A program made the position numbers and the translations under genes. A DNA stretch of 64,000 nt from Schumannella luteola (GTDB taxonomy: Bacteria; Actinomycetota; Actinomycetes; Actinomycetales; Microbacteriaceae). The stretch lies in contig NZ_JACBZY010000001.1 in the NCBI RefSeq assembly GCF_013408685.1, positions 1,488,001 through 1,552,000 on the forward strand. The letters run 5' to 3'. The stretch's first letter is position 1. Every line of letters starts with the position of its first letter. Below, in pieces: positions 1-64,000 of the stretch. The notes beneath the pieces were generated by a model. The model saw only the letters and a program-made list of their open reading frames with translations. It made no database searches and had not been told where the DNA came from.

Positions 1-1
1 G

Positions 2-955
2 CCGCAGCTCTCGGGCCGCGGCCTCGGTCACACCGGCGGCACCCTCGACAAGCTCGAGTCGATCCCCGGCTGGCGTGCGGCGCTCTCGAACGACGAGTTC
101 ATGAGCCAGCTCGACTCGGTCGGAGCGGTCATCTGCGCGGCCGGATCGGGCCTCGCGCCCGCCGACGGCAAGCTCTACGCCCTGCGCGACATCACCGGCA
201 CGGTCGAGTGCATCCCGCTCATCGCGTCGAGCATCATGTCGAAGAAGATCGCCGAGGGCACCGCCTCGCTCGTGCTCGACGTGAAGTTCGGCTCGGGCGC
301 CTTCATGCAGGATCCGGCGCGCGCCCGCGAGCTGGCCGAGACGATGGTGCGCCTGGGCACGGACGCCGGCGTCGCGACCCGCGCGCTGCTCACCGACATG
401 GATGTGCCGCTCGGCCTCGCGATCGGCAACGCCAACGAGGTGCGCGAGTCGGTCGAGGTGCTCGCCGGCGGCGGTCCCGCGGACGTCGTCGAGCTGACCG
501 TCGCGCTCGCCCGCGAGATGCTCGACCTCGCCGGCCTGCCCGACGCCGACCCGGCGGAGGCGCTGAAGGACGGCCGCGCGATGGACAGCTGGAACGCGAT
601 GATCCGAGCCCAGGGCGGCGACCCGGAGGCCGAGCTGCCGACCCCGAGCGAGACCCACACGGTCGTCGCCGACCGCGACGGCGTGATCGACCGCCTCGAG
701 GCGCTGCCCTTCGGCATCGCCGCCTGGCGTCTCGGCGCCGGCCGTGCCCGCAAGCAGGACCCGGTCATCCACTCGGCCGGAATCGACCTGCACGTGAAGC
801 CCGGCACCGCGGTCAAGGCGGGCGACCCGCTCTTCACCCTCGGCGCCGAGGACCCGGCCCGCTTCGAGCGCGCGCTCGAGTCGGTCGCGGGCGCCTGGTC
901 GATCGCCGACACCGCACCGGCTGCGCGCCCGCTGATCGTCGACCGCATCGTCTGA
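2..955 (+). CDS. deoA: Thymidine phosphorylase, C-terminal part (partial at window start)
   Basis: Phosphorolysis of thymidine or deoxyuridine to the free base and deoxyribose-1-phosphate, in cytoplasmic pyrimidine salvage. The reading frame is open from the first bases, so the gene begins upstream of the window; an internal ATG at 101 is not the start. The visible N-terminal stretch SGRGLGHTGGTLDKLES is a family signature, followed by GSGLAPADGKLYALRD and the KFGSGAF loop. The C-terminal pyrimidine-phosphorylase domain (HSAGIDLHVKPG) is complete and ends at a TGA. It lies head-on to the nucleoside hydrolase gene, with a perfect hairpin between them. The neighbouring salvage genes (adenosine deaminase, PNP, phosphomutase) fit the assignment. 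Confidence 0.95.
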   Translation, partial: PQLSGRGLGHTGGTLDKLESIPGWRAALSNDEFMSQLDSVGAVICAAGSGLAPADGKLYALRDITGTVECIPLIASSIMSKKIAEGTASLVLDVKFGSGAFMQDPARARELAETMVRLGTDAGVATRALLTDMDVPLGLAIGNANEVRESVEVLAGGGPADVVELTVALAREMLDLAGLPDADPAEALKDGRAMDSWNAMIRAQGGDPEAELPTPSETHTVVADRDGVIDRLEALPFGIAAWRLGAGRARKQDPVIHSAGIDLHVKPGTAVKAGDPLFTLGAEDPARFERALESVAGAWSIADTAPAARPLIVDRIV

Positions 956-961
956 CATCCG

Positions 962-998
962 CGCCGAGTCGCCGCGTTCGGAACGCGGCGACTCGGCG
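962..998. terminator. Perfect 17-bp hairpin between convergent genes
   Basis: Left arm 962-978 and right arm 982-998 are exact reverse complements with a 3-nt loop (CGG). It sits in the 44-bp gap between the ends of deoA and the nucleoside hydrolase gene. There is no U-tract on either side, so termination strength is uncertain, but the position fits a bidirectional terminator. Confidence 0.75.
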
Positions 999-999
999 G

Positions 1000-1935
1000 T
1001 CAGGGCAGGCGGGCGAGCGCCGCGGCCACGACATCCCAGAAGCGCTCGTTCTCGACGCCGAGCGCGACCGAGGTGGGCGTCGTCGCCGGCGCAGGCTCGC
1101 GCAGGTCGGCGACCGTCATCCCCTTCGTCAGGGCCCCGGACAGCTCGACCGCGAGCGGGGCCTTGACAGTGCGCACGAGCGAGGGGTCGATGACCATCGC
1201 GACGGTGACCGGGTCGTGCACGGGCGGATGCGCGAAGCCGTGCCCGGCGTACGCGGCGCCGTAGAAGTCGAGCAGGCCGCCGACGAAGGCGGACGAGCGG
1301 GTGCCGACGGCGTCGAGCTTCGCGCGGATCTCGGGCGTCACGACCGCCTGGTGGGTCGCATTCAGCCCGACCATCGTGATCGGCCAGCCGGCGCTGATCA
1401 CGATCTGCGCCGCCTCGGGGTCGATCGCGATGTTGAACTCGCTGAACGGGCCGTGATTGCCGACGTGCACGCCGCCACCCATGAAGATCACCTCGCGCAC
1501 GCGGTCGACGATGCGCGGCTCGAGCCGCACCGCGAGCGCGACGTTGGTGAGGGCGCCGGTCGGCACGAGCGTGATCTCGCCCGGCTCGGAGCCCATGATC
1601 GTGTCGATGATCACCTGCGCGCCGTGACGCGGATCGAGCGCGCGCGTCGGCTCGGGCAGCTGCGGCCCGTCGAGGCCCGACTCGCCGTGGTACTCGGGCG
1701 CGTACTCGACCTCGTGCAGCAGCGGGCGGTGCGCTCCGCGCGCGATCGGCACGGCCGGGTCGAGGCCGGCGAGCTCGGCGATGGCGAGCGCGTTGCGCGT
1801 CACCTTCTCGATGCTCTGGTTGCCGCTGACGGTCGTGATCGCGGCGATCTCGACGCCGGGGTCGCCGGCGGCGAGCAGGATCGCGATCGCGTCGTCATGG
1901 CCGGGGTCGCAGTCGAGCAGGATGCGTCGGGTCAC
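1000..1935 (-). CDS. Inosine/uridine-preferring nucleoside hydrolase
   Basis: Hydrolyses the N-glycosidic bond of ribonucleosides to base and ribose. The protein (311 aa from GTG at 1935) opens with TRRILLDCDPGHDDAIA, the calcium- and ribose-binding aspartate cluster of the IunH family. It carries GGGVHVGNHGPFSEFNI in the middle and a HDP motif (PPVHDPVTVA) near residue 235. The open frame reaches further upstream, but only the GTG start puts the DxDPGxDD motif at residues 8-15, as is usual. It is divergent from the adenosine deaminase gene, and the pair forms part of the nucleoside salvage cluster. Substrate preference (purine or pyrimidine) cannot be read from the sequence. Confidence 0.92.
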   Translation of the reverse strand: MTRRILLDCDPGHDDAIAILLAAGDPGVEIAAITTVSGNQSIEKVTRNALAIAELAGLDPAVPIARGAHRPLLHEVEYAPEYHGESGLDGPQLPEPTRALDPRHGAQVIIDTIMGSEPGEITLVPTGALTNVALAVRLEPRIVDRVREVIFMGGGVHVGNHGPFSEFNIAIDPEAAQIVISAGWPITMVGLNATHQAVVTPEIRAKLDAVGTRSSAFVGGLLDFYGAAYAGHGFAHPPVHDPVTVAMVIDPSLVRTVKAPLAVELSGALTKGMTVADLREPAPATTPTSVALGVENERFWDVVAAALARLP

Positions 1936-2064
1936 GGCTCCATCATCCCTCCCGTTCGCGGTCGCCGGCGCACGCGCCCGACGGCGTCGCGCCCAGACCG
2001 GCCGCACATGCGTGCACGGCTGCGGCAGTCGCATCCGCGCAGGATCGGGGCGGGTCAGGGCGGG

Positions 2065-2070
2065 TAGATT
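2065..2070 (+). promoter_or_regulatory. -10 box TAGATT for adenosine deaminase, probably leaderless
   Basis: TAGATT ends 7 nt before the ATG at 2078, so transcription would begin at or next to the start codon. No Shine-Dalgarno sequence precedes the ATG. No convincing -35 box is visible. Confidence 0.55.
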
Positions 2071-2077
2071 TGACCCC

Positions 2078-3202
2078 ATGACCGACGCCTCCGCCGCCAC
2101 TCCGAGCACCGCAGTCGAGGGCGTCGCCCTCGTCGACCTGCCCAAGGTCTCCCTGCACGACCACCTCGACGGCGGCCTGCGCCCCGGCACCATCATCGAG
2201 CTCGGCGCCGAAGCCGGCGTCGCGGTGCCCGAGAGCGACCCCGAGGCGCTCGGAGCCTGGTTCCGTGCCCAGTCCGACTCGGGCAGCCTGGTCGAGTACC
2301 TCAAGACCTTCGACCTCACGATCGCCGTCATGCAGACCGAGGAGGGTCTGCGCCGCGTCGCCCGCGAGTTCGTCGAAGACCTGCACGCCGATGGCGTGCT
2401 CTACGGCGAGCTGCGCTGGGCACCCGAGCAGCACGTGCAGCAGGGCCTCTCGACGGATGCGGCGGTCGAGGCCGTGCAGGCCGGCATCGACGAGGCCGTC
2501 GCGAGCGTCGAGGCGAACGGCGGCTGGATCCGCGCCGGTCAGCTGGTGAGCGCCATGCGCCACCTCGACAACGGCGTCGAGATCGCCGAGCTCGCGCTGC
2601 GACACCGCGACGACGGGGTGCACGGCTTCGACATCGCCGGCCCCGAGGACGGCTTCCCGCCCAGCCGCATGAAGGACGCCTTCGACCTGCTGCTCAGCGA
2701 AGGGCTCCCCATCACCGTGCACGCGGGCGAGGCCGCCGGGCTCGCCTCCATCCGCAGCGCCCTGATCGACGGGCACGCGCTGCGTCTCGGCCACGGCGTG
2801 CGCATCCGCGAGGACATCGAGATCGTCAGCGACGACGGCGAGGCCGTAGGCGTGCGTCTCGGCCGCCTCGCCCAGTGGGTGCGCGACCGCCGCATGCCGC
2901 TCGAGGTCAGCCCCAGCTCGAACCTGCAGACCGGCGCCTTCGCCGCGTGGGGATCCGACTTCGACGACCACCCCTTCGACACGCTGTACCAGCTCGGCTT
3001 CGCGGTCACGGTGAACACCGACAACCGCCTCATGAGCGGAACCTCGCTCACCCGGGAGCTGGGTCTGCTGTCGGATGCCTTCGGCTACGACCTCGACGAC
3101 CTGCTCACCTTCCAGCTCAACGCGGCCGAGGGCGCCTTCCTGCCGCTCGAAGACCGCGTCGAGCTGCAGGCCCGCATCGAAGAGGGCTTCGGTCTCGACT
3201 GA
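2078..3202 (+). CDS. add: Adenosine deaminase
   Basis: Deaminates adenosine and deoxyadenosine to inosine and deoxyinosine for purine salvage. The 374-aa protein has the amidohydrolase metal motif HDHLDGG near residue 25, then HAGEAAG (zinc ligand His and catalytic Glu region), HGVRI, SSNLQTG and the NTDNRLMSGTSL segment holding the metal-binding Asp. Length is typical. The ATG at 2078 is preferred over upstream in-frame starts because of the -10 box 7 nt ahead and because it places HDHLDGG where the family has it. The PTS IIA-like gene begins 1 bp after the stop, so the two are probably co-transcribed. Confidence 0.95.
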   Translation: MTDASAATPSTAVEGVALVDLPKVSLHDHLDGGLRPGTIIELGAEAGVAVPESDPEALGAWFRAQSDSGSLVEYLKTFDLTIAVMQTEEGLRRVAREFVEDLHADGVLYGELRWAPEQHVQQGLSTDAAVEAVQAGIDEAVASVEANGGWIRAGQLVSAMRHLDNGVEIAELALRHRDDGVHGFDIAGPEDGFPPSRMKDAFDLLLSEGLPITVHAGEAAGLASIRSALIDGHALRLGHGVRIREDIEIVSDDGEAVGVRLGRLAQWVRDRRMPLEVSPSSNLQTGAFAAWGSDFDDHPFDTLYQLGFAVTVNTDNRLMSGTSLTRELGLLSDAFGYDLDDLLTFQLNAAEGAFLPLEDRVELQARIEEGFGLD

Positions 3203-3203
3203 G

Positions 3204-3644
3204 ATGGCTCTTCCCCCTCTCGGCGACGAGGTGATCGTGATCCGCGGCGAGGCCGCGGACTGGCGTGCCGCGATCCGGCTGGCCGGCGATGCGCTCGTGC
3301 GCGGCGGCGCCGCCCGCCCCGCGTACAGCGACGCGATGGTGCGCATGATCGACGAGCACGGCCCCTACGCCGTGATCTCGCCCGGACTCGCGCTCGCGCA
3401 CGCCCGCCCGGGGCCGGATGTGCTGGCCGACGGCCTCTCGGTCGTCACGCTGGCCGAGCCGGTGCTGTTCGGGCATCCGCAGAACGATCCGGTGCGGGTC
3501 GTGCTCGGTCTCGCGGTCGCGACGCCGGCGCGGCACCTGACGGCGATCGCCGACCTCGCGAACGTGTTCAACGACTCGGACACGACCGAGCGCCTCGCCG
3601 CCGCCGACGACGCGGATGCGGTGCGCGCGATCCTCGCCGGCTGA
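3204..3644 (+). CDS. PTS EIIA component (ascorbate/mannitol type)
   Basis: A 146-aa phosphocarrier of the PTS_EIIA_2 family. The segment SPGLALAHARPG near residue 60 matches the active-site histidine motif that takes phosphate from HPr. ATG at 3204 follows the adenosine deaminase stop after 1 bp, suggesting an operon. The usual partners in such actinobacterial clusters are an EIIB (found at 3770) and an integral-membrane EIIC. No EIIC lies in the window, so it must be upstream of the window or elsewhere. Co-location with nucleoside-degrading genes suggests, but does not prove, uptake of a nucleoside-derived or pentose-like substrate. The stop codon lies in a tandem repeat that duplicates TGA. 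Confidence 0.85.
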   Translation: MALPPLGDEVIVIRGEAADWRAAIRLAGDALVRGGAARPAYSDAMVRMIDEHGPYAVISPGLALAHARPGPDVLADGLSVVTLAEPVLFGHPQNDPVRVVLGLAVATPARHLTAIADLANVFNDSDTTERLAAADDADAVRAILAG

Positions 3645-3692
3645 CCCGGCTGACCCGGCTGACCGGCTGACCCGGCTGACCCGGCTGACCGG
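3641..3692. repeat. 26-bp unit repeated twice, itself built of CTGACCCGG, overlapping a stop codon
   Basis: Units of 9, 9 and 8 bp (CTGACCCGG, CTGACCCGG, CTGACCGG) at 3641-3666 repeat exactly at 3667-3692. The TGA of the first unit is the stop of the EIIA gene. Further TGAs follow at 3651 and 3660 in the same frame, and at 3668, 3677 and 3686 in another frame. Confidence 0.95.
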
Positions 3693-3769
3693 CTGCTCCG
3701 TCGGTCGGCTGCTCCGGTCGAGAACGCTGAGGTCCCGTCACGCGGTGCGCGCGTGCCATCATCGTGCCC

Positions 3770-4042
3770 ATGAAGATCGTGGCGATCTGCGGCGCCGGAA
3801 TCGGCACCAGCGGCATCCTCAAGGTGAATGCCGAGCGCGTGCTGCAGCGGCTCGGCATCACGGCGGCCGTCGTCGCGACCGACCTCGACTCGCTGCAGGC
3901 CGAGGCGGATGACGCGCAGGTCATCCTGACGAGTCCCGAGTTCGTGGCGCAGATCGGAAAGACCTTCGCCGACGTCATCGTGATCGACAACTACTTCGAC
4001 ACGGCCGAGCTGACGACGAAGCTCGAGTCCGCCCTCGGCTGA
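3770..4042 (+). CDS. PTS EIIB component (lactose/cellobiose/ascorbate-like fold)
   Basis: A 90-aa protein with the PTS EIIB P-loop AICGAGIGTS at the N-terminus. The cysteine at residue 8 is the expected phosphorylation site, fed by an EIIA such as the one at 3204. Length is typical of UlaB/SgaB-like subunits. ATG at 3770 is chosen over the GTG two codons upstream because the beta-strand MKIVAICG then begins at residue 1, as in the family. It ends 12 bp before the convergent phosphomutase gene. Without a visible EIIC the transported sugar cannot be assigned. Confidence 0.85.
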   Translation: MKIVAICGAGIGTSGILKVNAERVLQRLGITAAVVATDLDSLQAEADDAQVILTSPEFVAQIGKTFADVIVIDNYFDTAELTTKLESALG

Positions 4043-4054
4043 CCTCGCCCGGGT

Positions 4055-5830
4055 TCAGCTCAGCAGCTCGCGCATCCCCGTATCGAGTCGCGCGACGAGC
4101 TCGCGCGCGGCGGCCAGGCGCTCGGCGCCCGGGCCGGTCGTGGATGCCGCGTCGATGTAGACCTTGAGCTTCGGCTCTGTGCCGCTCGGGCGCACGATCA
4201 CGCGGCCGTCGCCCTCGAGCCGATAGCGCAGGATGTCGCCCTTCGGGTAATCGCCGACCCCCTCGAGGAAGTCCTCGGCCGAGACCACGGCGACGCCGCC
4301 GATCGACGTCGGCGGCGCGGCGCGCAGCGCGCCGGCCATCCGCGGGATGTCGGCCAGCTCGGCGACGCGGATCGAGATCTGCCCCGAGGCGTAGCCGCCG
4401 ACGCGCTCGGCCAGATCGTCGAGCGCGTCGGCGATCGTGCGGCCCTCGGCATCCAGCCCGGCGGCGAGGTCGAGCAGCGCGACCGCTGCCGAGATGCCGT
4501 CCTTGTCGCGGATGCTGCCCGGGTTCACCAGGTAGCCGAGCGCCTCCTCGAAGCCGAAGGCGAGCTCGGGTGCGCGCGAGATCCACTTGAAGCCGGTGAG
4601 CGTCTCGGCGTGGTCGAGCCCGGCGGCACGCGCGATCGCGCCGAGGCCGGGGGAGGAGACGAGCGAGCAGGCGAGCGTCCCGATCGGGCGCGGGGTCGCA
4701 TCCGGGCCGGACGCGTCCGCATCCGCCGCATCCGCCACCGCGGCGACCGCCAGCCGCGCGGCGCGATCGCCGAGCAGCAGCCCGACTTCGTTGCCGGTGA
4801 GGCGGCGCCAGCCCTCGGTCGTCGAGGCGTCGGGGATGCCGACCGCGAGCCGGTCGGCATCGGGGTCGTTCGCGATGATCAGCTTCACCCCGCTGCGGGC
4901 CGCGAGCGCGAACGACAGATCCATCGCGCCCTCCTCCTCCGGGTTGGGGAAGGGGACCGTCGGGAAGTCGGGGTCGGGATCGCGCTGCTCGGCGACGACG
5001 ACCGGCTCGCCGAAGCCGGCAGCGGCGAACACGCGCGCGGCCGTCTCGTAGCCGACGCCGTGCATGGCCGTGTAGACGAAGGGGATGGGCCGTGCCGCGT
5101 CGCTCGCGACGGCGGCTGTGGTCGACACGTACTCGTCGACGACGGACTCGTCGACGAGCTGCCAGGCGTCGGAGCGCGGCAGGTCGGCGATCGATCCGGC
5201 CGCGACGCGCAGGATCTCGGCCTGGATCTCGCCATCGGAGGGCGACACGATCTGCGAACCCGCGTCCGCGCCGCCGAGGTAGACCTTGTAGCCGTTGTCG
5301 CGGGCCGGGTTGTGGCTCGCGGTGACCATGACGCCGGCGCTCGCGTCGAGGCGGCGCACGGCGAAGGCGAGCACGGGCGTCGGCAGGCGGCGCGGCATCA
5401 GTCGGGCGTCGACGCCGGCGCCCTGCATGAGCTCGACCGTGTCGCGGGCGAAGACCTCGCTGTTGTGGCGTCCGTCGAAGCCGACCACGATCGTCGGATG
5501 CGACTCGCGCGCGAGCAGGAACGACGCCAGCCCGGCGGCGGCCTGCGCCACGAGCACGCGGTTCATGCGCTGCGGCCCGGCGCCGAGCTCGCCGCGCAGT
5601 CCGGCGGTGCCGAACTCGAGGCGACCGTCGAAGCGGGCGGCCAGCTCGCGGGCGGCGTGCGCCGCGTGCTCGCCCGCGCCGCCGGCGTCATCGGCCGCGA
5701 CCGTCGCGACGTCGTCGCCGGCCGCATCCACCAGCTTCTGCAGCTCGGCTCGGGTGGTCTCGTCGGGGTCCTGCGCGATCCAGGCGCGCGCGGCGGCGAG
5801 CGTCGAGTGCGGGGCCACGCCGTCGCTCAC
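4055..5830 (-). CDS. Phosphohexomutase family enzyme (phosphoglucomutase/phosphomannomutase, possibly phosphopentomutase)
   Basis: A 591-aa alpha-D-phosphohexomutase that moves phosphate between C1 and C6 (or C1 and C5) of a sugar. All family signatures are present: FGTAGLRGELG near residue 75, the phosphoserine loop TASHNP (Ser172), the metal-binding DPDADRLAVG, the sugar-binding GFEEALGY, and the phosphate-binding RPSGTEPKLKVY near the C-terminus. The GTG start overlaps the PNP stop by 4 bp (GTGA), showing translational coupling. That coupling suggests it handles ribose-1-phosphate from nucleoside phosphorolysis, which would be phosphopentomutase activity. The M. tuberculosis gene in this position is annotated pmmB. 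The exact substrate is inferred. Confidence 0.9.
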   Translation of the reverse strand: MSDGVAPHSTLAAARAWIAQDPDETTRAELQKLVDAAGDDVATVAADDAGGAGEHAAHAARELAARFDGRLEFGTAGLRGELGAGPQRMNRVLVAQAAAGLASFLLARESHPTIVVGFDGRHNSEVFARDTVELMQGAGVDARLMPRRLPTPVLAFAVRRLDASAGVMVTASHNPARDNGYKVYLGGADAGSQIVSPSDGEIQAEILRVAAGSIADLPRSDAWQLVDESVVDEYVSTTAAVASDAARPIPFVYTAMHGVGYETAARVFAAAGFGEPVVVAEQRDPDPDFPTVPFPNPEEEGAMDLSFALAARSGVKLIIANDPDADRLAVGIPDASTTEGWRRLTGNEVGLLLGDRAARLAVAAVADAADADASGPDATPRPIGTLACSLVSSPGLGAIARAAGLDHAETLTGFKWISRAPELAFGFEEALGYLVNPGSIRDKDGISAAVALLDLAAGLDAEGRTIADALDDLAERVGGYASGQISIRVAELADIPRMAGALRAAPPTSIGGVAVVSAEDFLEGVGDYPKGDILRYRLEGDGRVIVRPSGTEPKLKVYIDAASTTGPGAERLAAARELVARLDTGMRELLS

Positions 5831-6660
5831 AGCTTCGCCACCACGCGGGCGAGCAGGTCGCTGATGACCGGCTCCGCGTCCTTGCCGGCCTGCAGCACCT
5901 CGGCGTGACTCAGCGGGTCGGGCGAGATGCCGGCGGCGAGGTTCGTGATGAGCGAGAATCCGAGCACCTCCATGCCGGCCTGACGCGCGGCGATCGCCTC
6001 GAGCGCGGTCGACATGCCGACGATGTGCCCGCCGATCGTCTTGGCGTACTGCACCTCGGCCGGGGTCTCGTAGTGCGGCCCGCGGAACTGCACGTAGACG
6101 CCGTCGTCGAGCGTCGGGTCGACCTCGCGGGCTACCGCGCGCAGGCGGGCCGAGTAGAGGTCGGTCAGGTCGATGAAGGTCGCGCCTTCGAGCGGCGACG
6201 CGGCCGTCAGGTTGAGGTGGTCGCTGATCAGCACCGGGGTGCCGGGCGTCCAGTGGTCCTTGATGCCGCCGGCGCCGTTGGTGAGCACCATGGTCTTCGC
6301 GCCGGCCGCGGCGGCCGTGCGCACCGAGTGCACCACACGACGCACGCCGTGGCCCTCGTAGAAGTGCGTGCGCGCGCCGATGACGAGCGCGTGACGGCCG
6401 TCGGCGAGGCGGATGCTGCGCAGGTTGCCGACGTGCCCGGTGAGCGCAGGGGCGCTGAAGCCGGCGATCTCGGTGGCCGGGATCGTCGCCACCGTCTCGC
6501 CGAGCAGGTCGGCGGCCTTGGCCCATCCGCTGCCCAGCGTCAGCGCGATGTCGTGCACGGCGACGCCGGTCGCGGCGGCCAGCTGCTCGGCCGCGTGGGC
6601 GGCGATCGCGAAGGGATCGGCCGCGGGGTCGTCGAGGGGGTTCTGCTGCGTCGTCGCCAT
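5827..6660 (-). CDS. punA: Purine nucleoside phosphorylase (trimeric type)
   Basis: Phosphorolysis of inosine and guanosine (and deoxy forms) to base and (deoxy)ribose-1-phosphate. The 277-aa protein has the phosphate-binding LGSGWAKAADLLG, the GARTHFYEGHG motif, the TNGAGGI segment, FRGPHYETPAEV, and the purine-site region GMSTALEAIAARQAG followed by TNLAAG. These are class-II trimeric PNP hallmarks and the length is typical. ATG at 6660 is preceded by a -10-like TAGGCT only 6 nt away, so the transcript is probably leaderless. It is the first gene of a two-gene operon with the phosphomutase, and is divergent from the quinone reductase gene. Confidence 0.93.
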   Translation of the reverse strand: MATTQQNPLDDPAADPFAIAAHAAEQLAAATGVAVHDIALTLGSGWAKAADLLGETVATIPATEIAGFSAPALTGHVGNLRSIRLADGRHALVIGARTHFYEGHGVRRVVHSVRTAAAAGAKTMVLTNGAGGIKDHWTPGTPVLISDHLNLTAASPLEGATFIDLTDLYSARLRAVAREVDPTLDDGVYVQFRGPHYETPAEVQYAKTIGGHIVGMSTALEAIAARQAGMEVLGFSLITNLAAGISPDPLSHAEVLQAGKDAEPVISDLLARVVAKL

Positions 6661-6666
6661 GCTCCG

Positions 6667-6672
6667 AGCCTA
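6667..6672 (-). promoter_or_regulatory. -10 box TAGGCT for PNP, leaderless
   Basis: Read on the minus strand, TAGGCT ends 6 nt before the ATG at 6660. The same hexamer at a similar distance precedes several other genes here (10886, 18496, 19421, 46208). Confidence 0.6.
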
Positions 6673-6766
6673 AGCCTCGGCGGTGACGGAACCCGCTCCG
6701 AACGTGCACGCGTCATCCACCTCGCCGTCGTCGGCGGGAGCCCTCGGAACCTGGAAGAATCGGGGC

Positions 6767-8203
6767 ATGCCCTACCAGTTCGACCGGAAGCAGCGCATCG
6801 CCGTCCTCGGAGGCGGGCCCGGCGGCTACGAGGCGGCCCTCGCGGGCGCGCAGCTCGGCGCCGAGGTGACCCTGGTCGAGCGCGTCGGCGTCGGCGGCTC
6901 GGCCGTGCTGACCGACGTGGTGCCCTCGAAGACCCTCATCGCGACCGCCGAGGCGGGCACTCAGGTGGGCGGCGCCGCCGACCTGGGCGTGCAGTTCTTC
7001 GCCCGTGGCGACAACGGCCGCGCGGTCAAGCCCGAGATCACGGTCAACCTGGGCGCTGTCAACCAGCGCCTGCTCATGCTCGCCCGGCAGCAGTCGGAGG
7101 ACATGAAGTCGCAGCTGATCAAGGCGGGCGTCAACATCGTCACCGGCGACGGCCGCCTCGACGGCCCGAACCGCATCGTCGTCTCCACCGGCAAGGGCTC
7201 GAAGCGCACCGACTTCGACGAGATCGACGCCGAGACCCTCGTCGTCTCGGTCGGCGCGAGCCCGCGCGTGCTGCCGACGGCCAAGCCCGATGGCGAGCGC
7301 ATCCTCACCTGGACCCAGCTCTACCAGCTGCAGGACGTGCCCGAGCACATGATCGTCGTCGGCTCCGGCGTCACCGGCGCCGAGTTCGCCAGCGCCTACC
7401 GCGCGCTCGGCGCCGACGTCACCCTCATCTCGAGCCGCGACCAGGTGCTGCCGGGTGAGGACGCGGATGCCGCCCGCGTGATCGAGGACGTCTTCCGCCG
7501 CAACGGCATGCAGGTGCTCTCGAAGAGCCGCGCCGACAGCGTCACCCGCGATGGCGACGAGGTCGTCGTGACGCTCTCCGACGGCCGCGAGGTGCGCGGA
7601 TCGCACTGCCTCATCGCGGTCGGCTCGATCCCGAACACGAAGGGCATCGGACTCGAGGAGGCGGGCGTGCAGCTCGCCGACAGCGGCCACATCCGCGTCA
7701 ACCGCGTAGCGCGCACCTCGATGCCGTCGATCTACGCCGCCGGCGACTGCAGCGACTTCCTGCCGCTGGCCTCCGTCGCCTCCATGCAGGGCCGCACGGC
7801 GGTCTACCACGCGATGGGGGATGCGGTGAATCCCACCGAGCTGCGCAACGTCACCTCGAACATCTTCACGCAGCCCGAGATCGCCACGGTCGGCTGGTCG
7901 CAGAAGCAGATCGAAGACGGCATCGCCCAGGGCGACATCTACAAGCTGCCGCTCGCGTCGAACCCGCGCGCGAAGATGATGGGCATCAAGGACGGCTTCG
8001 TGAAGCTGTTCGCCCGCACCGGCTCGGGCACCGTGATCGGCGGCGTCGTCGTCGCCCCGAAGGCCTCGGAGCTCGTGCTGCCGATCGCCCTCGCCGTCGA
8101 GCACCGCCTCACGGTCGACCAGCTGGCCCGCGCCTTCAGCGTCTACCCCTCGCTCTCGGGCAGCATCACCGACGCCGCCCGCGCGATGCACATCGTCAGC
8201 TGA
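6767..8203 (+). CDS. lpdA: LpdA-type NAD(P)H quinone dehydrogenase (pyridine nucleotide-disulfide oxidoreductase fold, no redox disulfide)
   Basis: A 478-aa flavoprotein with two dinucleotide-binding sites: VLGGGPGGYEAAL at the N-terminus for FAD and VVGSGVTGAEFASAY near residue 200 for NAD(P)H. An AAGDCSDFLPLAS FAD motif and a C-terminal dimerisation domain follow. Where true dihydrolipoamide dehydrogenases have a CxxxxC pair before VGxIPSK, this protein reads GVGGSAVLTDVVPSKT, so both cysteines are absent. M. tuberculosis LpdA (Rv3303c) has the same substitution and is a quinone reductase. ATG at 6767 has no Shine-Dalgarno sequence, and AAGAAT ends 6 nt upstream, suggesting a leaderless message. 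No pyruvate or oxoglutarate dehydrogenase genes are nearby. Confidence 0.88.
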   Translation: MPYQFDRKQRIAVLGGGPGGYEAALAGAQLGAEVTLVERVGVGGSAVLTDVVPSKTLIATAEAGTQVGGAADLGVQFFARGDNGRAVKPEITVNLGAVNQRLLMLARQQSEDMKSQLIKAGVNIVTGDGRLDGPNRIVVSTGKGSKRTDFDEIDAETLVVSVGASPRVLPTAKPDGERILTWTQLYQLQDVPEHMIVVGSGVTGAEFASAYRALGADVTLISSRDQVLPGEDADAARVIEDVFRRNGMQVLSKSRADSVTRDGDEVVVTLSDGREVRGSHCLIAVGSIPNTKGIGLEEAGVQLADSGHIRVNRVARTSMPSIYAAGDCSDFLPLASVASMQGRTAVYHAMGDAVNPTELRNVTSNIFTQPEIATVGWSQKQIEDGIAQGDIYKLPLASNPRAKMMGIKDGFVKLFARTGSGTVIGGVVVAPKASELVLPIALAVEHRLTVDQLARAFSVYPSLSGSITDAARAMHIVS

Positions 8204-8294
8204 CCCGCCCCGGGCTGTCCGCCCCGCCGCGCGGTGACGGCGGCGACCGGCGTTCGTGCATCCGGCTGACCGGAGACGCACATCCTGGTCGCGG

Positions 8295-9068
8295 ATGATG
8301 CTCGGGATGACCGCCGCCGCTCTGACGACGACCAGCCCGCTGCTCTCCCTCGCACGACCGCAGGAGGCGTCCGGCGGCGACCCCGCCGACGCCGAGCACC
8401 TCGACGGGCTCGTCGGCATCGCCGCCCGCGTGATCGACGCGCTGGGGGAGTGGGGCGTCGGGCTGCTGACCTTCGCCGAGACCGTGTTCCCGCCGATCCC
8501 GAGCGAGATCGTGCTGCCGCTCGCCGGGTTCCTCGCCTCGCTCGGCTCGATGAACCTCGTGCTGGTGATGATCACCGCGGCGCTCGGCGCCTACCTCGGC
8601 GCGCTCGTGCTCTACGCGCTCGGCGCGAAGCTCGGCGTCGAGCGGGCGATCCGGCTGCTGGCCAAGCTGCCGCTCGTCGACCGCGACGACTTCGAGAGAT
8701 CGTCCGACTGGTTCGCCCGGCACGGCGGGCGGTCGGTGCTGTTCGGCCGGCTCATCCCGGGCGTGCGCTCGCTCGTCTCCATCCCGGCCGGCGCCCAGCG
8801 GATGCCGCTCTGGCGGTTCTCGCTGTTCACGGTCGTCGGCAGCGCGGCCTGGAACGCCCTGCTGGTCGGACTCGGCGCTGCGCTCGGCTCGCAGTACGAG
8901 CTGATCGACGAATGGTCGGGAGTGCTCGACTGGGTCGTCATCGCCGCGGTCGTCGGCGTGATCGCGTGGCTGGTCGTGCGCCGCATCCGTCGACTGCGCT
9001 CGGGAGGCGGTCGTGCGGCATCCGGTCGGGAGCACCGCCCGGACACGGAAGCGCCCGACGCCGGCTGA
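8295..9068 (+). CDS. DedA/SNARE-associated family membrane protein
   Basis: An integral membrane protein of about 257 aa, homologous to DedA proteins, which act in membrane lipid flipping and envelope homeostasis. Visible motifs are ETVFPPIPSEIVLPLAGF near residue 55 and GRLIPGVRSLVSIPAG near residue 155, both typical of the family, with hydrophobic stretches between them and a C-terminal membrane segment followed by an arginine-rich tail. The start is uncertain: ATG codons lie at 8295, 8298 and 8307 and a GTG at 8256. I chose 8295 because a weak -10-like CATCCT ends 8 nt upstream. It converges on the carboxylase alpha gene, and its stop forms the loop of a hairpin. Confidence 0.88.
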   Translation: MMLGMTAAALTTTSPLLSLARPQEASGGDPADAEHLDGLVGIAARVIDALGEWGVGLLTFAETVFPPIPSEIVLPLAGFLASLGSMNLVLVMITAALGAYLGALVLYALGAKLGVERAIRLLAKLPLVDRDDFERSSDWFARHGGRSVLFGRLIPGVRSLVSIPAGAQRMPLWRFSLFTVVGSAAWNALLVGLGAALGSQYELIDEWSGVLDWVVIAAVVGVIAWLVVRRIRRLRSGGGRAASGREHRPDTEAPDAG

Positions 9069-9082
9069 GCCGGCGCCGGGCG
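9052..9082. terminator. Hairpin spanning the DedA stop codon
   Basis: Arms 9052-9065 and 9069-9082 pair over 14 bp with one mismatch. The 3-nt loop is the TGA stop of the upstream gene. It lies between convergent genes. No U-tract follows. Confidence 0.6.
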
Positions 9083-9107
9083 AGCAGCGCGAGAGACGAC
9101 CCGGGGG

Positions 9108-10877
9108 TCAGTCCGCGATCGTCAGCAGCTGGTGGCCCGCCGAGACGGTGGCGCCGACCTCGGCCGTGATCGCGCCGATCGTGCCGTCCTTGTGGGCCGA
9201 GATGGGCTGCTCCATCTTCATCGCCTCGAGCACCAGCACGAGGTCGCCCTTGACGACCTTGTCGCCCTCGGCGACCGCGACCTTGACGATCGTCGCCTGC
9301 ATGGGCGACTTGACCGCATCCCCGGTCGCGCCGACCGCGCCCGAGCTGCCGCTGCCGCGGCGCTTCGGGGCCGGGGCGCTCGACACCGAGCCGCCGCCGC
9401 CGGCGGGCAGCAGGCGGGTGGGCAGCGAGACGGCGATGCGCTTGCCGTCGACCTCGACGACGACCTCGTGGCGCTTGTCCTCGCCCGGGGCGTCGGCGAG
9501 CATGCCGCCCCACGGCTCGAGGTCGTTCACGAACTCGGTCTCGATCCAGCGGGTGTAGACGCCGAACTTCCCGTCCTCCGCGGTGAACGCGGGGTCGCGC
9601 ACGACCTTGCGGTGGAAGGGCAGCACGGTCGGCAGGCCGGCGACCTCGAACTCGTCGAGGGCGCGGCGGGCGCGCTCCAGCGCATCCTCGCGGTCCGAGC
9701 CGGTGACGATGAGCTTCGCCAGCAGCGAGTCGAAGGAGCCGGAGATGACGTCGCCGGTCGTGACGCCGGAGTCGACGCGCACGCCGGGGCCGCCGGGGAA
9801 GCGCAGCACCTGAACCGGGCCGGGCGTCGGCAGGAAGTTGCGGCCCGGGTCCTCGCCGTTGATGCGGAACTCGATCGAGTGACCGTGGGTCTCGGGGTCG
9901 CCGTAGCCGATCTCCTCGCCCTCGGCGAGACGGAACTGCTCGCGCACGAGGTCGAGGCCGCTGACCTCCTCCGAGACGGGGTGCTCGACCTGCAGGCGGG
10001 TGTTCACCTCGAGGAAGGAGACGGTGCCGTCCTTGCCGATGAGGAACTCGCAGGTGCCGGCGCCGACGTAGCCGACCTCCTTGAGGATCGCCTTCGACGA
10101 GCTGTAGAGCAGCTCCTTCTGCTCGTCGGTGATGAAGGGCGCGGGCGCCTCCTCGACGAGCTTCTGGTGGCGGCGCTGCAGCGAGCAGTCGCGGGTGGAG
10201 ACGACGACGACGTTGCCGTGCGCATCCGCCAGGCACTGGGTCTCGACGTGGCGCGGCTCGTCGAGGTACTTCTCGACGAAGCACTCGCCGCGGCCGAAGG
10301 CGGCGACGGCCTCGCGGGTGGCCGACTCGAAGAGCTCGGGCACCTCCTCGCGGGTGCGGGCGACCTTGAGGCCGCGTCCGCCGCCGCCGAAGGCCGCCTT
10401 GATGGCGACGGGGAGGCCGACCTGGTCGACGAAGGCGAGCACCTCGGCCGCGTCGGCGACCGGGTTGAGGGTTCCGGGGGCGAGCGGGGCGCCGACCTTC
10501 TCGGCGACGTGACGGGCCGAGACCTTGTCGCCGAGGCGTTCGATGGCCTCGGGGCTCGGGCCGATCCAGGTGATGCCGGCGGCGATCACGGCGCGGGCGA
10601 AGTCGGCGTTCTCAGCGAGGAAGCCGTACCCGGGGTGGATCGCGTCGGCGCCGGAGCGTCGGGCGACGGAGAGGATCTTGTCGATCACCAGGTAGGTGTC
10701 GGCGCTCGTGGTGCCGCCGAGGGCGTAGGCCTCGTCGGCGAGCTTGACGTGACGGGCGTCGCGATCCTGGTCGGCGTAGACGGCGACGGACCCGAGTCCG
10801 GCGTCCCGCGCGGCCCGGATGACCCGGACTGCGATCTCTCCACGGTTAGCGACGAGGACCTTCGTGATGGGCGCCAT
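9108..10877 (-). CDS. accA3: Acyl-CoA carboxylase alpha subunit (biotin carboxylase + biotin carboxyl carrier)
   Basis: ATP-dependent carboxylation of biotin for acetyl-/propionyl-CoA carboxylase, giving malonyl- or methylmalonyl-CoA. The 589-aa protein begins with [19 protein letters not shown]. It has the ATP-grasp glycine loop [12 protein letters not shown] near residue 165, the biotin-carboxylase signature region [18 protein letters not shown] near residue 285, and a linker to a C-terminal biotinyl domain with EAMKMEQ (biotin on Lys554). Fusion of the two functions is the normal actinobacterial arrangement. Partner subunits lie at 16642-18488 and the biotin ligase at 19555. A TAGGCT box ends 8 nt upstream of the ATG. 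Confidence 0.95.
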
Positions 10878-10885
10878 GACTAACG

Positions 10886-10891
10886 AGCCTA
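10886..10891 (-). promoter_or_regulatory. -10 box TAGGCT for the carboxylase alpha gene
   Basis: On the minus strand TAGGCT ends 8 nt before the ATG at 10877, implying a leaderless or nearly leaderless mRNA. No clear -35 box is seen. Confidence 0.6.
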
Positions 10892-10984
10892 TTCACACCT
10901 TCGGGGGGCGTGGTTGTCGCACCGCCACAAAACCCGATCCCGGCCCTGTGAGGAGTCGGACAAGCGGCCGGGTCGGCGGGAGTC

Positions 10985-11776
10985 TCAGGCGCGGTTCCAG
11001 AGCTCGGGCCAGGCGACGCCGAGGCGGCCCGCGAGGCGGCGCAGCAGGGGGATGCTGAGCCCGATCACGGTCGACGGGTCGCCGACCACGCGGTCGATGA
11101 AGGCGGCGCCGCGGCCGTCGATCGTGAACGCGCCCGCGACCTTCAGCGGCTCGCCGGTCGCGACGTAGGCGTCGATCTCGGCCTCGGTCAGGTCGCCCGA
11201 GAAGTGCACCTCGGCCTGGGAGTGCTCGCCCACCGCATCCACGACCCGTCCGTCGCGCAGGGCGATGAGCCAGTGCCCGGAGTGCAGCACCCCGACCCCG
11301 CCGACGCCGTCGTGCCCGCGGTAGGCGAGCCAGCGCTCGCGCGCCCGCTCGGGCAGGTGCGGCTTGCCGTAGATCGTGCCGCCGAAGGCGAACGCCGAGT
11401 CGCCGCCGAAGATCAGGGCGTCGCCGGAGGTGTCGGCGTCAGCGCCGGCGGAGCGCGCCGCGCTGTCGGATCCGGCCGGGTAGCCGGACCCGTCGGCAGC
11501 GCCGGGGGAGAGCCGGCCGCCGTCGGCACCGTCGGCACCGTCTGCAGTGCCGCGCATGGCAGCCAGCGCATCCTCGACATCGCGCACGACCGCCTCGGCC
11601 TTCAGCCGGGCGAGCAGCTGCACCATGTCGGCGGGAGCGAGCGGCCCGTCGCGCTGCTCGCGCTCGGCGACGGCGGCCTCCTCGTCCACTCCGGGCGCGA
11701 TCGCGAGGGGCTCGATTCCGGCGGCGTTCAGCGTGGCGAGCCGGGCCGGGGAGGTCGAGGCGAGGAACAGGCGCAT
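10985..11776 (-). CDS. maf: Maf-family nucleotide pyrophosphatase with an internal low-complexity insert
   Basis: Hydrolyses non-canonical or excess nucleoside triphosphates. The N-terminal LASTSPARLATL matches the Maf SxSxxR motif. FGGDSAFAFGGTIYGKP corresponds to the ADT...GKP region, though with GDS in place of ADT. The C-terminal DAYVATGEPLKVAGAFTIDGRGA is a clear Maf match. At 263 aa it is longer than the usual ~200 because of an Ala/Asp/Gly/Ser-rich insert at about residues 78-115, partly built from ADG repeats. ATG at 11776 is preferred over the adjacent TTG. It is divergent from the methyltransferase gene with only 23 bp between starts. The M. tuberculosis maf gene also sits between the carboxylase genes. 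Confidence 0.87.
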   Translation of the reverse strand: MRLFLASTSPARLATLNAAGIEPLAIAPGVDEEAAVAEREQRDGPLAPADMVQLLARLKAEAVVRDVEDALAAMRGTADGADGADGGRLSPGAADGSGYPAGSDSAARSAGADADTSGDALIFGGDSAFAFGGTIYGKPHLPERARERWLAYRGHDGVGGVGVLHSGHWLIALRDGRVVDAVGEHSQAEVHFSGDLTEAEIDAYVATGEPLKVAGAFTIDGRGAAFIDRVVGDPSTVIGLSIPLLRRLAGRLGVAWPELWNRA

Positions 11777-11799
11777 CAAGCGCTCCTATGCTCGTCGTG

Positions 11800-13050
11800 A
11801 TGAATGACAAGGCCAGCACGTCGAAGCAGGATCAGATCGGCCGTGAGGTCGAGCTCGAGGCTACCAACATGGCCCACGGCGGCATCGCCGTCGCGCGCCT
11901 GGACGGGCGGGTCGTGTTCGTGCCCGACACGATCCCCGGCGAGCGCGTGCTCGCCCGCATCACCGAGCAGAAGAAGAGCTTCCTGCGCGCCGAGACGCTC
12001 AGCGTGATCGAGGCGAGCGAGCACCGTCAGCCGCACATCTGGGAGGCGGCCTCGCTCGAGCGCACGCCCGCGAAGCGCGCCGGCGGCGCCGACTACGGCC
12101 ACATCACGCCCGAGCACCAGCGTGCGCTCAAGGCCTTCGTGATCGCCGATTCGCTCAAGCGGATGGCGCGCATCGACCGCGAGGTCGAGGTCGAGAAGGT
12201 CGCCGGGCCCGACGACGGAACCGGATGGCGCACCCGCGTGCGGCTGCACGTCGGCGAGCGCGGCAACCTCGGCCCGATGGCGTCGCGCTCGAACAAGGTC
12301 GTCTATGTGCCCGACCTGCCGCTCGCGACGCCGGGCGTGCAGGAGACGGCGCCGCTGCGCGAGGAGTTCGCGCCCGAGATCGGCACGGTCGACGTGATCG
12401 AGCCGAGCGGCGCCGGCGGCGCGCGCCTGATCATCGGCGAGCAGTCGCCCTCGATGATCACCGAGGTCGTCGGCGACCGCGAGTTCGTGCTCGACGACAA
12501 CGGCTTCTGGCAGGTGCACCGCAGCGCTGCGACCGTGCTGACCGAAGCCGTGCAGAGCGCGATCGACCCCGAGCTCTTCGACCCGAAGGCCGCGAACCTC
12601 GACCTCTACGGCGGCGTCGGCCTGCTCGCGGCGGCCGTCGGCGACCGCTTCGGCTCGGGCGTGCGCATCACGAGCGTCGAGTCGGAGGAGCGCGCGACCG
12701 AGCACGCGAGTGAGAACCTCGCCGACTGGCTCGGCGCGAGCGCGGTGACGGGCAAGGTCGAGCACTGGGTGCGCTCGCTCGCCGACTGGTCGCCGAACGA
12801 GAAGGCGCGTCTGGCTGCGGCCACCGTCATCCTCGACCCGCCGCGCGCCGGCGCCGGCAAGCAGGTCGTGGAGGCGCTCGCCGCGGTCGGCCCCGCGCAG
12901 CTCGTCTACGTGGCCTGCGACCCGGTCGCCTTCGCCCGCGACGCCGCGCTGCTGGCCGAGCACGGCTACGAGCTCGGCGCCCTGCGCGCCTTCGATCTGT
13001 TCCCGAACACGCACCACGTCGAGACGGTCGGCACCTTCCGCCGCGTCTGA
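11800..13050 (+). CDS. TrmA/RumA-type class I SAM RNA (uracil-5)-methyltransferase lacking Fe-S cysteines
   Basis: A 416-aa methyltransferase with an N-terminal TRAM-like domain (VELEATNMAHGGIAVARLDG...GERVLARITE). The catalytic domain has FWQVH, the SAM loop LDLYGGVGLLAAAVGD, ILDPPRAGAGK, and the catalytic cysteine motif VYVACDPVAFARD. RumA proteins usually carry four cysteines for a [4Fe-4S] cluster between these domains. Here that stretch (HIWEAASLERTPAKRAGGAD) contains none. Target rRNA or tRNA cannot be decided. ATG at 11800 is chosen; an in-frame ATG four codons upstream is the alternative. It is divergent from maf. Confidence 0.87.
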   Translation: MNDKASTSKQDQIGREVELEATNMAHGGIAVARLDGRVVFVPDTIPGERVLARITEQKKSFLRAETLSVIEASEHRQPHIWEAASLERTPAKRAGGADYGHITPEHQRALKAFVIADSLKRMARIDREVEVEKVAGPDDGTGWRTRVRLHVGERGNLGPMASRSNKVVYVPDLPLATPGVQETAPLREEFAPEIGTVDVIEPSGAGGARLIIGEQSPSMITEVVGDREFVLDDNGFWQVHRSAATVLTEAVQSAIDPELFDPKAANLDLYGGVGLLAAAVGDRFGSGVRITSVESEERATEHASENLADWLGASAVTGKVEHWVRSLADWSPNEKARLAAATVILDPPRAGAGKQVVEALAAVGPAQLVYVACDPVAFARDAALLAEHGYELGALRAFDLFPNTHHVETVGTFRRV

Positions 13051-13110
13051 GCGGCCGGGATGCCGGGGGTCGCGGACGCCGAGCACCGCGACCTGAGCGC
13101 AGATCGCGTC

Positions 13111-13161
13111 CCCGTCACGCGGTGACGTCATCCTGATCGCGGCGACCCCGCGGGCTACCAT
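13111..13161 (+). promoter_or_regulatory. Putative promoter and palindromic operator upstream of the two-component operon
   Basis: TACCAT at 13156-13161 with CTGATC at 13133-13138 (17-nt spacing) gives a plausible promoter. The leader is about 33 nt and ends in GGGGGTGGA right before the ATG. A palindrome CGTCAC-GCG-GTGACG at 13113-13127 lies just upstream of the -35 box, where a DNA-binding regulator could sit. Promoter strength and regulator are inferred. Confidence 0.4.
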
Positions 13162-13200
13162 GAGCGGCGGGGCGTACCGGCCCCGACGACCGGGGGTGGA

Positions 13201-13905
13201 ATGAGCGCGCAGATCGTGGATGCAGGCATCTCAAGCGAGCAGGGCACCCGGGCGGTGCGCGTCGCCGTCGTCGACGACCACGAGTCGGTGCGGCTGGGCC
13301 TCAAGGCCGCCTTCTCCGACCGGGGCTACGACTTCGTGCTCGCCGCGTCGAACGTCGACGAGCTCATCGGCGGCCTCAGCGGCCGCGAGGTCGACGTGAC
13401 CGTGCTCGACCTGTCGCTCGGCGACGGCTCGAGCGTGACCGAGAACGTCAAGCGCGTGCAGGCGGCCGGCTCGGCCGTGCTCGTGCACTCGATCGCCGAC
13501 CGCGTCGCCCTCGTGCGCGAGGCGCTCGCCGCGGGAGCCGCGGGCGTCATCCCCAAGGCCTCGGCCACCAGCACCGTCATCGAGGCCGCCGCGACGGTCG
13601 CCCGCGGTGACGTGCTCAACAACCTGGAGTGGGCGACGGCGATCGACGCCGACCGCGACTTCGCGAAGGCCCAGCTGGGGCGTCGTGAGCGCGAGATCCT
13701 GCACCTCTACGCCTCGGGTCTGCCGCTCAAGCTCGCCGCCGAGAAGCTCGGCATCGGCTACTCGACGGCGCGCGAGTACCTCGATCGCATCCGCTCGAAG
13801 TACGTCGAGGTCGGCCGCCCGGCCCCGACGAAGGTCGACCTGCTGCGTCGCGCGGTGGAGGACGGCATCCTGCCGGGCCTCGACGACTCCGCCGACGGGC
13901 GGTGA
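13201..13905 (+). CDS. LuxR/NarL-family response regulator
   Basis: A 234-aa two-domain regulator. The receiver domain (about residues 19-140) has the acidic pair DD at 25-26, the phosphoacceptor Asp70 in VLDLSLGDGSS and the conserved Lys119 (IPKAS). The C-terminal helix-turn-helix is LGRREREILHLYASGLPLKLA followed by STAREYLDRIRSKY. Its stop overlaps the kinase GTG start by 4 bp (GTGA), which points to translational coupling and a cognate pair. Three genes (regulator, kinase, degenerate partner) form one operon that ends in a strong hairpin. The signal sensed is unknown. Confidence 0.9.
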   Translation: MSAQIVDAGISSEQGTRAVRVAVVDDHESVRLGLKAAFSDRGYDFVLAASNVDELIGGLSGREVDVTVLDLSLGDGSSVTENVKRVQAAGSAVLVHSIADRVALVREALAAGAAGVIPKASATSTVIEAAATVARGDVLNNLEWATAIDADRDFAKAQLGRREREILHLYASGLPLKLAAEKLGIGYSTAREYLDRIRSKYVEVGRPAPTKVDLLRRAVEDGILPGLDDSADGR

Positions 13906-15158
13906 GCACCGCCGCCCCGCGACTGGGCTCGGCGCCGCCGCCGCGCTCCGTCACGAATCCGCTGAGCCTCACTCGGCTCGACACGGCGCTCGCCCGCACC
14001 GGAGCGGGCTTCGGCGTCGCGTTCCTGGTGCAGTCGATCCCGGTCGCGATGGCTCAGCTCGGCAACCTCAACGTGTGGTGGTCGGGCGTGCTGATGAGCG
14101 CGCTCGTGCTGACCCTCGCCGGCGCGGTCGTCGCGTCGATCGTGCGCCGGTGGGTGCGCGTGATGCACGTCGCCTTCGCGATCGTCTACACGGTGGCGCT
14201 GATCAGCTGGCCCTTCGCGGTTCTGGATGTCGATCGCGCGCCCGACACGAGCTTCTTCCTCTACTTCCTGCTGACCATCGCGACGGCGATGGCGACGATC
14301 GGCCTCGATGCGCGCTGGGCGACGCTGTTCGTGATCGTGCTGCCGCTCATCTACGCGATCGTGCGCATCACGCCGGCCGGCGGCGGCGTCTCGCTCACGC
14401 AGGCCGTGCTCGACTCGGTCTACTCGGTGATCCTCGGCGGCGTCATCACGATCATCATCATCGTGCTGCGGCGGGCCGCCCGTGCGGTCGACACCGCCCA
14501 GCAGATGGCCCTGCGGCGCTACGGTCACGCGGTGCGCCAGCACGCGATCGAGGCGGAGCGCGTGCAGGTGGATGCGATCGTGCACGACAGCGTGCTGACG
14601 ACGCTGCTGTCGGCGGCGCGGGCGTACACGCCGGAGGCGAAGGAGCTCGCGGGCACCATGGCGTCGAACGCGATCGGGCACCTGCGCGACGCCGCGGCCG
14701 TCGCGCCCGACTCGGATGCCGAGGTGCGCGTCGCCGTCGTCGCGACCCGCGTGGCGGATGCGGCGAGCACGATGTCGCAGCCGTTCAAGGTCACCGTGGC
14801 GGAGGCCGGGCGGGCGGTCGTGCCGATCACCGTCGCCGAGGCCGTCTACTCGGCGGCGGTGCAGGCGATGGTCAACAGCCTGCAGCACGCCGGTGACGGC
14901 GCGAATCGCTGGGTGACGGTCGAGGCGGAGGGCGACGGCATCCGCATCGAGATCGGCGACACCGGCCGCGGATTCGATCCGCGGGTCGTGCCGACCGAGC
15001 GACTGGGCGTGCGGGTCTCGATCCTCGAGCGCGTGGCGAGCGCCGGCGGCGTCGCCGAGCTCGACTCGGCGCCCGGGGAGGGCACGCGGGTGCGGCTGCG
15101 CTGGCCGGCGACCGCGGCTGCGGCCTCCGACGCTCGTGCGGAGGAGTCGGCGTCATGA
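13902..15158 (+). CDS. Sensor histidine kinase, NarX/DesK-like
   Basis: A 418-aa membrane kinase with about six hydrophobic segments between residues 33 and 190. The dimerisation/phosphoacceptor helix follows, with His228 in VDAIVHDSVLTTLL (HD type). The HATPase domain has the N-box MVNSLQHAG (Asn325), the G1 box IGDTGRGFDP (Asp353) and a G2-like GEGTRVRLRW. It would phosphorylate the response regulator encoded immediately upstream. GTG at 13902 overlaps the regulator stop, and its own stop overlaps the ATG of the next gene (ATGA at 15155). There is no large extracellular domain, so sensing is probably within the membrane. Confidence 0.88.
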   Translation: MSTAAPRLGSAPPPRSVTNPLSLTRLDTALARTGAGFGVAFLVQSIPVAMAQLGNLNVWWSGVLMSALVLTLAGAVVASIVRRWVRVMHVAFAIVYTVALISWPFAVLDVDRAPDTSFFLYFLLTIATAMATIGLDARWATLFVIVLPLIYAIVRITPAGGGVSLTQAVLDSVYSVILGGVITIIIIVLRRAARAVDTAQQMALRRYGHAVRQHAIEAERVQVDAIVHDSVLTTLLSAARAYTPEAKELAGTMASNAIGHLRDAAAVAPDSDAEVRVAVVATRVADAASTMSQPFKVTVAEAGRAVVPITVAEAVYSAAVQAMVNSLQHAGDGANRWVTVEAEGDGIRIEIGDTGRGFDPRVVPTERLGVRVSILERVASAGGVAELDSAPGEGTRVRLRWPATAAAASDARAEESAS

Positions 15159-16204
15159 AGATCGTCGCCCCGAAGTTCGTGATCATCGCCCTCGCGGCGC
15201 TGTTCTCCAGCTATCACGTCGTGCTCGCGGCCTACTCGCTGTCGTTCCCCTACGCGAGCGACGCGGCTCCGGTCATCGTCGCGATCGTGCTCTACGCGGC
15301 GGCGACGCTCGTGTCGCTGCTGCCCACCGGATCCCAGCGGATGCCGGTCTGGGTCTCGGTGTTCGTGCTGGCCGTCGCGGTGTCGCTGCCGCTCATCGTG
15401 ACGAGCGTGCTGCAGAACGACCGCGAGGGCGGCAACGGCTACGGCACCTGGTACGTGGCCGCGGTCGGCACCCTGCTGACGATCGCTGCGACGCGCTACC
15501 GCGCCGGCTTCGCCTGGGCGGGCATCGCCTTCCTCGTCGTGCAGTCGCTGCTCTGGGGCGGGCCGGGATCGCTCGGTCCGATCGGCGTGATCGGCTCGGC
15601 GGCGTGGGTCGGCGTGGCGCACATCATCACGAACACGCTCACCAAGGCGGCCCGCGATTCGCAGCAGTTCGCGATGGCGGAGCGCGAGGCGACGGAGTGG
15701 CAGGCGGCGCAGGAGGCCCACCTCAGCGAGCGGCAGTTCCGCCTGGGCCAGACGGGCGTGATGGCGCTGCCGATGCTGCAGACCATCCGCCGTGCCGGCG
15801 GCGACCTCAGCGAGGAGGAGCGGCTCGAGTGCCTGCACCTCGAGGGCGCGATCCGCGACGAGATCCGCGGCCGCAAGCTGCTCGACGACCGGGTGCGCGA
15901 GCAGGTGATGCTGGCCCGCCGCCGCGGCACGGTCGTGACCCTGCTCGACGAAGGCGGCATCGACGAGCTCGAGGATGACGAGCTCATGCGGGTGCACGGG
16001 GCCCTGGCCGAGGCGCTGCGCGGCACCCGCGCCGAGAAGGTCATCGTGCGCACCGTGCCCGAGGGATCGGATGTCGCGGTCACGGTGGTCGGGCTCGATG
16101 GCACCGGCGACGGAGCCGCGGCGCTGCTCGGGCGCGACGAGGAGGAGGAGGTCTCGCTCTGGCTCGAGATCCCGCGTATCGAGGTCGAGCAGGACGCCAG
16201 CTGA
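15155..16204 (+). CDS. Membrane protein resembling a histidine kinase without catalytic domain
   Basis: A 349-aa protein of unknown function. The first ~165 residues hold about six hydrophobic segments, giving a layout like the kinase encoded just upstream. Next comes a charged, probably coiled-coil stretch (QFAMAEREATEWQAAQEAH) and a helical region (ECLHLEGAIRDEIRGRKLL). No phosphoacceptor His motif and no N or G boxes of an ATPase domain are visible. ATG at 15155 overlaps the kinase stop (ATGA), so it is made together with it. I infer a regulatory or sensory partner of the two-component pair. An independent membrane protein is the alternative. Confidence 0.75.
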   Translation: MKIVAPKFVIIALAALFSSYHVVLAAYSLSFPYASDAAPVIVAIVLYAAATLVSLLPTGSQRMPVWVSVFVLAVAVSLPLIVTSVLQNDREGGNGYGTWYVAAVGTLLTIAATRYRAGFAWAGIAFLVVQSLLWGGPGSLGPIGVIGSAAWVGVAHIITNTLTKAARDSQQFAMAEREATEWQAAQEAHLSERQFRLGQTGVMALPMLQTIRRAGGDLSEEERLECLHLEGAIRDEIRGRKLLDDRVREQVMLARRRGTVVTLLDEGGIDELEDDELMRVHGALAEALRGTRAEKVIVRTVPEGSDVAVTVVGLDGTGDGAAALLGRDEEEEVSLWLEIPRIEVEQDAS

Positions 16205-16237
16205 CGTCGTGAGAGCGACGAAGCAGGACGGCGAAGA

Positions 16238-16270
16238 AGAAGGGCCGGAGCTCCCCGCTCCGGCCCTTCT
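16238..16270 (+). terminator. Strong hairpin at the end of the two-component operon
   Basis: Arms 16238-16251 and 16257-16270 form a perfect 14-bp stem with loop TCCCC, 33 bp after the last stop codon. The downstream sequence has only a short GTTTC, not a full U-tract. Confidence 0.8.
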
Positions 16271-16277
16271 GACGTTT

Positions 16278-16314
16278 CGAGTCAGGGCGACAACCCGAAT
16301 ATCGCCCTGACTCG
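16278..16314. terminator. Second perfect hairpin, just downstream
   Basis: Arms 16278-16290 and 16302-16314 are exact 13-bp reverse complements with an 11-nt loop. It starts 8 bp after the first hairpin. It may be a backup terminator or serve transcripts arriving from the minus strand. Confidence 0.6.
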
Positions 16315-16641
16315 CCCCCACATCACCGACGTGCTTACCCTTGTCAGCCGGTGTGTGTCGCGATCACGATGAGGATCGCTGTAGGAAAAGAATGCCCCAT
16401 CTGTACCCCGTGAAAAAGTCATCATTTCGGGGGACTCACGGGGGACATTCCCTGAAAAACCGGGCGACAACGGGAATCCGCGGCGCAGAACGGGCATTCC
16501 GCGGAGAATCAGCCGGGGTACAGAACGCGAGGTCGGGTCGAAAGCTCTGTTCACCCCCGCCGATTCGACGGATTCCGCATCCTCTCGCTTCGGATCCCGA
16601 GCGGTGAGGATGAGTCAGGCGTTAAGCGCCTGCCCGGATGC
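16315..16641. other. Convergent intergenic region with atypical composition and nested inverted repeats, no supported gene
   Basis: About 330 bp between two convergent genes, visibly richer in A/T than its surroundings. It contains CTGTACCCC (16401-16409) matched by GGGGTACAG (16515-16523), CCCCGTGA (16406-16413) matched by TCACGGGG (16436-16443), GAATGCCC (16390-16397) matched by GGGCATTC (16492-16499), and near-direct repeats AACGGGAATCCGCGG (16469-16483) and AACGGGCATTCCGCGG (16489-16504). Two 88-90 codon open frames cross it on opposite strands, but neither shows recognisable protein character. A structured RNA or a small element remnant is possible. Confidence 0.6.
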
Positions 16642-16893
16642 TCAGCGCCCGAAGGTGCGCCAGGCGCCGAGCGTCACGCCGCGCCGCGGGGCGCGCTGGC
16701 TGCGGCGCCAGGCGCCGGGTCGGGCCTCGGCCGCGTCCAGCTGCTCGCGGTTCTCCGACGCGAGGGCGTCGAGCGAGGTCGTGAGCACCGCGACGACCGC
16801 CGCGAGCTCCTCGTCGCTCGGCGAGCCGGCGATGATGCGGATGTCGGCGGCGCCGGCCTGCGCCGGGTCGCTCGCTGCGTGACGGCCGCTCAC
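16642..16893 (-). CDS. accE: Acyl-CoA carboxylase epsilon subunit
   Basis: A small (83 aa) AccE-type subunit that stabilises the alpha-beta carboxylase complex in actinobacteria. Visible features are the N-terminal strand [20 protein letters not shown], close to the AccE consensus, and an Arg/Trp-rich C-terminus ([14 protein letters not shown]). The GTG start at 16893 overlaps the beta-subunit stop by 4 bp (GTGA), so expression is coupled. Open frame further upstream belongs to the shadow of the beta gene. The assignment rests on size, motif and position. Two 6-bp arms (16616-16621 and 16627-16632) downstream may form a weak terminator. Confidence 0.85.
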
Positions 16894-18488
16894 AGCGGGA
16901 TGTTCCCGTGCTTCTTCGGGGGCAGCTCGGCGCGCTTGCCCCGCAGCGCCCGCAGCGCCTTGATGATCGCCACGCGCGTCGCGGCCGGCTCGATCACGCC
17001 GTCCAGCTCGCCGCGCTCCGCCGCGAGGAACGGCGAGGCGACGTTGTAGGTGTACTCGTTCGCGAGGCGCGTGCGCACCGCGTTGACATCCTCTCCGCGC
17101 TCCTCGGCGGCCTTGATCTCGCCGCGGTAGAGGATGTTGACCGCGCCCTGACCGCCCATGACGGCGATCTCGGCGGTCGGCCAGGCGAAGTTGATGTCGG
17201 CGCCGAGCTGCTTCGAGCCCATGACGATGTACGCGCCGCCGTAGGCCTTGCGGGTGATGACCGTCACGAGCGGCACGGTCGCCTCGGCGTAGGCGTAGAG
17301 CAGCTTCGCTCCACGGCGGATGACGCCCGTCCACTCCTGGTCGGTGCCCGGGAGGTAGCCCGGCACATCCACCAGCGTCAGCACCGGGATGCCGAAGGCG
17401 TCGCAGAAGCGCACGAAGCGGGCCGCCTTCTCGCCGGCCTCGATGTTCAGCGTGCCGGCCATCTGGTTCGGCTGGTTGGCGATGATGCCGACACTGCGGC
17501 CCTCGATGCGGGCGAAGCCGATGAGGATGTTCGGGGCGAACAGCGGCTGCACCTCGAGGAAGTCGCTGTTGTCGACGAGCTGCTCGATGATCGTGTGCAC
17601 GTCATAGGGCTGGTTCGGCGAGTCGGGGATGATCGTGTTGAGGCTCTTGTCGGCGTCGGTGACCTCGAGCTCGACCTCGTTCTCGTAGACGACCGACTCC
17701 GACATGTTGTTGTCGGGCAGGAAGCTGATGAGGCTCCGCGCGTAGTCGAGCGCGTCGTCCTCATCGTCGGCGAGGTAGTGAGCGACGCCCGAGCGGGTGT
17801 TGTGCGTGAGCGCGCCGCCGAGGTCCTCCATCGCGACGTCTTCGCCGGTGACGGTCTTGATCACGTCGGGGCCGGTGACGAACATCTGGCTGGTCTTGTC
17901 GACCATGATCACGAAGTCGGTCAGCGCGGGGGAGTACACGGCGCCGCCGGCGGCCGGCCCCATGATGATCGAGATCTGCGGGATGACGCCCGAGGCCTTC
18001 GTGTTGAGGCGGAAGATCTCGCCGTACTTGCCGAGGGCGACGACGCCCTCCTGGATGCGGGCGCCGCCCGAGTCGAGCATGCCGATGATCGGCACGCCGG
18101 TCTTGAGCGCGAGCTCCATGACCTTGATGATCTTCTCGCCGGCGACCTCGCCGAGCGAGCCGCCGAAGATCGTGAAGTCCTGGGCGTAGATCGCGACCTG
18201 GCGGCCGTGGATCGTGCCGGTTCCGGTGACGACGGCGTCGCCGTAGGGGCGGTTGCGCTCCATGCCGAAGGCGTGGGTGCGGTGGCGCACGAACTCGTCG
18301 AGCTCGACGAAGCTGCCCTGGTCGAGCAGCTGCTCGATGCGCTCGCGGGCGGTCTTCTTGCCCTTGGCGTGCTGCTTGGCGATCGCGGCCTCACCGCTGG
18401 CGGTGACGGCCTCGTGGTACCGCGCCTTGAGGTCGGCGAGCTTGCCGGCGGTGGTGTACGGATCGGGCGTCGATGCTGCGTCGGTCAC
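16890..18488 (-). CDS. accD: Acyl-CoA carboxylase beta subunit (carboxyltransferase)
   Basis: Transfers CO2 from carboxybiotin to acetyl- or propionyl-CoA. The 532-aa protein has the N-terminal domain ([36 protein letters not shown]), the oxyanion-hole [28 protein letters not shown], and the C-terminal domain with [28 protein letters not shown] and [15 protein letters not shown]. Length is typical of AccD5/PccB. The start is GTG, 7 nt after a TAGGCT box. The epsilon subunit follows with an overlap. Birth of the holoenzyme needs the alpha subunit at 9108 and the biotin ligase at 19555. Acyl-CoA preference cannot be read from the sequence by eye. Confidence 0.94.
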
Positions 18489-18495
18489 GCCTGCC

Positions 18496-18501
18496 AGCCT
18501 A
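18496..18501 (-). promoter_or_regulatory. -10 box TAGGCT for the carboxylase beta-epsilon operon
   Basis: Minus-strand TAGGCT ends 7 nt before the GTG at 18488, consistent with leaderless transcription from a GTG start. Confidence 0.6.
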
Positions 18502-18625
18502 GCGAGGCCTCCGGCGAGGGCTCTGGAGGACTCCCACAGCGGATCGCGGGCCTGATCGTGGGGAATCCACGAGGGTCGGCGGGGGCGCGTCGTGCAGCGG
18601 GGCGGCGGGTGCGCCGGATGCCGGG

Positions 18626-18656
18626 CGCGTCAGGGCCGCGTCAGGAGCGCGTCAGG
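18626..18656. repeat. Three 11-bp tandem repeats carrying the stop codon of the mannosyltransferase gene
   Basis: CGCGTCAGG occurs at 18626, 18637 and 18648, a period of 11. On the minus strand each copy contains TGA. The copy at 18652-18654 is the stop codon of the gene, and the later two fall in the other two frames. Confidence 0.9.
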
Positions 18657-19410
18657 TTCGGCGGCGGCGTCCGAGACGGCGGGCGAGGGCCCATCCGGTG
18701 ACCCGCAGCATCGCCTCGGCGACGATCGCTCCGCTCATCTTTGAGGTGCCGGCGATGCGGTCGCGGAAGGTGATGGGCACCTCGACGACCTCGATCCCGG
18801 CATCCAGCACGCGCAGGGCCATGTCGATCTGGAAGCAGTAGCCGCGCGAGTGCACGTCGTCGAGGTGGGCGGCGCGGATCGCCTCGAGGCGGTAGGCGCG
18901 GTAGCCGGCCGTGGCGTCGCGCACGGGGATGCCGAGGGCGAGGCGGGCGTAGGTGTTGCCGGCCCGGCTCAGCCAGCCGCGCCACGGCGCCCAGTCGACG
19001 ACGCGGCCGCCGGGAACCCAGCGCGAGCCGATCGCGAGGCCGGGGCCGCCGGGCTCGGCGACGGCGTCGAGCAGCGCGGCGAGGCTCTCGACCGGGTGCG
19101 AGCCGTCGGCATCCATCTCGACCACGACCGGGTAGCCGCGGCGGTCGGCCTCGGCGAAGCCGGCGAGGTAGGCGCGGCCGAGGCCGTCGCGGGAGGTGCG
19201 GTGCAGCACCGTGACGCGCGGATCGGCGGCGGCCATCCGGTCGGCGATGTCGCCGGTGCCGTCGGGGCTGTCGTCGTCGACGACGAGCAGGTCGACGTCG
19301 GGCACCGCCGCGAGCACGGCGCCGGCGACGCGCTCGAGGTTCTCGGCCTCGTCGTAGGTCGGCATCACCACGAGGGCGCGCGCGCCGGGCGCCGTCGCAG
19401 GGTCGTCCAT
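18652..19410 (-). CDS. Polyprenol monophosphomannose synthase-like glycosyltransferase (GT2)
   Basis: A 252-aa cytoplasmic-face GT-A enzyme of the Dpm1/Ppm1 type, which makes polyprenyl-phosphate-mannose from GDP-mannose. Motifs in order are VVMPTYDEAENLERVA, VDDDSPDGTGDIAD, the DxD-containing MDADGSHP near residue 100, GSRWVPGG, and the C-terminal RDRIAGTSKMSG. No membrane segment is obvious, as expected for the soluble catalytic module of M. tuberculosis Ppm1. The acyltransferase half (Lnt-like) of Ppm1 is absent. A TAGGCT box lies 10 nt upstream of the ATG. The stop codon is embedded in a three-copy 11-bp repeat. Confidence 0.88.
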   Translation of the reverse strand: MDDPATAPGARALVVMPTYDEAENLERVAGAVLAAVPDVDLLVVDDDSPDGTGDIADRMAAADPRVTVLHRTSRDGLGRAYLAGFAEADRRGYPVVVEMDADGSHPVESLAALLDAVAEPGGPGLAIGSRWVPGGRVVDWAPWRGWLSRAGNTYARLALGIPVRDATAGYRAYRLEAIRAAHLDDVHSRGYCFQIDMALRVLDAGIEVVEVPITFRDRIAGTSKMSGAIVAEAMLRVTGWALARRLGRRRRT

Positions 19411-19420
19411 GTCGCGGACG

Positions 19421-19426
19421 AGCCTA
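19421..19426 (-). promoter_or_regulatory. -10 box TAGGCT for the mannosyltransferase gene
   Basis: Minus-strand TAGGCT ends 10 nt before the ATG at 19410. The transcript would have at most a few untranslated bases. Confidence 0.5.
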
Positions 19427-19542
19427 GATCATGAGGATGTCGTGATCAGCCGCGGGCGGGACGGTCGCTGCCGGAGGCCGGCCGCCACCAGATGCTGAGC
19501 AGCGCTCCGGCGATGCGCCGCGGCGACGTCGGACCCGGCGGC

Positions 19543-19548
19543 TAGCCT
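19543..19548 (+). promoter_or_regulatory. -10 box TAGCCT for birA, leaderless
   Basis: TAGCCT ends 6 nt before the ATG at 19555. No Shine-Dalgarno sequence is present between them. Confidence 0.55.
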
Positions 19549-19554
19549 GACCGC

Positions 19555-20373
19555 ATGGATCTCCCGCGCAGCGCCCGCGTCGCCGGACGGCTGATCGTGC
19601 GGGAATCGAGCCCGTCGACGAACGCCGAGCTGGTGGCGCTGGCCGCGCGGGATGCCGGCCGCGAGCTGCCCGATGCGACCGCGCTGGTCACGCTCGAGCA
19701 GACCGCCGGCCGCGGACGCCTCGACCGCGTGTGGACCGCGACGCCCGGCACGAGCCTCGCGATCTCGGTGCTGCTGCGCACCGACGATCCGGTCGGCCGT
19801 CCCGTCGGACCGGAGCGGCTCAGCTGGCTGCCGATCGCCGCCGGCGTCGCGATGACAGAGACGATCGCCGAGCTGCTGCCGCACGCGACCGTGAGCCTCA
19901 AGTGGCCCAACGACGTGCTCATCGGCGAGAAGAAGGTGTGCGGCATCCTCACCGAGCTCGTGCCCGCCGCCGGCGCCGTCGTGATCGGCGCGGGCGTGAA
20001 CCTGACCATGAGCGCCGAGCAGCTGCCCGTGCCGACCGCGACCTCGCTCGTGCTCGAGGGCGCCGCCGCGACCTCGGGCGAGGCCGATGGCGACCTCGCC
20101 GACCGCGTGCTCGCCGACTACCTCGAGCGGCTGCGCTCGCACGTGACCGCGCTGCTCACCGCGCACGGCGACGCCGACCACAGCGGACTCCGCCAGCGCG
20201 CCCGCGAGCTGTGCGGCACCCTCGGCGGCGGCGTGCGCGTCGAGCTGCCCGGCGCCGACGCCCGGCACGGTACCGCCCGCGACCTCGACGAACTCGGCCG
20301 GCTCGTGGTCGCGACCGAGCACGGCGACCTCGTCGTCGCGGCCGGCGACGTCATCCACCTGCGGCACGGCTGA
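19555..20373 (+). CDS. birA: Biotin--[acetyl-CoA-carboxylase] ligase
   Basis: Attaches biotin to the carrier domain of the carboxylase alpha subunit via biotinyl-AMP. The 272-aa protein has RESSPSTNAEL at the N-terminus, the adenylate-binding EQTAGRGRLDRVWTA near residue 63, SLKWPNDVLIGEKKVCGIL near residue 117, VVIGAGVNL, and a small SH3-like C-terminal domain. It lacks the N-terminal winged-helix repressor domain of E. coli BirA, so it should be an enzyme only (group I). It is divergent from the mannosyltransferase gene and 17 bp upstream of the PH-domain gene. The nearby carboxylase genes fit its role. Confidence 0.93.
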   Translation: MDLPRSARVAGRLIVRESSPSTNAELVALAARDAGRELPDATALVTLEQTAGRGRLDRVWTATPGTSLAISVLLRTDDPVGRPVGPERLSWLPIAAGVAMTETIAELLPHATVSLKWPNDVLIGEKKVCGILTELVPAAGAVVIGAGVNLTMSAEQLPVPTATSLVLEGAAATSGEADGDLADRVLADYLERLRSHVTALLTAHGDADHSGLRQRARELCGTLGGGVRVELPGADARHGTARDLDELGRLVVATEHGDLVVAAGDVIHLRHG

Positions 20374-20390
20374 GGGATGCGGCGACGCCC

Positions 20391-20984
20391 GTGACCGAAC
20401 CGGCCCCCGACACCGCGGCGAACCGCACCCCCGAGATCGTCGTCGCGCGCCTGCGCCCGAGCGCCCGCCGACTGCTCTGGTCGGCGCTGCTGCTCATCGT
20501 GCTCGCCGGCGCGGCCGCGTACGCGCCCTCGCTGCTGCCGGAGCCGTGGATGCGGATCGCCGCCCTCGCGCTGGCCGGTGTGCTCGTCATCGTCGGCGTG
20601 CTGGTGCCGCTGCTGCGCTGGCTCTCGCGCAGCTACACGATCACGACCCGGCGCATCGTCATCCGCTCCGGCTTCCTCGTGCGCACCCGGCAGGAGCTGC
20701 TGCACAGCCGCGGCTACGACGTGACGATGCGCCGCTCGGGCGGGCAGCTGCTCGGCAGCTCGGGCGACATCCTCGTCAACACCGGGCTGGATGCGCCGGT
20801 GCGGCTGCGCGACGTCCCGCACGCCGCGCTCGTGCAGGAGGCGCTGCAGGACCTGATGGAGCGCAGCCTCAATCCGGTCGCGGCGCGGAGGCAGCAGGAG
20901 CGCTCGCTGCGGCAGAGCGGCGAACTCGGCCGACGCGGCGACGAGCCGGACTGGCATCCGGGGAACTGGCCGCAGCAGGACTGA
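20391..20984 (+). CDS. PH-domain (bPH2/DUF304-type) membrane protein
   Basis: A 197-aa protein with two membrane helices (LLWSALLLIVLAGAAAYAP and MRIAALALAGVLVIVGVLVP) followed by a small beta-rich domain (SYTITTRRIVIRSGFLVRTR) typical of bacterial PH/DUF304 proteins. Function is unknown. M. tuberculosis Rv3278c, beside birA, is the positional counterpart. GTG at 20391 is the best in-frame start. The C-terminal tail is charged and overlaps, tail to tail, 116 bp of the GtrA gene on the other strand. Confidence 0.82.
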   Translation: MTEPAPDTAANRTPEIVVARLRPSARRLLWSALLLIVLAGAAAYAPSLLPEPWMRIAALALAGVLVIVGVLVPLLRWLSRSYTITTRRIVIRSGFLVRTRQELLHSRGYDVTMRRSGGQLLGSSGDILVNTGLDAPVRLRDVPHAALVQEALQDLMERSLNPVAARRQQERSLRQSGELGRRGDEPDWHPGNWPQQD

Positions 20985-21465
20985 GCGGCGCGGCGATCGC
21001 AGCATCGGCGTCGTGCATCGCATCCTCGGCCGCCTCGACCGGGGTGTGCGGCGCGAACACCCACACGCGGTACAGCCAGAAGCGGAACACGGTGCCGAGG
21101 GCGAGGCCGACGACGTTGCCGGCGATGTTGTCGGCGACGACGTTGTCGAAGCCGAGCGCGTAGCGCGAGATCCAGAGGCAGCCGAGGCCGATCAGCAGAC
21201 CGCCGACGCTGACGACGCCGAACTGCAGGCCCTCGCGCCAGATGCGCGGGCCGCGGTGCTCGCGGAACGTCCAGAAGCGGTTGCCGATCCAGTTCGCCAC
21301 GATCGCGACGGTGGTCGAGATCGTCTTCGCGATCAGCGGGCCCTCGTGCAGGTTCGCGGGGTGCAGCACGGTCGCGCTGAGCAGGTTGAACAGGCCGACG
21401 TCGATGACGAAGCCCACGCCGCCGACGACGCCGAAGCGCAGCAGCTGCGAGATCAGGCGGCGCAT
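20869..21465 (-). CDS. GtrA-like flippase family membrane protein
   Basis: A 198-aa protein with four hydrophobic segments. It has the GtrA hallmarks RFGVVGGVGFVIDVGLFNLL at the N-terminus, ISTTVAIVANWIGNRFWTFREH, and the fourth helix ending in FRFWLYRVWVF. Family members help flip polyprenyl-phosphate sugars. After about residue 147 a 50-residue Ala/Ser/Pro-rich tail follows, encoded inside the opposite-strand PH-domain gene. The ATG at 21465 has a strong Shine-Dalgarno sequence (GGAAGAGGAG) and a TAGACT -10 box. The mannosyltransferase at 18652 could supply the lipid-linked sugar (inference). Confidence 0.87.
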   Translation of the reverse strand: MRRLISQLLRFGVVGGVGFVIDVGLFNLLSATVLHPANLHEGPLIAKTISTTVAIVANWIGNRFWTFREHRGPRIWREGLQFGVVSVGGLLIGLGCLWISRYALGFDNVVADNIAGNVVGLALGTVFRFWLYRVWVFAPHTPVEAAEDAMHDADAAIAAPLSPAAASSPDASPARRRVGRVRRSAAASAPAASAPRPD

Positions 21466-21486
21466 CCGGCTCCTCTTCCTCGCGGC

Positions 21487-21510
21487 TAGGCTCGACGTCG
21501 CGGCAGTCTA
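21487..21510. promoter_or_regulatory. Divergent -10 boxes for purK and the GtrA gene
   Basis: TAGGCT on the plus strand (21487-21492) can serve purK with a ~70-nt leader ending in GGGAGG (21560-21565). TAGACT on the minus strand (21505-21510) can serve gtrA with a ~33-nt leader. The two promoters overlap head to head, so they may interfere. Confidence 0.45.
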
Positions 21511-21571
21511 ACCGCCGCATCCACCGCCCCGGTGTGCTCCGGCGGCGCCCTGAGAGCCCGGGAGGCTGTTC

Positions 21572-22699
21572 GTGCGAGTCGGTGTCATCGGCGGAGGTCA
21601 GCTGGCGCGGATGATGGTGCCCCCGGCGATCGGGCTGGGCGTCGACATCCGGGTGCTCGCCGAGCAGGAGGGCATGTCGGCCCGCATCGCCGCGACCGCG
21701 GTCGGCGACTACACGGACGCGGATGCGGTGCTCGCCTTCGCCCGCGACGTCGACGTGATCACCTTCGACCACGAGCACGTGCCGCAGGACGTGCTGAAGC
21801 AGCTCCTCGACGCCGGCGTGCAGGTGCACCCCGGCCCGCACGCGCTCGCCGTCGCGCAGGACAAGATCGTCATGCGCGAGCGGCTCACCGCCCTCGGCGC
21901 GCCCGTTCCCAGCTGGGGCGTCGTGCGCGACCGCGCCGAGCTGGCCGACTTCCTCGAGGCGCACGGCGGCGCCGCCGTCGTGAAGACGCCGCGCGGCGGC
22001 TACGACGGCAAGGGCGTGCGCGTCGTGCGCAGCGCCGACGCCGCCGACGACTGGTTCGCCGTGCTCGATGAGGCCGGCTCCGGCGACGGGCTGCTCGCCG
22101 AGGAGCTCGTCGACTTCACCCGCGAGCTCGCGCAGTCGGTCGCGCGCCGCCCCTCGGGCGACGCCGTCGCCTGGGCGCTCGTCGAGACCGTGCAGAGAGA
22201 CGGCGTCTGCGCCGAGGTCACCGCGCCCGCGCAGGACGCGGGCACCCTCGTCGCCGAGGCGCGCGCCCTCGCCTTCTCGATCGCCGAAGGCCTCGACGTG
22301 ACCGGCGTGCTCGCGGTCGAGCTGTTCGAGACCCGCGACGGGCGCCTGCTCGTCAACGAGCTCGCGATGCGCCCGCACAACACCGGCCACTGGTCGATCG
22401 ACGGCTGCGTCACCAGCCAGTTCGAGCAGCACCTGCGTGCCGTGCTCGACCTGCCGCTCGGCGCGACGGACGAGCTCGCGCCCGTCAGCGTCATGGTCAA
22501 CGTGCTCGGCGGGCCCTCCTCCGGCTCGATGCTCGACGTCTACCCGGCCGCGCTCGCCGCGCATCCCGACGTCAAGTTCCACTACTACGAGAAGGCGTCC
22601 CGCCCCGGCCGCAAGGTCGGCCACGTGACCACGACGGGTGGGGATGCGGGTGAGACTCTCGCCCGAGCGCGTGCCGCGGCGGAGTTCTTCAGCAGCTGA
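21572..22699 (+). CDS. purK: N5-carboxyaminoimidazole ribonucleotide synthase
   Basis: Converts AIR, ATP and bicarbonate to N5-CAIR in purine synthesis. The 375-aa ATP-grasp protein begins [13 protein letters not shown], the family signature, then [13 protein letters not shown], and the ATP-binding [17 protein letters not shown] near residue 140. [18 protein letters not shown] and the catalytic [20 protein letters not shown] follow. GTG at 21572 lies 6 nt after GGGAGG, a strong Shine-Dalgarno sequence. purE follows after 17 bp, and the two act in consecutive steps. Confidence 0.96.
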
Positions 22700-22703
22700 C
22701 TCC

Positions 22704-22709
22704 TACGAT
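22704..22709 (+). promoter_or_regulatory. -10 box TACGAT for purE, decides the start codon
   Basis: TACGAT ends 7 nt before a GTG at 22717. The ATG at 22708 overlaps this box and has no Shine-Dalgarno sequence, so a leaderless transcript starting at the GTG is more likely. Confidence 0.45.
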
Positions 22710-22716
22710 GGCTCCC

Positions 22717-23232
22717 GTGCCATCCACCCCCCTCGTCTCCGTCGTCATGGGATCGGACTCCGACTGGTCCGTGATGCAGGACGCCGCCGCCTCCCTCGGC
22801 GAGTTCGGCATCGCCCACGAGGTCGAGGTCGTCTCGGCGCACCGCACGCCCCGCCGGCTCATGGAGTTCGGCTCGGAGGCCGCCGGCCGCGGCATCCGCA
22901 CGATCATCGCCGGCGCCGGCGGCGCCGCCCACCTGCCCGGCATGATCGCCTCGGTCACCACGCTGCCCGTGATCGGCGTGCCCGTTCCGCTCGCCCGCCT
23001 CGACGGACTCGACTCGCTGCTGTCGATCGTGCAGATGCCCGCCGGCATCCCCGTCGCCACCGTCTCGATCGGCGGAGCCCGCAACGCCGGCCTGCTGGCC
23101 GCGCGCATCCTCGGAGCGACCGACCCGACGCTCGCCGCACGCCTCGCCGACTACGCCGCCTCACTCGAGGAGATGGTCGCCGAGAAGAACGCGCGACTGC
23201 AGGCGAGCCTGACCGACCGTTCGGACTCGTGA
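22717..23232 (+). CDS. purE: N5-carboxyaminoimidazole ribonucleotide mutase
   Basis: Converts N5-CAIR from PurK to CAIR. The class I PurE signature is present: [32 protein letters not shown] with the catalytic His, and [27 protein letters not shown]. The protein is 171 aa from GTG 22717, or 174 aa from ATG 22708. I prefer the GTG because of the -10 box spacing. Its stop overlaps the GTG start of the LCP gene by 4 bp, so purK, purE and the LCP gene may be one transcriptional unit. Confidence 0.95.
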
Positions 23233-24581
23233 CCAGCGTCACCCCCGTCCGCTACCCGGATCTGCGATCCGAGTCGCTCATGACCCGTCGGGCCTGGTGG
23301 CTCGTCGTGCTCAACGTGCTCATCCCGGGCTCGGCGCAGGTGCTCGCCGGCAACCGACGGCTCGGCCGCTTCGCGCTCGGCGCCGACCTCGTGTTCTGGG
23401 CCGTCGGCGTCCTGCTCATCGCCGGCCTGCTGGTGGCCCGCAGCACCGTCGTCACGATCGTGACCAACCCGATCGTGCTCTGGATCATCGTCGTCGCGCT
23501 CGTCTTCTATGCGCTGCTGTGGGTGATCTGCACCCTCGACACCCTGCGGCTCGTGCGCTTCGTGCGGGTGCACCGCGTCGCCGGCACGATCGCCGCGCTG
23601 TTCTCGGTCGCCGCGCTCGTCATCACCGGCGGCGGCGCCCTCTACGGAGCCTGGAACGCGGGGATCACGGCCGGGGTGCTCGGCACCGTGTTCGGCGACG
23701 GCAACATCGCCGACCCGGTCGACGGCCGCTACAACATCCTGCTGCTCGGCGGCGACGCCGGTGCGGATCGCGTGGGCCTGCGCCCCGACAGCATCTCGCT
23801 CGTCAGCATCGACGCCAGCACCGGGCAGACCTCGATCATCGGCATCCCGCGCAACCTCGAGAAGGTGCCGTTCCCGGCGAAGTCGCCCATGGCGAAGCAG
23901 TTCCCCGACGGCTGGAGCTGCGCCGACTGCCTCATCAACGCGCTCTACACCTATGGCGAAGAGCACCCCGACCTCTACCCGAAGGCGAAGAGCGAAGGCT
24001 CCAGCCCCGGGATCGAGGCGACCAGCGACGGCGTCGAGGCGGTCACCGGCCTGAAGGTGCAGTACTACGCGATGATCGACATGAACGGCTTCTCGCAGCT
24101 GATCGACGCGCTCGGCGGCATCGACATCGACGTGAAGACGCGCCTGCCCATCGGCGGCGGACAGGACTCGCAGGGCCGCCCGACCGGGGTGAAGAAGTGG
24201 ATCGAGGTCGGTCAGCAGCACATGGACGGCAACACCGCGCTCTGGTACGCCCGCTCCCGTCACGCCGATGACGACTACCACCGCATGGCGCGCCAGCGCG
24301 AAGTGCAGACGGCGATGCTGAAGCAGTTCACGCCGGCCAACGTGCTCACCAAGTTCCAGGCGATCGCGACCGCGGGCGGCAACATCGTCGAGACCGACAT
24401 CCCGCAGCCGATGCTGGGCAAGTTCGTCGACCTGGCCGACCTGTCGCGCAAGCAGAAGATCACCGACCTCGAGCTCGTGCCGCCGCAGGTCGAGACCTGG
24501 GATCCCGACTACGACGCGATCCGCGAGATGGTCGCCGGCGTCACGAAGGTCGCGAGCGCCAGCCCGACGCCGAACGGCTAG
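23229..24581 (+). CDS. LytR-CpsA-Psr (LCP) family glycopolymer phosphotransferase
   Basis: A 450-aa membrane-anchored enzyme. LCP proteins transfer lipid-linked glycopolymers to peptidoglycan outside the cytoplasmic membrane. The N-terminal ~140 residues contain about four membrane helices ([20 protein letters not shown]..., [20 protein letters not shown]). The LCP domain then has [58 protein letters not shown] and [21 protein letters not shown], covering the conserved Arg and Asp residues. GTG at 23229 overlaps the purE stop. It is the last conserved gene before the large glycan locus, whose products it may attach (inference). Confidence 0.93.
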
Positions 24582-24587
24582 GCGCCC

Positions 24588-24631
24588 GACGGCTCAGCGC
24601 CGACCGGCTCGGCGCCGACCGGCTCGGCGCC
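24588..24631. repeat. Short tandem repeat after the LCP gene
   Basis: GACCGGCTCGGCGCC occurs at 24602-24616 and 24617-24631, preceded by a 14-bp variant at 24588-24601. It lies just after a TAG stop, between convergent genes. Confidence 0.9.
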
Positions 24632-24650
24632 CGCGCGCCGGAGCAGACGG

Positions 24651-24681
24651 CTGAGCCTCCGGCGGATCGCCGGCGGCTCAG
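24651..24681. terminator. Hairpin between convergent LCP and glycosyltransferase genes
   Basis: Arms 24651-24664 and 24668-24681 pair over 14 bp with one mismatch and loop GAT. The right arm includes the stop codon of the minus-strand gene. Confidence 0.6.
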
Positions 24682-25808
24682 ACGTCGGCGTGCAGCTGCC
24701 AGACCTTCTCGGCCGCATCCCGCCAGCTGTAGGCGCGCGAGCGGTCGGCGCCGGCGGTGCTGAGCCGCTGGGCGACCTCGGCGTCGAGCAGCACGTGCAG
24801 CACGCCCTCGCGCAGCCGCTCGGCGTAGGCGGCGTCGTCGGCGCTGCGCTCGACGAGGTGCGCGGCGTCGGCGGCGACCTCGGCCAGAGCAGGTGCATCC
24901 GAGCTGACCACGGGCGTGCCGAAGGCGAAGGCCTCGAGCGAGGCGAGCCCGAAGCCCTCCTCGCGGCTGGGGTTCACGAAGACGCGGGCGCGGCTGTAGG
25001 CGAGGGCGAGGTCGGCGTCGTCGAGCGCGCCGAGGGCGATCACGCGCTCGGCCGGGATGCCGGAGTCGGCGATCGCGCGCTCGAGCGTGTCGTCGCCCCA
25101 GCTCGGGTCGCCCACGATCACCAGCGGCACCTCGACGCCGGCCATCGCCGACAGCAGCGGACGCAGGGCCTTGCGCGGGTTGAGGCCGGCCAGGGTGAGC
25201 ACGAAGTGCTCGGGCAGCTCGAGGCGGGCGAGCCGCTCGTCGGCGTCCGACGGCACGAGCAGCCCCGGCGAGACGGCGCCGCCGATCACGCGCACCCGGT
25301 CGCCGAAGTCGGCGTGCTCTGCGAGCTCGGCCGCGACGGCGTGGGTCGGCACGACGACGGCGTCGGCGTAGCGCTCGGCCCGCTTGATCATGCCCTGGTG
25401 CCAGCTCGCCGAGCGGCCGGAGATGGTGTCGGGTGACGTCCACGGCAGCGCGTCGTGGATCGTGACGATGGTCTGGTCGCCGGTCAGCGCGCGATCGTGC
25501 TTGCGCAACGGGGCGAGCAGGCTCGGCGCGTGGATCATGCCGCCGTTCGGCGACACCGTGAAGCCGTGCTGCCAGACCGCGGCCATCTCGCGACGGGCGA
25601 GCACGCTCTTGAACAGCCCGGAGAGACCCGGCAGACGCCGTTCGAGCTCGCGGTAGTCGTCGTCGGACGAGGCCGACACGATCCCCTCGACGACGCAGTT
25701 GCTGGGCGCCGTGGCGATGAGCGCGCGCGTCAGATCCTCGGTGTAGCGAGCGAGGCCGCGCGTCGACGGGTCGAGGATGCCGTCGATCACGACGCGAAGG
25801 GTTGTCAT
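24678..25808 (-). CDS. Glycosyltransferase family 4 (GT-B)
   Basis: A 376-aa retaining GT-B enzyme. The N-terminal domain opens with RVVIDGILDPSTRGLARYTEDL, including the glycine-rich acceptor-side loop. The C-terminal donor domain has LTLAGLNPRKALRPLLSA, the DADLALAYSRARVFVNPSREEGFGLASLEAFAFGTPVV segment with the E-x7-E signature, and APALAEVAADAA. The family uses nucleotide sugars such as GDP-mannose or dTDP-rhamnose; the donor is not evident. ATG at 25808 has CGGAGAG just upstream and a TAGCCT -10 box at 25818-25823. It probably ends the left arm of the glycan locus. Confidence 0.88.
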   Translation of the reverse strand: MTTLRVVIDGILDPSTRGLARYTEDLTRALIATAPSNCVVEGIVSASSDDDYRELERRLPGLSGLFKSVLARREMAAVWQHGFTVSPNGGMIHAPSLLAPLRKHDRALTGDQTIVTIHDALPWTSPDTISGRSASWHQGMIKRAERYADAVVVPTHAVAAELAEHADFGDRVRVIGGAVSPGLLVPSDADERLARLELPEHFVLTLAGLNPRKALRPLLSAMAGVEVPLVIVGDPSWGDDTLERAIADSGIPAERVIALGALDDADLALAYSRARVFVNPSREEGFGLASLEAFAFGTPVVSSDAPALAEVAADAAHLVERSADDAAYAERLREGVLHVLLDAEVAQRLSTAGADRSRAYSWRDAAEKVWQLHADV

Positions 25809-25817
25809 GGCTCTCCG

Positions 25818-25823
25818 AGGCTA
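25818..25823 (-). promoter_or_regulatory. -10 box TAGCCT for the GT4 gene
   Basis: Minus-strand TAGCCT ends 9 nt before the ATG at 25808. The CGGAGAG between them could still act as a ribosome binding site in a very short leader. Confidence 0.45.
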
Positions 25824-25893
25824 GTCGACCGGTGCTGGACCGCCGCGCACGGCGTCATCCATCGGGAGATCGCGCTCACGACCCTGCCGCGAC

Positions 25894-27957
25894 TCACTGC
25901 TCTGCCGCGCCGTCGCAGGCCGAGACGCGGTAGAGGGTCGAGGCGCCGTCGTTCGCGACCGGGGTCAGCACCCCCGGCGTCGTGACCGCGCGGTCGATGC
26001 CGGCGAAGCCCGCCGCCTCGGCGGGCGCCCCCCAGAGGAAGCCGGGGGAGTGGAACACGAATCGCACGTCGAGTCGATCGAGGGCAGCGCAGACCTCGGG
26101 ATCGACGGCGGCCTGGTCGAGTCGCTGCGCGACCGTGAGCTGGTCGGGGGTCCAGAGCCCGGCGAGGTGCGGGAACAGCGCCTCGCGCTCGCCCAGCGCC
26201 CAGGTCAGCGTCGAGCCGTCCCAGGGGTCGCCGGCGACGGTCTCGCCGGCCGGCACGAGCTCGGGGAGCCGCTCGAGCAGGCGGTAGTCCGCGCGCCCGA
26301 GGAATCCCTGGTCGTTCAGCGCGAACTCGCGCGCGGTCGACGTGCTGAGGTCGCGCATCCCCGGCCCGATCGCGGCCGGCACCGCCACCGCCAGCGTCAG
26401 CACGAGCACCGCGGCGATCCGCAGGGCCGAGCGGGCGCGATCGCGGTCGTCGGCGGCGCTTCCCCGATGCTCCCGGCGCAGGAGGCGTTCCGCGAGCCGC
26501 GGCACGAGCGTGCCGACCTGGTGCAGGGCGACGGCCGCGAGGGGGATGCCGACGACCGCCAGCAGCACGAAGAGCCGGAACTTGTCCTTGTACCAGACCC
26601 CGGTCAGCACCTTCGCGAGGTCGGAGTTCGACCCGGCCGCGGCCGCGTACAGCACCACGGCGATGACCCAGGCGAGGGCGAGCCAGCGCATCCGCCGCGA
26701 CCGTGCCGCGATGACGACGCCGACCAGCAGCGCGAGGGCGAGGGCGAGCTGCGGCGCGGCCGTGCCCGGGGAGTCGGGCAGCGGCGCGGCCAGGCCGATC
26801 GCCTGCAGCAACGCCTCGCCGAGCGTGCGCGTCGCGGTCGCGGGTCCGCCGTTGAGGTGGTCGGAGATCGGCCGGTTCGCGACGTCGAAGTTGCGGTAGA
26901 CGTAGATCGCGCCGACCGCGACCACCGCGATGACGGCCGCGACGAGCCCGCCGATCACCGCCACGACGATGCGTCGGCCTCGCCGCGAGGCCGCCGTGCG
27001 TCGGGCCCAGCCGATCAGCGCGAAGAGCACGAGCGGGGCGACGAGCAGCGCGACGCTGACCAGCGACCGCGGATGCGCGAGCCCGCAGGCGGCGAACCAG
27101 AGCGCGGCGAGCACCAGCACGGTCGGCAGGTGGCGGCGGCCGCCCCGGCGCAGCAACGTCACCGCCAGCGCGAGGCCGAAGGGCAGCAGCGCGGTGGCGA
27201 CCCCGGTCGGGTAGAGCGTGCCCCAGCCGAGCAGCAGCCACGGCATCGCCCCCGCGACCGCCGACAGCAGCGCGGCGACCGCCTCGACCGCGATGCCGCG
27301 GGTGCGTCCGGCGACGACGCGCGTCAGCAGGGCGGCCGACGGCATCCACACCAGCCAGGTCGTCGCGAGCCAGGCGGCGTTCGTCGCGACCGGGATGGCG
27401 GGCTCGGTCAGCGCGCCGCCGGTGAGCTGCACGATGCCGGCGACGAGGTCGTGCCACGCCGCTGGGTAGAACTCGAGGCCGTCGCCCGGATGGGTGATGC
27501 GGTAGAGGTGCAGTGACGAGCCGTCGCCGGTGTCGAGGATCCAGGCCACCGCGTTGAGGTGGAAGATGCCGTCGTAGGTCTGGCTCACGCCGGCCGGCGC
27601 GGTGATCCCGAGCAGCAGCAGCGTCACGACCACGGCGCCGGCGACCAGCGCGATCCCCGTGACCGGGAGCGTGCGCTCCCAGCGCCCGAGACGGGGCCAG
27701 CGCCCGCGCCGGGCGAGCGGGCGGCGCACCGCCTCGATCGCGACCGCCGCGATCAGCGCGAGCGCCGCCGGATGCCAGAAGGCGAAGGGCACCCGCATCC
27801 ACGCCGTCAGCACCGGCGCGACGCCGATGAAGGCGATCGAGAGCGGGGCGAGGGCGGCGACGAACCACAGCCCGCGCAGTCGCAGCGCCAGCGCGACGAG
27901 CGCACCCGGCACGAGCAGCAGCGCGACGGCGCCGAGCACCGCGACGACGAGCGACAC
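25894..27957 (-). CDS. Large polytopic membrane protein of the DUF6541 type, putative GT-C glycosyltransferase
   Basis: A 687-aa protein with at least a dozen hydrophobic segments, starting SLVVAVLGAVALLLVPGALVA. The first long loop contains QTYDGIFHLNAVAWILDTGD and HPGDGLEFYPAAWHDL, as in actinobacterial DUF6541 membrane proteins found in glycan loci. A C-terminal extracytoplasmic part (about residues 520-687) follows the last helix, with VAGDPWDGSTLTWALG. A GT-C transferase using polyprenyl-phosphate sugars is a reasonable inference, but no catalytic residue is proven. GTG start at 27957 lies 9 bp after the glf stop, so the two are co-transcribed. Confidence 0.75.
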   Translation of the reverse strand: MSLVVAVLGAVALLLVPGALVALALRLRGLWFVAALAPLSIAFIGVAPVLTAWMRVPFAFWHPAALALIAAVAIEAVRRPLARRGRWPRLGRWERTLPVTGIALVAGAVVVTLLLLGITAPAGVSQTYDGIFHLNAVAWILDTGDGSSLHLYRITHPGDGLEFYPAAWHDLVAGIVQLTGGALTEPAIPVATNAAWLATTWLVWMPSAALLTRVVAGRTRGIAVEAVAALLSAVAGAMPWLLLGWGTLYPTGVATALLPFGLALAVTLLRRGGRRHLPTVLVLAALWFAACGLAHPRSLVSVALLVAPLVLFALIGWARRTAASRRGRRIVVAVIGGLVAAVIAVVAVGAIYVYRNFDVANRPISDHLNGGPATATRTLGEALLQAIGLAAPLPDSPGTAAPQLALALALLVGVVIAARSRRMRWLALAWVIAVVLYAAAAGSNSDLAKVLTGVWYKDKFRLFVLLAVVGIPLAAVALHQVGTLVPRLAERLLRREHRGSAADDRDRARSALRIAAVLVLTLAVAVPAAIGPGMRDLSTSTAREFALNDQGFLGRADYRLLERLPELVPAGETVAGDPWDGSTLTWALGEREALFPHLAGLWTPDQLTVAQRLDQAAVDPEVCAALDRLDVRFVFHSPGFLWGAPAEAAGFAGIDRAVTTPGVLTPVANDGASTLYRVSACDGAAEQ

Positions 27958-27966
27958 GGCGGCCGC

Positions 27967-31094
<3,128 letters not shown>

Positions 31095-31099
31095 GGACG

Positions 31100-31138
31100 T
31101 GACGCCCGTGCGGCGCCACCCGGCGCCGCTCCGCGTCA
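31100..31138. terminator. Interrupted hairpin between convergent transferase genes
   Basis: An 8-bp perfect stem (31110-31117 with 31122-31129, loop ACCC) is extended after a small internal loop by TGACGC/GCGTCA (31100-31105 with 31133-31138). The right arm includes the stop of the minus-strand gene. Confidence 0.55.
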
Positions 31139-32986
31139 GGCCTTCGGGCGCTGCAGGGTCTCGCGCCAGGTGTCGACCGAGACCAGCCCGGGCGCCGCAG
31201 CGCGGTACTGCTCCGACAGGGTCGGCCACAGCTTCTTGAGCTCGCGGCTCAGCGTCCACGCCTCGCGCAGCAGGCGACGGAACTCGGCGCGGTCGCGCCG
31301 CATCCACCGCCCGCCCGAGCCGTTCGGGTTGCCGGTCGCGACGCTGTCGTAGCGGCCCACGTTCCACCAGCGCGCGTCGCGCACCGGCATCCACGCCTGC
31401 GGCGGGGCGTCGGCCGGGCGGTCGGACTTCACGATCAGCCCGCGCAGCACGATCGGCAGCGCGCGCAGGATGATCTGCGCGCCACCCGGGTGCTCGCCCT
31501 GGGCGGCGATCCGCTCCGAGCGGGCGATGCGGGTGGTCAGGCGATCCCACTCCGCCTCGGGGATCGCGGCTCCGCTCGGCGTGGCGCGCAGGGTCGCGTT
31601 CGCCTCGCCGATCTTGGTCGCGAGCGAGGCGTGCAGGCCTGCCGGGCCGGCGAGCACGTCGCGGTAGGCCTGGTTGCGCAGCTTCTGCGCGCCGTACTCG
31701 TGCGCGAGCAGGTAGCGCACCGACAGGGAGAAGTTCGCCCAGACGACCGAGCCGCCTCCCGGGAAGCGGGAGTGGATGAGGGCGCTCGCCAGCCGGTTGC
31801 GAGCGTGGAAATACCCTTGCCAGGCGACCGTGTCGTCCTTCTCGTCGAAGGAGACGTGCCAGATCGCCGCGCCCGGCAGCGACACCGTCGGGTAGCCGGC
31901 CGCGGCCGCGCGCACGCCGTACTCGGCGTCGTCCCACTTGATGAAGAAGGGCATCGCCAGGCCGATCGCGCGCAGCACCTCGGCGGGGATGAGGCACATC
32001 CACCAGCCGTTGTAGTCGGCCTCGGCGCGGCGGTGCAGCCAGGTGCTCTCGGGGCCGAGCAGCGGATGCGCGGCGAAGTCGTGCCGGGCGGGCCCGTTGG
32101 TCTCCCAGAAGAACTTCTTCGCGCGGATGCCCTCCGAGAAGGCGTGCAGACGGCTGCGCACGTGCATGTCGAACATGTGCCCGCCGACGATCGTCGGGAC
32201 CGTCGCGAACTCGGCGAAGCGGATCGCGCGGCGGATGCCCTCGGGGCTGACCGCGACGTCGTCGTCGAGGATGACCACGCCGTCGCTGCCGGCGTCGAGC
32301 GACTCGAGCATGTTGCGGGCGAAGCCGCCGGAGCCGCCGAGGTTCGGCTGCACGACGAGCAGCAGGTGCTCGCCGAGCGCGTCGCGCACCTCGGCGAAGC
32401 CCTCCTCGTCGGCCACGCGCCGGCTTCCCTGGTCGACCACGATGACCTTGTCGAGCAGCTCGAGCACGTCGCGGTCGGCGGCGAGCGTCGCGAGCACGGG
32501 CAGCAGGTAGGCCTCGCGGTCGAGGGTGGTGATGCCGATCGACGGGCGCATCCGCCGCACCCGCTCGACGCCGGACGGCGCGTGCCAGCCCGCCTCGACG
32601 AGCTCGAGGCCGCCGTCGAGCTCGAACCACAGCCAGCCGCCGTCGTCGAAGCCGGTGAGCGGGGCCGTCAGCACGGTCGTGCCCGGCACGGCTGCGTCGT
32701 CGTCGCCCACGACCTCGAGCACCTGCACGTCGCTCGCCGAGCCGTCGGCATCCGAGCGGCGCAGGCGCAGGCGCCCCGATCCGGTCGTCGCGACCCGCAG
32801 CTCGACGGCGGTCAGCACCGTGCCGTGCGCCCAGTAGGACGCGGGGAAGGCGCTGAAGTAGGCCGCGAACGAGCCGTCGGGCGCGCGGTGCAGGGCGCGG
32901 GCGCGCTCGTCGGCGGACTCCGCCGGCAGCACCCGGGCGAGGAGCGCTCCCGGCTCGGGGGCGGCATCCGGTCGCACGGTGGTCAT
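31136..32986 (-). CDS. GlfT2-like galactofuranosyltransferase
   Basis: A 616-aa protein laid out like M. tuberculosis GlfT2 (637 aa), which polymerises galactan from UDP-galactofuranose. An N-terminal beta-rich domain (to about residue 145) is followed by a GT-A domain with IGITTLDREAYLLPVL, QPNLGGSGGFARNM, the metal-binding Asp241-Asp243 (ILDDDVAVS), the WDD triad at 351-353 (FFIKWDDAEYG) and His377 (IWHVSFDEKDD). A helical C-terminal domain completes it. ATG at 32986 is preferred to an upstream start because GAGAGG lies 5 nt before it. The CTGACA/TAGGCT promoter is the best in the window. Whether it is bifunctional like GlfT2 is inferred. Confidence 0.87.
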   Translation of the reverse strand: MTTVRPDAAPEPGALLARVLPAESADERARALHRAPDGSFAAYFSAFPASYWAHGTVLTAVELRVATTGSGRLRLRRSDADGSASDVQVLEVVGDDDAAVPGTTVLTAPLTGFDDGGWLWFELDGGLELVEAGWHAPSGVERVRRMRPSIGITTLDREAYLLPVLATLAADRDVLELLDKVIVVDQGSRRVADEEGFAEVRDALGEHLLLVVQPNLGGSGGFARNMLESLDAGSDGVVILDDDVAVSPEGIRRAIRFAEFATVPTIVGGHMFDMHVRSRLHAFSEGIRAKKFFWETNGPARHDFAAHPLLGPESTWLHRRAEADYNGWWMCLIPAEVLRAIGLAMPFFIKWDDAEYGVRAAAAGYPTVSLPGAAIWHVSFDEKDDTVAWQGYFHARNRLASALIHSRFPGGGSVVWANFSLSVRYLLAHEYGAQKLRNQAYRDVLAGPAGLHASLATKIGEANATLRATPSGAAIPEAEWDRLTTRIARSERIAAQGEHPGGAQIILRALPIVLRGLIVKSDRPADAPPQAWMPVRDARWWNVGRYDSVATGNPNGSGGRWMRRDRAEFRRLLREAWTLSRELKKLWPTLSEQYRAAAPGLVSVDTWRETLQRPKA

Positions 32987-33017
32987 CGCAGCCTCTCGCC
33001 GGGAACAGGACTGCACG

Positions 33018-33048
33018 AGCCTACTTGAGCGGCGCGGGCTGTCAGGAT
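33018..33048. promoter_or_regulatory. Overlapping divergent promoters for the GlfT2-like and GT2 genes
   Basis: On the minus strand CTGACA (33040-33045), a 16-nt spacer and TAGGCT (33018-33023) form a near-consensus promoter for the GlfT2-like gene. On the plus strand CAGGAT (33043-33048) ends 6 nt before the GTG at 33055, a leaderless arrangement. The -35 box of one overlaps the -10 box of the other. Confidence 0.6.
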
Positions 33049-33054
33049 GGGGCG

Positions 33055-33954
33055 GTGACCGCTGCAGCGCCCCGGGTGGGGATCGTCCTCCGCACCAAGA
33101 ACCGGCCCGTCTTCCTCGCGCGGGCCGTGCGCGACGTGCTCGCCCAGAGCTTCGCCGACTGGCACCTGGTCGTCGCGAACGACGGCGGCGACGCCGCGCA
33201 GGTGCGCTCCGCCCTCGCTCCGTTCGAGCAGCAGCTCGCCGGCCGGCTGACCGTGCTCGACGTCGTCGCGCCGAACGGCCGCTGCGCCGCCGCGAACCAG
33301 GGCCTCCGCGCCGTCGACGCCGGGTATGTCGTGCTGCACGACGACGACGACAGCTGGCACCCCGAGTTCCTGGCGACGACGGTCGAGCACCTGGATGCGC
33401 ATCCCGAGCACGGCGGCGTGATGGTGCCGATCGAGATCGTCTACGAGAAGCAGCGCGGCGCCGAGTGGGTCGAGACCGGGCGGGAGCCGCTCTGGCCGGG
33501 CCTGAAGCAGATCACCCTCTTCGACATGCTGCAGATCAACCGCGCCGTGCCGATCTCCTTCCTCTACCGTCGCGCTCTGCACGACGAGGTCGGCTTCTAC
33601 GACGAGACCCTCGAGGCCGTCGAGGACTGGGAGTTCTACCTGCGCGTGCTGGTCGCCGGCGAGATCGGCTTCATCGCGGGCCGCATCCTCGCCTACTGGT
33701 CGCTGCGCCCCGCGTCGCGCGGGCACGAGGGCAACAGCATGTACGCGCTCGGCGACATCCACGAGCGCTACGACACCCTGGTGCGCGACCGGGCGCTACG
33801 CCTCTACATCCGCGACCACGGACTCGGCGTGCCGTTGATGGTCGCCGGGCTCATCGAGCGGCAGACGGCGCAGCAGACGAAGCTGCTGCGCGCCGGCGGC
33901 CCGATCACCCGGGTGCTGCGCCGCGTGCGCGATCGCGTGACCGGGCGGGGCTGA
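33055..33954 (+). CDS. Glycosyltransferase family 2
   Basis: A 299-aa GT-A enzyme: VGIVLRTKNRPVFLARAVRDVL, WHLVVANDGGD, NGRCAAANQGLRA, then LHDDDDSWHPEFL with the acidic metal-binding run near residue 97. AVEDWEFYLRVLVAGEIGF contains the typical ED catalytic pair. GTG at 33055 is chosen from the -10 box spacing (CAGGAT 6 nt upstream). It is 1 bp ahead of the CgeB-like gene and should be made with it. Donor and acceptor are unknown; a role in the surface glycan is inferred from context. Confidence 0.87.
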   Translation: MTAAAPRVGIVLRTKNRPVFLARAVRDVLAQSFADWHLVVANDGGDAAQVRSALAPFEQQLAGRLTVLDVVAPNGRCAAANQGLRAVDAGYVVLHDDDDSWHPEFLATTVEHLDAHPEHGGVMVPIEIVYEKQRGAEWVETGREPLWPGLKQITLFDMLQINRAVPISFLYRRALHDEVGFYDETLEAVEDWEFYLRVLVAGEIGFIAGRILAYWSLRPASRGHEGNSMYALGDIHERYDTLVRDRALRLYIRDHGLGVPLMVAGLIERQTAQQTKLLRAGGPITRVLRRVRDRVTGRG

Positions 33955-33955
33955 G

Positions 33956-36454
33956 GTGTCGCCGCTGCGTCGACTGTGGCGGATCGGGCGCGCACTGCCG
34001 GGGGTCGGCGCGCTCGTGCGCCTCGGCGACCGCGCCTGGTGGTACCGGGCGATCGCCGCATCCGGTCTCGTCGACGCCGAGTTCTATGCGGCGCAGCGCG
34101 GCTGGCGGCGGGCGGATGCGCGTCGGGCGGTTCTCGACTACGTCGCCGGCGGCTGGCGGCGCGGGCTCAGCCTCAACCCGCTCGTCGACGAGCTCGTGAT
34201 GGGCCGCGGGCTGCCCGAGGTGGCGCGGGTTCCCGCGCTCTACGCCTACCTGCTGAGCGACAAGGCGACCGTGCGGGTGCATCCGTGGTGGGATGCGCCG
34301 GGGTACGCGCGGGCGGAGGGTTCCGCCGCGGCGAAGGCCGCGCCGCTCGAGCACGCCTGGGGGCGGGGGAGCGCGGTCGAGCTGACGCTCAGTGCCGGTG
34401 CCGGTGCCGGTGCCGGTGCCGGTGCCGGTGCTGGCGGGGCCGCTGCGGGCGCAACGCTCACCCTGACGCTGGGGGAGCTGCGTGCGGCGGCGATCGCGGC
34501 GGCGCGTCGCGCCCCGGCCGACGCGACTGCGCTGTCGGCTGATCCGGCCCCGCCGGCGCAGATCAGTGCCGGCTCAGAGCTCGCATCCGTCCCCGACTTC
34601 ACCCTCGTCCGCCTGCTGCAGGCGGGCGACCGCCGCTACGACGAGAAGCTGCGCGTCGCGGCGGCGCTCGCCGCGGACGGCGGGGTCGACCGAGCGGAGG
34701 CGCTGCTCGTCACGATCGGCGCCGACCCGGGTCAGCGGGTCGGCGCGGCCCTGCTCGCGCTCATCGATCCGCGCCTGCGGGTGCTCGACCTCCGCGCCGA
34801 CACGACCTGGGCGCGGGCCGTCGCCGCGGCCGCCCGGATCGCGCGCGGAACCGCGCTCGTCGTCGTCGATCCGCGCGTCGCGCCGACGCCCGACGAGGTG
34901 CGCGCTCTGGCCGCCGAGGCGCGCCCCGGCCGCGCGGCGACGCCCGTGCAGGTCGCCGCCGACGGCACGATCGAAGCCGTCGGAGCCGTTCCGCTCGGGG
35001 TGGGGCGTCCGTGGCGCGTGCTCGACGCGCATCCCGTCGACGACCTCGAGGGTCTCGCCGGCGCGACGATCCCGGTGCCGCTGCTGAGCGGACGCACCGT
35101 CGCGCTGCACACCGCCGACCTCGACCGCCTCGGCGGACTCGACACGGATCTCGTGAACGACCTCGAGCTCGAGACGCTGTCGTCGCGGTGGCGCGCGGCC
35201 GATCCGGCCGTCGAGCTCGTCGTCGTCACCGCGCTCGCCGCCGGTCAGTACGCGCCCGAGCGGGCGTTCGCGCGACGCGATCGCGCTGCGGCGGCGCGCA
35301 GCGGGACGGCGATCGGCAGGACGGCGATCGGCGGGACGGCGATCGGCGGCGGCGCAGGCGACCGCGACCGCGCAGCCGACCTGCTCGCGACAGCCGGATT
35401 CGAGATCGTGGACGGGGAGTCGCGGGGAGAGCCCGGCGCTCTTGAGCCGACCCTGCGCCGCATCCCGTCGTCCGCGGGCCGCGGCGCCCTCGGCGGCGAC
35501 GGCACCGACGGCACCGACGGGGGCGCCGTCGCCCAGCGCTGGGCGATCCGCATCTGCTCGCCCGCCGGGCCCGCCGGCGACGTCTGGGGCGACACGCACT
35601 TCGCGCACGGCCTCGCGAAGGCCCTGCGCCGGCGCGGGCACCAGGTCGTGATCGACGCCTACGAGGCGCGCGACCGCCGCACCGCCTACCTCGACGACGT
35701 GACCGTCGTCGTGCGCGGCCCGCGCCCGATCGACCCGCCGGACACCGGTGCGCGCCTGGAGTGGATCATCAGCCACCCCGACGAGATCACGAGCGCCGAG
35801 GTGCGCCGCTTCGACCGCGTCTTCGCCGCCTCGCTGCGCTGGTCGGCGACGGCATCCGAGCGGCTGGGCGTGCCGATCGCGCCGTTGCTCGAATGCACGG
35901 ATGCCGACCAGTTCGCCCCGACCGGGGCGCCGCGCGGCGACGACATCGTCTTCGTCGGCACCTCGCGCGGCATCGCGCGACCCAGCGTCGTCGCGCCGCT
36001 CGAGGCCGGCATCCCCGTCGCGGTCTACGGCCCCGACTGGCGCGGCTACATCCCCGCCTCGGCGATCGTGGCCGACTCGATCCCGAACGCGCAGCTCAGC
36101 TCCCGCTACGAGACCGCGTCGATGGTGCTCAACGACCACTGGCCGGCCATGCGCCGCGAGGGCTTCATGGCGATGCGCCCCTTCGACGTCGTCGCTGCGG
36201 GCGGCCGCGTCGTCAGCGAAGACGTCGACGGCCTCGCCGAGCTCTTCGACGGCGCCGTCGTCGTCTACCGCGACACCGACGAGCTCGTCGAGCTGCTGCG
36301 CCGCGACCCCGCCGAGCTCTTCCCCGCCGACGCCGAGCTGCACGTCATCGCCGAGCGCATCCGCCGCGAGCACAGCTTCGACGCTCGCGCGGCCGAGCTG
36401 GATGCGGCGGCTGCTTCGGTGCAGAAGGAGCGGGCCGGAGGTTCTCGCCGCTGA
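33956..36454 (+). CDS. CgeB-like glycosyltransferase with a long repeat-containing N-terminal region
   Basis: An 832-aa protein. Residues 1-120 are basic and helical (RLWRIGRALPGVGALVRLGD, DAEFYAAQRGWRRADARRAV). Residues 145-160 are Ala-Gly dipeptides from a hexanucleotide repeat. A middle domain of unclear kind spans about 205-440. Residues 450-465 come from a 15-bp repeat. The C-terminal ~300 residues resemble the CgeB/glycosyltransferase-group-1 family: WAIRICSPAGPAGDVWGDTHFA, WIISHPDEITSAEV, ECTDADQFAP, DIVFVGTSRGIARPSV and MRREGFMAMRPFDVVAAGGRVVSEDV. GTG at 33956 follows the previous stop by 1 bp. Function beyond probable sugar transfer is unknown. Confidence 0.75.
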   Translation: MSPLRRLWRIGRALPGVGALVRLGDRAWWYRAIAASGLVDAEFYAAQRGWRRADARRAVLDYVAGGWRRGLSLNPLVDELVMGRGLPEVARVPALYAYLLSDKATVRVHPWWDAPGYARAEGSAAAKAAPLEHAWGRGSAVELTLSAGAGAGAGAGAGAGGAAAGATLTLTLGELRAAAIAAARRAPADATALSADPAPPAQISAGSELASVPDFTLVRLLQAGDRRYDEKLRVAAALAADGGVDRAEALLVTIGADPGQRVGAALLALIDPRLRVLDLRADTTWARAVAAAARIARGTALVVVDPRVAPTPDEVRALAAEARPGRAATPVQVAADGTIEAVGAVPLGVGRPWRVLDAHPVDDLEGLAGATIPVPLLSGRTVALHTADLDRLGGLDTDLVNDLELETLSSRWRAADPAVELVVVTALAAGQYAPERAFARRDRAAAARSGTAIGRTAIGGTAIGGGAGDRDRAADLLATAGFEIVDGESRGEPGALEPTLRRIPSSAGRGALGGDGTDGTDGGAVAQRWAIRICSPAGPAGDVWGDTHFAHGLAKALRRRGHQVVIDAYEARDRRTAYLDDVTVVVRGPRPIDPPDTGARLEWIISHPDEITSAEVRRFDRVFAASLRWSATASERLGVPIAPLLECTDADQFAPTGAPRGDDIVFVGTSRGIARPSVVAPLEAGIPVAVYGPDWRGYIPASAIVADSIPNAQLSSRYETASMVLNDHWPAMRREGFMAMRPFDVVAAGGRVVSEDVDGLAELFDGAVVVYRDTDELVELLRRDPAELFPADAELHVIAERIRREHSFDARAAELDAAAASVQKERAGGSRR
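34394..34435 (+). repeat. Hexanucleotide repeat GCCGGT inside the CgeB-like gene
   Basis: Six perfect copies of GCCGGT (34394-34429) followed by GCTGGC encode seven Ala-Gly dipeptides. Changes in copy number would keep the reading frame. Confidence 0.95.
35303..35347 (+). repeat. Three 15-bp tandem repeats inside the CgeB-like gene
   Basis: GGGACGGCGATCGGC at 35303-35317 and 35333-35347, with a one-base variant at 35318-35332. They encode repeated TAIG(G/R) in a linker before the C-terminal domain. Confidence 0.95.
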
Positions 36455-36498
36455 GGAGGGTCGACCGAGGGGTCCAGGTCGGGTCCGCGCTCGCGCGG

Positions 36499-36504
36499 TA
36501 GACT
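36499..36504 (+). promoter_or_regulatory. -10 box TAGACT for rgpF-like gene
   Basis: TAGACT lies about 37 nt before the GTG at 36542. The leader holds GAGAAAGAGG at 36521-36530, a possible ribosome site. Confidence 0.45.
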
Positions 36505-36541
36505 CTCCCGGTTGTCCGGCGAGAAAGAGGATGAGCGGCGA

Positions 36542-38578
36542 GTGACTGGTCGAGTAGGGGAGCTGGCGGCATTCCCGTCGAACGGACGACGGGTGATCTT
36601 CTACCTGTACTACGACCCGCGCGGCGAGGTCGACGACTACGTGCTCTACAAGCTGGAGCGTCTGCGCCCCTTCGCCGAGCACATCTTCGTCGTCGTCAAC
36701 GGCGAGCTCACGCCGGCCGCGCACGAGCGCATGGCGACGGTCTCCGACACGATCTGGCAGCGCGAGAACGTCGGCTTCGACGTCTGGGGCTACAAGAAGG
36801 CGCTCGAGGAGTTCGGCCGCGACCGCCTCGCCGACTACGACGAGCTCCTGCTCATGAACTACACCTGGTTCGGGCCGGTCAACCCCTTCGAGCCGATCTT
36901 CGAGCGCATGGATGCGCAGAAGCTCGACTTCTGGGGCATGACCGAGCACGGCGAGCAGACGCCCAACCCGTTCACCCGCACCGGCAAGCTGCACGCGCAC
37001 ATCCAGTCGCACTGGATCTCGGTGCGCCGCAGCATGTTCCTCAGCGACGAGTGGGCCGAGTACTGGGACACGATGCCGCCGATCGTGTCGTACACCGACT
37101 CGATCCTCAGCCACGAGTCGAAGTTCACCCACCACTTCCGTGAGGCCGGCTTCACGGTCGACATCGCCTACAAACGGCGCGACTACTCGACCTGGCACCC
37201 GGCGTTCTACGACGCCGAGGCGCTGCTCGACGACGGCTGCCCCGTGCTCAAGCGCCGCCCGTTCTTCCATGACCCGCTGCTGGTCGACCGGCACGCGATC
37301 ATCCCGCGCCGCTTCCTCGAGAAGGCCGATTCGCTCGGCTACCCGACCGAGCTGATCCTGCAGAACATGGCGCGCGACGCGCAGCCCAAGGTGCTCAACA
37401 CCAATGCGGCGATGCTCGAGATCATGCCCGACGTCGACATCAGCTACGACCCGGAGTCGCCGCTGCGGATCGCCGTGATGATCCACATCTTCTACGTCGA
37501 GCTCGCCGACGAGCTGCTCGGCGCCGCGGCCAACCTGCCTTCGGACTACGACGTCTACATCACCACGACCGACGACGACCGCGCCGCGGCGATCCAGCAG
37601 ATCATCGACGACCGCGCCGACCCGAAGCTGCAGCGCAGCGAGATCCGCGTGCTCCCCTCGAACCGCGGGCGCGATATCGGCGCCTTCTTCGTCGGCATGG
37701 CGGATGTGCTGCGCGCCCGCGACTACGACGTCATCTTCAAGATCCACTCGAAGAAGACCGTGCAGGAGGGCGCCAACGCCGGCGACCTGTTCCGTCGGCA
37801 TCAGCTCGTCAACCTGCTCAACTCGCCCGGCTACGCGGCGAACCTCGTGGCGCTGTTCCAGCAGCACCCCGACCTCGGGCTCGCCTACGCGCCGACGCTG
37901 CACATCGGCTATCCGACGCTCGGCCGCGGCTGGTTCGACAACAAGGAGGCCGCGCGCGAGATGGCCGACGAGCTCGGCATCCGCGTGCCCTTCGACGAGC
38001 CCACCCCGCTCGCGCCCTACGGCTGCATGTTCGCCTTCCGGCCCGAGTCGCTGAGTCTGCTCACCGACCCGGAGTGGGAGTACGACGACTACCCCCTGCC
38101 GACGGAGCACATCGACGGCAGCATCGCGCACGTGCAGGAGCGGCTCTTCAGCTACGCGGCCGCTGAGCTCGGCTACCACACCCGCACCGTCGCGACGACC
38201 CGCTACGCGGCCATCAGCCACACCTCGCTCGAGTACAAGCTCGACCGGATGAGCGCCAACGTGCCCGGCTACGCGGAGGAGCAGATCAGCACGCTCGACC
38301 GCTCCGGCACCTTCATCGGCGGCGGTCCCGCCGGCTACGTGATGGCCTACACGAAGCTGCGGCACCCGCGCATCTACCCCGCGGTGCGCGCCGTCTACCG
38401 GCCGGTTCGCGCGGTGTACCGCCCGATGCGGCGCGCCTACTGGCTCGCGAAGTCGGTCGTCGATCCTCGGGTGCGCCGCTACCGCCGCGAGCAGGCGCTC
38501 GCCGCGCTCGAGACCGCCGAGACGACCGGCGAGGCGCCGCAGACGACGGCCGAAGAGCCCGAGACGCGCGTTCCCTGA
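36542..38578 (+). CDS. Rhamnan synthesis protein F (RgpF family)
   Basis: A 678-aa protein of the RgpF family, implicated in rhamnose-containing wall polysaccharide assembly. The first half has VIFYLYYDPRGEVDDYVLYK, WQRENVGFDVWGYKKALE, LLLMNYTWFGPV and FWGMTEH, with SHWISVRRSMF. The second half has LRIAVMIHIFYVELADELL, ITTTDDDRAA, SNRGRDIGAFFVGMADVL and FKIHSKKT, both typical of the domain. The C-terminal tail repeats YRPVRAVYRPMRRAY. GTG at 36542 is chosen. A TTG at 36512 is in frame but sits too close to the -10 box and lacks a ribosome site. Rhamnose precursor genes lie at 46222 and 54809-56676. Confidence 0.88.
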   Translation: MTGRVGELAAFPSNGRRVIFYLYYDPRGEVDDYVLYKLERLRPFAEHIFVVVNGELTPAAHERMATVSDTIWQRENVGFDVWGYKKALEEFGRDRLADYDELLLMNYTWFGPVNPFEPIFERMDAQKLDFWGMTEHGEQTPNPFTRTGKLHAHIQSHWISVRRSMFLSDEWAEYWDTMPPIVSYTDSILSHESKFTHHFREAGFTVDIAYKRRDYSTWHPAFYDAEALLDDGCPVLKRRPFFHDPLLVDRHAIIPRRFLEKADSLGYPTELILQNMARDAQPKVLNTNAAMLEIMPDVDISYDPESPLRIAVMIHIFYVELADELLGAAANLPSDYDVYITTTDDDRAAAIQQIIDDRADPKLQRSEIRVLPSNRGRDIGAFFVGMADVLRARDYDVIFKIHSKKTVQEGANAGDLFRRHQLVNLLNSPGYAANLVALFQQHPDLGLAYAPTLHIGYPTLGRGWFDNKEAAREMADELGIRVPFDEPTPLAPYGCMFAFRPESLSLLTDPEWEYDDYPLPTEHIDGSIAHVQERLFSYAAAELGYHTRTVATTRYAAISHTSLEYKLDRMSANVPGYAEEQISTLDRSGTFIGGGPAGYVMAYTKLRHPRIYPAVRAVYRPVRAVYRPMRRAYWLAKSVVDPRVRRYRREQALAALETAETTGEAPQTTAEEPETRVP

Positions 38579-38633
38579 CCGTCTCCGGGCGCGTCGCGAC
38601 CCCGGAATCGCGGGCCCGCCGAGCACGCCGGGT

Positions 38634-38639
38634 TACTCT
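38634..38639 (+). promoter_or_regulatory. -10 box TACTCT for the LGFP-repeat gene
   Basis: TACTCT lies 53 nt before the ATG at 38693. It also ends 8 nt before a GTG at 38648 that is in frame, so a leaderless longer form is conceivable. Confidence 0.4.
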
Positions 38640-38692
38640 GGAGCGGTGTGCGGGCGCGATTCTGCGTGCGCACGCTCGAGGGGGCGGGTGTC

Positions 38693-40828
38693 ATGACAGC
38701 GCAGCAGGATGGAACGCGTCGACGGCGATGGATGCGCCGATCGGTCATCGCGCAGGCCGCGGTCGCGCTCGCAGCGGTCGTGCTGGGCACCCTGATGCCG
38801 CTCGCGCAGACCGAGTCGGCCGAGGCCGCGAACGCGGCTGACTTCGACCCCGGCTACCTCATCGACGACGCGATCTTCTACGACGCGAGCTCGATGAACT
38901 ACCTCGACGTGCAGTCGTTCCTCAACTCGCGCGTCGGCACCTGCCAGGCCGGACGCACCTGCCTGAAGGGCTACGCGCAGGTCACCACGACCATCCCCGC
39001 CGACCGCTACTGCTCGGGCTACTCCGGCAGCTCGTACGACACCGCGGCGATGATCATCGACAAGGCGGCCCGCGCCTGCAGCATCAACCAGCGTGCGCTG
39101 CTGGTGCTGCTCGAGAAGGAGCAGGGCATCGTCTCGTCGACCGGACCGAGCCAGCGTGCCTACGACGCCGCCACGGGCTTCGGCTGCCCCGACACGGCGC
39201 CCTGCGACCCCAACGTGGGCGGCTTCTACTACCAGGTGTACTACGCCGCCCGGCAGTTCCAGATCTACAAGGCCAACCCGAACAGCTTCAACCACCGCGC
39301 CGGCACGACCAAGAACATCCTGCTCAACCCGAACGCGGGATGCGGCACGAAGAGCGTCTACATCTACAACAACGCCACCGCCGGCCTCTACAACTACACG
39401 CCCTACACGCCCAACGCCGCGGCGATGGGCAACCTCTACGGCATCGGCGACGGCTGCTCCTCCTACGGCAACCGCAACTTCTGGCGCATCTTCACCGACT
39501 GGTTCGGCAACCCGCTGCGCTACGAGGTCGCGCCCGGATTCGCCTGGTACTACGACGCCCGCGGCGGCGCGAACGGCGTCATGGGCGCCGCCACCGGCTA
39601 CCTCACGCGCGACGAGTCGAACGGGGGCGGCTACTTCCAGCGCTTCCGCAACGGCATCCTCTACACGAGCGCCGGAGGCACCGCCTTCGTGTTCAACAAC
39701 GAGTTCATGACCAAGTACGCGTCGCTCTACGCGCAGTCGGGCGGCACCGGCTGGCCGACCTCTGAGCAGGTCTGCGCCACGAACGGCATCTGCTACCAGA
39801 GCTTCACCGGCGGCACCATCGTCGCCGCGCCGACGATCGGCGCCCGTGTGATCTACGGCGGCATCGCGACCGCGTGGCTCAAGGGCGGCGGTCCCACCGG
39901 CCCGCTCGGCGCACCCATGAGCGACACCGAGTACGCGACCAATTCGGGTTCGGCGGGCTGGGTGCAGGACTTCCAGTGGGCCTACTACTCCGCCAGCAAC
40001 TTCGGGTCGTACGCGGTCTCGAAGTCGACCACCGGCAGCAGCTGGATCGCTTACGGCGGCATCGGCGGCACGCTCGGCTGGCCGACGAGCGACTACCGCT
40101 GCGTGGGAGCCTCGTGCGCTCAGGACTTCCAGAACGGCGCGCTGTCGACGACCAAGCAGTGGGGCAGCCACGCGATCCTATGGGGCTACGCTTCGCTGTG
40201 GCGGGCGCAGGGCGGGCTCGACTCGCTCGGCGCCGCGTTCGACGACCTGCGCGCGAGCAACGCCGCGGGGGGCGGCTGGATCCAGCAGTTCGAGAAGGCC
40301 GCGATCGTGCAGACCACGGCGGGCACGGTCACCCGGTTCCCGTATGACTTCTTCTACGGCTACTGGTATCAGACGGGTGGCGAGCGCGGCTCGCTCGGCT
40401 GGCCGATCGCCGCGCAGCAGTGCGCCGCGAACGCCTGCGCCGAGCGGTTCACCAACGCGGTCGTCACGGTGCGGCCCAACGGCAGCCCCCTCCTCGTGAT
40501 CGGCGGTCTCGCCGGTGCGTGGGATGCGGCCGGCGGCATCGCCAAGGTCGGCCCGGCCATCTCGGGCACCCGCTACAGCACGGCCAACGGCGGTGGATGG
40601 GTTCAGGAGTTCACCGCGGGTACCATTACGCAGGTGTCGAACGGCTCCCCCCTGTTCAGCCCGACAGGCCCGATCCTCACGTCGTGGAAGAGCTACGGCG
40701 CCGAGGCGACCTGGCTCGGCTGGCCCACATCCGCCCCCACCTGCTCGGCGAACGGCTGCGTTCAGAACTTCCAGAACGGCGTCGGCCGCTCTGATGCGAA
40801 CGGTGCCGTCCGGTTCACGACCTCGTGA
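38693..40828 (+). CDS. Secreted LGFP-repeat protein with N-terminal lysozyme-like module
   Basis: A 711-aa exported protein. The signal peptide is basic (GTRRRRWMRRS) then hydrophobic, with cleavage near AEAANA at about residue 45. Residues 50-285 form a cysteine-rich module (INQRALLVLLEKEQGIV, YDAATGFGCPDTAPCD, GYNRNFWRIF-like end) that looks like a lysozyme-type fold; the glutamate of LEKEQG would be the candidate catalytic residue (tentative). The rest is about eight LGFP repeats of ~50 residues, with markers GWPTS, GPLGAP, LGWPTS, SLGAAF, LGWPIA and LGWPTSA. LGFP repeats bind cell-wall glycans in actinobacteria. Its stop overlaps the acyltransferase start, so the two are coupled. Confidence 0.85.
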   Translation: MTAQQDGTRRRRWMRRSVIAQAAVALAAVVLGTLMPLAQTESAEAANAADFDPGYLIDDAIFYDASSMNYLDVQSFLNSRVGTCQAGRTCLKGYAQVTTTIPADRYCSGYSGSSYDTAAMIIDKAARACSINQRALLVLLEKEQGIVSSTGPSQRAYDAATGFGCPDTAPCDPNVGGFYYQVYYAARQFQIYKANPNSFNHRAGTTKNILLNPNAGCGTKSVYIYNNATAGLYNYTPYTPNAAAMGNLYGIGDGCSSYGNRNFWRIFTDWFGNPLRYEVAPGFAWYYDARGGANGVMGAATGYLTRDESNGGGYFQRFRNGILYTSAGGTAFVFNNEFMTKYASLYAQSGGTGWPTSEQVCATNGICYQSFTGGTIVAAPTIGARVIYGGIATAWLKGGGPTGPLGAPMSDTEYATNSGSAGWVQDFQWAYYSASNFGSYAVSKSTTGSSWIAYGGIGGTLGWPTSDYRCVGASCAQDFQNGALSTTKQWGSHAILWGYASLWRAQGGLDSLGAAFDDLRASNAAGGGWIQQFEKAAIVQTTAGTVTRFPYDFFYGYWYQTGGERGSLGWPIAAQQCAANACAERFTNAVVTVRPNGSPLLVIGGLAGAWDAAGGIAKVGPAISGTRYSTANGGGWVQEFTAGTITQVSNGSPLFSPTGPILTSWKSYGAEATWLGWPTSAPTCSANGCVQNFQNGVGRSDANGAVRFTTS

Positions 40829-43068
40829 CGGCGGTCTCCGAGCGCGACCGGGAGCTCCCGTCGCGCGCTGAGTCACGCCGTGCGGAGCGCCGTCGACGCG
40901 GTGACAAGCCGGTCGTCGAGAACAAGCTCTACGAGATCCAGGCGCTGCGCACGATCGCCGTGGCCTTCGTGGTCGTCTACCACGTCTGGCCCGGCGCGCT
41001 GCCCGGCGGATTCGTCGGCGTCGACATCTTCTTCGTCATCTCCGGCTTCCTGATCGGCGGTCACCTGCTGCGCGACGCCGAGCGCAACGGACGGGTGCAG
41101 CTGACCCGGTTCTGGGTGCGCCGCATCCGCCGCATCCTGCCGGCCTCGTTCCTCGTGCTCATCGCCGCGATCGCGATCATGTTCGTCGCGATCCCGAAGA
41201 CGATGTGGCCCGACACCCTGACCCAGGTCGGCTCGGCGAGCCTCTACGTCGTCAACTGGGCGCTCGCCCTGCAGTCGGTCGACTACCTCGCCGCCGAGAA
41301 CCCGCCGACGGTCGTGCAGCACTTCTGGTCGCTGTCGGTCGAGGAGCAGTTCTACATCGCACTGCCCATCCTGCTCGCGCTGGGGATGCTCGTGATCGCA
41401 CTGGTGCGCCGTCTGCGTCGTCGCTCGGCGGATGCGGACACGCTCGGGTCGGCTGCGGTCGCGGGCGCGGCGAACGGAGCCCGCGGGCGCGGCACCGCGG
41501 TGCTCTTCGTGGCGCTGACGGCCGCCGTGGTCGTCGTCTCCCTCGTCTACTCGCTGAACCGCACGACCTTCGACCCCTCGCTGGCCTACTTCGACACCTT
41601 CTCGCGCGCGTGGGAGTTCGCCTTCGGCGCGCTCACGGCGGGGCTCGTCTCGCTGTTCCCTCGAGCCTTCCAGCGCCTGCGCGAGAATCCCGTCCTCGGG
41701 CAGTCGCGACTGCTGACGCTCGCGGGCATCGTCGTGCTCTTCGTCGGCGGGTTCATCATCGACGGCTCCTGGCCGTTCCCTGCGCCCACCGCGCTGCTGC
41801 CCGTGGTCGGCACCCTGCTGGTGATCGTCGGCGGCTTCGGCCCGCGCACCTCGCTCGCCCCGGTGCTGGCGGTGAAGCCGGTGCAGTTCCTGGGCGACAT
41901 CTCGTACTCGACCTACCTGTGGCACTGGCCGCTGCTGATCGGCTTCACCAACTTCGTCGGGCATCCCGCCAGCTGGAAGTCGGGCCTCGTGATCGTGGCC
42001 GCGACCGTGCTGCTGGCCTGGCTCACCAAGATCCTCGTCGAAGACCCGTTCCGCACCGCGAAGCCGTTCACGAAGCTGCGCTGGCCCTCCTACAGCCTCG
42101 CCGCGGGCGGCGCCGCCGTGATCGTCGCGAGCGCGCTCGTGATCGGCACGGTCACGGCGCCCAAGCCCCTGCCGACCGTGGACGTCACCGCCAGCAGCTG
42201 CGTGGGAGCGGGCGCGCTGCTCTCGGGCAAGAAATGCGACGACCCCTACGCGTTGCCGCAGGACACCGACCTCGCGGCGGCCGGCGCCGACCTCGACACG
42301 AGCCGCTGGTGCCTGACCTGGTTCACCGAGACCTGGCGCACCTGCGAGGTCGGCGACACCTCGGCGAAGGCGAAGGGCACGATCGCCCTCGTCGGCGACT
42401 CCTACGCGGCCTCGTTCACCGTCGCGTTCGACGACTACTTCACGAGCCAGGGCTACAAGGTCGAGACCTACACGCGATTCGGGTGCCCGGCGCTCGGTCA
42501 GCCGGTTCCGGCGGACTACGAGCCCGCGAACTCCGACCAGACCGAGTACGTCAACTGCCGCGTCTGGAGCGAGCGGGCCCGCGAGACGCTCATCGAGCGG
42601 ACCGACATCTCGACCGTGGTGTTCATCGGGCGTGCGATGGGCCACCCCGCCACGCAGGCGCTCGACGACATCTCGCTGCAGGACAGCGACGTCGAGGCCT
42701 CGTGGAACCAGCTGCTCGACGCCGGCAAGAAGATCGCCTGGGTGCGCACCTCGCCCGACCTCGGCGTCGGCAAGATCCCGACCTGCCTGTCCACGAACAC
42801 GGATGACCCCCTCGCCTGCGCGAAGCCGCGCAAGGGACTCGAGCTGTGGACTCCGCAGGAGGACGTGCTGCCGAAGATGGGCGGCCGGGTGACCTACATC
42901 GACCTGACCGACGCCTTCTGCGACGCGAGCACCTGCTATCCGGTCATCGGCGGCGTGGTCGTCTTCGCCGACGAGCGGCACGTCTCGACGTCGTACTCGC
43001 GCAGCATCATGCCCTACCTGGGGCCGAAGATCATCGACGTCGTCAACGGCGCCGCAGGCCAGGGCTGA
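40825..43068 (+). CDS. OafA/YrhL-type acyltransferase with SGNH domain
   Basis: A 747-aa membrane O-acyltransferase for surface glycans. After a basic N-terminus, the acyltransferase-3 domain begins EIQALRTIAVAFVVVYHVWP with the essential His, then GGFVGVDIFFVISGFLIGGHLL and RRIRRILPASFLV, with ~10 membrane segments to about residue 445. FWSLSVEEQFYIALPI is another hallmark. The C-terminal ~290 residues form an SGNH hydrolase-like domain: LVGDSYAASF (catalytic Ser) and FADERHVSTSYS (DxxH). GTG at 40825 overlaps the LGFP gene stop (GTGA). It probably O-acetylates a sugar of the polymer made by this locus. Confidence 0.92.
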   Translation: MTAVSERDRELPSRAESRRAERRRRGDKPVVENKLYEIQALRTIAVAFVVVYHVWPGALPGGFVGVDIFFVISGFLIGGHLLRDAERNGRVQLTRFWVRRIRRILPASFLVLIAAIAIMFVAIPKTMWPDTLTQVGSASLYVVNWALALQSVDYLAAENPPTVVQHFWSLSVEEQFYIALPILLALGMLVIALVRRLRRRSADADTLGSAAVAGAANGARGRGTAVLFVALTAAVVVVSLVYSLNRTTFDPSLAYFDTFSRAWEFAFGALTAGLVSLFPRAFQRLRENPVLGQSRLLTLAGIVVLFVGGFIIDGSWPFPAPTALLPVVGTLLVIVGGFGPRTSLAPVLAVKPVQFLGDISYSTYLWHWPLLIGFTNFVGHPASWKSGLVIVAATVLLAWLTKILVEDPFRTAKPFTKLRWPSYSLAAGGAAVIVASALVIGTVTAPKPLPTVDVTASSCVGAGALLSGKKCDDPYALPQDTDLAAAGADLDTSRWCLTWFTETWRTCEVGDTSAKAKGTIALVGDSYAASFTVAFDDYFTSQGYKVETYTRFGCPALGQPVPADYEPANSDQTEYVNCRVWSERARETLIERTDISTVVFIGRAMGHPATQALDDISLQDSDVEASWNQLLDAGKKIAWVRTSPDLGVGKIPTCLSTNTDDPLACAKPRKGLELWTPQEDVLPKMGGRVTYIDLTDAFCDASTCYPVIGGVVVFADERHVSTSYSRSIMPYLGPKIIDVVNGAAGQG

Positions 43069-43082
43069 CCGCGCGCGGGAAC

Positions 43083-43110
43083 AGCGGGGAAGGCCGGAGC
43101 CGACCCCGCT
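43083..43110. terminator. Weak hairpin between convergent genes
   Basis: AGCGGGG (43083-43089) pairs with CCCCGCT (43104-43110) around a 14-nt interior. It lies between the acyltransferase and ABC genes. Confidence 0.4.
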
Positions 43111-43116
43111 GCCGGC

Positions 43117-44361
43117 TCAGGAGGTCGCGGACTCGCGGGTCGTGACGCGCGCCGCGACCGTGCCGACCGACGACTCGCTGCCGCTCACGTGCAGCAGAGC
43201 TGCCTGCCAGAGGATCGACGAGGTGCCCTCGGCGAAGTCCTCGGCGCGGGCGTTGATGAAGTAGTCGCCGACGCCGAAGTTCAGCTCCTCGATGTCGAAG
43301 TCGACATCCCAGGTGTCGCCGGCGCGGTGGGAGGTCGCCGGCGCCTTCAGACGGTCGGTGCTGGTGCCGAGCACCATCTGGCCGTTCGGGGTGTCGATGC
43401 CGAACCCGGTCATCCAGTCGTCGACGTCCCCGTTCGCGGTGAGGTGCAGGCGCAGCGTCACCGACGAGCCCTGGCGCACCTTCGTGGTCTCGTTGCCCTC
43501 GGCGTCGAAGACGGTCGCCTTAACGACCTGCACGCGGCTCTCGGCCTCGTCGTCGTCCTCGTCCTCGATCGGCGTGCCCGCGGCCGCGGCCGCCGCCGCG
43601 GCGTCGGCACGACGGTCGCGCTCGAGCAGATCGCGCAGCACGCCGAGCCCCTCGAGGGTGTCGCCGGCGAAGGCCACCGCGCCCGAGTCGAGCACGAAGG
43701 TCGTGTCGCAGAGCTCCTGGATCTGCGCCGCGGCGTGGCTGACGAGGATGATCGTTCGGCCCTCGCGCTGGAAGCTGCGGATCTTGTCCATGCACTTGCG
43801 CTGGAAGGCCTCGTCGCCGACAGCCAGCACCTCGTCGACGAGCAGGATGTCGGGGTCGGTGTGCACGGCGACCGCGAAGGCCAGGCGCATGAACATGCCC
43901 GAGGAGTAGAACTTGACCTCGTTGTCGATGAACTCGCGGATGCCCGAGAACTCGACGATGTCGTCGAAACGCTCGTCGATCTCGCTGCGCGAGAGACCGA
44001 GCAGCGTGGCGTTGAGGTAGACGTTCTCGCGGCCGCTGAGGTCGGGGTGGAAGCCGGCGCCGAGCTCGAGCAGCGCGGCGATGCGCCCGCGGATCTGCAC
44101 CGAGCCGGAATCGGGGGAGAGGATCCCGCCGATCAGCTTGAGCAGCGTGCTCTTGCCCGAGCCGTTCGCGCCGAGCAGCCCGACGGTGGTGCCGGCGTGG
44201 ATGCTGAGGCTGATCCCGTCGGCGGCGGTGTAGCTGGTGCGGTGCCGGCGTGCGCGCGCGAAGGTGAGCACCCGGTCCTTGAGCGTGTTGTCCTTGCGCA
44301 CGACGAAGGCCTTGCGCACGTCGTCGAGGCGCACGACCTCCGGGGCGGTGGTCTCGGTCAT
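43117..44361 (-). CDS. Polysaccharide ABC exporter ATPase with Wzt-type C-terminal domain
   Basis: A 414-aa ATPase of the TagH/Wzt class. The nucleotide-binding domain (to about residue 235) has Walker A GANGSGKST, ELGAGFHPDLSGRENVYLN, signature FYSSGMFMRLAFAVA, Walker B DILLVDEVLAVGD and switch LVSHAA. A linker rich in Ala and acidic residues (DAAAAAAAAG, DEDDDEAES) leads to a beta-sandwich C-terminal domain of about 140 residues. In Wzt proteins this domain reads the terminal modification of the exported polymer. ATG at 44361 shares one base with the stop of the permease gene (TGATG), so the subunits are coupled. Confidence 0.93.
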   Translation of the reverse strand: MTETTAPEVVRLDDVRKAFVVRKDNTLKDRVLTFARARRHRTSYTAADGISLSIHAGTTVGLLGANGSGKSTLLKLIGGILSPDSGSVQIRGRIAALLELGAGFHPDLSGRENVYLNATLLGLSRSEIDERFDDIVEFSGIREFIDNEVKFYSSGMFMRLAFAVAVHTDPDILLVDEVLAVGDEAFQRKCMDKIRSFQREGRTIILVSHAAAQIQELCDTTFVLDSGAVAFAGDTLEGLGVLRDLLERDRRADAAAAAAAAGTPIEDEDDDEAESRVQVVKATVFDAEGNETTKVRQGSSVTLRLHLTANGDVDDWMTGFGIDTPNGQMVLGTSTDRLKAPATSHRAGDTWDVDFDIEELNFGVGDYFINARAEDFAEGTSSILWQAALLHVSGSESSVGTVAARVTTRESATS

Positions 44362-45275
44362 CACAGCTCCTGTGCCACGTTGCCCTGGCGGCGCTGGAAG
44401 ACCCACTGCGCGAAGGCCAGGAAGACGAGTCCGATCAGGCCGGCGATCAGCATCCGCTCCCACAGGTCACCCGGGTAGTCGGCGGCGGTGCCGCCGCCCC
44501 AGAGCGAGCGGTGGAAGCCGAGCACGGCGATCGTGATCGGGTTCGAGGTGTAGACGTCGAGGATCCAGGTCGGCAGGTGGAACTCGCCGATGACGTCGGA
44601 GACGCGGCGCCACGAGTAGACGATCGGGGCGCTCCACATGAGCAGGGTGAGCACGATCTCGGTGATGTACTGCACGTCGCGCAGATAGACGTTGAGCACC
44701 GAGAGCAGCAGTCCGAAGCCGAGCGCGTAGATGAGGATCAGCAGGATCGACGGCACGAGGTAGCCGATGCCGCTGAAGTCGGGCCAGGCGCCCGAGAACA
44801 CGATCGCGCCGACGAGCACGACGAACTGCATGCCCACGAGGAACAGCGCCCCGCCGACCGAGGCGAGCGGGAACACCTCGCGCGGCACGTAGATCTTCTT
44901 CACCAGGCCGGCGTTGTTGACGATCGAGCCGGCGGCGGCGCCGACGCTCTCGGAGAAGAGGGCGTAGATCGTGAGGCCCGAGAAGACGTAGATCGCGAAG
45001 TCCTCGATGCCGCGGGCGGCGCCGAGGATCTGCCCCAGCACCAGGTAGTAGGTGGCGAGCATCACGAGCGGCTTGATGAGCGTCCAGAGGAAGCCGAGAG
45101 CGCTGCCGCGGTAGCGCACCTGGAGGTCGCGTCGGGTCAGCAGCCAGAGCAGCTGCCGGTGCTGGAGGATCTCGCGGATCCGGGCCACCGGGTGGAGCCC
45201 GCCGCGCGCGCCCTGACCGGTCACCGAGCGCATCGGCGTCGCAGACAGGCGCTCGAATCGCGCCTCAGCTGTCAC
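44361..45275 (-). CDS. Polysaccharide ABC exporter permease (TagG/Wzm type)
   Basis: A 304-aa ABC-2 permease with a cytoplasmic N-terminus (HRQLLWLLTRRDLQVRYRGSALGFLWTLIKPL, the family signature) and about six membrane helices. It ends with a short cytoplasmic tail. It forms the channel for the ATPase encoded directly downstream, exporting an undecaprenyl-linked polymer across the membrane. GTG start at 45275. A -10 box (TATATT) overlaps that of the divergent SDR gene. Confidence 0.93.
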   Translation of the reverse strand: MTAEARFERLSATPMRSVTGQGARGGLHPVARIREILQHRQLLWLLTRRDLQVRYRGSALGFLWTLIKPLVMLATYYLVLGQILGAARGIEDFAIYVFSGLTIYALFSESVGAAAGSIVNNAGLVKKIYVPREVFPLASVGGALFLVGMQFVVLVGAIVFSGAWPDFSGIGYLVPSILLILIYALGFGLLLSVLNVYLRDVQYITEIVLTLLMWSAPIVYSWRRVSDVIGEFHLPTWILDVYTSNPITIAVLGFHRSLWGGGTAADYPGDLWERMLIAGLIGLVFLAFAQWVFQRRQGNVAQEL

Positions 45276-45315
45276 GCGTGGTGCCTTGCTCCGGGTATGC
45301 GCTGATCACCCCACG

Positions 45316-45323
45316 AATATACT
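45316..45323. promoter_or_regulatory. Overlapping -10 boxes of divergent promoters
   Basis: TATACT on the plus strand (45318-45323) lies 9 nt before the SDR ATG. TATATT on the minus strand (45316-45321) lies about 40 nt before the permease GTG. The boxes share four base pairs, so only one polymerase can open this site at a time. Confidence 0.55.
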
Positions 45324-45332
45324 CGACCTGCC

Positions 45333-46199
45333 ATGAGCGACCAGTCGAACCTCCCTGTCCTGGTCACGGGCGCCGCCGGCTACGTCGGCCGCCACGTCGT
45401 GACCGCGCTCCTCGATCTCGGCTACGACGCCGTCGCGGTCACGCGACCCGGTCGCGCCGATGGTGTCGACCCGCGCGCGCGTCGCGTCGAAGCCGACATC
45501 CTCGCCCCCGGGTTCGAGGTCTCCGCGCTGCTGGAGCAGTCGGGCGGAGCCGCCGCGGTCATCCACCTGGCGTGGCAGGACGGCTTCACCCACAACGCCC
45601 CGTCGCACATCGACAACATCCCCGCGCACCACCGCTTCCTGACCGGTCTCGCGGCCGCCGGGGTGCCGCGCATCGCCGGTCTCGGCACGATGCACGAGGT
45701 CGGGTACTGGGAGGGCGCGATCGACGCCGACACCCCCACGGCGCCTACCTCGCTCTACGGGATCGCCAAGGACGCCCTGCGCCGGTCGACCACGCTGGTG
45801 ATCGGCGACAGCGCCGAGTACGTCTGGCTGCGCGCCTACTACATCCTCGGCGACGACCGCCGGAACCGTTCGATCTTCGCCAAGCTGCTCGAGGCCGCCG
45901 ACGAGGGCAAGACCGAGTTCCCGTTCACGACCGGCAAGAGCAAGTACGACTTCATCGACGTCGCCGAGCTCGGGCGGCAGATCGCGATCGCGTCGACGAC
46001 CGCCGGGGCGACCGGCGTCATCAACGTCTCCTCGGGAGAGCCGGTCTCGCTGGCCGACCGGGTCGAGCAGTTCATCCGCGACAACGAGCTCGGCATCACG
46101 CTGCAGTACGGGGCGTTCCCCGACCGTCCCTACGACTCGCCGGCGGTGTGGGGGGATGCGACCCGCATCCGCGAGATCCTCGCCGCTCGGGAGCACTGA
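45333..46199 (+). CDS. NAD-dependent epimerase/dehydratase (extended SDR, RmlD/GalE-like)
   Basis: A 288-aa Rossmann enzyme: VLVTGAAGYVGRHVVTALLDLG (GxxGxxG) at the N-terminus, then VIHLAW, and the active-site YGIAK motif near residue 145 with an upstream GLGTMHEVGYWEG. The C-terminal part has DFIDVAELGRQIAIA and VINVSSGEPVSL. It could reduce or epimerise a dTDP-4-keto-6-deoxyhexose, for example as the missing RmlD step, or make a different deoxysugar. The separate RmlC-like gene follows after 22 bp. No other RmlD candidate is in the window. Precise reaction is not assignable by eye. Confidence 0.83.
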   Translation: MSDQSNLPVLVTGAAGYVGRHVVTALLDLGYDAVAVTRPGRADGVDPRARRVEADILAPGFEVSALLEQSGGAAAVIHLAWQDGFTHNAPSHIDNIPAHHRFLTGLAAAGVPRIAGLGTMHEVGYWEGAIDADTPTAPTSLYGIAKDALRRSTTLVIGDSAEYVWLRAYYILGDDRRNRSIFAKLLEAADEGKTEFPFTTGKSKYDFIDVAELGRQIAIASTTAGATGVINVSSGEPVSLADRVEQFIRDNELGITLQYGAFPDRPYDSPAVWGDATRIREILAAREH

Positions 46200-46207
46200 C
46201 CCGCCGC

Positions 46208-46213
46208 TAGGCT
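46208..46213 (+). promoter_or_regulatory. -10 box TAGGCT before the RmlC-like gene
   Basis: TAGGCT ends 8 nt before the ATG at 46222, which has no Shine-Dalgarno sequence, suggesting an extra leaderless promoter inside the two-gene unit. Confidence 0.55.
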
Positions 46214-46221
46214 GAACGGCG

Positions 46222-46785
46222 ATGCCTCTCGAATACGGAAAGCCGCTGCGCGCGCACGAGACCCCGATCCCGGGCGTGCTGCTGATCGACCTCCCCGTCC
46301 ACGGTGACAACCGCGGCTGGTTCAAGGAGAACTGGCAGCACGAGAAGATGACCGCGATCGGCCTGCCCGACTTCGGGCCGGTGCAGAACAACATCTCGTT
46401 CAACGACGCGGTCGGCACCACGCGAGGCATCCACGCCGAGCCCTGGGACAAGTTCATCTCGATCGCCTTCGGCCGCGTCTTCGGCGCGTGGGTCGACCTG
46501 CGCCCCGGCGACTCCTTCGGCACCGTCTTCACGACCGAGCTCGACCCGTCGACGGCGATCTACATCCCGCGCGGGGTCGGCAACTCGTACCAGACGCTCG
46601 AGCCGAACACGGCGTACACCTACCTGGTCAACGACCACTGGAGCGCCGAGGCGCAGGGGGAGTACACCTTCCTCAACCTCGCCGACGAGGAGGCCGCGAT
46701 CGCGTGGCCCATCCCGCTCGACCAGGCGGAGCTGTCGGAGAAGGACAAGGCGCACCCGCGTCTCAGCGAGCTGCGCTCGATCTGA
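46222..46785 (+). CDS. rmlC: dTDP-4-dehydrorhamnose 3,5-epimerase family protein
   Basis: A 187-aa cupin of the RmlC family, which epimerises C3 and C5 of dTDP-4-keto-6-deoxyglucose on the way to dTDP-rhamnose. Visible are DNRGWFKENWQ, VQNNISFNDAVGTTRGIHAEPWDKF (catalytic His71, probable basic residue Lys77) and AIYIPRGVGNSYQTLE. The segment after the His is shorter than in the Salmonella enzyme, and the usual GFAHGF loop reads GVGNSY, as in an actinobacterial subgroup. It may therefore act on a related sugar. It pairs with the SDR gene upstream. The stop codon starts a three-copy 17-bp repeat. Confidence 0.85.
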   Translation: MPLEYGKPLRAHETPIPGVLLIDLPVHGDNRGWFKENWQHEKMTAIGLPDFGPVQNNISFNDAVGTTRGIHAEPWDKFISIAFGRVFGAWVDLRPGDSFGTVFTTELDPSTAIYIPRGVGNSYQTLEPNTAYTYLVNDHWSAEAQGEYTFLNLADEEAAIAWPIPLDQAELSEKDKAHPRLSELRSI

Positions 46786-46832
46786 GCAGCGGCCGGCCCT
46801 GAGCAGTGGCTGGCACTGAGCGGTGGCTCGCT
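46782..46832. repeat. Three degenerate 17-bp tandem repeats starting at the rmlC stop codon
   Basis: CTGAGCAGCGGCCGGCC (46782-46798), CTGAGCAGTGGCTGGCA (46799-46815) and CTGAGCGGTGGCTCGCT (46816-46832). Each holds a TGA. Because the period is 17, the three TGAs (46783, 46800, 46817) fall in three different frames. Confidence 0.9.
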
Positions 46833-46895
46833 CCGAGCTGACGCCCGCGCACGACCCGAGCCAGGGGCCGTTCGCGCCGGACGCCGGCCCGCGTC

Positions 46896-47816
46896 TCAGG
46901 CCTGCGTCAGCGCGCGGAACTCGTCGTAGTCGCGGATGTAGTCCGCGTCTTCGTAGGGGCGCGACGCGAAGACGGCGAGCACCGCATCCGGGCTGTAGTT
47001 GTACTGCGTGCCCCAGGTGAGCGGCGGCATGTGCAGGCCGAGCCCGGGGGAGTCGAGCACGTACTCAGCGCGGGTGGCGCCGTCGTCGACGATGCACGAG
47101 ACGCTGCCGTGCACGGCGACGAGGAACTGGTGGCACCGGCGGTGCGCGTGCTCGCCGCGCACCTCCTTCGAGGGCACGCCGTAGACGAAGAACACGCGCT
47201 GCGCGGTGAAGGGGAGGCTGCCGGGCAGATCGAGCGGCAGCAGGTCGCCGCGCGCGTCGCCGAAGGTCTTCAGACGGTGGATGCGCGCATCCGCCTCGGG
47301 GTCGGCCGTGACGGTCTCGACCGTCGTGCGCTGCTGCGGGGTCTCGGCGTAGCCGACGATGCGGCCGGGATTGCCGACGACGATCGCGTAGGGCGGCACG
47401 TCCTTGGTGACGACGGCGCCGGCGCCGATCATCGCGCGACGGCCGATGCGCACGCCCGGGAGGATGACCGCTCCGCCGCCGATCGAGGCGCCGTCTTCGA
47501 CGACGGTCTGCGCGAACGACTCGGGATACTGCTTGCTGCGCGGGAACGGATCGTTGGTGAAGGTCGCGTTCGGGCCGACGAAGACGTCGTCACCGAGACG
47601 CAGGCCGTCCCAGACCTGCACGCCCGACTTCAGCGTGACGCGGTCGCCGATCACGACGTCGTTCTCGACGAAGACGTGGTCGTTGATGTTGACGTCGCTG
47701 CCGATCTTCGCGCCCGGCAGCACGTGCGAGAAGGCCCACACGCGGCTCCCGGGTCCGACATCCGTGCTCTCGCAGATCCCCTGCGGGTGCACGAAGTACT
47801 CGGTCGGCTCGGTCAC
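46896..47816 (-). CDS. Bifunctional dTDP-hexose N-acetyltransferase / 3,4-ketoisomerase (WxcM-like fusion)
   Basis: A 306-aa fusion. Residues 1-165 form a left-handed beta-helix acyltransferase ([66 protein letters not shown]). Residues 178-306 form a cupin like FdtA/QdtA ([39 protein letters not shown] with the catalytic His pair). FdtA-type domains convert dTDP-4-keto-6-deoxyglucose to the 3-keto isomer, and the helix domain N-acetylates the 3-amino sugar made by the DegT enzyme at 49176. Both steps flank the aminotransferase reaction. GTG at 47816 overlaps the GtrA stop (GTGA). Confidence 0.88.
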
Positions 47817-48253
47817 ACGTTCTCCTCACGTCGGCGCTCTCGAAAGACTAGTCGCCCGGCGACGAAGCCGAGGGGCGCCGTGGCGACGACGCTGAGCGCG
47901 TTCGTCCAGTGCGGCCAGCCGAGCAGGTGCATGAGCTGCACCACGCCGAGGCCGACGACGTAGATCACGAGGTAGCTGCCGGCGTAGAGGGCCGTCGCCT
48001 TCCACGAGCCCTCGCGGGTGAAGACCCAGCGGCTCGCCATGATCGAGTTGAAGATCAGGCCGGCGGCGAAGACGATCGTGTAGGCCAGCCAGCCGGGCAT
48101 CAGATAGCTCAGCACGACCAGCAGCGCCGTCGTGATCAGCGTGTTCGTGCCGCCGACGATGAGGAAGCGCCAGGCGGAGGCGCCGACGCTGCGCTGACCC
48201 GAGGGGCCGACGTCCTGCGGTGCGTCGGGATCGGGGATGACCGGCTCGGTCAC
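47813..48253 (-). CDS. GtrA-like flippase family protein
   Basis: A 146-aa protein with four hydrophobic helices and the GtrA pattern [31 protein letters not shown] and [18 protein letters not shown]. GtrA proteins are thought to flip polyprenyl-phosphate-linked sugars made by GtrB. It lies directly between the GtrB-like gene and the sugar-modifying fusion gene, with 4-bp GTGA overlaps on both sides. GTG at 48253 is chosen for the overlap; another GTG one codon upstream is possible. It is distinct from the GtrA protein at 20869. Confidence 0.88.
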
Positions 48254-49179
48254 CACGACTCGTGCGACATGACGATCGACGACGGGCGCTGCTTCGTGTT
48301 CTCGAAGATGCGCCAGATGTAGGCGCCCACGATGCCCAGCGAGGTCATGATCAGGAACGTCGAGAACAGGATCGCGAGCATGAGCGGCACGTAGCCGGGC
48401 TCGCTGATGCCGCCGGCCAGATAGAAGCCGAGCACGACGATGCCGACCACCAGCACGACGAAGGCGCCGATCACGCCCGCCGCGAGCAGCAGGTCGAGCG
48501 GCAGGTTCGTAAACGAGAACACGCTGTCGAGCAGGTAGCGCACGCGCTTGCGGAAGGTCCAGCTGCTCGAGCCGTGCTCGCGCTCCTGGCGGCTGTAGGG
48601 CACCTCGACGCGGCGGAAGCCGACCCAGTAGAGCTGGGCGACCAGGCTCGAGTTGGCTTCGCCGAGCGCGACCAGCTGCTGCGCCACCTGGCGCGTGCAG
48701 CCGAATACGTCGACACCGCCCGGGGGCAGGTCGCGGATGATCGCCCGGCGGTAGAAGCCCCAGAAGATCTTCGAGTTCAGGCTCGACATCGCCGGGTCGT
48801 CGCGGGCCATGCGGCGGCCGACGGCGACATCCACCGACCCCGAGGCCAGCGCGCGCTGGAACTCGACCATGAGCTCCGGCGGCTCCTGCAGGTCGGCCGC
48901 CATGACGCCGATCGTCGCGCCGTTCGCGGCGGCGAGGCCGGTGCGGATCGCGGCGAAGGAGCCGAAGTTGCGCGAGTGCTGCAGCAGCTGCGAGCTGAAG
49001 CCCGCCGTCGGCAGAGCGGCGGCGAGCAGCTCGTACGAGCGGTCGGGGGACCCGTCGACGACGAAGACGACCTCGGTCGCCTCCGGCAGATCGGCCATCA
49101 GCTCCGACAGGCGGGCGACGAGGTGCGGGATGTTCTCCTCGTTGCCGTAGACCGGGATGACGATCGAGAAGTCGGTCAC
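48250..49179 (-). CDS. GtrB/DPM1-like polyprenyl-phosphate glycosyltransferase
   Basis: A 309-aa GT2 enzyme with two C-terminal membrane helices. Motifs are FSIVIPVYGNEENIPHLV, VFVVDGSPDRSYELL, HSRNFGSFAAIRTGL, MAADLQEPPELM (metal-binding Asp) and VDVFGCTRQV; the helices follow from about residue 230. This is the layout of bactoprenol glucosyltransferases, which load a sugar on undecaprenyl phosphate for later extracytoplasmic transfer. The donor may be the dTDP-acetamido sugar made by the neighbouring genes (inference). The GTG at 49179 overlaps the aminotransferase stop (GTGA). Confidence 0.88.
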   Translation of the reverse strand: MTDFSIVIPVYGNEENIPHLVARLSELMADLPEATEVVFVVDGSPDRSYELLAAALPTAGFSSQLLQHSRNFGSFAAIRTGLAAANGATIGVMAADLQEPPELMVEFQRALASGSVDVAVGRRMARDDPAMSSLNSKIFWGFYRRAIIRDLPPGGVDVFGCTRQVAQQLVALGEANSSLVAQLYWVGFRRVEVPYSRQEREHGSSSWTFRKRVRYLLDSVFSFTNLPLDLLLAAGVIGAFVVLVVGIVVLGFYLAGGISEPGYVPLMLAILFSTFLIMTSLGIVGAYIWRIFENTKQRPSSIVMSHESW

Positions 49180-50294
49180 GCGAGCGCTCCGAGAGCGGCG
49201 CCCACCGCATCCACCTCGTCGTCGGTGAGCTCGGGGAAGAGCGGCAGGCTCAGCACGGCGGCGCGGGCCGCGAGCGTGGCGGGCAGCTCGACGTCGGGCG
49301 CGAAGCGCGCGAAGGCGGGCTGCTCCCAGTCGGCGAGCGGGAAGTGGATGTCGGTCGGCACGCCGGCCGCCGCCAGCTGCTCGCGCACCGCGTCGCGCCG
49401 GGCGCTGCGGGCGATCGCCAGGTGGGCGACATGCTGCTCGCCCTCGGCCGGCAGCACCGTGAGCAGCTGCGGGTCGAGCGCCGCTGCGGCAGCGGCGTAG
49501 CGGCCGATGATCTCGCGACGCCGGGCGTTGAACTCGTCGATCTGACGCAGGCGGATGCGCAGGAACGCGGCCTGCAGCTCGTCGAGGCGCGAGTTGGTGC
49601 CGCCGGCGAGGGTCGCGTTGTACTTCGTCTCCCAGCCGTACTGGCGCAGCTGGCGCACGCGCGCCGCGATCTCCGGCGTCTCGGCGATGACGGCGCCGCC
49701 GTCGCCGATCGCGCCGAGGTTCTTGGTGGGGTAGAAGCTGATCGTCGCGGCGTGGCCGAAGGTGCCGGCCTTGCGTCCGTCGCGCGTCGCGCCGATGCCC
49801 TGCGCGACATCCTCGACCAGGGCCACGCCGCGCTCGTCGAGCAGCGCGCGGATCGCGGCGACGTCGCCGAGGTAGCCGTAGAGATGGGTGACGACGACGA
49901 CGCCGACGCTGTCGTCGAGGCGCGCCGCGATCGTCTCGGCGGTGAGGCAGAGGGTGACCGGGTCGATGTCGGCGTAGCGCGGCGTGAAGCCGGCGCGCAC
50001 CGTCGCGGTCGACGTGTAGGCGCCCGCGTTGCCGGCGGTCAGCACGACCGACTTGCCCTCCGGCATGACCGCCTTGATGGCGAGCTCGAGGGCGTCGGTG
50101 CCGCTCGCCACGCCGATCGCGTCGCCCGCGCCGAGGTAGTCGCGCAGCTCGGCCTCGAACGCGGCGTGCTGCTTGCCGTGGATGGCGTAGCCGGAGTCGA
50201 TCACCTCCGCCGTCGCCTCGAGGAGGGCGGCGCGGTCGCGGGCCATGCCGCGGGAGAGGTCGTTGAACGGGGCGACGCGTCGCACGTCAGTCAT
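49176..50294 (-). CDS. DegT/DnrJ/EryC1/StrS sugar aminotransferase (FdtB-like)
   Basis: A 372-aa PLP enzyme that aminates a keto-sugar nucleotide with glutamate. Features are VAPFNDLSRGMARDR, GYAIHGKQHAAFEAEL, GVASGTDALELAIKA, DPVTLCLTAETIAARL, VTHLYGYLGDV, LVEDVAQGIGA and the Schiff-base lysine in FYPTKNLGAIGDGGAV near residue 188. NSRLDELQAAFLRIRL follows. With the fused ketoisomerase/acetyltransferase at 46896 it fits FdtB/QdtB, giving a dTDP-3-amino-3,6-dideoxyhexose. ATG at 50294 lies inside the end of the preceding membrane-protein gene, an 8-bp overlap. Confidence 0.91.
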   Translation of the reverse strand: MTDVRRVAPFNDLSRGMARDRAALLEATAEVIDSGYAIHGKQHAAFEAELRDYLGAGDAIGVASGTDALELAIKAVMPEGKSVVLTAGNAGAYTSTATVRAGFTPRYADIDPVTLCLTAETIAARLDDSVGVVVVTHLYGYLGDVAAIRALLDERGVALVEDVAQGIGATRDGRKAGTFGHAATISFYPTKNLGAIGDGGAVIAETPEIAARVRQLRQYGWETKYNATLAGGTNSRLDELQAAFLRIRLRQIDEFNARRREIIGRYAAAAAALDPQLLTVLPAEGEQHVAHLAIARSARRDAVREQLAAAGVPTDIHFPLADWEQPAFARFAPDVELPATLAARAAVLSLPLFPELTDDEVDAVGAALGALA

Positions 50295-51774
50295 CCGAGT
50301 CCTTCCGGCTGAGGTAGATGTCCACGTCGCCCCCGGGGCGGTGGACCACGGTCTGGAGGCGCAGGTCGGTCCCGGTGTCATCGGGGTCGCACTCCACGCC
50401 GCCGCCCGGGATCTGATAGGGGTCGGTGGAGTCGAAGCACAACCATACCGGGGTGCTGTCCTGGTTCATCACCCGCGACGCCGAGCCCAGATACTGCAGC
50501 GGGAAGGTGAACTGCGTTCCGTAGGTGCCGGAGTGGTCGATGACGACCACGATCTCGTCGCCGCTCGCCTTCTTCACGATCGGCTTCAGCTCGGCGAGCA
50601 GCTGCTTCTGGGTCTGCATGGAGGGCTGCCAGTGCTGGATGCCGCGCACGACGCCGACGGCGGTGACCAGCAGCATCCCGATCGCGATGACGGTCTGCAC
50701 TCGCGGGCGTGCACCCGTCGACGTGAGCGGCCAGAGCAGCAGGCCGGCGACGAGCGCGAGCGTCGCGACGTAGCCGAGACGGTCGATGTCCTGCAGCCAG
50801 CCGACGTGGCCGAAGTAGACGATCGACGTCGCCGGACTGACCAGCGCGACGCCGGTGATGAGCCATCCCATCCGCTGCGACACGACGCCGCTGAGCGCGA
50901 GCACCGCGCCGAGCACGGCGAGGGCGAGGATGCCGGCCACCAGCGTCAGTCCGCTGCCGAGGTAGGTGTGCGCAACGTAGGTGACGAGCTCACGCGGGCT
51001 ACGCACCGCGGCCACGGCGATGTTGCCGGCCTCGTAGCTCTCGCCGCCCGGGTCGATCAGCATGGTGATGACGAGCGAGTAGAGCGTCATGAAGGCGCAG
51101 GTCGCCGTGATGACGACGACCGTCACGATGCGGCGCCGCCAGGACGCGCGCACCGCGAGCGCGAGCACGACCGCGAGCAGCGGGGCGGCGACGGCGGGGC
51201 CCGGGTACACGAGCAAGCCGACCAGCAGGGTGAGCGCGGCGGCGACGATCCAGCGCACCTGCCCGCGCAGCAGCCAGCGCAGGATCAGTCCCGCGGCGAT
51301 GAAGAAGGCGAGAGCCGCGGTCTGCGCCGGCAGGAAGCGCTGGAGGAAGCCGCCGGGCCAGAGGGGGTGCATCGCCACGACGAAGGCGATCGCGGTCGGC
51401 AGCCAGAAGGCGCGGCTGACGGCGCGCAGAGTCCAGATCACGACGAGGAACTGCGCGACCGCGACCGCGGCCAGCACGATGAAGATCGCCCCCGGCGCGC
51501 CCCCGCCGAGCGCGAGCCCGAGTTCGGTGAGCACGAGGTGCAGCGGGCGGCTCAGCGTCCACTGGCCGTAGTCGGAGGTGAAGGCGCCGGAACCGCCGGT
51601 GGTGAAGTCGACCGAGAGCGGCCACTCCTCGAGGAACGCGACCTCCCACGGACGGAAGTGCGCGGCGGCGACGAGCAGCGCGCCCAGCACGGTGACGGCG
51701 AGGTGCAGCGGCGCTGGCCGGGGCAGCGAGAGGCGGCGGGGCCGCGGTGCGGACGCGGTCGTGGTGTCAGTCAT
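50287..51774 (-). CDS. Polytopic membrane protein, copy 3 of a tandem paralogous family (putative GT-C glycosyltransferase)
   Basis: A 495-aa protein of unknown function with about ten membrane helices and a C-terminal soluble part (about residues 375-495). Just after the first helix is FRPWEVAFLEEW (Glu49-Glu50), identical in the two neighbouring copies. Further shared blocks are LSRPLHLVLT, MHPLWPGGFLQRFLPAQTA, VYPGPAVAAPLLA and TLYSLVITMLI. The tail has VIDHSGTYGTQFTFPLQY, SRVMNQDSTPVWLC and DIYLSRKDSDD. Acidic residues in the first outer loop are typical of GT-C enzymes, and the gene sits beside GtrA/GtrB, so a GtrC-like transferase is inferred. ATG at 51774 overlaps the upstream paralogue by 8 bp. 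Confidence 0.75.
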   Translation of the reverse strand: MTDTTTASAPRPRRLSLPRPAPLHLAVTVLGALLVAAAHFRPWEVAFLEEWPLSVDFTTGGSGAFTSDYGQWTLSRPLHLVLTELGLALGGGAPGAIFIVLAAVAVAQFLVVIWTLRAVSRAFWLPTAIAFVVAMHPLWPGGFLQRFLPAQTAALAFFIAAGLILRWLLRGQVRWIVAAALTLLVGLLVYPGPAVAAPLLAVVLALAVRASWRRRIVTVVVITATCAFMTLYSLVITMLIDPGGESYEAGNIAVAAVRSPRELVTYVAHTYLGSGLTLVAGILALAVLGAVLALSGVVSQRMGWLITGVALVSPATSIVYFGHVGWLQDIDRLGYVATLALVAGLLLWPLTSTGARPRVQTVIAIGMLLVTAVGVVRGIQHWQPSMQTQKQLLAELKPIVKKASGDEIVVVIDHSGTYGTQFTFPLQYLGSASRVMNQDSTPVWLCFDSTDPYQIPGGGVECDPDDTGTDLRLQTVVHRPGGDVDIYLSRKDSDD

Positions 51775-53269
51775 CCGATTCCGGCTTCCCGATGTAGATG
51801 TCGACCTCGCCACCCGGCAGATCGTAGCTGGAGACGAAGCGCGGATCCCGACCGGTGTCGGCGGTCGCGCAGAGGGTGCTGCCGCCGGTGACCGGGTCGC
51901 CCTTCTCGTAGCAGAGCCAGACCGGGGTGGCGTCGTCGTTCATGATGTGCGAGGCCGAGCTGATGTAGTGCTGCGGCAGCGTGTAGATCGCGCCGAACGT
52001 TCCCGAGTGGTCGACGACCACGACGATCTCATCGCCGTGCGCCTGCTCGACCGCCGGCTTCAGCTCCTGGAAGAGCTGGTGCTGCAGGGCGATGTACGGC
52101 TGCCAGTGCCGCACGCCGCGCACCCCGCCGACGACCGAGACCAGGATGACCACGGCCGCGATCACGGCGAGAGGCCGCAGCCGGAGACCGCTCATCCCGA
52201 TCGGCCAGAGCATCAGCGCGGCGGTGAGGCCGAGCGAGGTGGCGTACTCGATGCGGTCGATGTCGGCCAGCCACGCCACGTTGCCGAAGAAGACGACGGT
52301 GCACAGCGGGCTGACGAGCGCGGTCGCGGTGATCAGCCAGCCGACGGGATGCGGAACCGCGCCCGACAGGGCCAGCACGGCTCCGAGCGCGGCGACGGCG
52401 ATGACGGCGGCCACGACCGTGAGGCCGCTGCCGATCAGGGTCGAGCCGATCCGCTCGACGAAGTCGCGCGGACCGTGCACGCCGCCCTGCGCGATGTTGC
52501 CGGCCTCGTAGGTCTCGCCACCCGGTGCGATCAGCTTGGTGATGACGAGCGAGTAGACCGTCATCAGAGCCGAGGCGGCGACGACGACCACCACCGCGAC
52601 GATCCGTCGGCGCCAGGATGACGGGATCGACAGCGCGACGGCCACCGCCAGCAGCGGCGCGGCGGCTGCGGTGCCGGGGTAGACGCAGAGTCCCGCTATC
52701 AGCACGGCGAAGGTCGCCGCCATCCATCGCCGACGGCCGTCGAGCAGCCAGCGGATCAGGAACCCGGCGGCGACGACGAAGGTCAGCACGGCGGTCTGCG
52801 CGGGCAGGAAGCGCTGCAGGTAGCCGCCGGGGAAGAGCGGGTGCAGGGCGACGAACGCCGCGACCGCGAGAGAGACCCAAGGCGAGCGGCTCAGCGGGCG
52901 CAGAGCCCAGACCGTGAGCGCGGCCGTCGCGGCCGCGACGACGCCCATCACCGCGAAGATGCCGGCGGGCGAACCGCCGCCGATCGCGAGGCCGACGAGC
53001 GTCAGTACGAGGTGCAGCGGTCGGCTCAGGCTCCACTGCGCGTAGTTGTCGATCGTGCCGCCGAGCCCGACCTTGTCCCAGAGCTCGGCGATCGGCCACT
53101 CCTCGAGGAAGGCCACCTCCCACGGCCGGAAGTGCAGGGCGAACGCGACCACCGCGAGCGCCGCGAGCGCGATGCGCGGCGCCCAGCTGCGCACGAGGTC
53201 CCTGCGGTGCGTCGTCGACCTGGCCGACGACGAGGCGGAGGCGGGGAGCCGGGCTGCGGCGTCAGTCAT
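51767..53269 (-). CDS. Polytopic membrane protein, copy 2 of the tandem family (putative GT-C glycosyltransferase)
   Basis: A 500-aa paralogue of the proteins encoded at 50287 and 53262. The first helix (ALAALAVVAFALHF) is followed by FRPWEVAFLEEWPI (Glu56-Glu57), then LSRPLHLVLTLVGLAIGGGSPAGIFAVMG, MHPLFPGGYLQRFLPAQTAVL and VYPGTAAAAPLLAVA. The C-terminal extracytoplasmic part has VVDHSGTFGAIYTLPQHYI, SHIMNDDATPVWLCYEKGDP and the terminal VDIYIGKPESDD. It is closer to copy 1 than to copy 3 by eye, for example in the KGDP and GKPESDD blocks. ATG at 53269 lies inside the last codons of copy 1. Function is inferred only from context. Confidence 0.75.
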   Translation of the reverse strand: MTDAAARLPASASSSARSTTHRRDLVRSWAPRIALAALAVVAFALHFRPWEVAFLEEWPIAELWDKVGLGGTIDNYAQWSLSRPLHLVLTLVGLAIGGGSPAGIFAVMGVVAAATAALTVWALRPLSRSPWVSLAVAAFVALHPLFPGGYLQRFLPAQTAVLTFVVAAGFLIRWLLDGRRRWMAATFAVLIAGLCVYPGTAAAAPLLAVAVALSIPSSWRRRIVAVVVVVAASALMTVYSLVITKLIAPGGETYEAGNIAQGGVHGPRDFVERIGSTLIGSGLTVVAAVIAVAALGAVLALSGAVPHPVGWLITATALVSPLCTVVFFGNVAWLADIDRIEYATSLGLTAALMLWPIGMSGLRLRPLAVIAAVVILVSVVGGVRGVRHWQPYIALQHQLFQELKPAVEQAHGDEIVVVVDHSGTFGAIYTLPQHYISSASHIMNDDATPVWLCYEKGDPVTGGSTLCATADTGRDPRFVSSYDLPGGEVDIYIGKPESDD

Positions 53270-54722
53270 CCGACTCCGGCTTCCCGACGTAGATGTCGAC
53301 CTCGCCGCCGTTCACCTCGTAGGCGGTCACCAGCTGCAGGTCGGTGCCGGTGTCCTCCTGCTTGCAGAGGTTCGCGCCGGAGTTGGCCGGGTCGCCCTTC
53401 TCGTAGCAGAGCCAGACCGGGCTGTCGTCGTCGTTCATCACGTGCGCGGCGGCGGCGATGTAGTACTGCGGCAGCGTGTAGATGCCGCCGAAGGTTCCGG
53501 TGTGATCGACGATCGTGACGATGTCGTCGCCCTTCGCCTTCTGCATCGCCGGCTTCAGCTCCTGGAAGAGCTGGTGCTGCAGCGCGATGTAGGGCTGCCA
53601 GTGCCGAACGCCGCGCACCCCGCCGCCGATCGAGACGATCACGAGCAGCACCGCGACCACGGTGGTCAGGCGCGGCAGCGCCCCCGTCATGGTCGAGCCC
53701 CAGACCAGCAGGGCCGCGAGCAGCCCGAGCGAGGTCGCGTACTGGATGCGGTCGATGTCGACCAGCCAGGCGACATTGCCGAAGAAGACGAGAGTGCAGA
53801 GCGGGCTCACGATCGCGGTGCCCGCGATGATCCAGCCGGCGGTCGGTCGGATCGCGCCGGTCAGCGCCAGCACCGCACCGAGCACGGCGATGCCGATGAC
53901 GCCCGCCACGAGACTCAGGCCGTTCTCGATGAGGGTGCCGCCGACGAGCTCGATGAACTGCCGCGGGCCCTGCACCGCTCCGCCCAGGTTGCTCGTCTCG
54001 TAGGTCTGGGTGTCGGGCGCGATCAGGCGCGTGATGACGAGCGAGTAGAGCGTGACGAGGGCCGAGCTGGCGATCGCCGCCACCACCCCCGCGAGGCGCC
54101 GACGCCACGTCGTGTCGGCGGCGAGGCCGATGACCAGCGCCAGCAGGGGAGCCGCAACCGCGGTGCCCGGGTAGACGGCGAGGCCCAGCACGAGCGCCAG
54201 GAAGGTGCCGACCAGGTGACCACGCCGACCGTCGAGGAGCCAGCGCAGCAGCAGACCCGCCGCGATGACGAAGCCGAGGGTGGCCGTCTGCGCCGGCAGG
54301 AAGCGCTGCAGGTACCCGCCGGCGAAGAGCGGGTGCATCGCGGCGAAGGCGCCGATCGCGAGGCTCACCCAGAACGAGCGGGTGACCGGCCGCAGCGCCC
54401 ACACCGTGAAGACCACGAGAGCCGCCGCGACGAGGCCCATCATCGCGAAGATGCCGGCGGGCGAGCCGCCGCCGATGGCCAGACCGACGAAGGTGAGCAC
54501 CAGGTGCAGCGGGCGGCTCAGCGTCCAGCCCGAGGTCGACACGACACTGAGGAACCCGTCGTGCTGCCACTGATCGGCGAGCGGCCACTCCTCGAGGAAC
54601 GCCACCTCCCACGGCCGGAAGTGCAGGGCGAAGGCGACGAGGGCGACGACCGCCAGAGCCGCGGGCGCGAGCCATCGCGGCCCGGTCGGGATCGCGCTCG
54701 TCCGCACGCCGGAATCAGCCAC
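53262..54722 (-). CDS. Polytopic membrane protein, copy 1 of the tandem family (putative GT-C glycosyltransferase)
   Basis: A 486-aa protein, first gene of the operon running down to 46896. It has FRPWEVAFLEEWPLAD (Glu44-Glu45) after the first helix, LSRPLHLVLTFVGLAIGGGSPAGIF, MHPLFAGGYLQRFLPAQTATL, VYPGTAVAAPLLALV, TLYSLVITRLIAPD, and the tail TIVDHTGTFGGIYTLPQYYI, AHVMNDDDSPVWLCYEKGDP and VDIYVGKPESDD. The GTG at 54722 has GGGGAGGG upstream and a TAGACT -10 box, unlike copies 2 and 3, which start inside the preceding gene. No family name is recognised with certainty. Confidence 0.75.
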   Translation of the reverse strand: MADSGVRTSAIPTGPRWLAPAALAVVALVAFALHFRPWEVAFLEEWPLADQWQHDGFLSVVSTSGWTLSRPLHLVLTFVGLAIGGGSPAGIFAMMGLVAAALVVFTVWALRPVTRSFWVSLAIGAFAAMHPLFAGGYLQRFLPAQTATLGFVIAAGLLLRWLLDGRRGHLVGTFLALVLGLAVYPGTAVAAPLLALVIGLAADTTWRRRLAGVVAAIASSALVTLYSLVITRLIAPDTQTYETSNLGGAVQGPRQFIELVGGTLIENGLSLVAGVIGIAVLGAVLALTGAIRPTAGWIIAGTAIVSPLCTLVFFGNVAWLVDIDRIQYATSLGLLAALLVWGSTMTGALPRLTTVVAVLLVIVSIGGGVRGVRHWQPYIALQHQLFQELKPAMQKAKGDDIVTIVDHTGTFGGIYTLPQYYIAAAAHVMNDDDSPVWLCYEKGDPANSGANLCKQEDTGTDLQLVTAYEVNGGEVDIYVGKPESDD

Positions 54723-54739
54723 AGTCGCCCTCCCCGGGC

Positions 54740-54745
54740 AGTCTA
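54740..54745 (-). promoter_or_regulatory. -10 box TAGACT for the paralogue/Gtr/amino-sugar operon
   Basis: Minus-strand TAGACT ends 17 nt before the GTG at 54722, with GGGGAGGG between as ribosome site. Seven genes follow in one direction with overlaps only, down to 46896. Confidence 0.55.
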
Positions 54746-54808
54746 GGTTCGCGCGGGAGGATGCAGAGTGGTCTGCGGCGCGTGCCCGCCATCGGCGCCG
54801 GTGGTCGG

Positions 54809-56676
<1,868 letters not shown>

Positions 56677-56684
56677 GGGGGACC

Positions 56685-56690
56685 ATCCTG
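56685..56690 (-). promoter_or_regulatory. -10-like box CAGGAT for rmlAB
   Basis: Minus-strand CAGGAT ends 8 nt before the GTG at 56676. It departs from TAGGAT in the first base, and no -35 box is evident. Confidence 0.4.
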
Positions 56691-56726
56691 CCACGGCCTT
56701 CCCGCGAGTTCGAACGGCGCTCGCGT

Positions 56727-58049
56727 TCAGTCGGCCCGCGGGGCGTCTTCGAGGCCGGTGCCCTTCGGCGCCGAGAGCCGGTGCCGCCACGATCTCTTGC
56801 GGGCGGCGGCGAGTGCGCAGGTGACGAAGAGCAGCAGTCCGCCCTCGAACAGCAGGTAGCTCTCGGCGAGGCTCGTCGCCGCCAGCAGCACGAGCGCGAG
56901 CGCCGGCCAGGCGTAGGTGGTGTTCGGGTTCTCGGTGCCGACCAGCCAGGCCCGGGTGAGGGCGAGCGCGAAGGCGATGCCGAGCAGGACGACGCCGACG
57001 ATGCCGAGCTGGAAGTAGACGTCGAGCGCGCCGTTGAGCGCCGAGTCGTAGCGCTTGCCGTCGTCGTCGGCGAGCACGTTGTAGGGGAACACCTCGGGGC
57101 GCCAGACGCCGACCCAGCCCCATCCCTCGAGCTGGTGGAGCTCGGAGAGCTGCAGGATGCGGCTCCACTGCCCCGAGCGCGAGTCGAAGTCGCTCGTCGC
57201 GTTGAGCAGCTGGATGATGCGCCCGCGCAGCAGCCAGGCCGCGACCGCCCCGATCAGCACCACGCCGGCGACGACGAACTGCGCGATCGGACGCCGGCGC
57301 GCCGGCACCCGCCGCAGGGCGTACACGGCGACCGCGGCGACCCCGACGACGACGAGCACGACGAAGGTCACGGGCGAGCGCGCGAAGAGCAGGGTGACAG
57401 CGGCCAGCACGAGCGAGAAGATCGCGCGCGGCCGCTCGACGGAGCGCGTGCGCCACTCGGTCAGGAACGTGATGACGGCCAGACAGGCGAGGTAGCCGAG
57501 GTAGTTGCGGGTGCCCGCGATGCCCTGGATGGGGCCACCGCTCGCGATCGACCCGGTGATGCCGAAGACCTTGAGCGGCACGTCGAGGATGATGCCGCTG
57601 AGCACCTCGAGCACGAGCGAGGTGAGCAGGATCGCCCGCAGCGCATCCCCGAAGGCGCGGATCACCTGGATGAGATCGCGGGCGAGCGCGAGCCAGGTGC
57701 CGAGCAGCCCGAACAGCAGCGCGTAGACGACCGCGCCGGCCGTGATCCAGGTGTACTGGCTGAGGAAGACGCTGACGACCATCCAGCCGAAGAAGGCCAG
57801 CAGGCTGATCGGCAGCACGCCGCGCCACTCGATGCGCTCGCGCTGGCTCCACAGCGAGATGCCGGCCAGCACGAGCGTCGCCGTGAGCACGGCGAGCAGG
57901 CCGCCCCATCCCATGAGCGAGCGCAGGAAGGCCGAGGCGAGCGACGAGGTCGCGATGATGACCGCGAGCGCCTGGCTGGTGCGCGGATGCGCGATCAGCT
58001 CCACGACGATGAGTCGCCGCGGTGCCGGGGTCGCCGCACGGCCGCTCAC
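56727..58049 (-). CDS. O-antigen ligase/polymerase-like membrane protein
   Basis: A 440-aa protein with about ten to twelve membrane helices and one large outer loop (about residues 280-350: [25 protein letters not shown]). This loop, with RSGQW and the following GWGW, is the pattern of Wzy/WaaL-fold enzymes that polymerise or ligate undecaprenyl-linked glycans. GTG at 58049 overlaps the stop of the upstream homologue (GTGA). The C-terminus ends in a basic stretch (RKRSWRHRL). Whether it polymerises, ligates or transfers cannot be told from sequence. Confidence 0.82.
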
Positions 58050-59377
58050 TGTCCCCGCTCTCCGCGGCGCAGCCAGCGGAAGGTGCGCAGGTCGCGCGAG
58101 CGGGTCGTGATCGCGATGATCACGAGCAGCAGCAGCTCGCCTTCGATGAGGATGCGGCTCTCGGCGAGGCTCTGCACCAGCAGCGCCACGGCGATCAGGA
58201 GCGGCGCGATCGTGAGCGCCGCCACCGGACGGGTGCCGGCGGTGATGGCCGAGTCGGCAGCGGCGCCGCGGTCGACGGCGGCGAGCCAGCTGCGCACCAG
58301 CAGGCCGAGCACGAAGAGCGCGAAGACGATCAGGCCGACGATGCCGACCTGCAGCCACAGGTCGAGCCAGGCGTCGTGCGCCTGGCTGTAGCGCACGCCC
58401 TTGATCACGAAGGCGTCGGAGTCGAAAGGGTGCACGCCCGGCATCCAGTAGGTCGCCCAGCCCCAGCCGCCCGCGGGGCGCTGCTGGGCGAGGTCGACGA
58501 CGGCCTTCCAGATCTGGCCGCGGTTGGTGAGGTCGGGGCTCTTCTGCAGCAGCGCCAGCAGCGGTGCGCGGAAGACGATCGCGCCCGCGACGCCGGCCAC
58601 GACGACCGCGGCCGAGACGCCGTAGGCCGCCGCGCGGGCTCGCCCGCTGAGGCGCCGGATCACGAGCACGATCACGAGCACCACGGCCGCCGCGAGACCG
58701 GCGACGATGACGGTCGACGAGCGGGTGAGCGCGAGCACGAGCACCGCGACGCCGATCCAGAAGATGCCGGCGACCCGGCTCACCATCCCGGCCGCGAGCT
58801 GCACGCCGAAGGCGATGAGCGCGATGAGCGCCGCGATCGCCAGCAGGTTGCTGTTGCCCTGGATGCCCTGGATGCGGCCGCCGTGGAAGAGCAGGTCGCG
58901 CGACCAGTAGCAGGCGCGCGGGATGTCGCCCGAGAGGTCGCAGAAGCTGAAGAACGGCAGTACCTTCTGCCGCACGAAGACCGCGACGACGAACTCGAAC
59001 AGCAGCGACAGCCCGAGGATCCAGCGGCCCGCGTCGGCGAGCGCCCTGACGATGCCGTAGCCGTCGAGCGCGGTCGCGATGAAGAGGCCGACGGCGACGG
59101 TCGCGACCGTGACGACGGTGGCGAGACCGGTCAGCGCCGGGTAGGCGGACCAGGCGGTGGAGGCGGCGCAGACCCCGAGGAACAGCACGAGCGCCACCGG
59201 CACGGCGTCGAGGCGGGTGCGGCTGCGCACGAGCTCGATCACGCAGAGCAGCACGATCAGCCCGACGACGACGCCCCATCCGGCCCAGCCGATGCCGTAG
59301 CGGAACACGTCGCCGGCGAGGCCCGTGAAGAAGGCGGACGCGGCGAGGGCGCGGTGGTAGCGGCTCGACAGCGTCAT
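58046..59377 (-). CDS. O-antigen ligase/polymerase-like membrane protein, second copy
   Basis: A 443-aa homologue of the protein encoded just downstream, with similar topology. The large loop has [30 protein letters not shown] near residues 285-315, followed by [22 protein letters not shown], a very typical WaaL/Wzy segment. A second loop near residue 145 carries several cysteines ([17 protein letters not shown]) not seen in the other copy. ATG at 59377 is preferred over an upstream in-frame codon. It ends the glycan locus; the next gene is the conserved acyl-CoA dehydrogenase. Confidence 0.83.
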
Positions 59378-59462
59378 GCGGGAAAGCGTATCGGCGCGAC
59401 CTCCGCGCACCCGTCGTGCGCGCCGGGTGCGCGGAGCTCGCGAGAGCGCTGGGGCGAGCGGA

Positions 59463-60683
59463 TCAGACGAAGGCGCTCTGCCCGGTGATCGCCTTGCCGA
59501 CGATGAGCGTGTTCATCTCGCGGGTGCCCTCGTAGCTGTAAAGCGCCTCGGCGTCGGCGAAGTGGCGGGCCACGTCGTAGTCGAGCACGATGCCGTTGCC
59601 GCCCATGGCTTCGCGCGCCCAGGCGACCGTCTCGCGCATCCGGGCCGTCGCGTACGCCTTCGCGAGGGCGGCGTGCTCGTCGCGCTGCGTGCCGTGGTCG
59701 AGCATCTGCGAGACGCGGGTGACCATGGCGATGGATGCGGTGATGTTGCCGATGCTCTTCGCCAGCAGATCCTGCACGAGCTGGTGCGCGGCGATCGGCT
59801 TGCCGAACTGCTGGCGCTCGGTCGCGTACTTCAGTGCGGCCTCGTAGGCGCCGATCGAGTTGCCGACGGCGGCCCAGGCGACCTCGGCGCGCGTGAGGCG
59901 CAGCACGGCGGCCGTGTCGCGGAAGGTGTTCGCGTTCTGCAGCCGCAGCCGCTCGGGAACGCGCACGCCCTCGAGCACGATGTCGGCGTTCTGCACGATG
60001 CGCAGGCTCTGCTTGTTCTCGATCTTGGTGGCGGTGAAGCCGGGAGTGTCGTTCGGCACGATGAAGCCGGTGACCTGGCCGTCGTCGGCCTTGCGCGCCC
60101 AGATGACGGTCACGTCGCTGAAGGTCGCGTTGCCGATCCAGCGCTTCGCGCCGTCGAGGATCCAGTCGTCGCCGTCACGGCGGGCGACCGTGCGCAGGCC
60201 CTGAGCGCTGTCGCTGCCCGAGAGCGGCTCGGTGAGGCCGAAAGCGCCGATCAGCTCGCCCGAGGCGAGCTTCGGCAGCCACTCGGCACGCTGCTCCGGC
60301 GAGCCGGCGACGCCGATCGCGCCCATCGCGAGGCCGTTCTGCACGCCGACGTAGGTGGCGACGCTCGCATCCACCCGCGCGAGCTCGAGGGCGACCCAGC
60401 CGCGGTAGACGGCCGAGTTCTCGAACGTCTTCGTCTCGTCCCACTGCATCCCGAACACCGGCTGGCGGTGCAGGCCCGGCAGGATCTCGCGCGGGAACTC
60501 CGCCTTCTCCCAGGCGCCGTTCACGACCGGCTTGACCTCGGCCTCGAGGTAGGAGCGCAGGCCGGCGAGCGCGGTCTTCTCGTGCTCGGGCAGCAGATCC
60601 TCGAAGCCGTAGAAGTCGCTGCGCAGGGTGCTGAACGCGGCGGCGTCGCTCGCGGTGGCGGCGGGGTCGGAGGTGAGGGTCAT
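59463..60683 (-). CDS. Acyl-CoA dehydrogenase, glutaryl-CoA dehydrogenase-like
   Basis: FAD-dependent alpha,beta-dehydrogenation of an acyl-CoA. The 406-aa protein has ELIGAFGLTEPLSGSD, WILDGAKRWIGNATFSDVTVIWAR, RAEVAWAAVGNSIGAYEAALKYATERQQFGKPIA, MGGNGIVLDYDVARHFAD and the catalytic-Glu region LYSYEGTREMNTLIVGKAITG. The last features are GCDH-like. Two ATGs compete. ATG at 60683 is preferred because GGAG lies 7 nt before it, whereas ATG at 60695 lacks a ribosome site. M. tuberculosis has an acyl-CoA dehydrogenase (fadE25) beside purE in the equivalent region. Substrate is not determined. Confidence 0.9.
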   Translation of the reverse strand: MTLTSDPAATASDAAAFSTLRSDFYGFEDLLPEHEKTALAGLRSYLEAEVKPVVNGAWEKAEFPREILPGLHRQPVFGMQWDETKTFENSAVYRGWVALELARVDASVATYVGVQNGLAMGAIGVAGSPEQRAEWLPKLASGELIGAFGLTEPLSGSDSAQGLRTVARRDGDDWILDGAKRWIGNATFSDVTVIWARKADDGQVTGFIVPNDTPGFTATKIENKQSLRIVQNADIVLEGVRVPERLRLQNANTFRDTAAVLRLTRAEVAWAAVGNSIGAYEAALKYATERQQFGKPIAAHQLVQDLLAKSIGNITASIAMVTRVSQMLDHGTQRDEHAALAKAYATARMRETVAWAREAMGGNGIVLDYDVARHFADAEALYSYEGTREMNTLIVGKAITGQSAFV

Positions 60684-60722
60684 CGGTGTCTCCATCGGTC
60701 CGAGTCGGCGGGTGGCGTCGGC

Positions 60723-60767
60723 AGGCTAGTCCGGCTCGCTGGGGATGCCCGAACGGCTTGGTAGTTT
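60723..60767. promoter_or_regulatory. Divergent -10 boxes for the acyl-CoA dehydrogenase and manA genes
   Basis: Minus-strand TAGCCT (60723-60728) lies about 39 nt before the ATG at 60683. Plus-strand TAGTTT (60762-60767) gives manA a leader of nearly 90 nt. That leader includes a 7-bp inverted repeat CCACAGC (60811-60817)/GCTGTGG (60830-60836). Confidence 0.4.
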
Positions 60768-60862
60768 GATGCATCGGCGGCCCAGACCACCCTGGCCGTC
60801 TTGTAGGTCGCCACAGCCGTCGCCGGGATGCTGTGGTGGACATCCGCCAGGAGATCTCTCGC

Positions 60863-61978
60863 ATGCTCGTGCCCATCACCAACACGCCCCGTGACTACGC
60901 CTGGGGCTCGACGACCGCGATCGCGGAGCTGCTGGGCACGACGCCGAGCGGCGGCCCCGAGGCGGAGCTGTGGCTCGGGGCGCACCCCGGCTCGCCCGCG
61001 CGTCTCGTCGACGGCACGGGCACGCTGCTCGACGTGGTCGACGGGCGCCTGCCCTTCCTGCTCAAGGTGCTGGCCGCGGGCTCGCCGCTGTCGCTGCAGG
61101 CGCACCCGACCCCGCAGCAGGCGGAGGAGGGCTTCGCCCGCGAGGAGGAGGCCGGCGTCGCGCTCGACGATCCGACGCGCAACTACAAGGACTCCTTCCA
61201 CAAGCCCGAGCTGATCTACGCGCTCAGCTCATCGTTCCGCGCGCTGTGCGGCTTCCGCGCGACCGCCGAGACCCGAGCGGTGCTGGCGGATGCGGCCGGT
61301 GACGCCGCCATCGCCGATCTGATCGAGCGCCTCGGTGACGACGCGCAGCTGCGCCCCGTCTTCGAGTGGCTGATCACGCGCGGCGAGGGCGTGGATGCGC
61401 TCATCGCCGCGGTCGTGTCGGCGTCGGCCGCCGAGTCGGCCCGCGGACTCAGCTGGGACACGGTGCGGCTGCTCGCCGACGCCTACCCCGGTGACCCCGG
61501 CATCGTCATCTCGCTGCTCATCAACACGGTCGAGCTCACGCCGGGCGAGGTGCTGTACCTGCCGGCCGGCAACATCCACGCGTACCTCGGCGGCCTCGGC
61601 ATCGAGCTCATGGCCTCGAGCGACAACGTGCTGCGCGGCGGGCTCACGCCGAAGCATGTGGATGTGCCCGAGCTGCTGAGCGTGCTCGACTTCCGGCCGC
61701 TGCCGGTGCCGTACCTTGCGCCGGAGACGCCGCGCCCCGGCGTGCGGGTGTTCCGCCCCGACGTGCCCGACTTCGTGCTCACGGTCGTCGACGAGGCGGC
61801 GCTCGCCGACGGCGCCGACCTCGCGCTCGACGGCCGCCCCGCCATCGCGCTCTGGGCGCAGGGGAGCGGTGCGGTGAACGGCGAGGATGTCGCTCACGGC
61901 GGCGCCGTCTACCTCGCCGAGGAGCCGGTCGCGACCGTGTGCGGCAGTGGCCTCGTCTTCGTCGCCAGCCTCGGCTGA
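60863..61978 (+). CDS. manA: Mannose-6-phosphate isomerase, class I
   Basis: Zinc enzyme interconverting fructose-6-phosphate and mannose-6-phosphate, feeding GDP-mannose for wall and lipid glycans. The 371-aa cupin begins ITNTPRDYAWGSTTAIAELLG. It has ELWLGAHPGSPARL, LKVLAAGSPLSLQAHPT with the first zinc ligands, FHKPELIYALSSFRALCGF-like sequence (a serine pair at its centre), GEVLYLPAGNIHAYLGGLGIELMASSDNVLRGGLTPKHVDV with the last His, and a C-terminal cupin. ATG at 60863 follows AGGAG by 9 nt, better than an upstream in-frame GTG. M. tuberculosis manA (Rv3255c) lies in the equivalent neighbourhood. Confidence 0.95.
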   Translation: MLVPITNTPRDYAWGSTTAIAELLGTTPSGGPEAELWLGAHPGSPARLVDGTGTLLDVVDGRLPFLLKVLAAGSPLSLQAHPTPQQAEEGFAREEEAGVALDDPTRNYKDSFHKPELIYALSSSFRALCGFRATAETRAVLADAAGDAAIADLIERLGDDAQLRPVFEWLITRGEGVDALIAAVVSASAAESARGLSWDTVRLLADAYPGDPGIVISLLINTVELTPGEVLYLPAGNIHAYLGGLGIELMASSDNVLRGGLTPKHVDVPELLSVLDFRPLPVPYLAPETPRPGVRVFRPDVPDFVLTVVDEAALADGADLALDGRPAIALWAQGSGAVNGEDVAHGGAVYLAEEPVATVCGSGLVFVASLG

Positions 61979-62020
61979 GGGCCGCCCCTGCCGCGCTCGT
62001 CAGCGCCGTCCCTCGGTCGT

Positions 62021-62080
62021 ATTCCGCTCGCGGAATGAAACGCGAGGAATGTTGCGCTTTCGTGATCGCGACACGTGTCG
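62021..62080. promoter_or_regulatory. Two palindromes upstream of the lipoprotein gene
   Basis: ATTCCGC-TC-GCGGAAT (62021-62036) and CGACACGTGTCG (62069-62080) are perfect inverted repeats. The second would overlap the -35 position of the TAGATT promoter, a usual repressor site. The first may instead be the manA terminator. Confidence 0.4.
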
Positions 62081-62099
62081 TGGTTCGCTATCGCGCCAG

Positions 62100-62105
62100 T
62101 AGATT
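62100..62105 (+). promoter_or_regulatory. -10 box TAGATT for the lipoprotein gene, leaderless
   Basis: TAGATT ends 7 nt before the ATG at 62113, the same geometry as for the adenosine deaminase gene (2065). Confidence 0.55.
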
Positions 62106-62112
62106 CCGAGGC

Positions 62113-63207
62113 ATGCCCTCCGCTCGCGCGGCTCTCGCCGCCGTCGCCTCCGTCGCGCTCGTCCTCGTGCTCGCGGCCTGCGACACGGCGGCGGCGCCCC
62201 CGTCGCCGCGGGCCTCCGTGACCCCGTCGGCGACGGCCAGCCCGGCTGCCGCTGCCAAGCCGGCCTCGCGCATCCGGATCGGCTGCGAGTCGGTGCTCTC
62301 CCTCACCGAGGCGCGGGCCTATCTCGGCGACTCGGCGAAGCCGCAGCCGGTGCGCGCTGACACGCTGTCGACCGCGGCGTTCGTGCAGGCGGGCGGCCTC
62401 GCCTGCGACTGGGGCTTCAGCGACGTCGACTACCTGCGCCTGCGGGTGCTGCCGATCGATGTCGACCCCGCCGGACTCGGCTCGTCGTTCTGGGGCGATC
62501 GCACGGCCGACGCCGCGTCGGGTGCGCGGTGGGACGACTTCGGCGTCACCTCGCGCATCTGGTGCAGCGGCGTCGAGTCCGCGGGAGGCGGCTGCATGAT
62601 CGATGTGGTCGGCGCGAAGCTGCACGTCGAGATGACCACGGGCACGTCCCGCCAGGGTGATCAGATCGTCGATCAGCAGGCCGTCGTCGACCATCTCGGT
62701 GCCGCGATCGGTCGCGTGCTCGACAGCGCGGCGCCGCGGCCCGCGTGGACTCCGCCGTACCCGGTCGATGACGCCGCGACCGACTGCGCCGCGGTCGATC
62801 CGGACGGGGCGCTCACCTCCGGGTTCCCGGTGCGAGGCACGCCCGACGGCATCCCCATGCCCACGAACTTCGGGTCGACGCTCGAGCAGATCGCCCTCAC
62901 GGTGTCGGGCGCCGTCGCCTGCAGCTTCCTCGACGAGGAAGGGCGCGGCGTGCAGCTGAACGGACTGATCGGCTCGCGCTGGGCGTGGGATGCCGTTCGC
63001 AGCCGCGCGACAGCGGAGGGCGGCCGGCCCCTGGAGCTGCGGGGAGCCGAGGACGTGATCGAGACGTGCGGCTCCGGAGGGGGATACCGGACGTGCACGA
63101 TCACCCTGCTGCATGGGGGATCGGTGTACGAGTTCTCCGCTGACGAAGCCGATGAGGCGGCGATGCGGGCCGGGGTCGAGCGCTGGCTCGCGAGCCGGTC
63201 GAGCTGA
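62113..63207 (+). CDS. Putative lipoprotein of unknown function
   Basis: A 364-aa secreted protein. The signal peptide (ARAALAAVASVALVLVLAAC) ends in a lipobox LAAC, so the cysteine at about residue 23 should be lipidated. A Pro/Ser/Thr/Ala-rich linker follows (to about residue 55). The rest holds two similar globular halves, with RIRIGCESVLSLTEARAYLG, GGLACDWGF, LRLRVLPID and VSGAVACSFLDEE, and paired cysteines that probably form disulfides. It resembles the next protein over the RIRI...GGLxCxW region, so the two are tandem paralogues. No known domain is recognised. Confidence 0.8.
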   Translation: MPSARAALAAVASVALVLVLAACDTAAAPPSPRASVTPSATASPAAAAKPASRIRIGCESVLSLTEARAYLGDSAKPQPVRADTLSTAAFVQAGGLACDWGFSDVDYLRLRVLPIDVDPAGLGSSFWGDRTADAASGARWDDFGVTSRIWCSGVESAGGGCMIDVVGAKLHVEMTTGTSRQGDQIVDQQAVVDHLGAAIGRVLDSAAPRPAWTPPYPVDDAATDCAAVDPDGALTSGFPVRGTPDGIPMPTNFGSTLEQIALTVSGAVACSFLDEEGRGVQLNGLIGSRWAWDAVRSRATAEGGRPLELRGAEDVIETCGSGGGYRTCTITLLHGGSVYEFSADEADEAAMRAGVERWLASRSS

Positions 63208-63258
63208 CACTCCGTGCGTGCTGAGGGGGAGCGAAGTGACGACCACAGGGGGAGCGAG

Positions 63259-64000
63259 ATGAGCGACGGGCGCGATCCGTTCCGCGATGAGCCGCGTCGG
63301 CTGCGGCGCTGGGTGCTGCCGGCCATCATCGGCGGAGTCGCGGCACTCGCGGCCGCGGCCGTCACGGTCACGCTGGTGCTGCGACCGGCATCGGAGCCGG
63401 AGGTGGCGAAGCCGAGCACCGGGGCGACCTCGGCCGCGCCCTCGTCATCGGCGTCGCCGAAGCCGCCGGCCCAGCCCTCGCCGCGCATCCGCATCGACTG
63501 CGAGGAGGTGCTCGACCGCGCTGACGTCGCCGCGTATCTCGGAGCTGCTCCGACCCTGCAGCGCGACGCCCCGGTCGACCTGCTCTCGGTCGCGTGGCTG
63601 CAGCAGGGCGGGCTCGGATGCACCTGGTCTGCCGGCGAGCATCGGCTTCGGGTCGGCGCGCTGCCACTCGACGCGATGCCCGACTCGTTCGTCAGCGGGC
63701 TGCGGGCCTCGATGAGCGACACCGGTCCACTGCCCTTCGTGGACGCTCCGCTGGTCGACTGCGTCCTCGAATCGAGATGCAGCGCGCGGGCTGCGACCGA
63801 CACCGTGGCGATCGTCGTCGACGTGTCGATGCGGGGAGCCGGGGTCGGCCTCGGCGACGCGGCGGCCTTCGAGCCGCTGGCGGTGACGGCCATGACGCGC
63901 ATCGCCGCCGCCGGCGGTCCGACGGCGCCGTGGACGGTGCCGAACGACCAGGTCGTGCCCACGATCGACACCTGCTCGGCATTCGACCCCGATGGTGTGA
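63259..64000 (+). CDS. Membrane-anchored secreted protein of unknown function (partial at window end)
   Basis: Open to the end of the window with at least 247 codons. ATG at 63259 follows GGGGGAG closely. The N-terminus is short and basic (RRLRRWVLP), followed by one membrane helix (AIIGGVAALAAAAVTVTLVL). A Ser/Pro/Ala linker and a globular part follow, with RIRIDCEEVLDRADVAAYLG, LQQGGLGCTW and RVGALPLDAMPD. This matches the lipoprotein gene 51 bp upstream, but with a transmembrane anchor instead of a lipobox. Cysteines are conserved between the two. Function unknown. Confidence 0.8.
   Translation, partial: MSDGRDPFRDEPRRLRRWVLPAIIGGVAALAAAAVTVTLVLRPASEPEVAKPSTGATSAAPSSSASPKPPAQPSPRIRIDCEEVLDRADVAAYLGAAPTLQRDAPVDLLSVAWLQQGGLGCTWSAGEHRLRVGALPLDAMPDSFVSGLRASMSDTGPLPFVDAPLVDCVLESRCSARAATDTVAIVVDVSMRGAGVGLGDAAAFEPLAVTAMTRIAAAGGPTAPWTVPNDQVVPTIDTCSAFDPDGV

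Follow-up and report, generated by a model that had tools for sequence, protein, structure and literature searches.

The window, the 64,000-nucleotide stretch of Schumannella luteola DNA analysed here, carries on its minus strand a row of seven genes that runs from position 54722 to 46896. By their coordinates, each gene overlaps the next at all six junctions, and the row lies where an earlier note on this DNA had placed it. It opens with three paralogous genes, A (53262–54722), B (51767–53269) and C (50287–51774), encoding GT-C-like membrane proteins of 486, 500 and 495 aa. They are followed by genes for a sugar aminotransferase of the DegT/DnrJ/EryC1 type (49176–50294; PF01041, E 1.7e-82), a GtrB-type polyprenyl-phosphate glycosyltransferase (48250–49179; PF00535, E 2.6e-18), a GtrA-type flippase (47813–48253; PF04138, E 4e-12, above the curated cut-off) and an FdtD-like fusion of a hexapeptide N-acetyltransferase (PF00132, E 1.2e-24) with a 3,4-ketoisomerase (PF05523 (FdtA), E 3.8e-45; 46896–47816). 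The overlaps A/B, B/C and C/aminotransferase measure 8 nt each, and those at the other three junctions 4 nt each. Start codons of the seven genes were chosen by us; those of A, GtrB, GtrA and the fusion are GTG.

A gene encoding an RmlB-like dTDP-glucose 4,6-dehydratase (54809–55807, minus strand; PF16363/PF01370) precedes A at a distance of 86 nt and is abutted by a gene for an RmlA-like glucose-1-phosphate thymidylyltransferase (55807–56676, minus strand; PF00483, E 4.5e-75). The neighbourhood also encodes two O-antigen-ligase-like proteins (56727–58049 and 58046–59377) and a glycan ABC exporter (43117–45233, minus strand), composed of a Wzt-like ATPase with a Wzt_C domain (PF00005 and PF14524) and a Wzm-like permease (PF01061). 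Transcription of the seven genes from one promoter, as proposed in the earlier note, found no support: a scan for sigma-70-like promoters between 46750 and 56800 returned none (0.4 expected; such scans are weak for this type of genome), and with rmlB and rmlA directly upstream on the same strand the transcription unit may extend beyond the seven genes.

The locus contains homologues of all five enzymes of the dTDP-Fuc3NAc/dTDP-Qui3NAc pathway: RmlA, RmlB, 3,4-ketoisomerase, C3-aminotransferase and N-acetyltransferase. The aminotransferase matches 24 PDB sequences with E values up to 1e-30; the best of them, 7b0d (E 1.2e-67), is annotated as a glutamine--scyllo-inositol transaminase, and the next aminotransferase matches are 2oga, which we take to be DesV, 7n63, QdtB (3frk), 5u1z and WbpE. 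ArnB and perosamine synthetase are matched as well, more weakly than the C3 enzymes. In the available text of one source, DesV, WlaRG (5u1z) and WbpE are C3-aminotransferases, and ArnB and PerA are C4 enzymes (PMC7725333). The aminotransferase of the locus probably acts at C3, judging by homology.

In a phmmer search, both domains of the fusion align with 4mzu (E 4.3e-101). The latter is a WxcM-like bifunctional ketoisomerase/N-acetyltransferase, which we take to be the enzyme named FdtD. The two proteins agree in their domains and domain order, and both have Gly at the position of FdtA His95; unlike 4mzu, the fusion described here sits in a gene row with GtrA and GtrB. FdtA residues His49 and His51 are kept in the fusion. 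A five-enzyme route to dTDP-Fuc3NAc has been described, and the available text of the same source assigns His95 to the inverting ketoisomerase (FdtA) and Arg to the retaining enzymes (PMC2943079). With neither His nor Arg at this position, the fusion is compatible with either Fuc3NAc or Qui3NAc. One of these two sugars is the most likely product; the sole point in favour of Fuc3NAc is the likeness to 4mzu, which we take to be an enzyme of Fuc3NAc synthesis. Together, these Pfam and PDB matches support the proposal that the fusion and the aminotransferase are amino-sugar genes belonging to the system.

GtrB has its best PDB match in sll0501 (E 1.1e-43), which we take to be the protein known as GtrB, and it matches the NCBIfam models for PgfS and ArnC, both under their cut-offs. 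By homology, it is clearly a GT-A-type polyprenyl-phosphate sugar synthase, and the protein encoded next to it is as clearly a GtrA-type flippase. The matches to PF00535, PF04138 and sll0501 agree with the placement of both proteins in an extracytoplasmic glycosylation system. A genome-wide search returned six GtrA match pieces, two of which are halves of one frame; with GtrA at five places in the genome, the system described here is probably one of several.

Proteins A, B and C are 51–64% identical in pairs, far above chance, with A and B the closest pair (64%). All three possess the motif FLEEW, and their C-terminal ends read DIYVGKPESDD, DIYIGKPESDD and DIYLSRKDSDD, respectively; the three membrane proteins of about 490 aa with shared FLEEW and DIY...SDD ends that had been noticed earlier are therefore present as described. 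A Pfam search with a limit of E 1 gave no family for A, B and C, nor for the copies in two other genomes (L004 and L005, see below); none of the five proteins thus matches YfhO or PMT-2, which are named GT-C families of Pfam. Likewise, A, B and C have no NCBIfam family above its cut-off and no match in a PDB sequence search. The one NCBIfam match, of B to the NupC transporter model (E 9e-4), scores 18 bits where the cut-off is 442 and was taken as a chance resemblance between membrane proteins. The transferase family, which the earlier note had not recognised, indeed lacks a Pfam model and an NCBIfam model above cut-off.

Seven copies of the family were found in four genomes: three in the window, two in G1346 and one each in L004 and L005. 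L004 (an Actinomycetes MAG) and L005 (Microbacterium rhizomatis) are the two loci returned by a scan of genome contigs with two strict peptide patterns, and whole-genome search found one strong copy in each. The genus sample of L005 has the family in 3 of 295 genomes, namely L004, L005 and G1346, and among 58 genomes around that of L004 it occurs only in L004 itself. A family profile matched none of 98 relatives besides the window genome and, in the family sample, none of 397 further genomes. Six of 395 other phylum-sample genomes and three of 395 other order-sample genomes gave weak matches (E 0.0007–0.0086), which were attributed to chance at that number of genomes. No relative was found among plasmids, phages and viral contigs, queried with A alone or with the two strict patterns. 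All these samples overlap, and in the family, phylum, order and genus samples three to five first-look candidates were scored per genome, a depth at which weak relatives may escape. Occurrence of the family mostly apart from GtrA/GtrB and glycan genes had been named as evidence that would speak against the system; all seven copies, in all four genomes, sit with GtrA/GtrB and sugar genes.

A family member is encoded directly before the aminotransferase–GtrB–GtrA–FdtD cassette in each of the four genomes, a position hereafter called the slot. L004 and L005 have a single copy there, followed by these four genes in the order of the window (58–81% identity for the four proteins), with rmlA/rmlB upstream and genes for an RmlC-like enzyme, an epimerase-like protein, Wzm and Wzt downstream. 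RmlB-like and RmlA-like genes occupy the same place in L004, L005 and G1346, and all three have a Wzm/Wzt-type exporter near the system. The slot copy of G1346 is encoded on the minus strand of L027 (about 14245–15693) and its second copy on the plus strand (about 8061–9497), on the far side of the cassette. This second copy is flanked by two members of another membrane-protein family (6414–7796, minus; 9559–10875, plus), one member of which also follows the cassette in L004 and in L005. The A/B/C profile does not match this second family significantly (E 0.31). The window has no gene of the second family between the fusion and the RmlC-like gene (46785–46896), and a search of the window's own genome gave no match, an empty result which alone tells little.

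The fusion was found at E ≤ 1e-60 in 3 of 299 family-sample genomes, namely the window's own, G028 and G023. In both of the latter, the aminotransferase–GtrB–GtrA–FdtD genes are preceded by a gene for a membrane protein of about 740 aa. It has no Pfam match above a cut-off and is not matched significantly by the A/B/C profile (E 0.092); a resemblance to YfhO, unsupported by any such Pfam match, is our assumption. By its position, this protein suggests that the donor cassette stays constant while the terminal transferase encoded in front of it is exchanged.

Alignment of the seven copies contains 136 invariant columns. Residues invariant in all copies (numbered as in C) include E44, E49, E50, E248, D329, D413, D439 and D466, as well as the pair C446/C462 of the C-terminal domain. 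The sequence EEW, located directly after helix 1, is likewise invariant, and a classical DxD is absent. Simple hydropathy analysis of five family members gave 12, 11, 10, 10 and 12 helices, a variation that leaves the side of the C-terminal domain unfixed. The proteins share a positive N-terminus, the Glu pair just past helix 1 and a C-terminal soluble domain with the two invariant cysteines; the cysteine pair gives only a hint that this domain may lie outside the membrane.

Two AlphaFold models, of C and of B, were obtained from 5-row alignments (mean pLDDT 61 and 53, respectively). In Foldseek comparison with the PDB, matches 1–12 of the model of C are all GT-C enzymes (OST/STT3, PglB, DPY19, ALG6 and AftD; E 0.018–0.45, probability 0.69–1.00), and matches 1–5 of the model of B are OST or PglB (E 0.10–0.77, probability 0.54–0.69), where the assignment of the matched chains to GT-C is our own. 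TM-scores of the GT-C matches are 0.17–0.42, below 0.5, for both models. Lower matches are mostly unrelated and of low probability; among the 50 listed for C are two further GT-C enzymes, Pmt1–Pmt2 and GPI mannosyltransferase I. As neither model has a match at E 0.001 or better, the GT-C fold of A, B and C is likely, not proven. A predicted structure unlike GT-C had been named beforehand as evidence against the transferase reading; the top matches are GT-C enzymes, at weak E values and TM-scores and from low-confidence models.

Relationships among the seven proteins were reconstructed as an unrooted maximum-likelihood tree (LG+G4, 100 bootstraps). Protein C groups with the slot copies of L004, L005 and G1346 with a support of 99 in the full tree, 100 on the C-terminal domain and 77 on the membrane part. 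A pairs with B (support 100), and the second G1346 copy falls between that pair and the slot group. Midpoint rooting joins this copy to A and B, with the root left unfixed by the data alone. Its identity is highest with B (63%), followed by the slot copy of its own genome (59%) and by A and C (56% each); given these mixed identities and the membrane-part support of 77, its place is not firm. The slot group and the set of A, B and the second G1346 copy are 43–54% identical to each other in the C-terminal domain (52–70% within groups) and 53–63% in the membrane part (56–72% within), i.e., the C-terminal domain sets the groups apart more than the membrane part. Synonymous-rate estimates between copies were set aside because codon use is strongly GC-biased. 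The simplest reading of these sequences would be two old types, one of them kept in the slot, with A and B arising by a later duplication; exchange between genera is also compatible with them.

From the gene content and order, homology, conservation and grouping of copies observed, we infer the following scheme. RmlA and RmlB would produce dTDP-4-keto-6-deoxyglucose, the substrate for the ketoisomerase domain of the fusion, which would shift the keto group to C3. The aminotransferase would then aminate C3 and the hexapeptide domain acetylate the product, yielding dTDP-3-acetamido-3,6-dideoxyhexose (Fuc3NAc or Qui3NAc). GtrB would transfer the sugar onto polyprenyl phosphate and GtrA bring the lipid-linked sugar to the outer face, where A, B and C may be GT-C-type transferases whose invariant Glu pair, in the first outer loop, lies at the active site. 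The three would differ in the position or acceptor on a surface glycan that receives the sugar; from the gene neighbourhood alone, this glycan may be the polymer that the adjacent Wzm/Wzt exports. The donor cassette would be constant and the set of GT-C enzymes the variable part. That three paralogues would serve three acceptors or positions is plausible, and we consider the scheme as a whole, one donor cassette with three GT-C-type transferases of different positions or acceptors on a surface glycan, reasonably probable.

The three proteins could instead form one hetero-oligomeric transferase, with a single catalytic subunit and the others binding acceptor or donor. Small GT-C enzymes have been speculated to need a second protein for acceptor recognition, in the available text of PMC8035078, and the 8-nt overlaps of the A, B and C genes suggest coupled translation. 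However, L004 and L005 have a single copy with the same cassette, so one copy seems enough there, and with the Glu pair invariant in all seven copies none resembles a dead subunit; we consider such a complex unlikely. A, B and C might also act in sequence, each extending a short side chain that consists of one amino sugar in differing linkages. We consider this unlikely to a similar degree; a shared donor with acceptors changing during chain growth would suit diverged paralogues.

It is rather improbable that the family comprises something other than GT-C glycosyltransferases, e.g., proteins that polymerise, ligate or transport this glycan. The weak structure matches and the lack of a sequence match to known transferases would fit such a function, but GT-C enzymes rank first for both models, the two O-antigen-ligase-like proteins are encoded separately, and GtrA/GtrB systems need a terminal transferase, for which the cassette offers no other candidate. 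The least probable of these explanations, in our view, is redundancy, in which tandem duplication has left extra copies that serve dosage or act as spares. It would fit this reading that A and B are neighbours with 64% identity and pair in the tree with full support; yet they differ at 36% of aligned residues, C differs from them at 46–49%, and G1346 has a member from outside the slot group at a place away from the slot.

Multi-component transmembrane glycosylation involves a synthase, a GtrA flippase and a GT-C transferase, the last being poorly conserved between systems, as outlined in the available text of PMC8035078. The locus resembles the Gram-positive systems CsbB/GtcA/YfhO, CsdAB/CflA and GtsABC, which combine a GT-A synthase, a GtrA flippase and a large membrane transferase for surface glycans (PMC8035078). 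Unlike these systems as presented there, it has three tandem paralogous transferases with a single synthase and flippase, donor biosynthesis genes in the same row and a transferase family without a Pfam model. In Listeria monocytogenes serotype 4b, the synthase GttA is listed with two GT-C enzymes, GttB and GtlB, with different acceptors, wall and lipoteichoic acid (PMC8035078, Table 1); there, in contrast, the GT-C genes lie far apart by their gene numbers in the table rather than in tandem, and the sugar is galactose. In the Streptococcus mutans pairs SccN/SccM and SccP/SccQ, GT-C enzymes modify a single polymer at different positions, and the SccN donor serves two positions, the second via an unidentified enzyme, according to the available text of PMC11754754. 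Unlike the locus described here, that system has two synthases and two anomeric donors, SccM and SccQ each with its own synthase (PMC11754754).

The earlier note had called the locus a candidate new glycosylation system. An extracytoplasmic system with its own sugar genes and GT-C-like paralogues stands, whereas "new" is overstated, since multi-component systems are well known and a synthase with two GT-C enzymes has precedent in the available accounts of Listeria 4b and perhaps S. mutans. The general kind of system is already known, and known systems usually pair one such enzyme per donor; new here are the unnamed transferase family, its three tandem members on one donor and the copy-number variation among relatives. 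We found in the open-licence literature no description of a single GtrA/GtrB accompanied by three GT-C paralogues in tandem, or of Fuc3NAc in a GtrA/GtrB/GT-C system; both may exist elsewhere.

More tentatively, and with less than even confidence, we speculate that these loci represent a modular surface-glycan code, in which a constant donor cassette is combined with an exchangeable and expandable GT-C set that draws on two or more unnamed families, and the decorated positions change as transferases, not donors, are gained or lost. The families meant are that of A, B and C and the second one, which has one member next to the cassette in L004 and in L005 and two in G1346. Whether a phage binds can depend on how surface polymers are decorated, as in lactic acid bacteria, and acceptor choice by the GT-C enzymes of such systems is poorly understood. 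If our reading is true, the locus would add a GT-C family that no public model covers, and its natural variation from one to three copies next to a common set of donor genes would offer a direct way to relate transferase sequence to acceptor position.

The aminotransferase-GtrB-GtrA-FdtD cassette is adjoined in three genomes by a second membrane-protein family, which carries the sequence mark FVYDAAQYW close to the first helix. One member lies in the locus of an Actinomycetes MAG (L004:14736-16133), one in that of Microbacterium rhizomatis (L005:14853-16169) and two in genome G1346 (L027:6414-7796 and L027:9559-10875). A Pfam search of this family returned nothing above cut-off; the M. rhizomatis member has one NCBIfam putative-glycosyltransferase match, below cut-off. 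In two further genomes, the slot directly before the cassette is filled by a membrane protein of ~740 aa (L020:12636-14855 and L021:4868-7090), for which Pfam likewise gave nothing above cut-off.

Within the window, a tandem pair of adjacent genes encoding O-antigen-ligase-like (Wzy_C) proteins (56727-58049 and 58046-59377) is located upstream of rmlA. Elsewhere, an acyltransferase-SGNH protein adjoins a 698-aa protein that carries LGFP repeats (38732-40828), a relative of which is found at the locus end in both L004 and L005.

Separate from the seven-gene system, the same window contains a GT2 gene (18652-19410, minus strand) and a second GtrA-type gene (21055-21438, minus strand), whose GtrA match was the strongest in a search of the organism's own genome.
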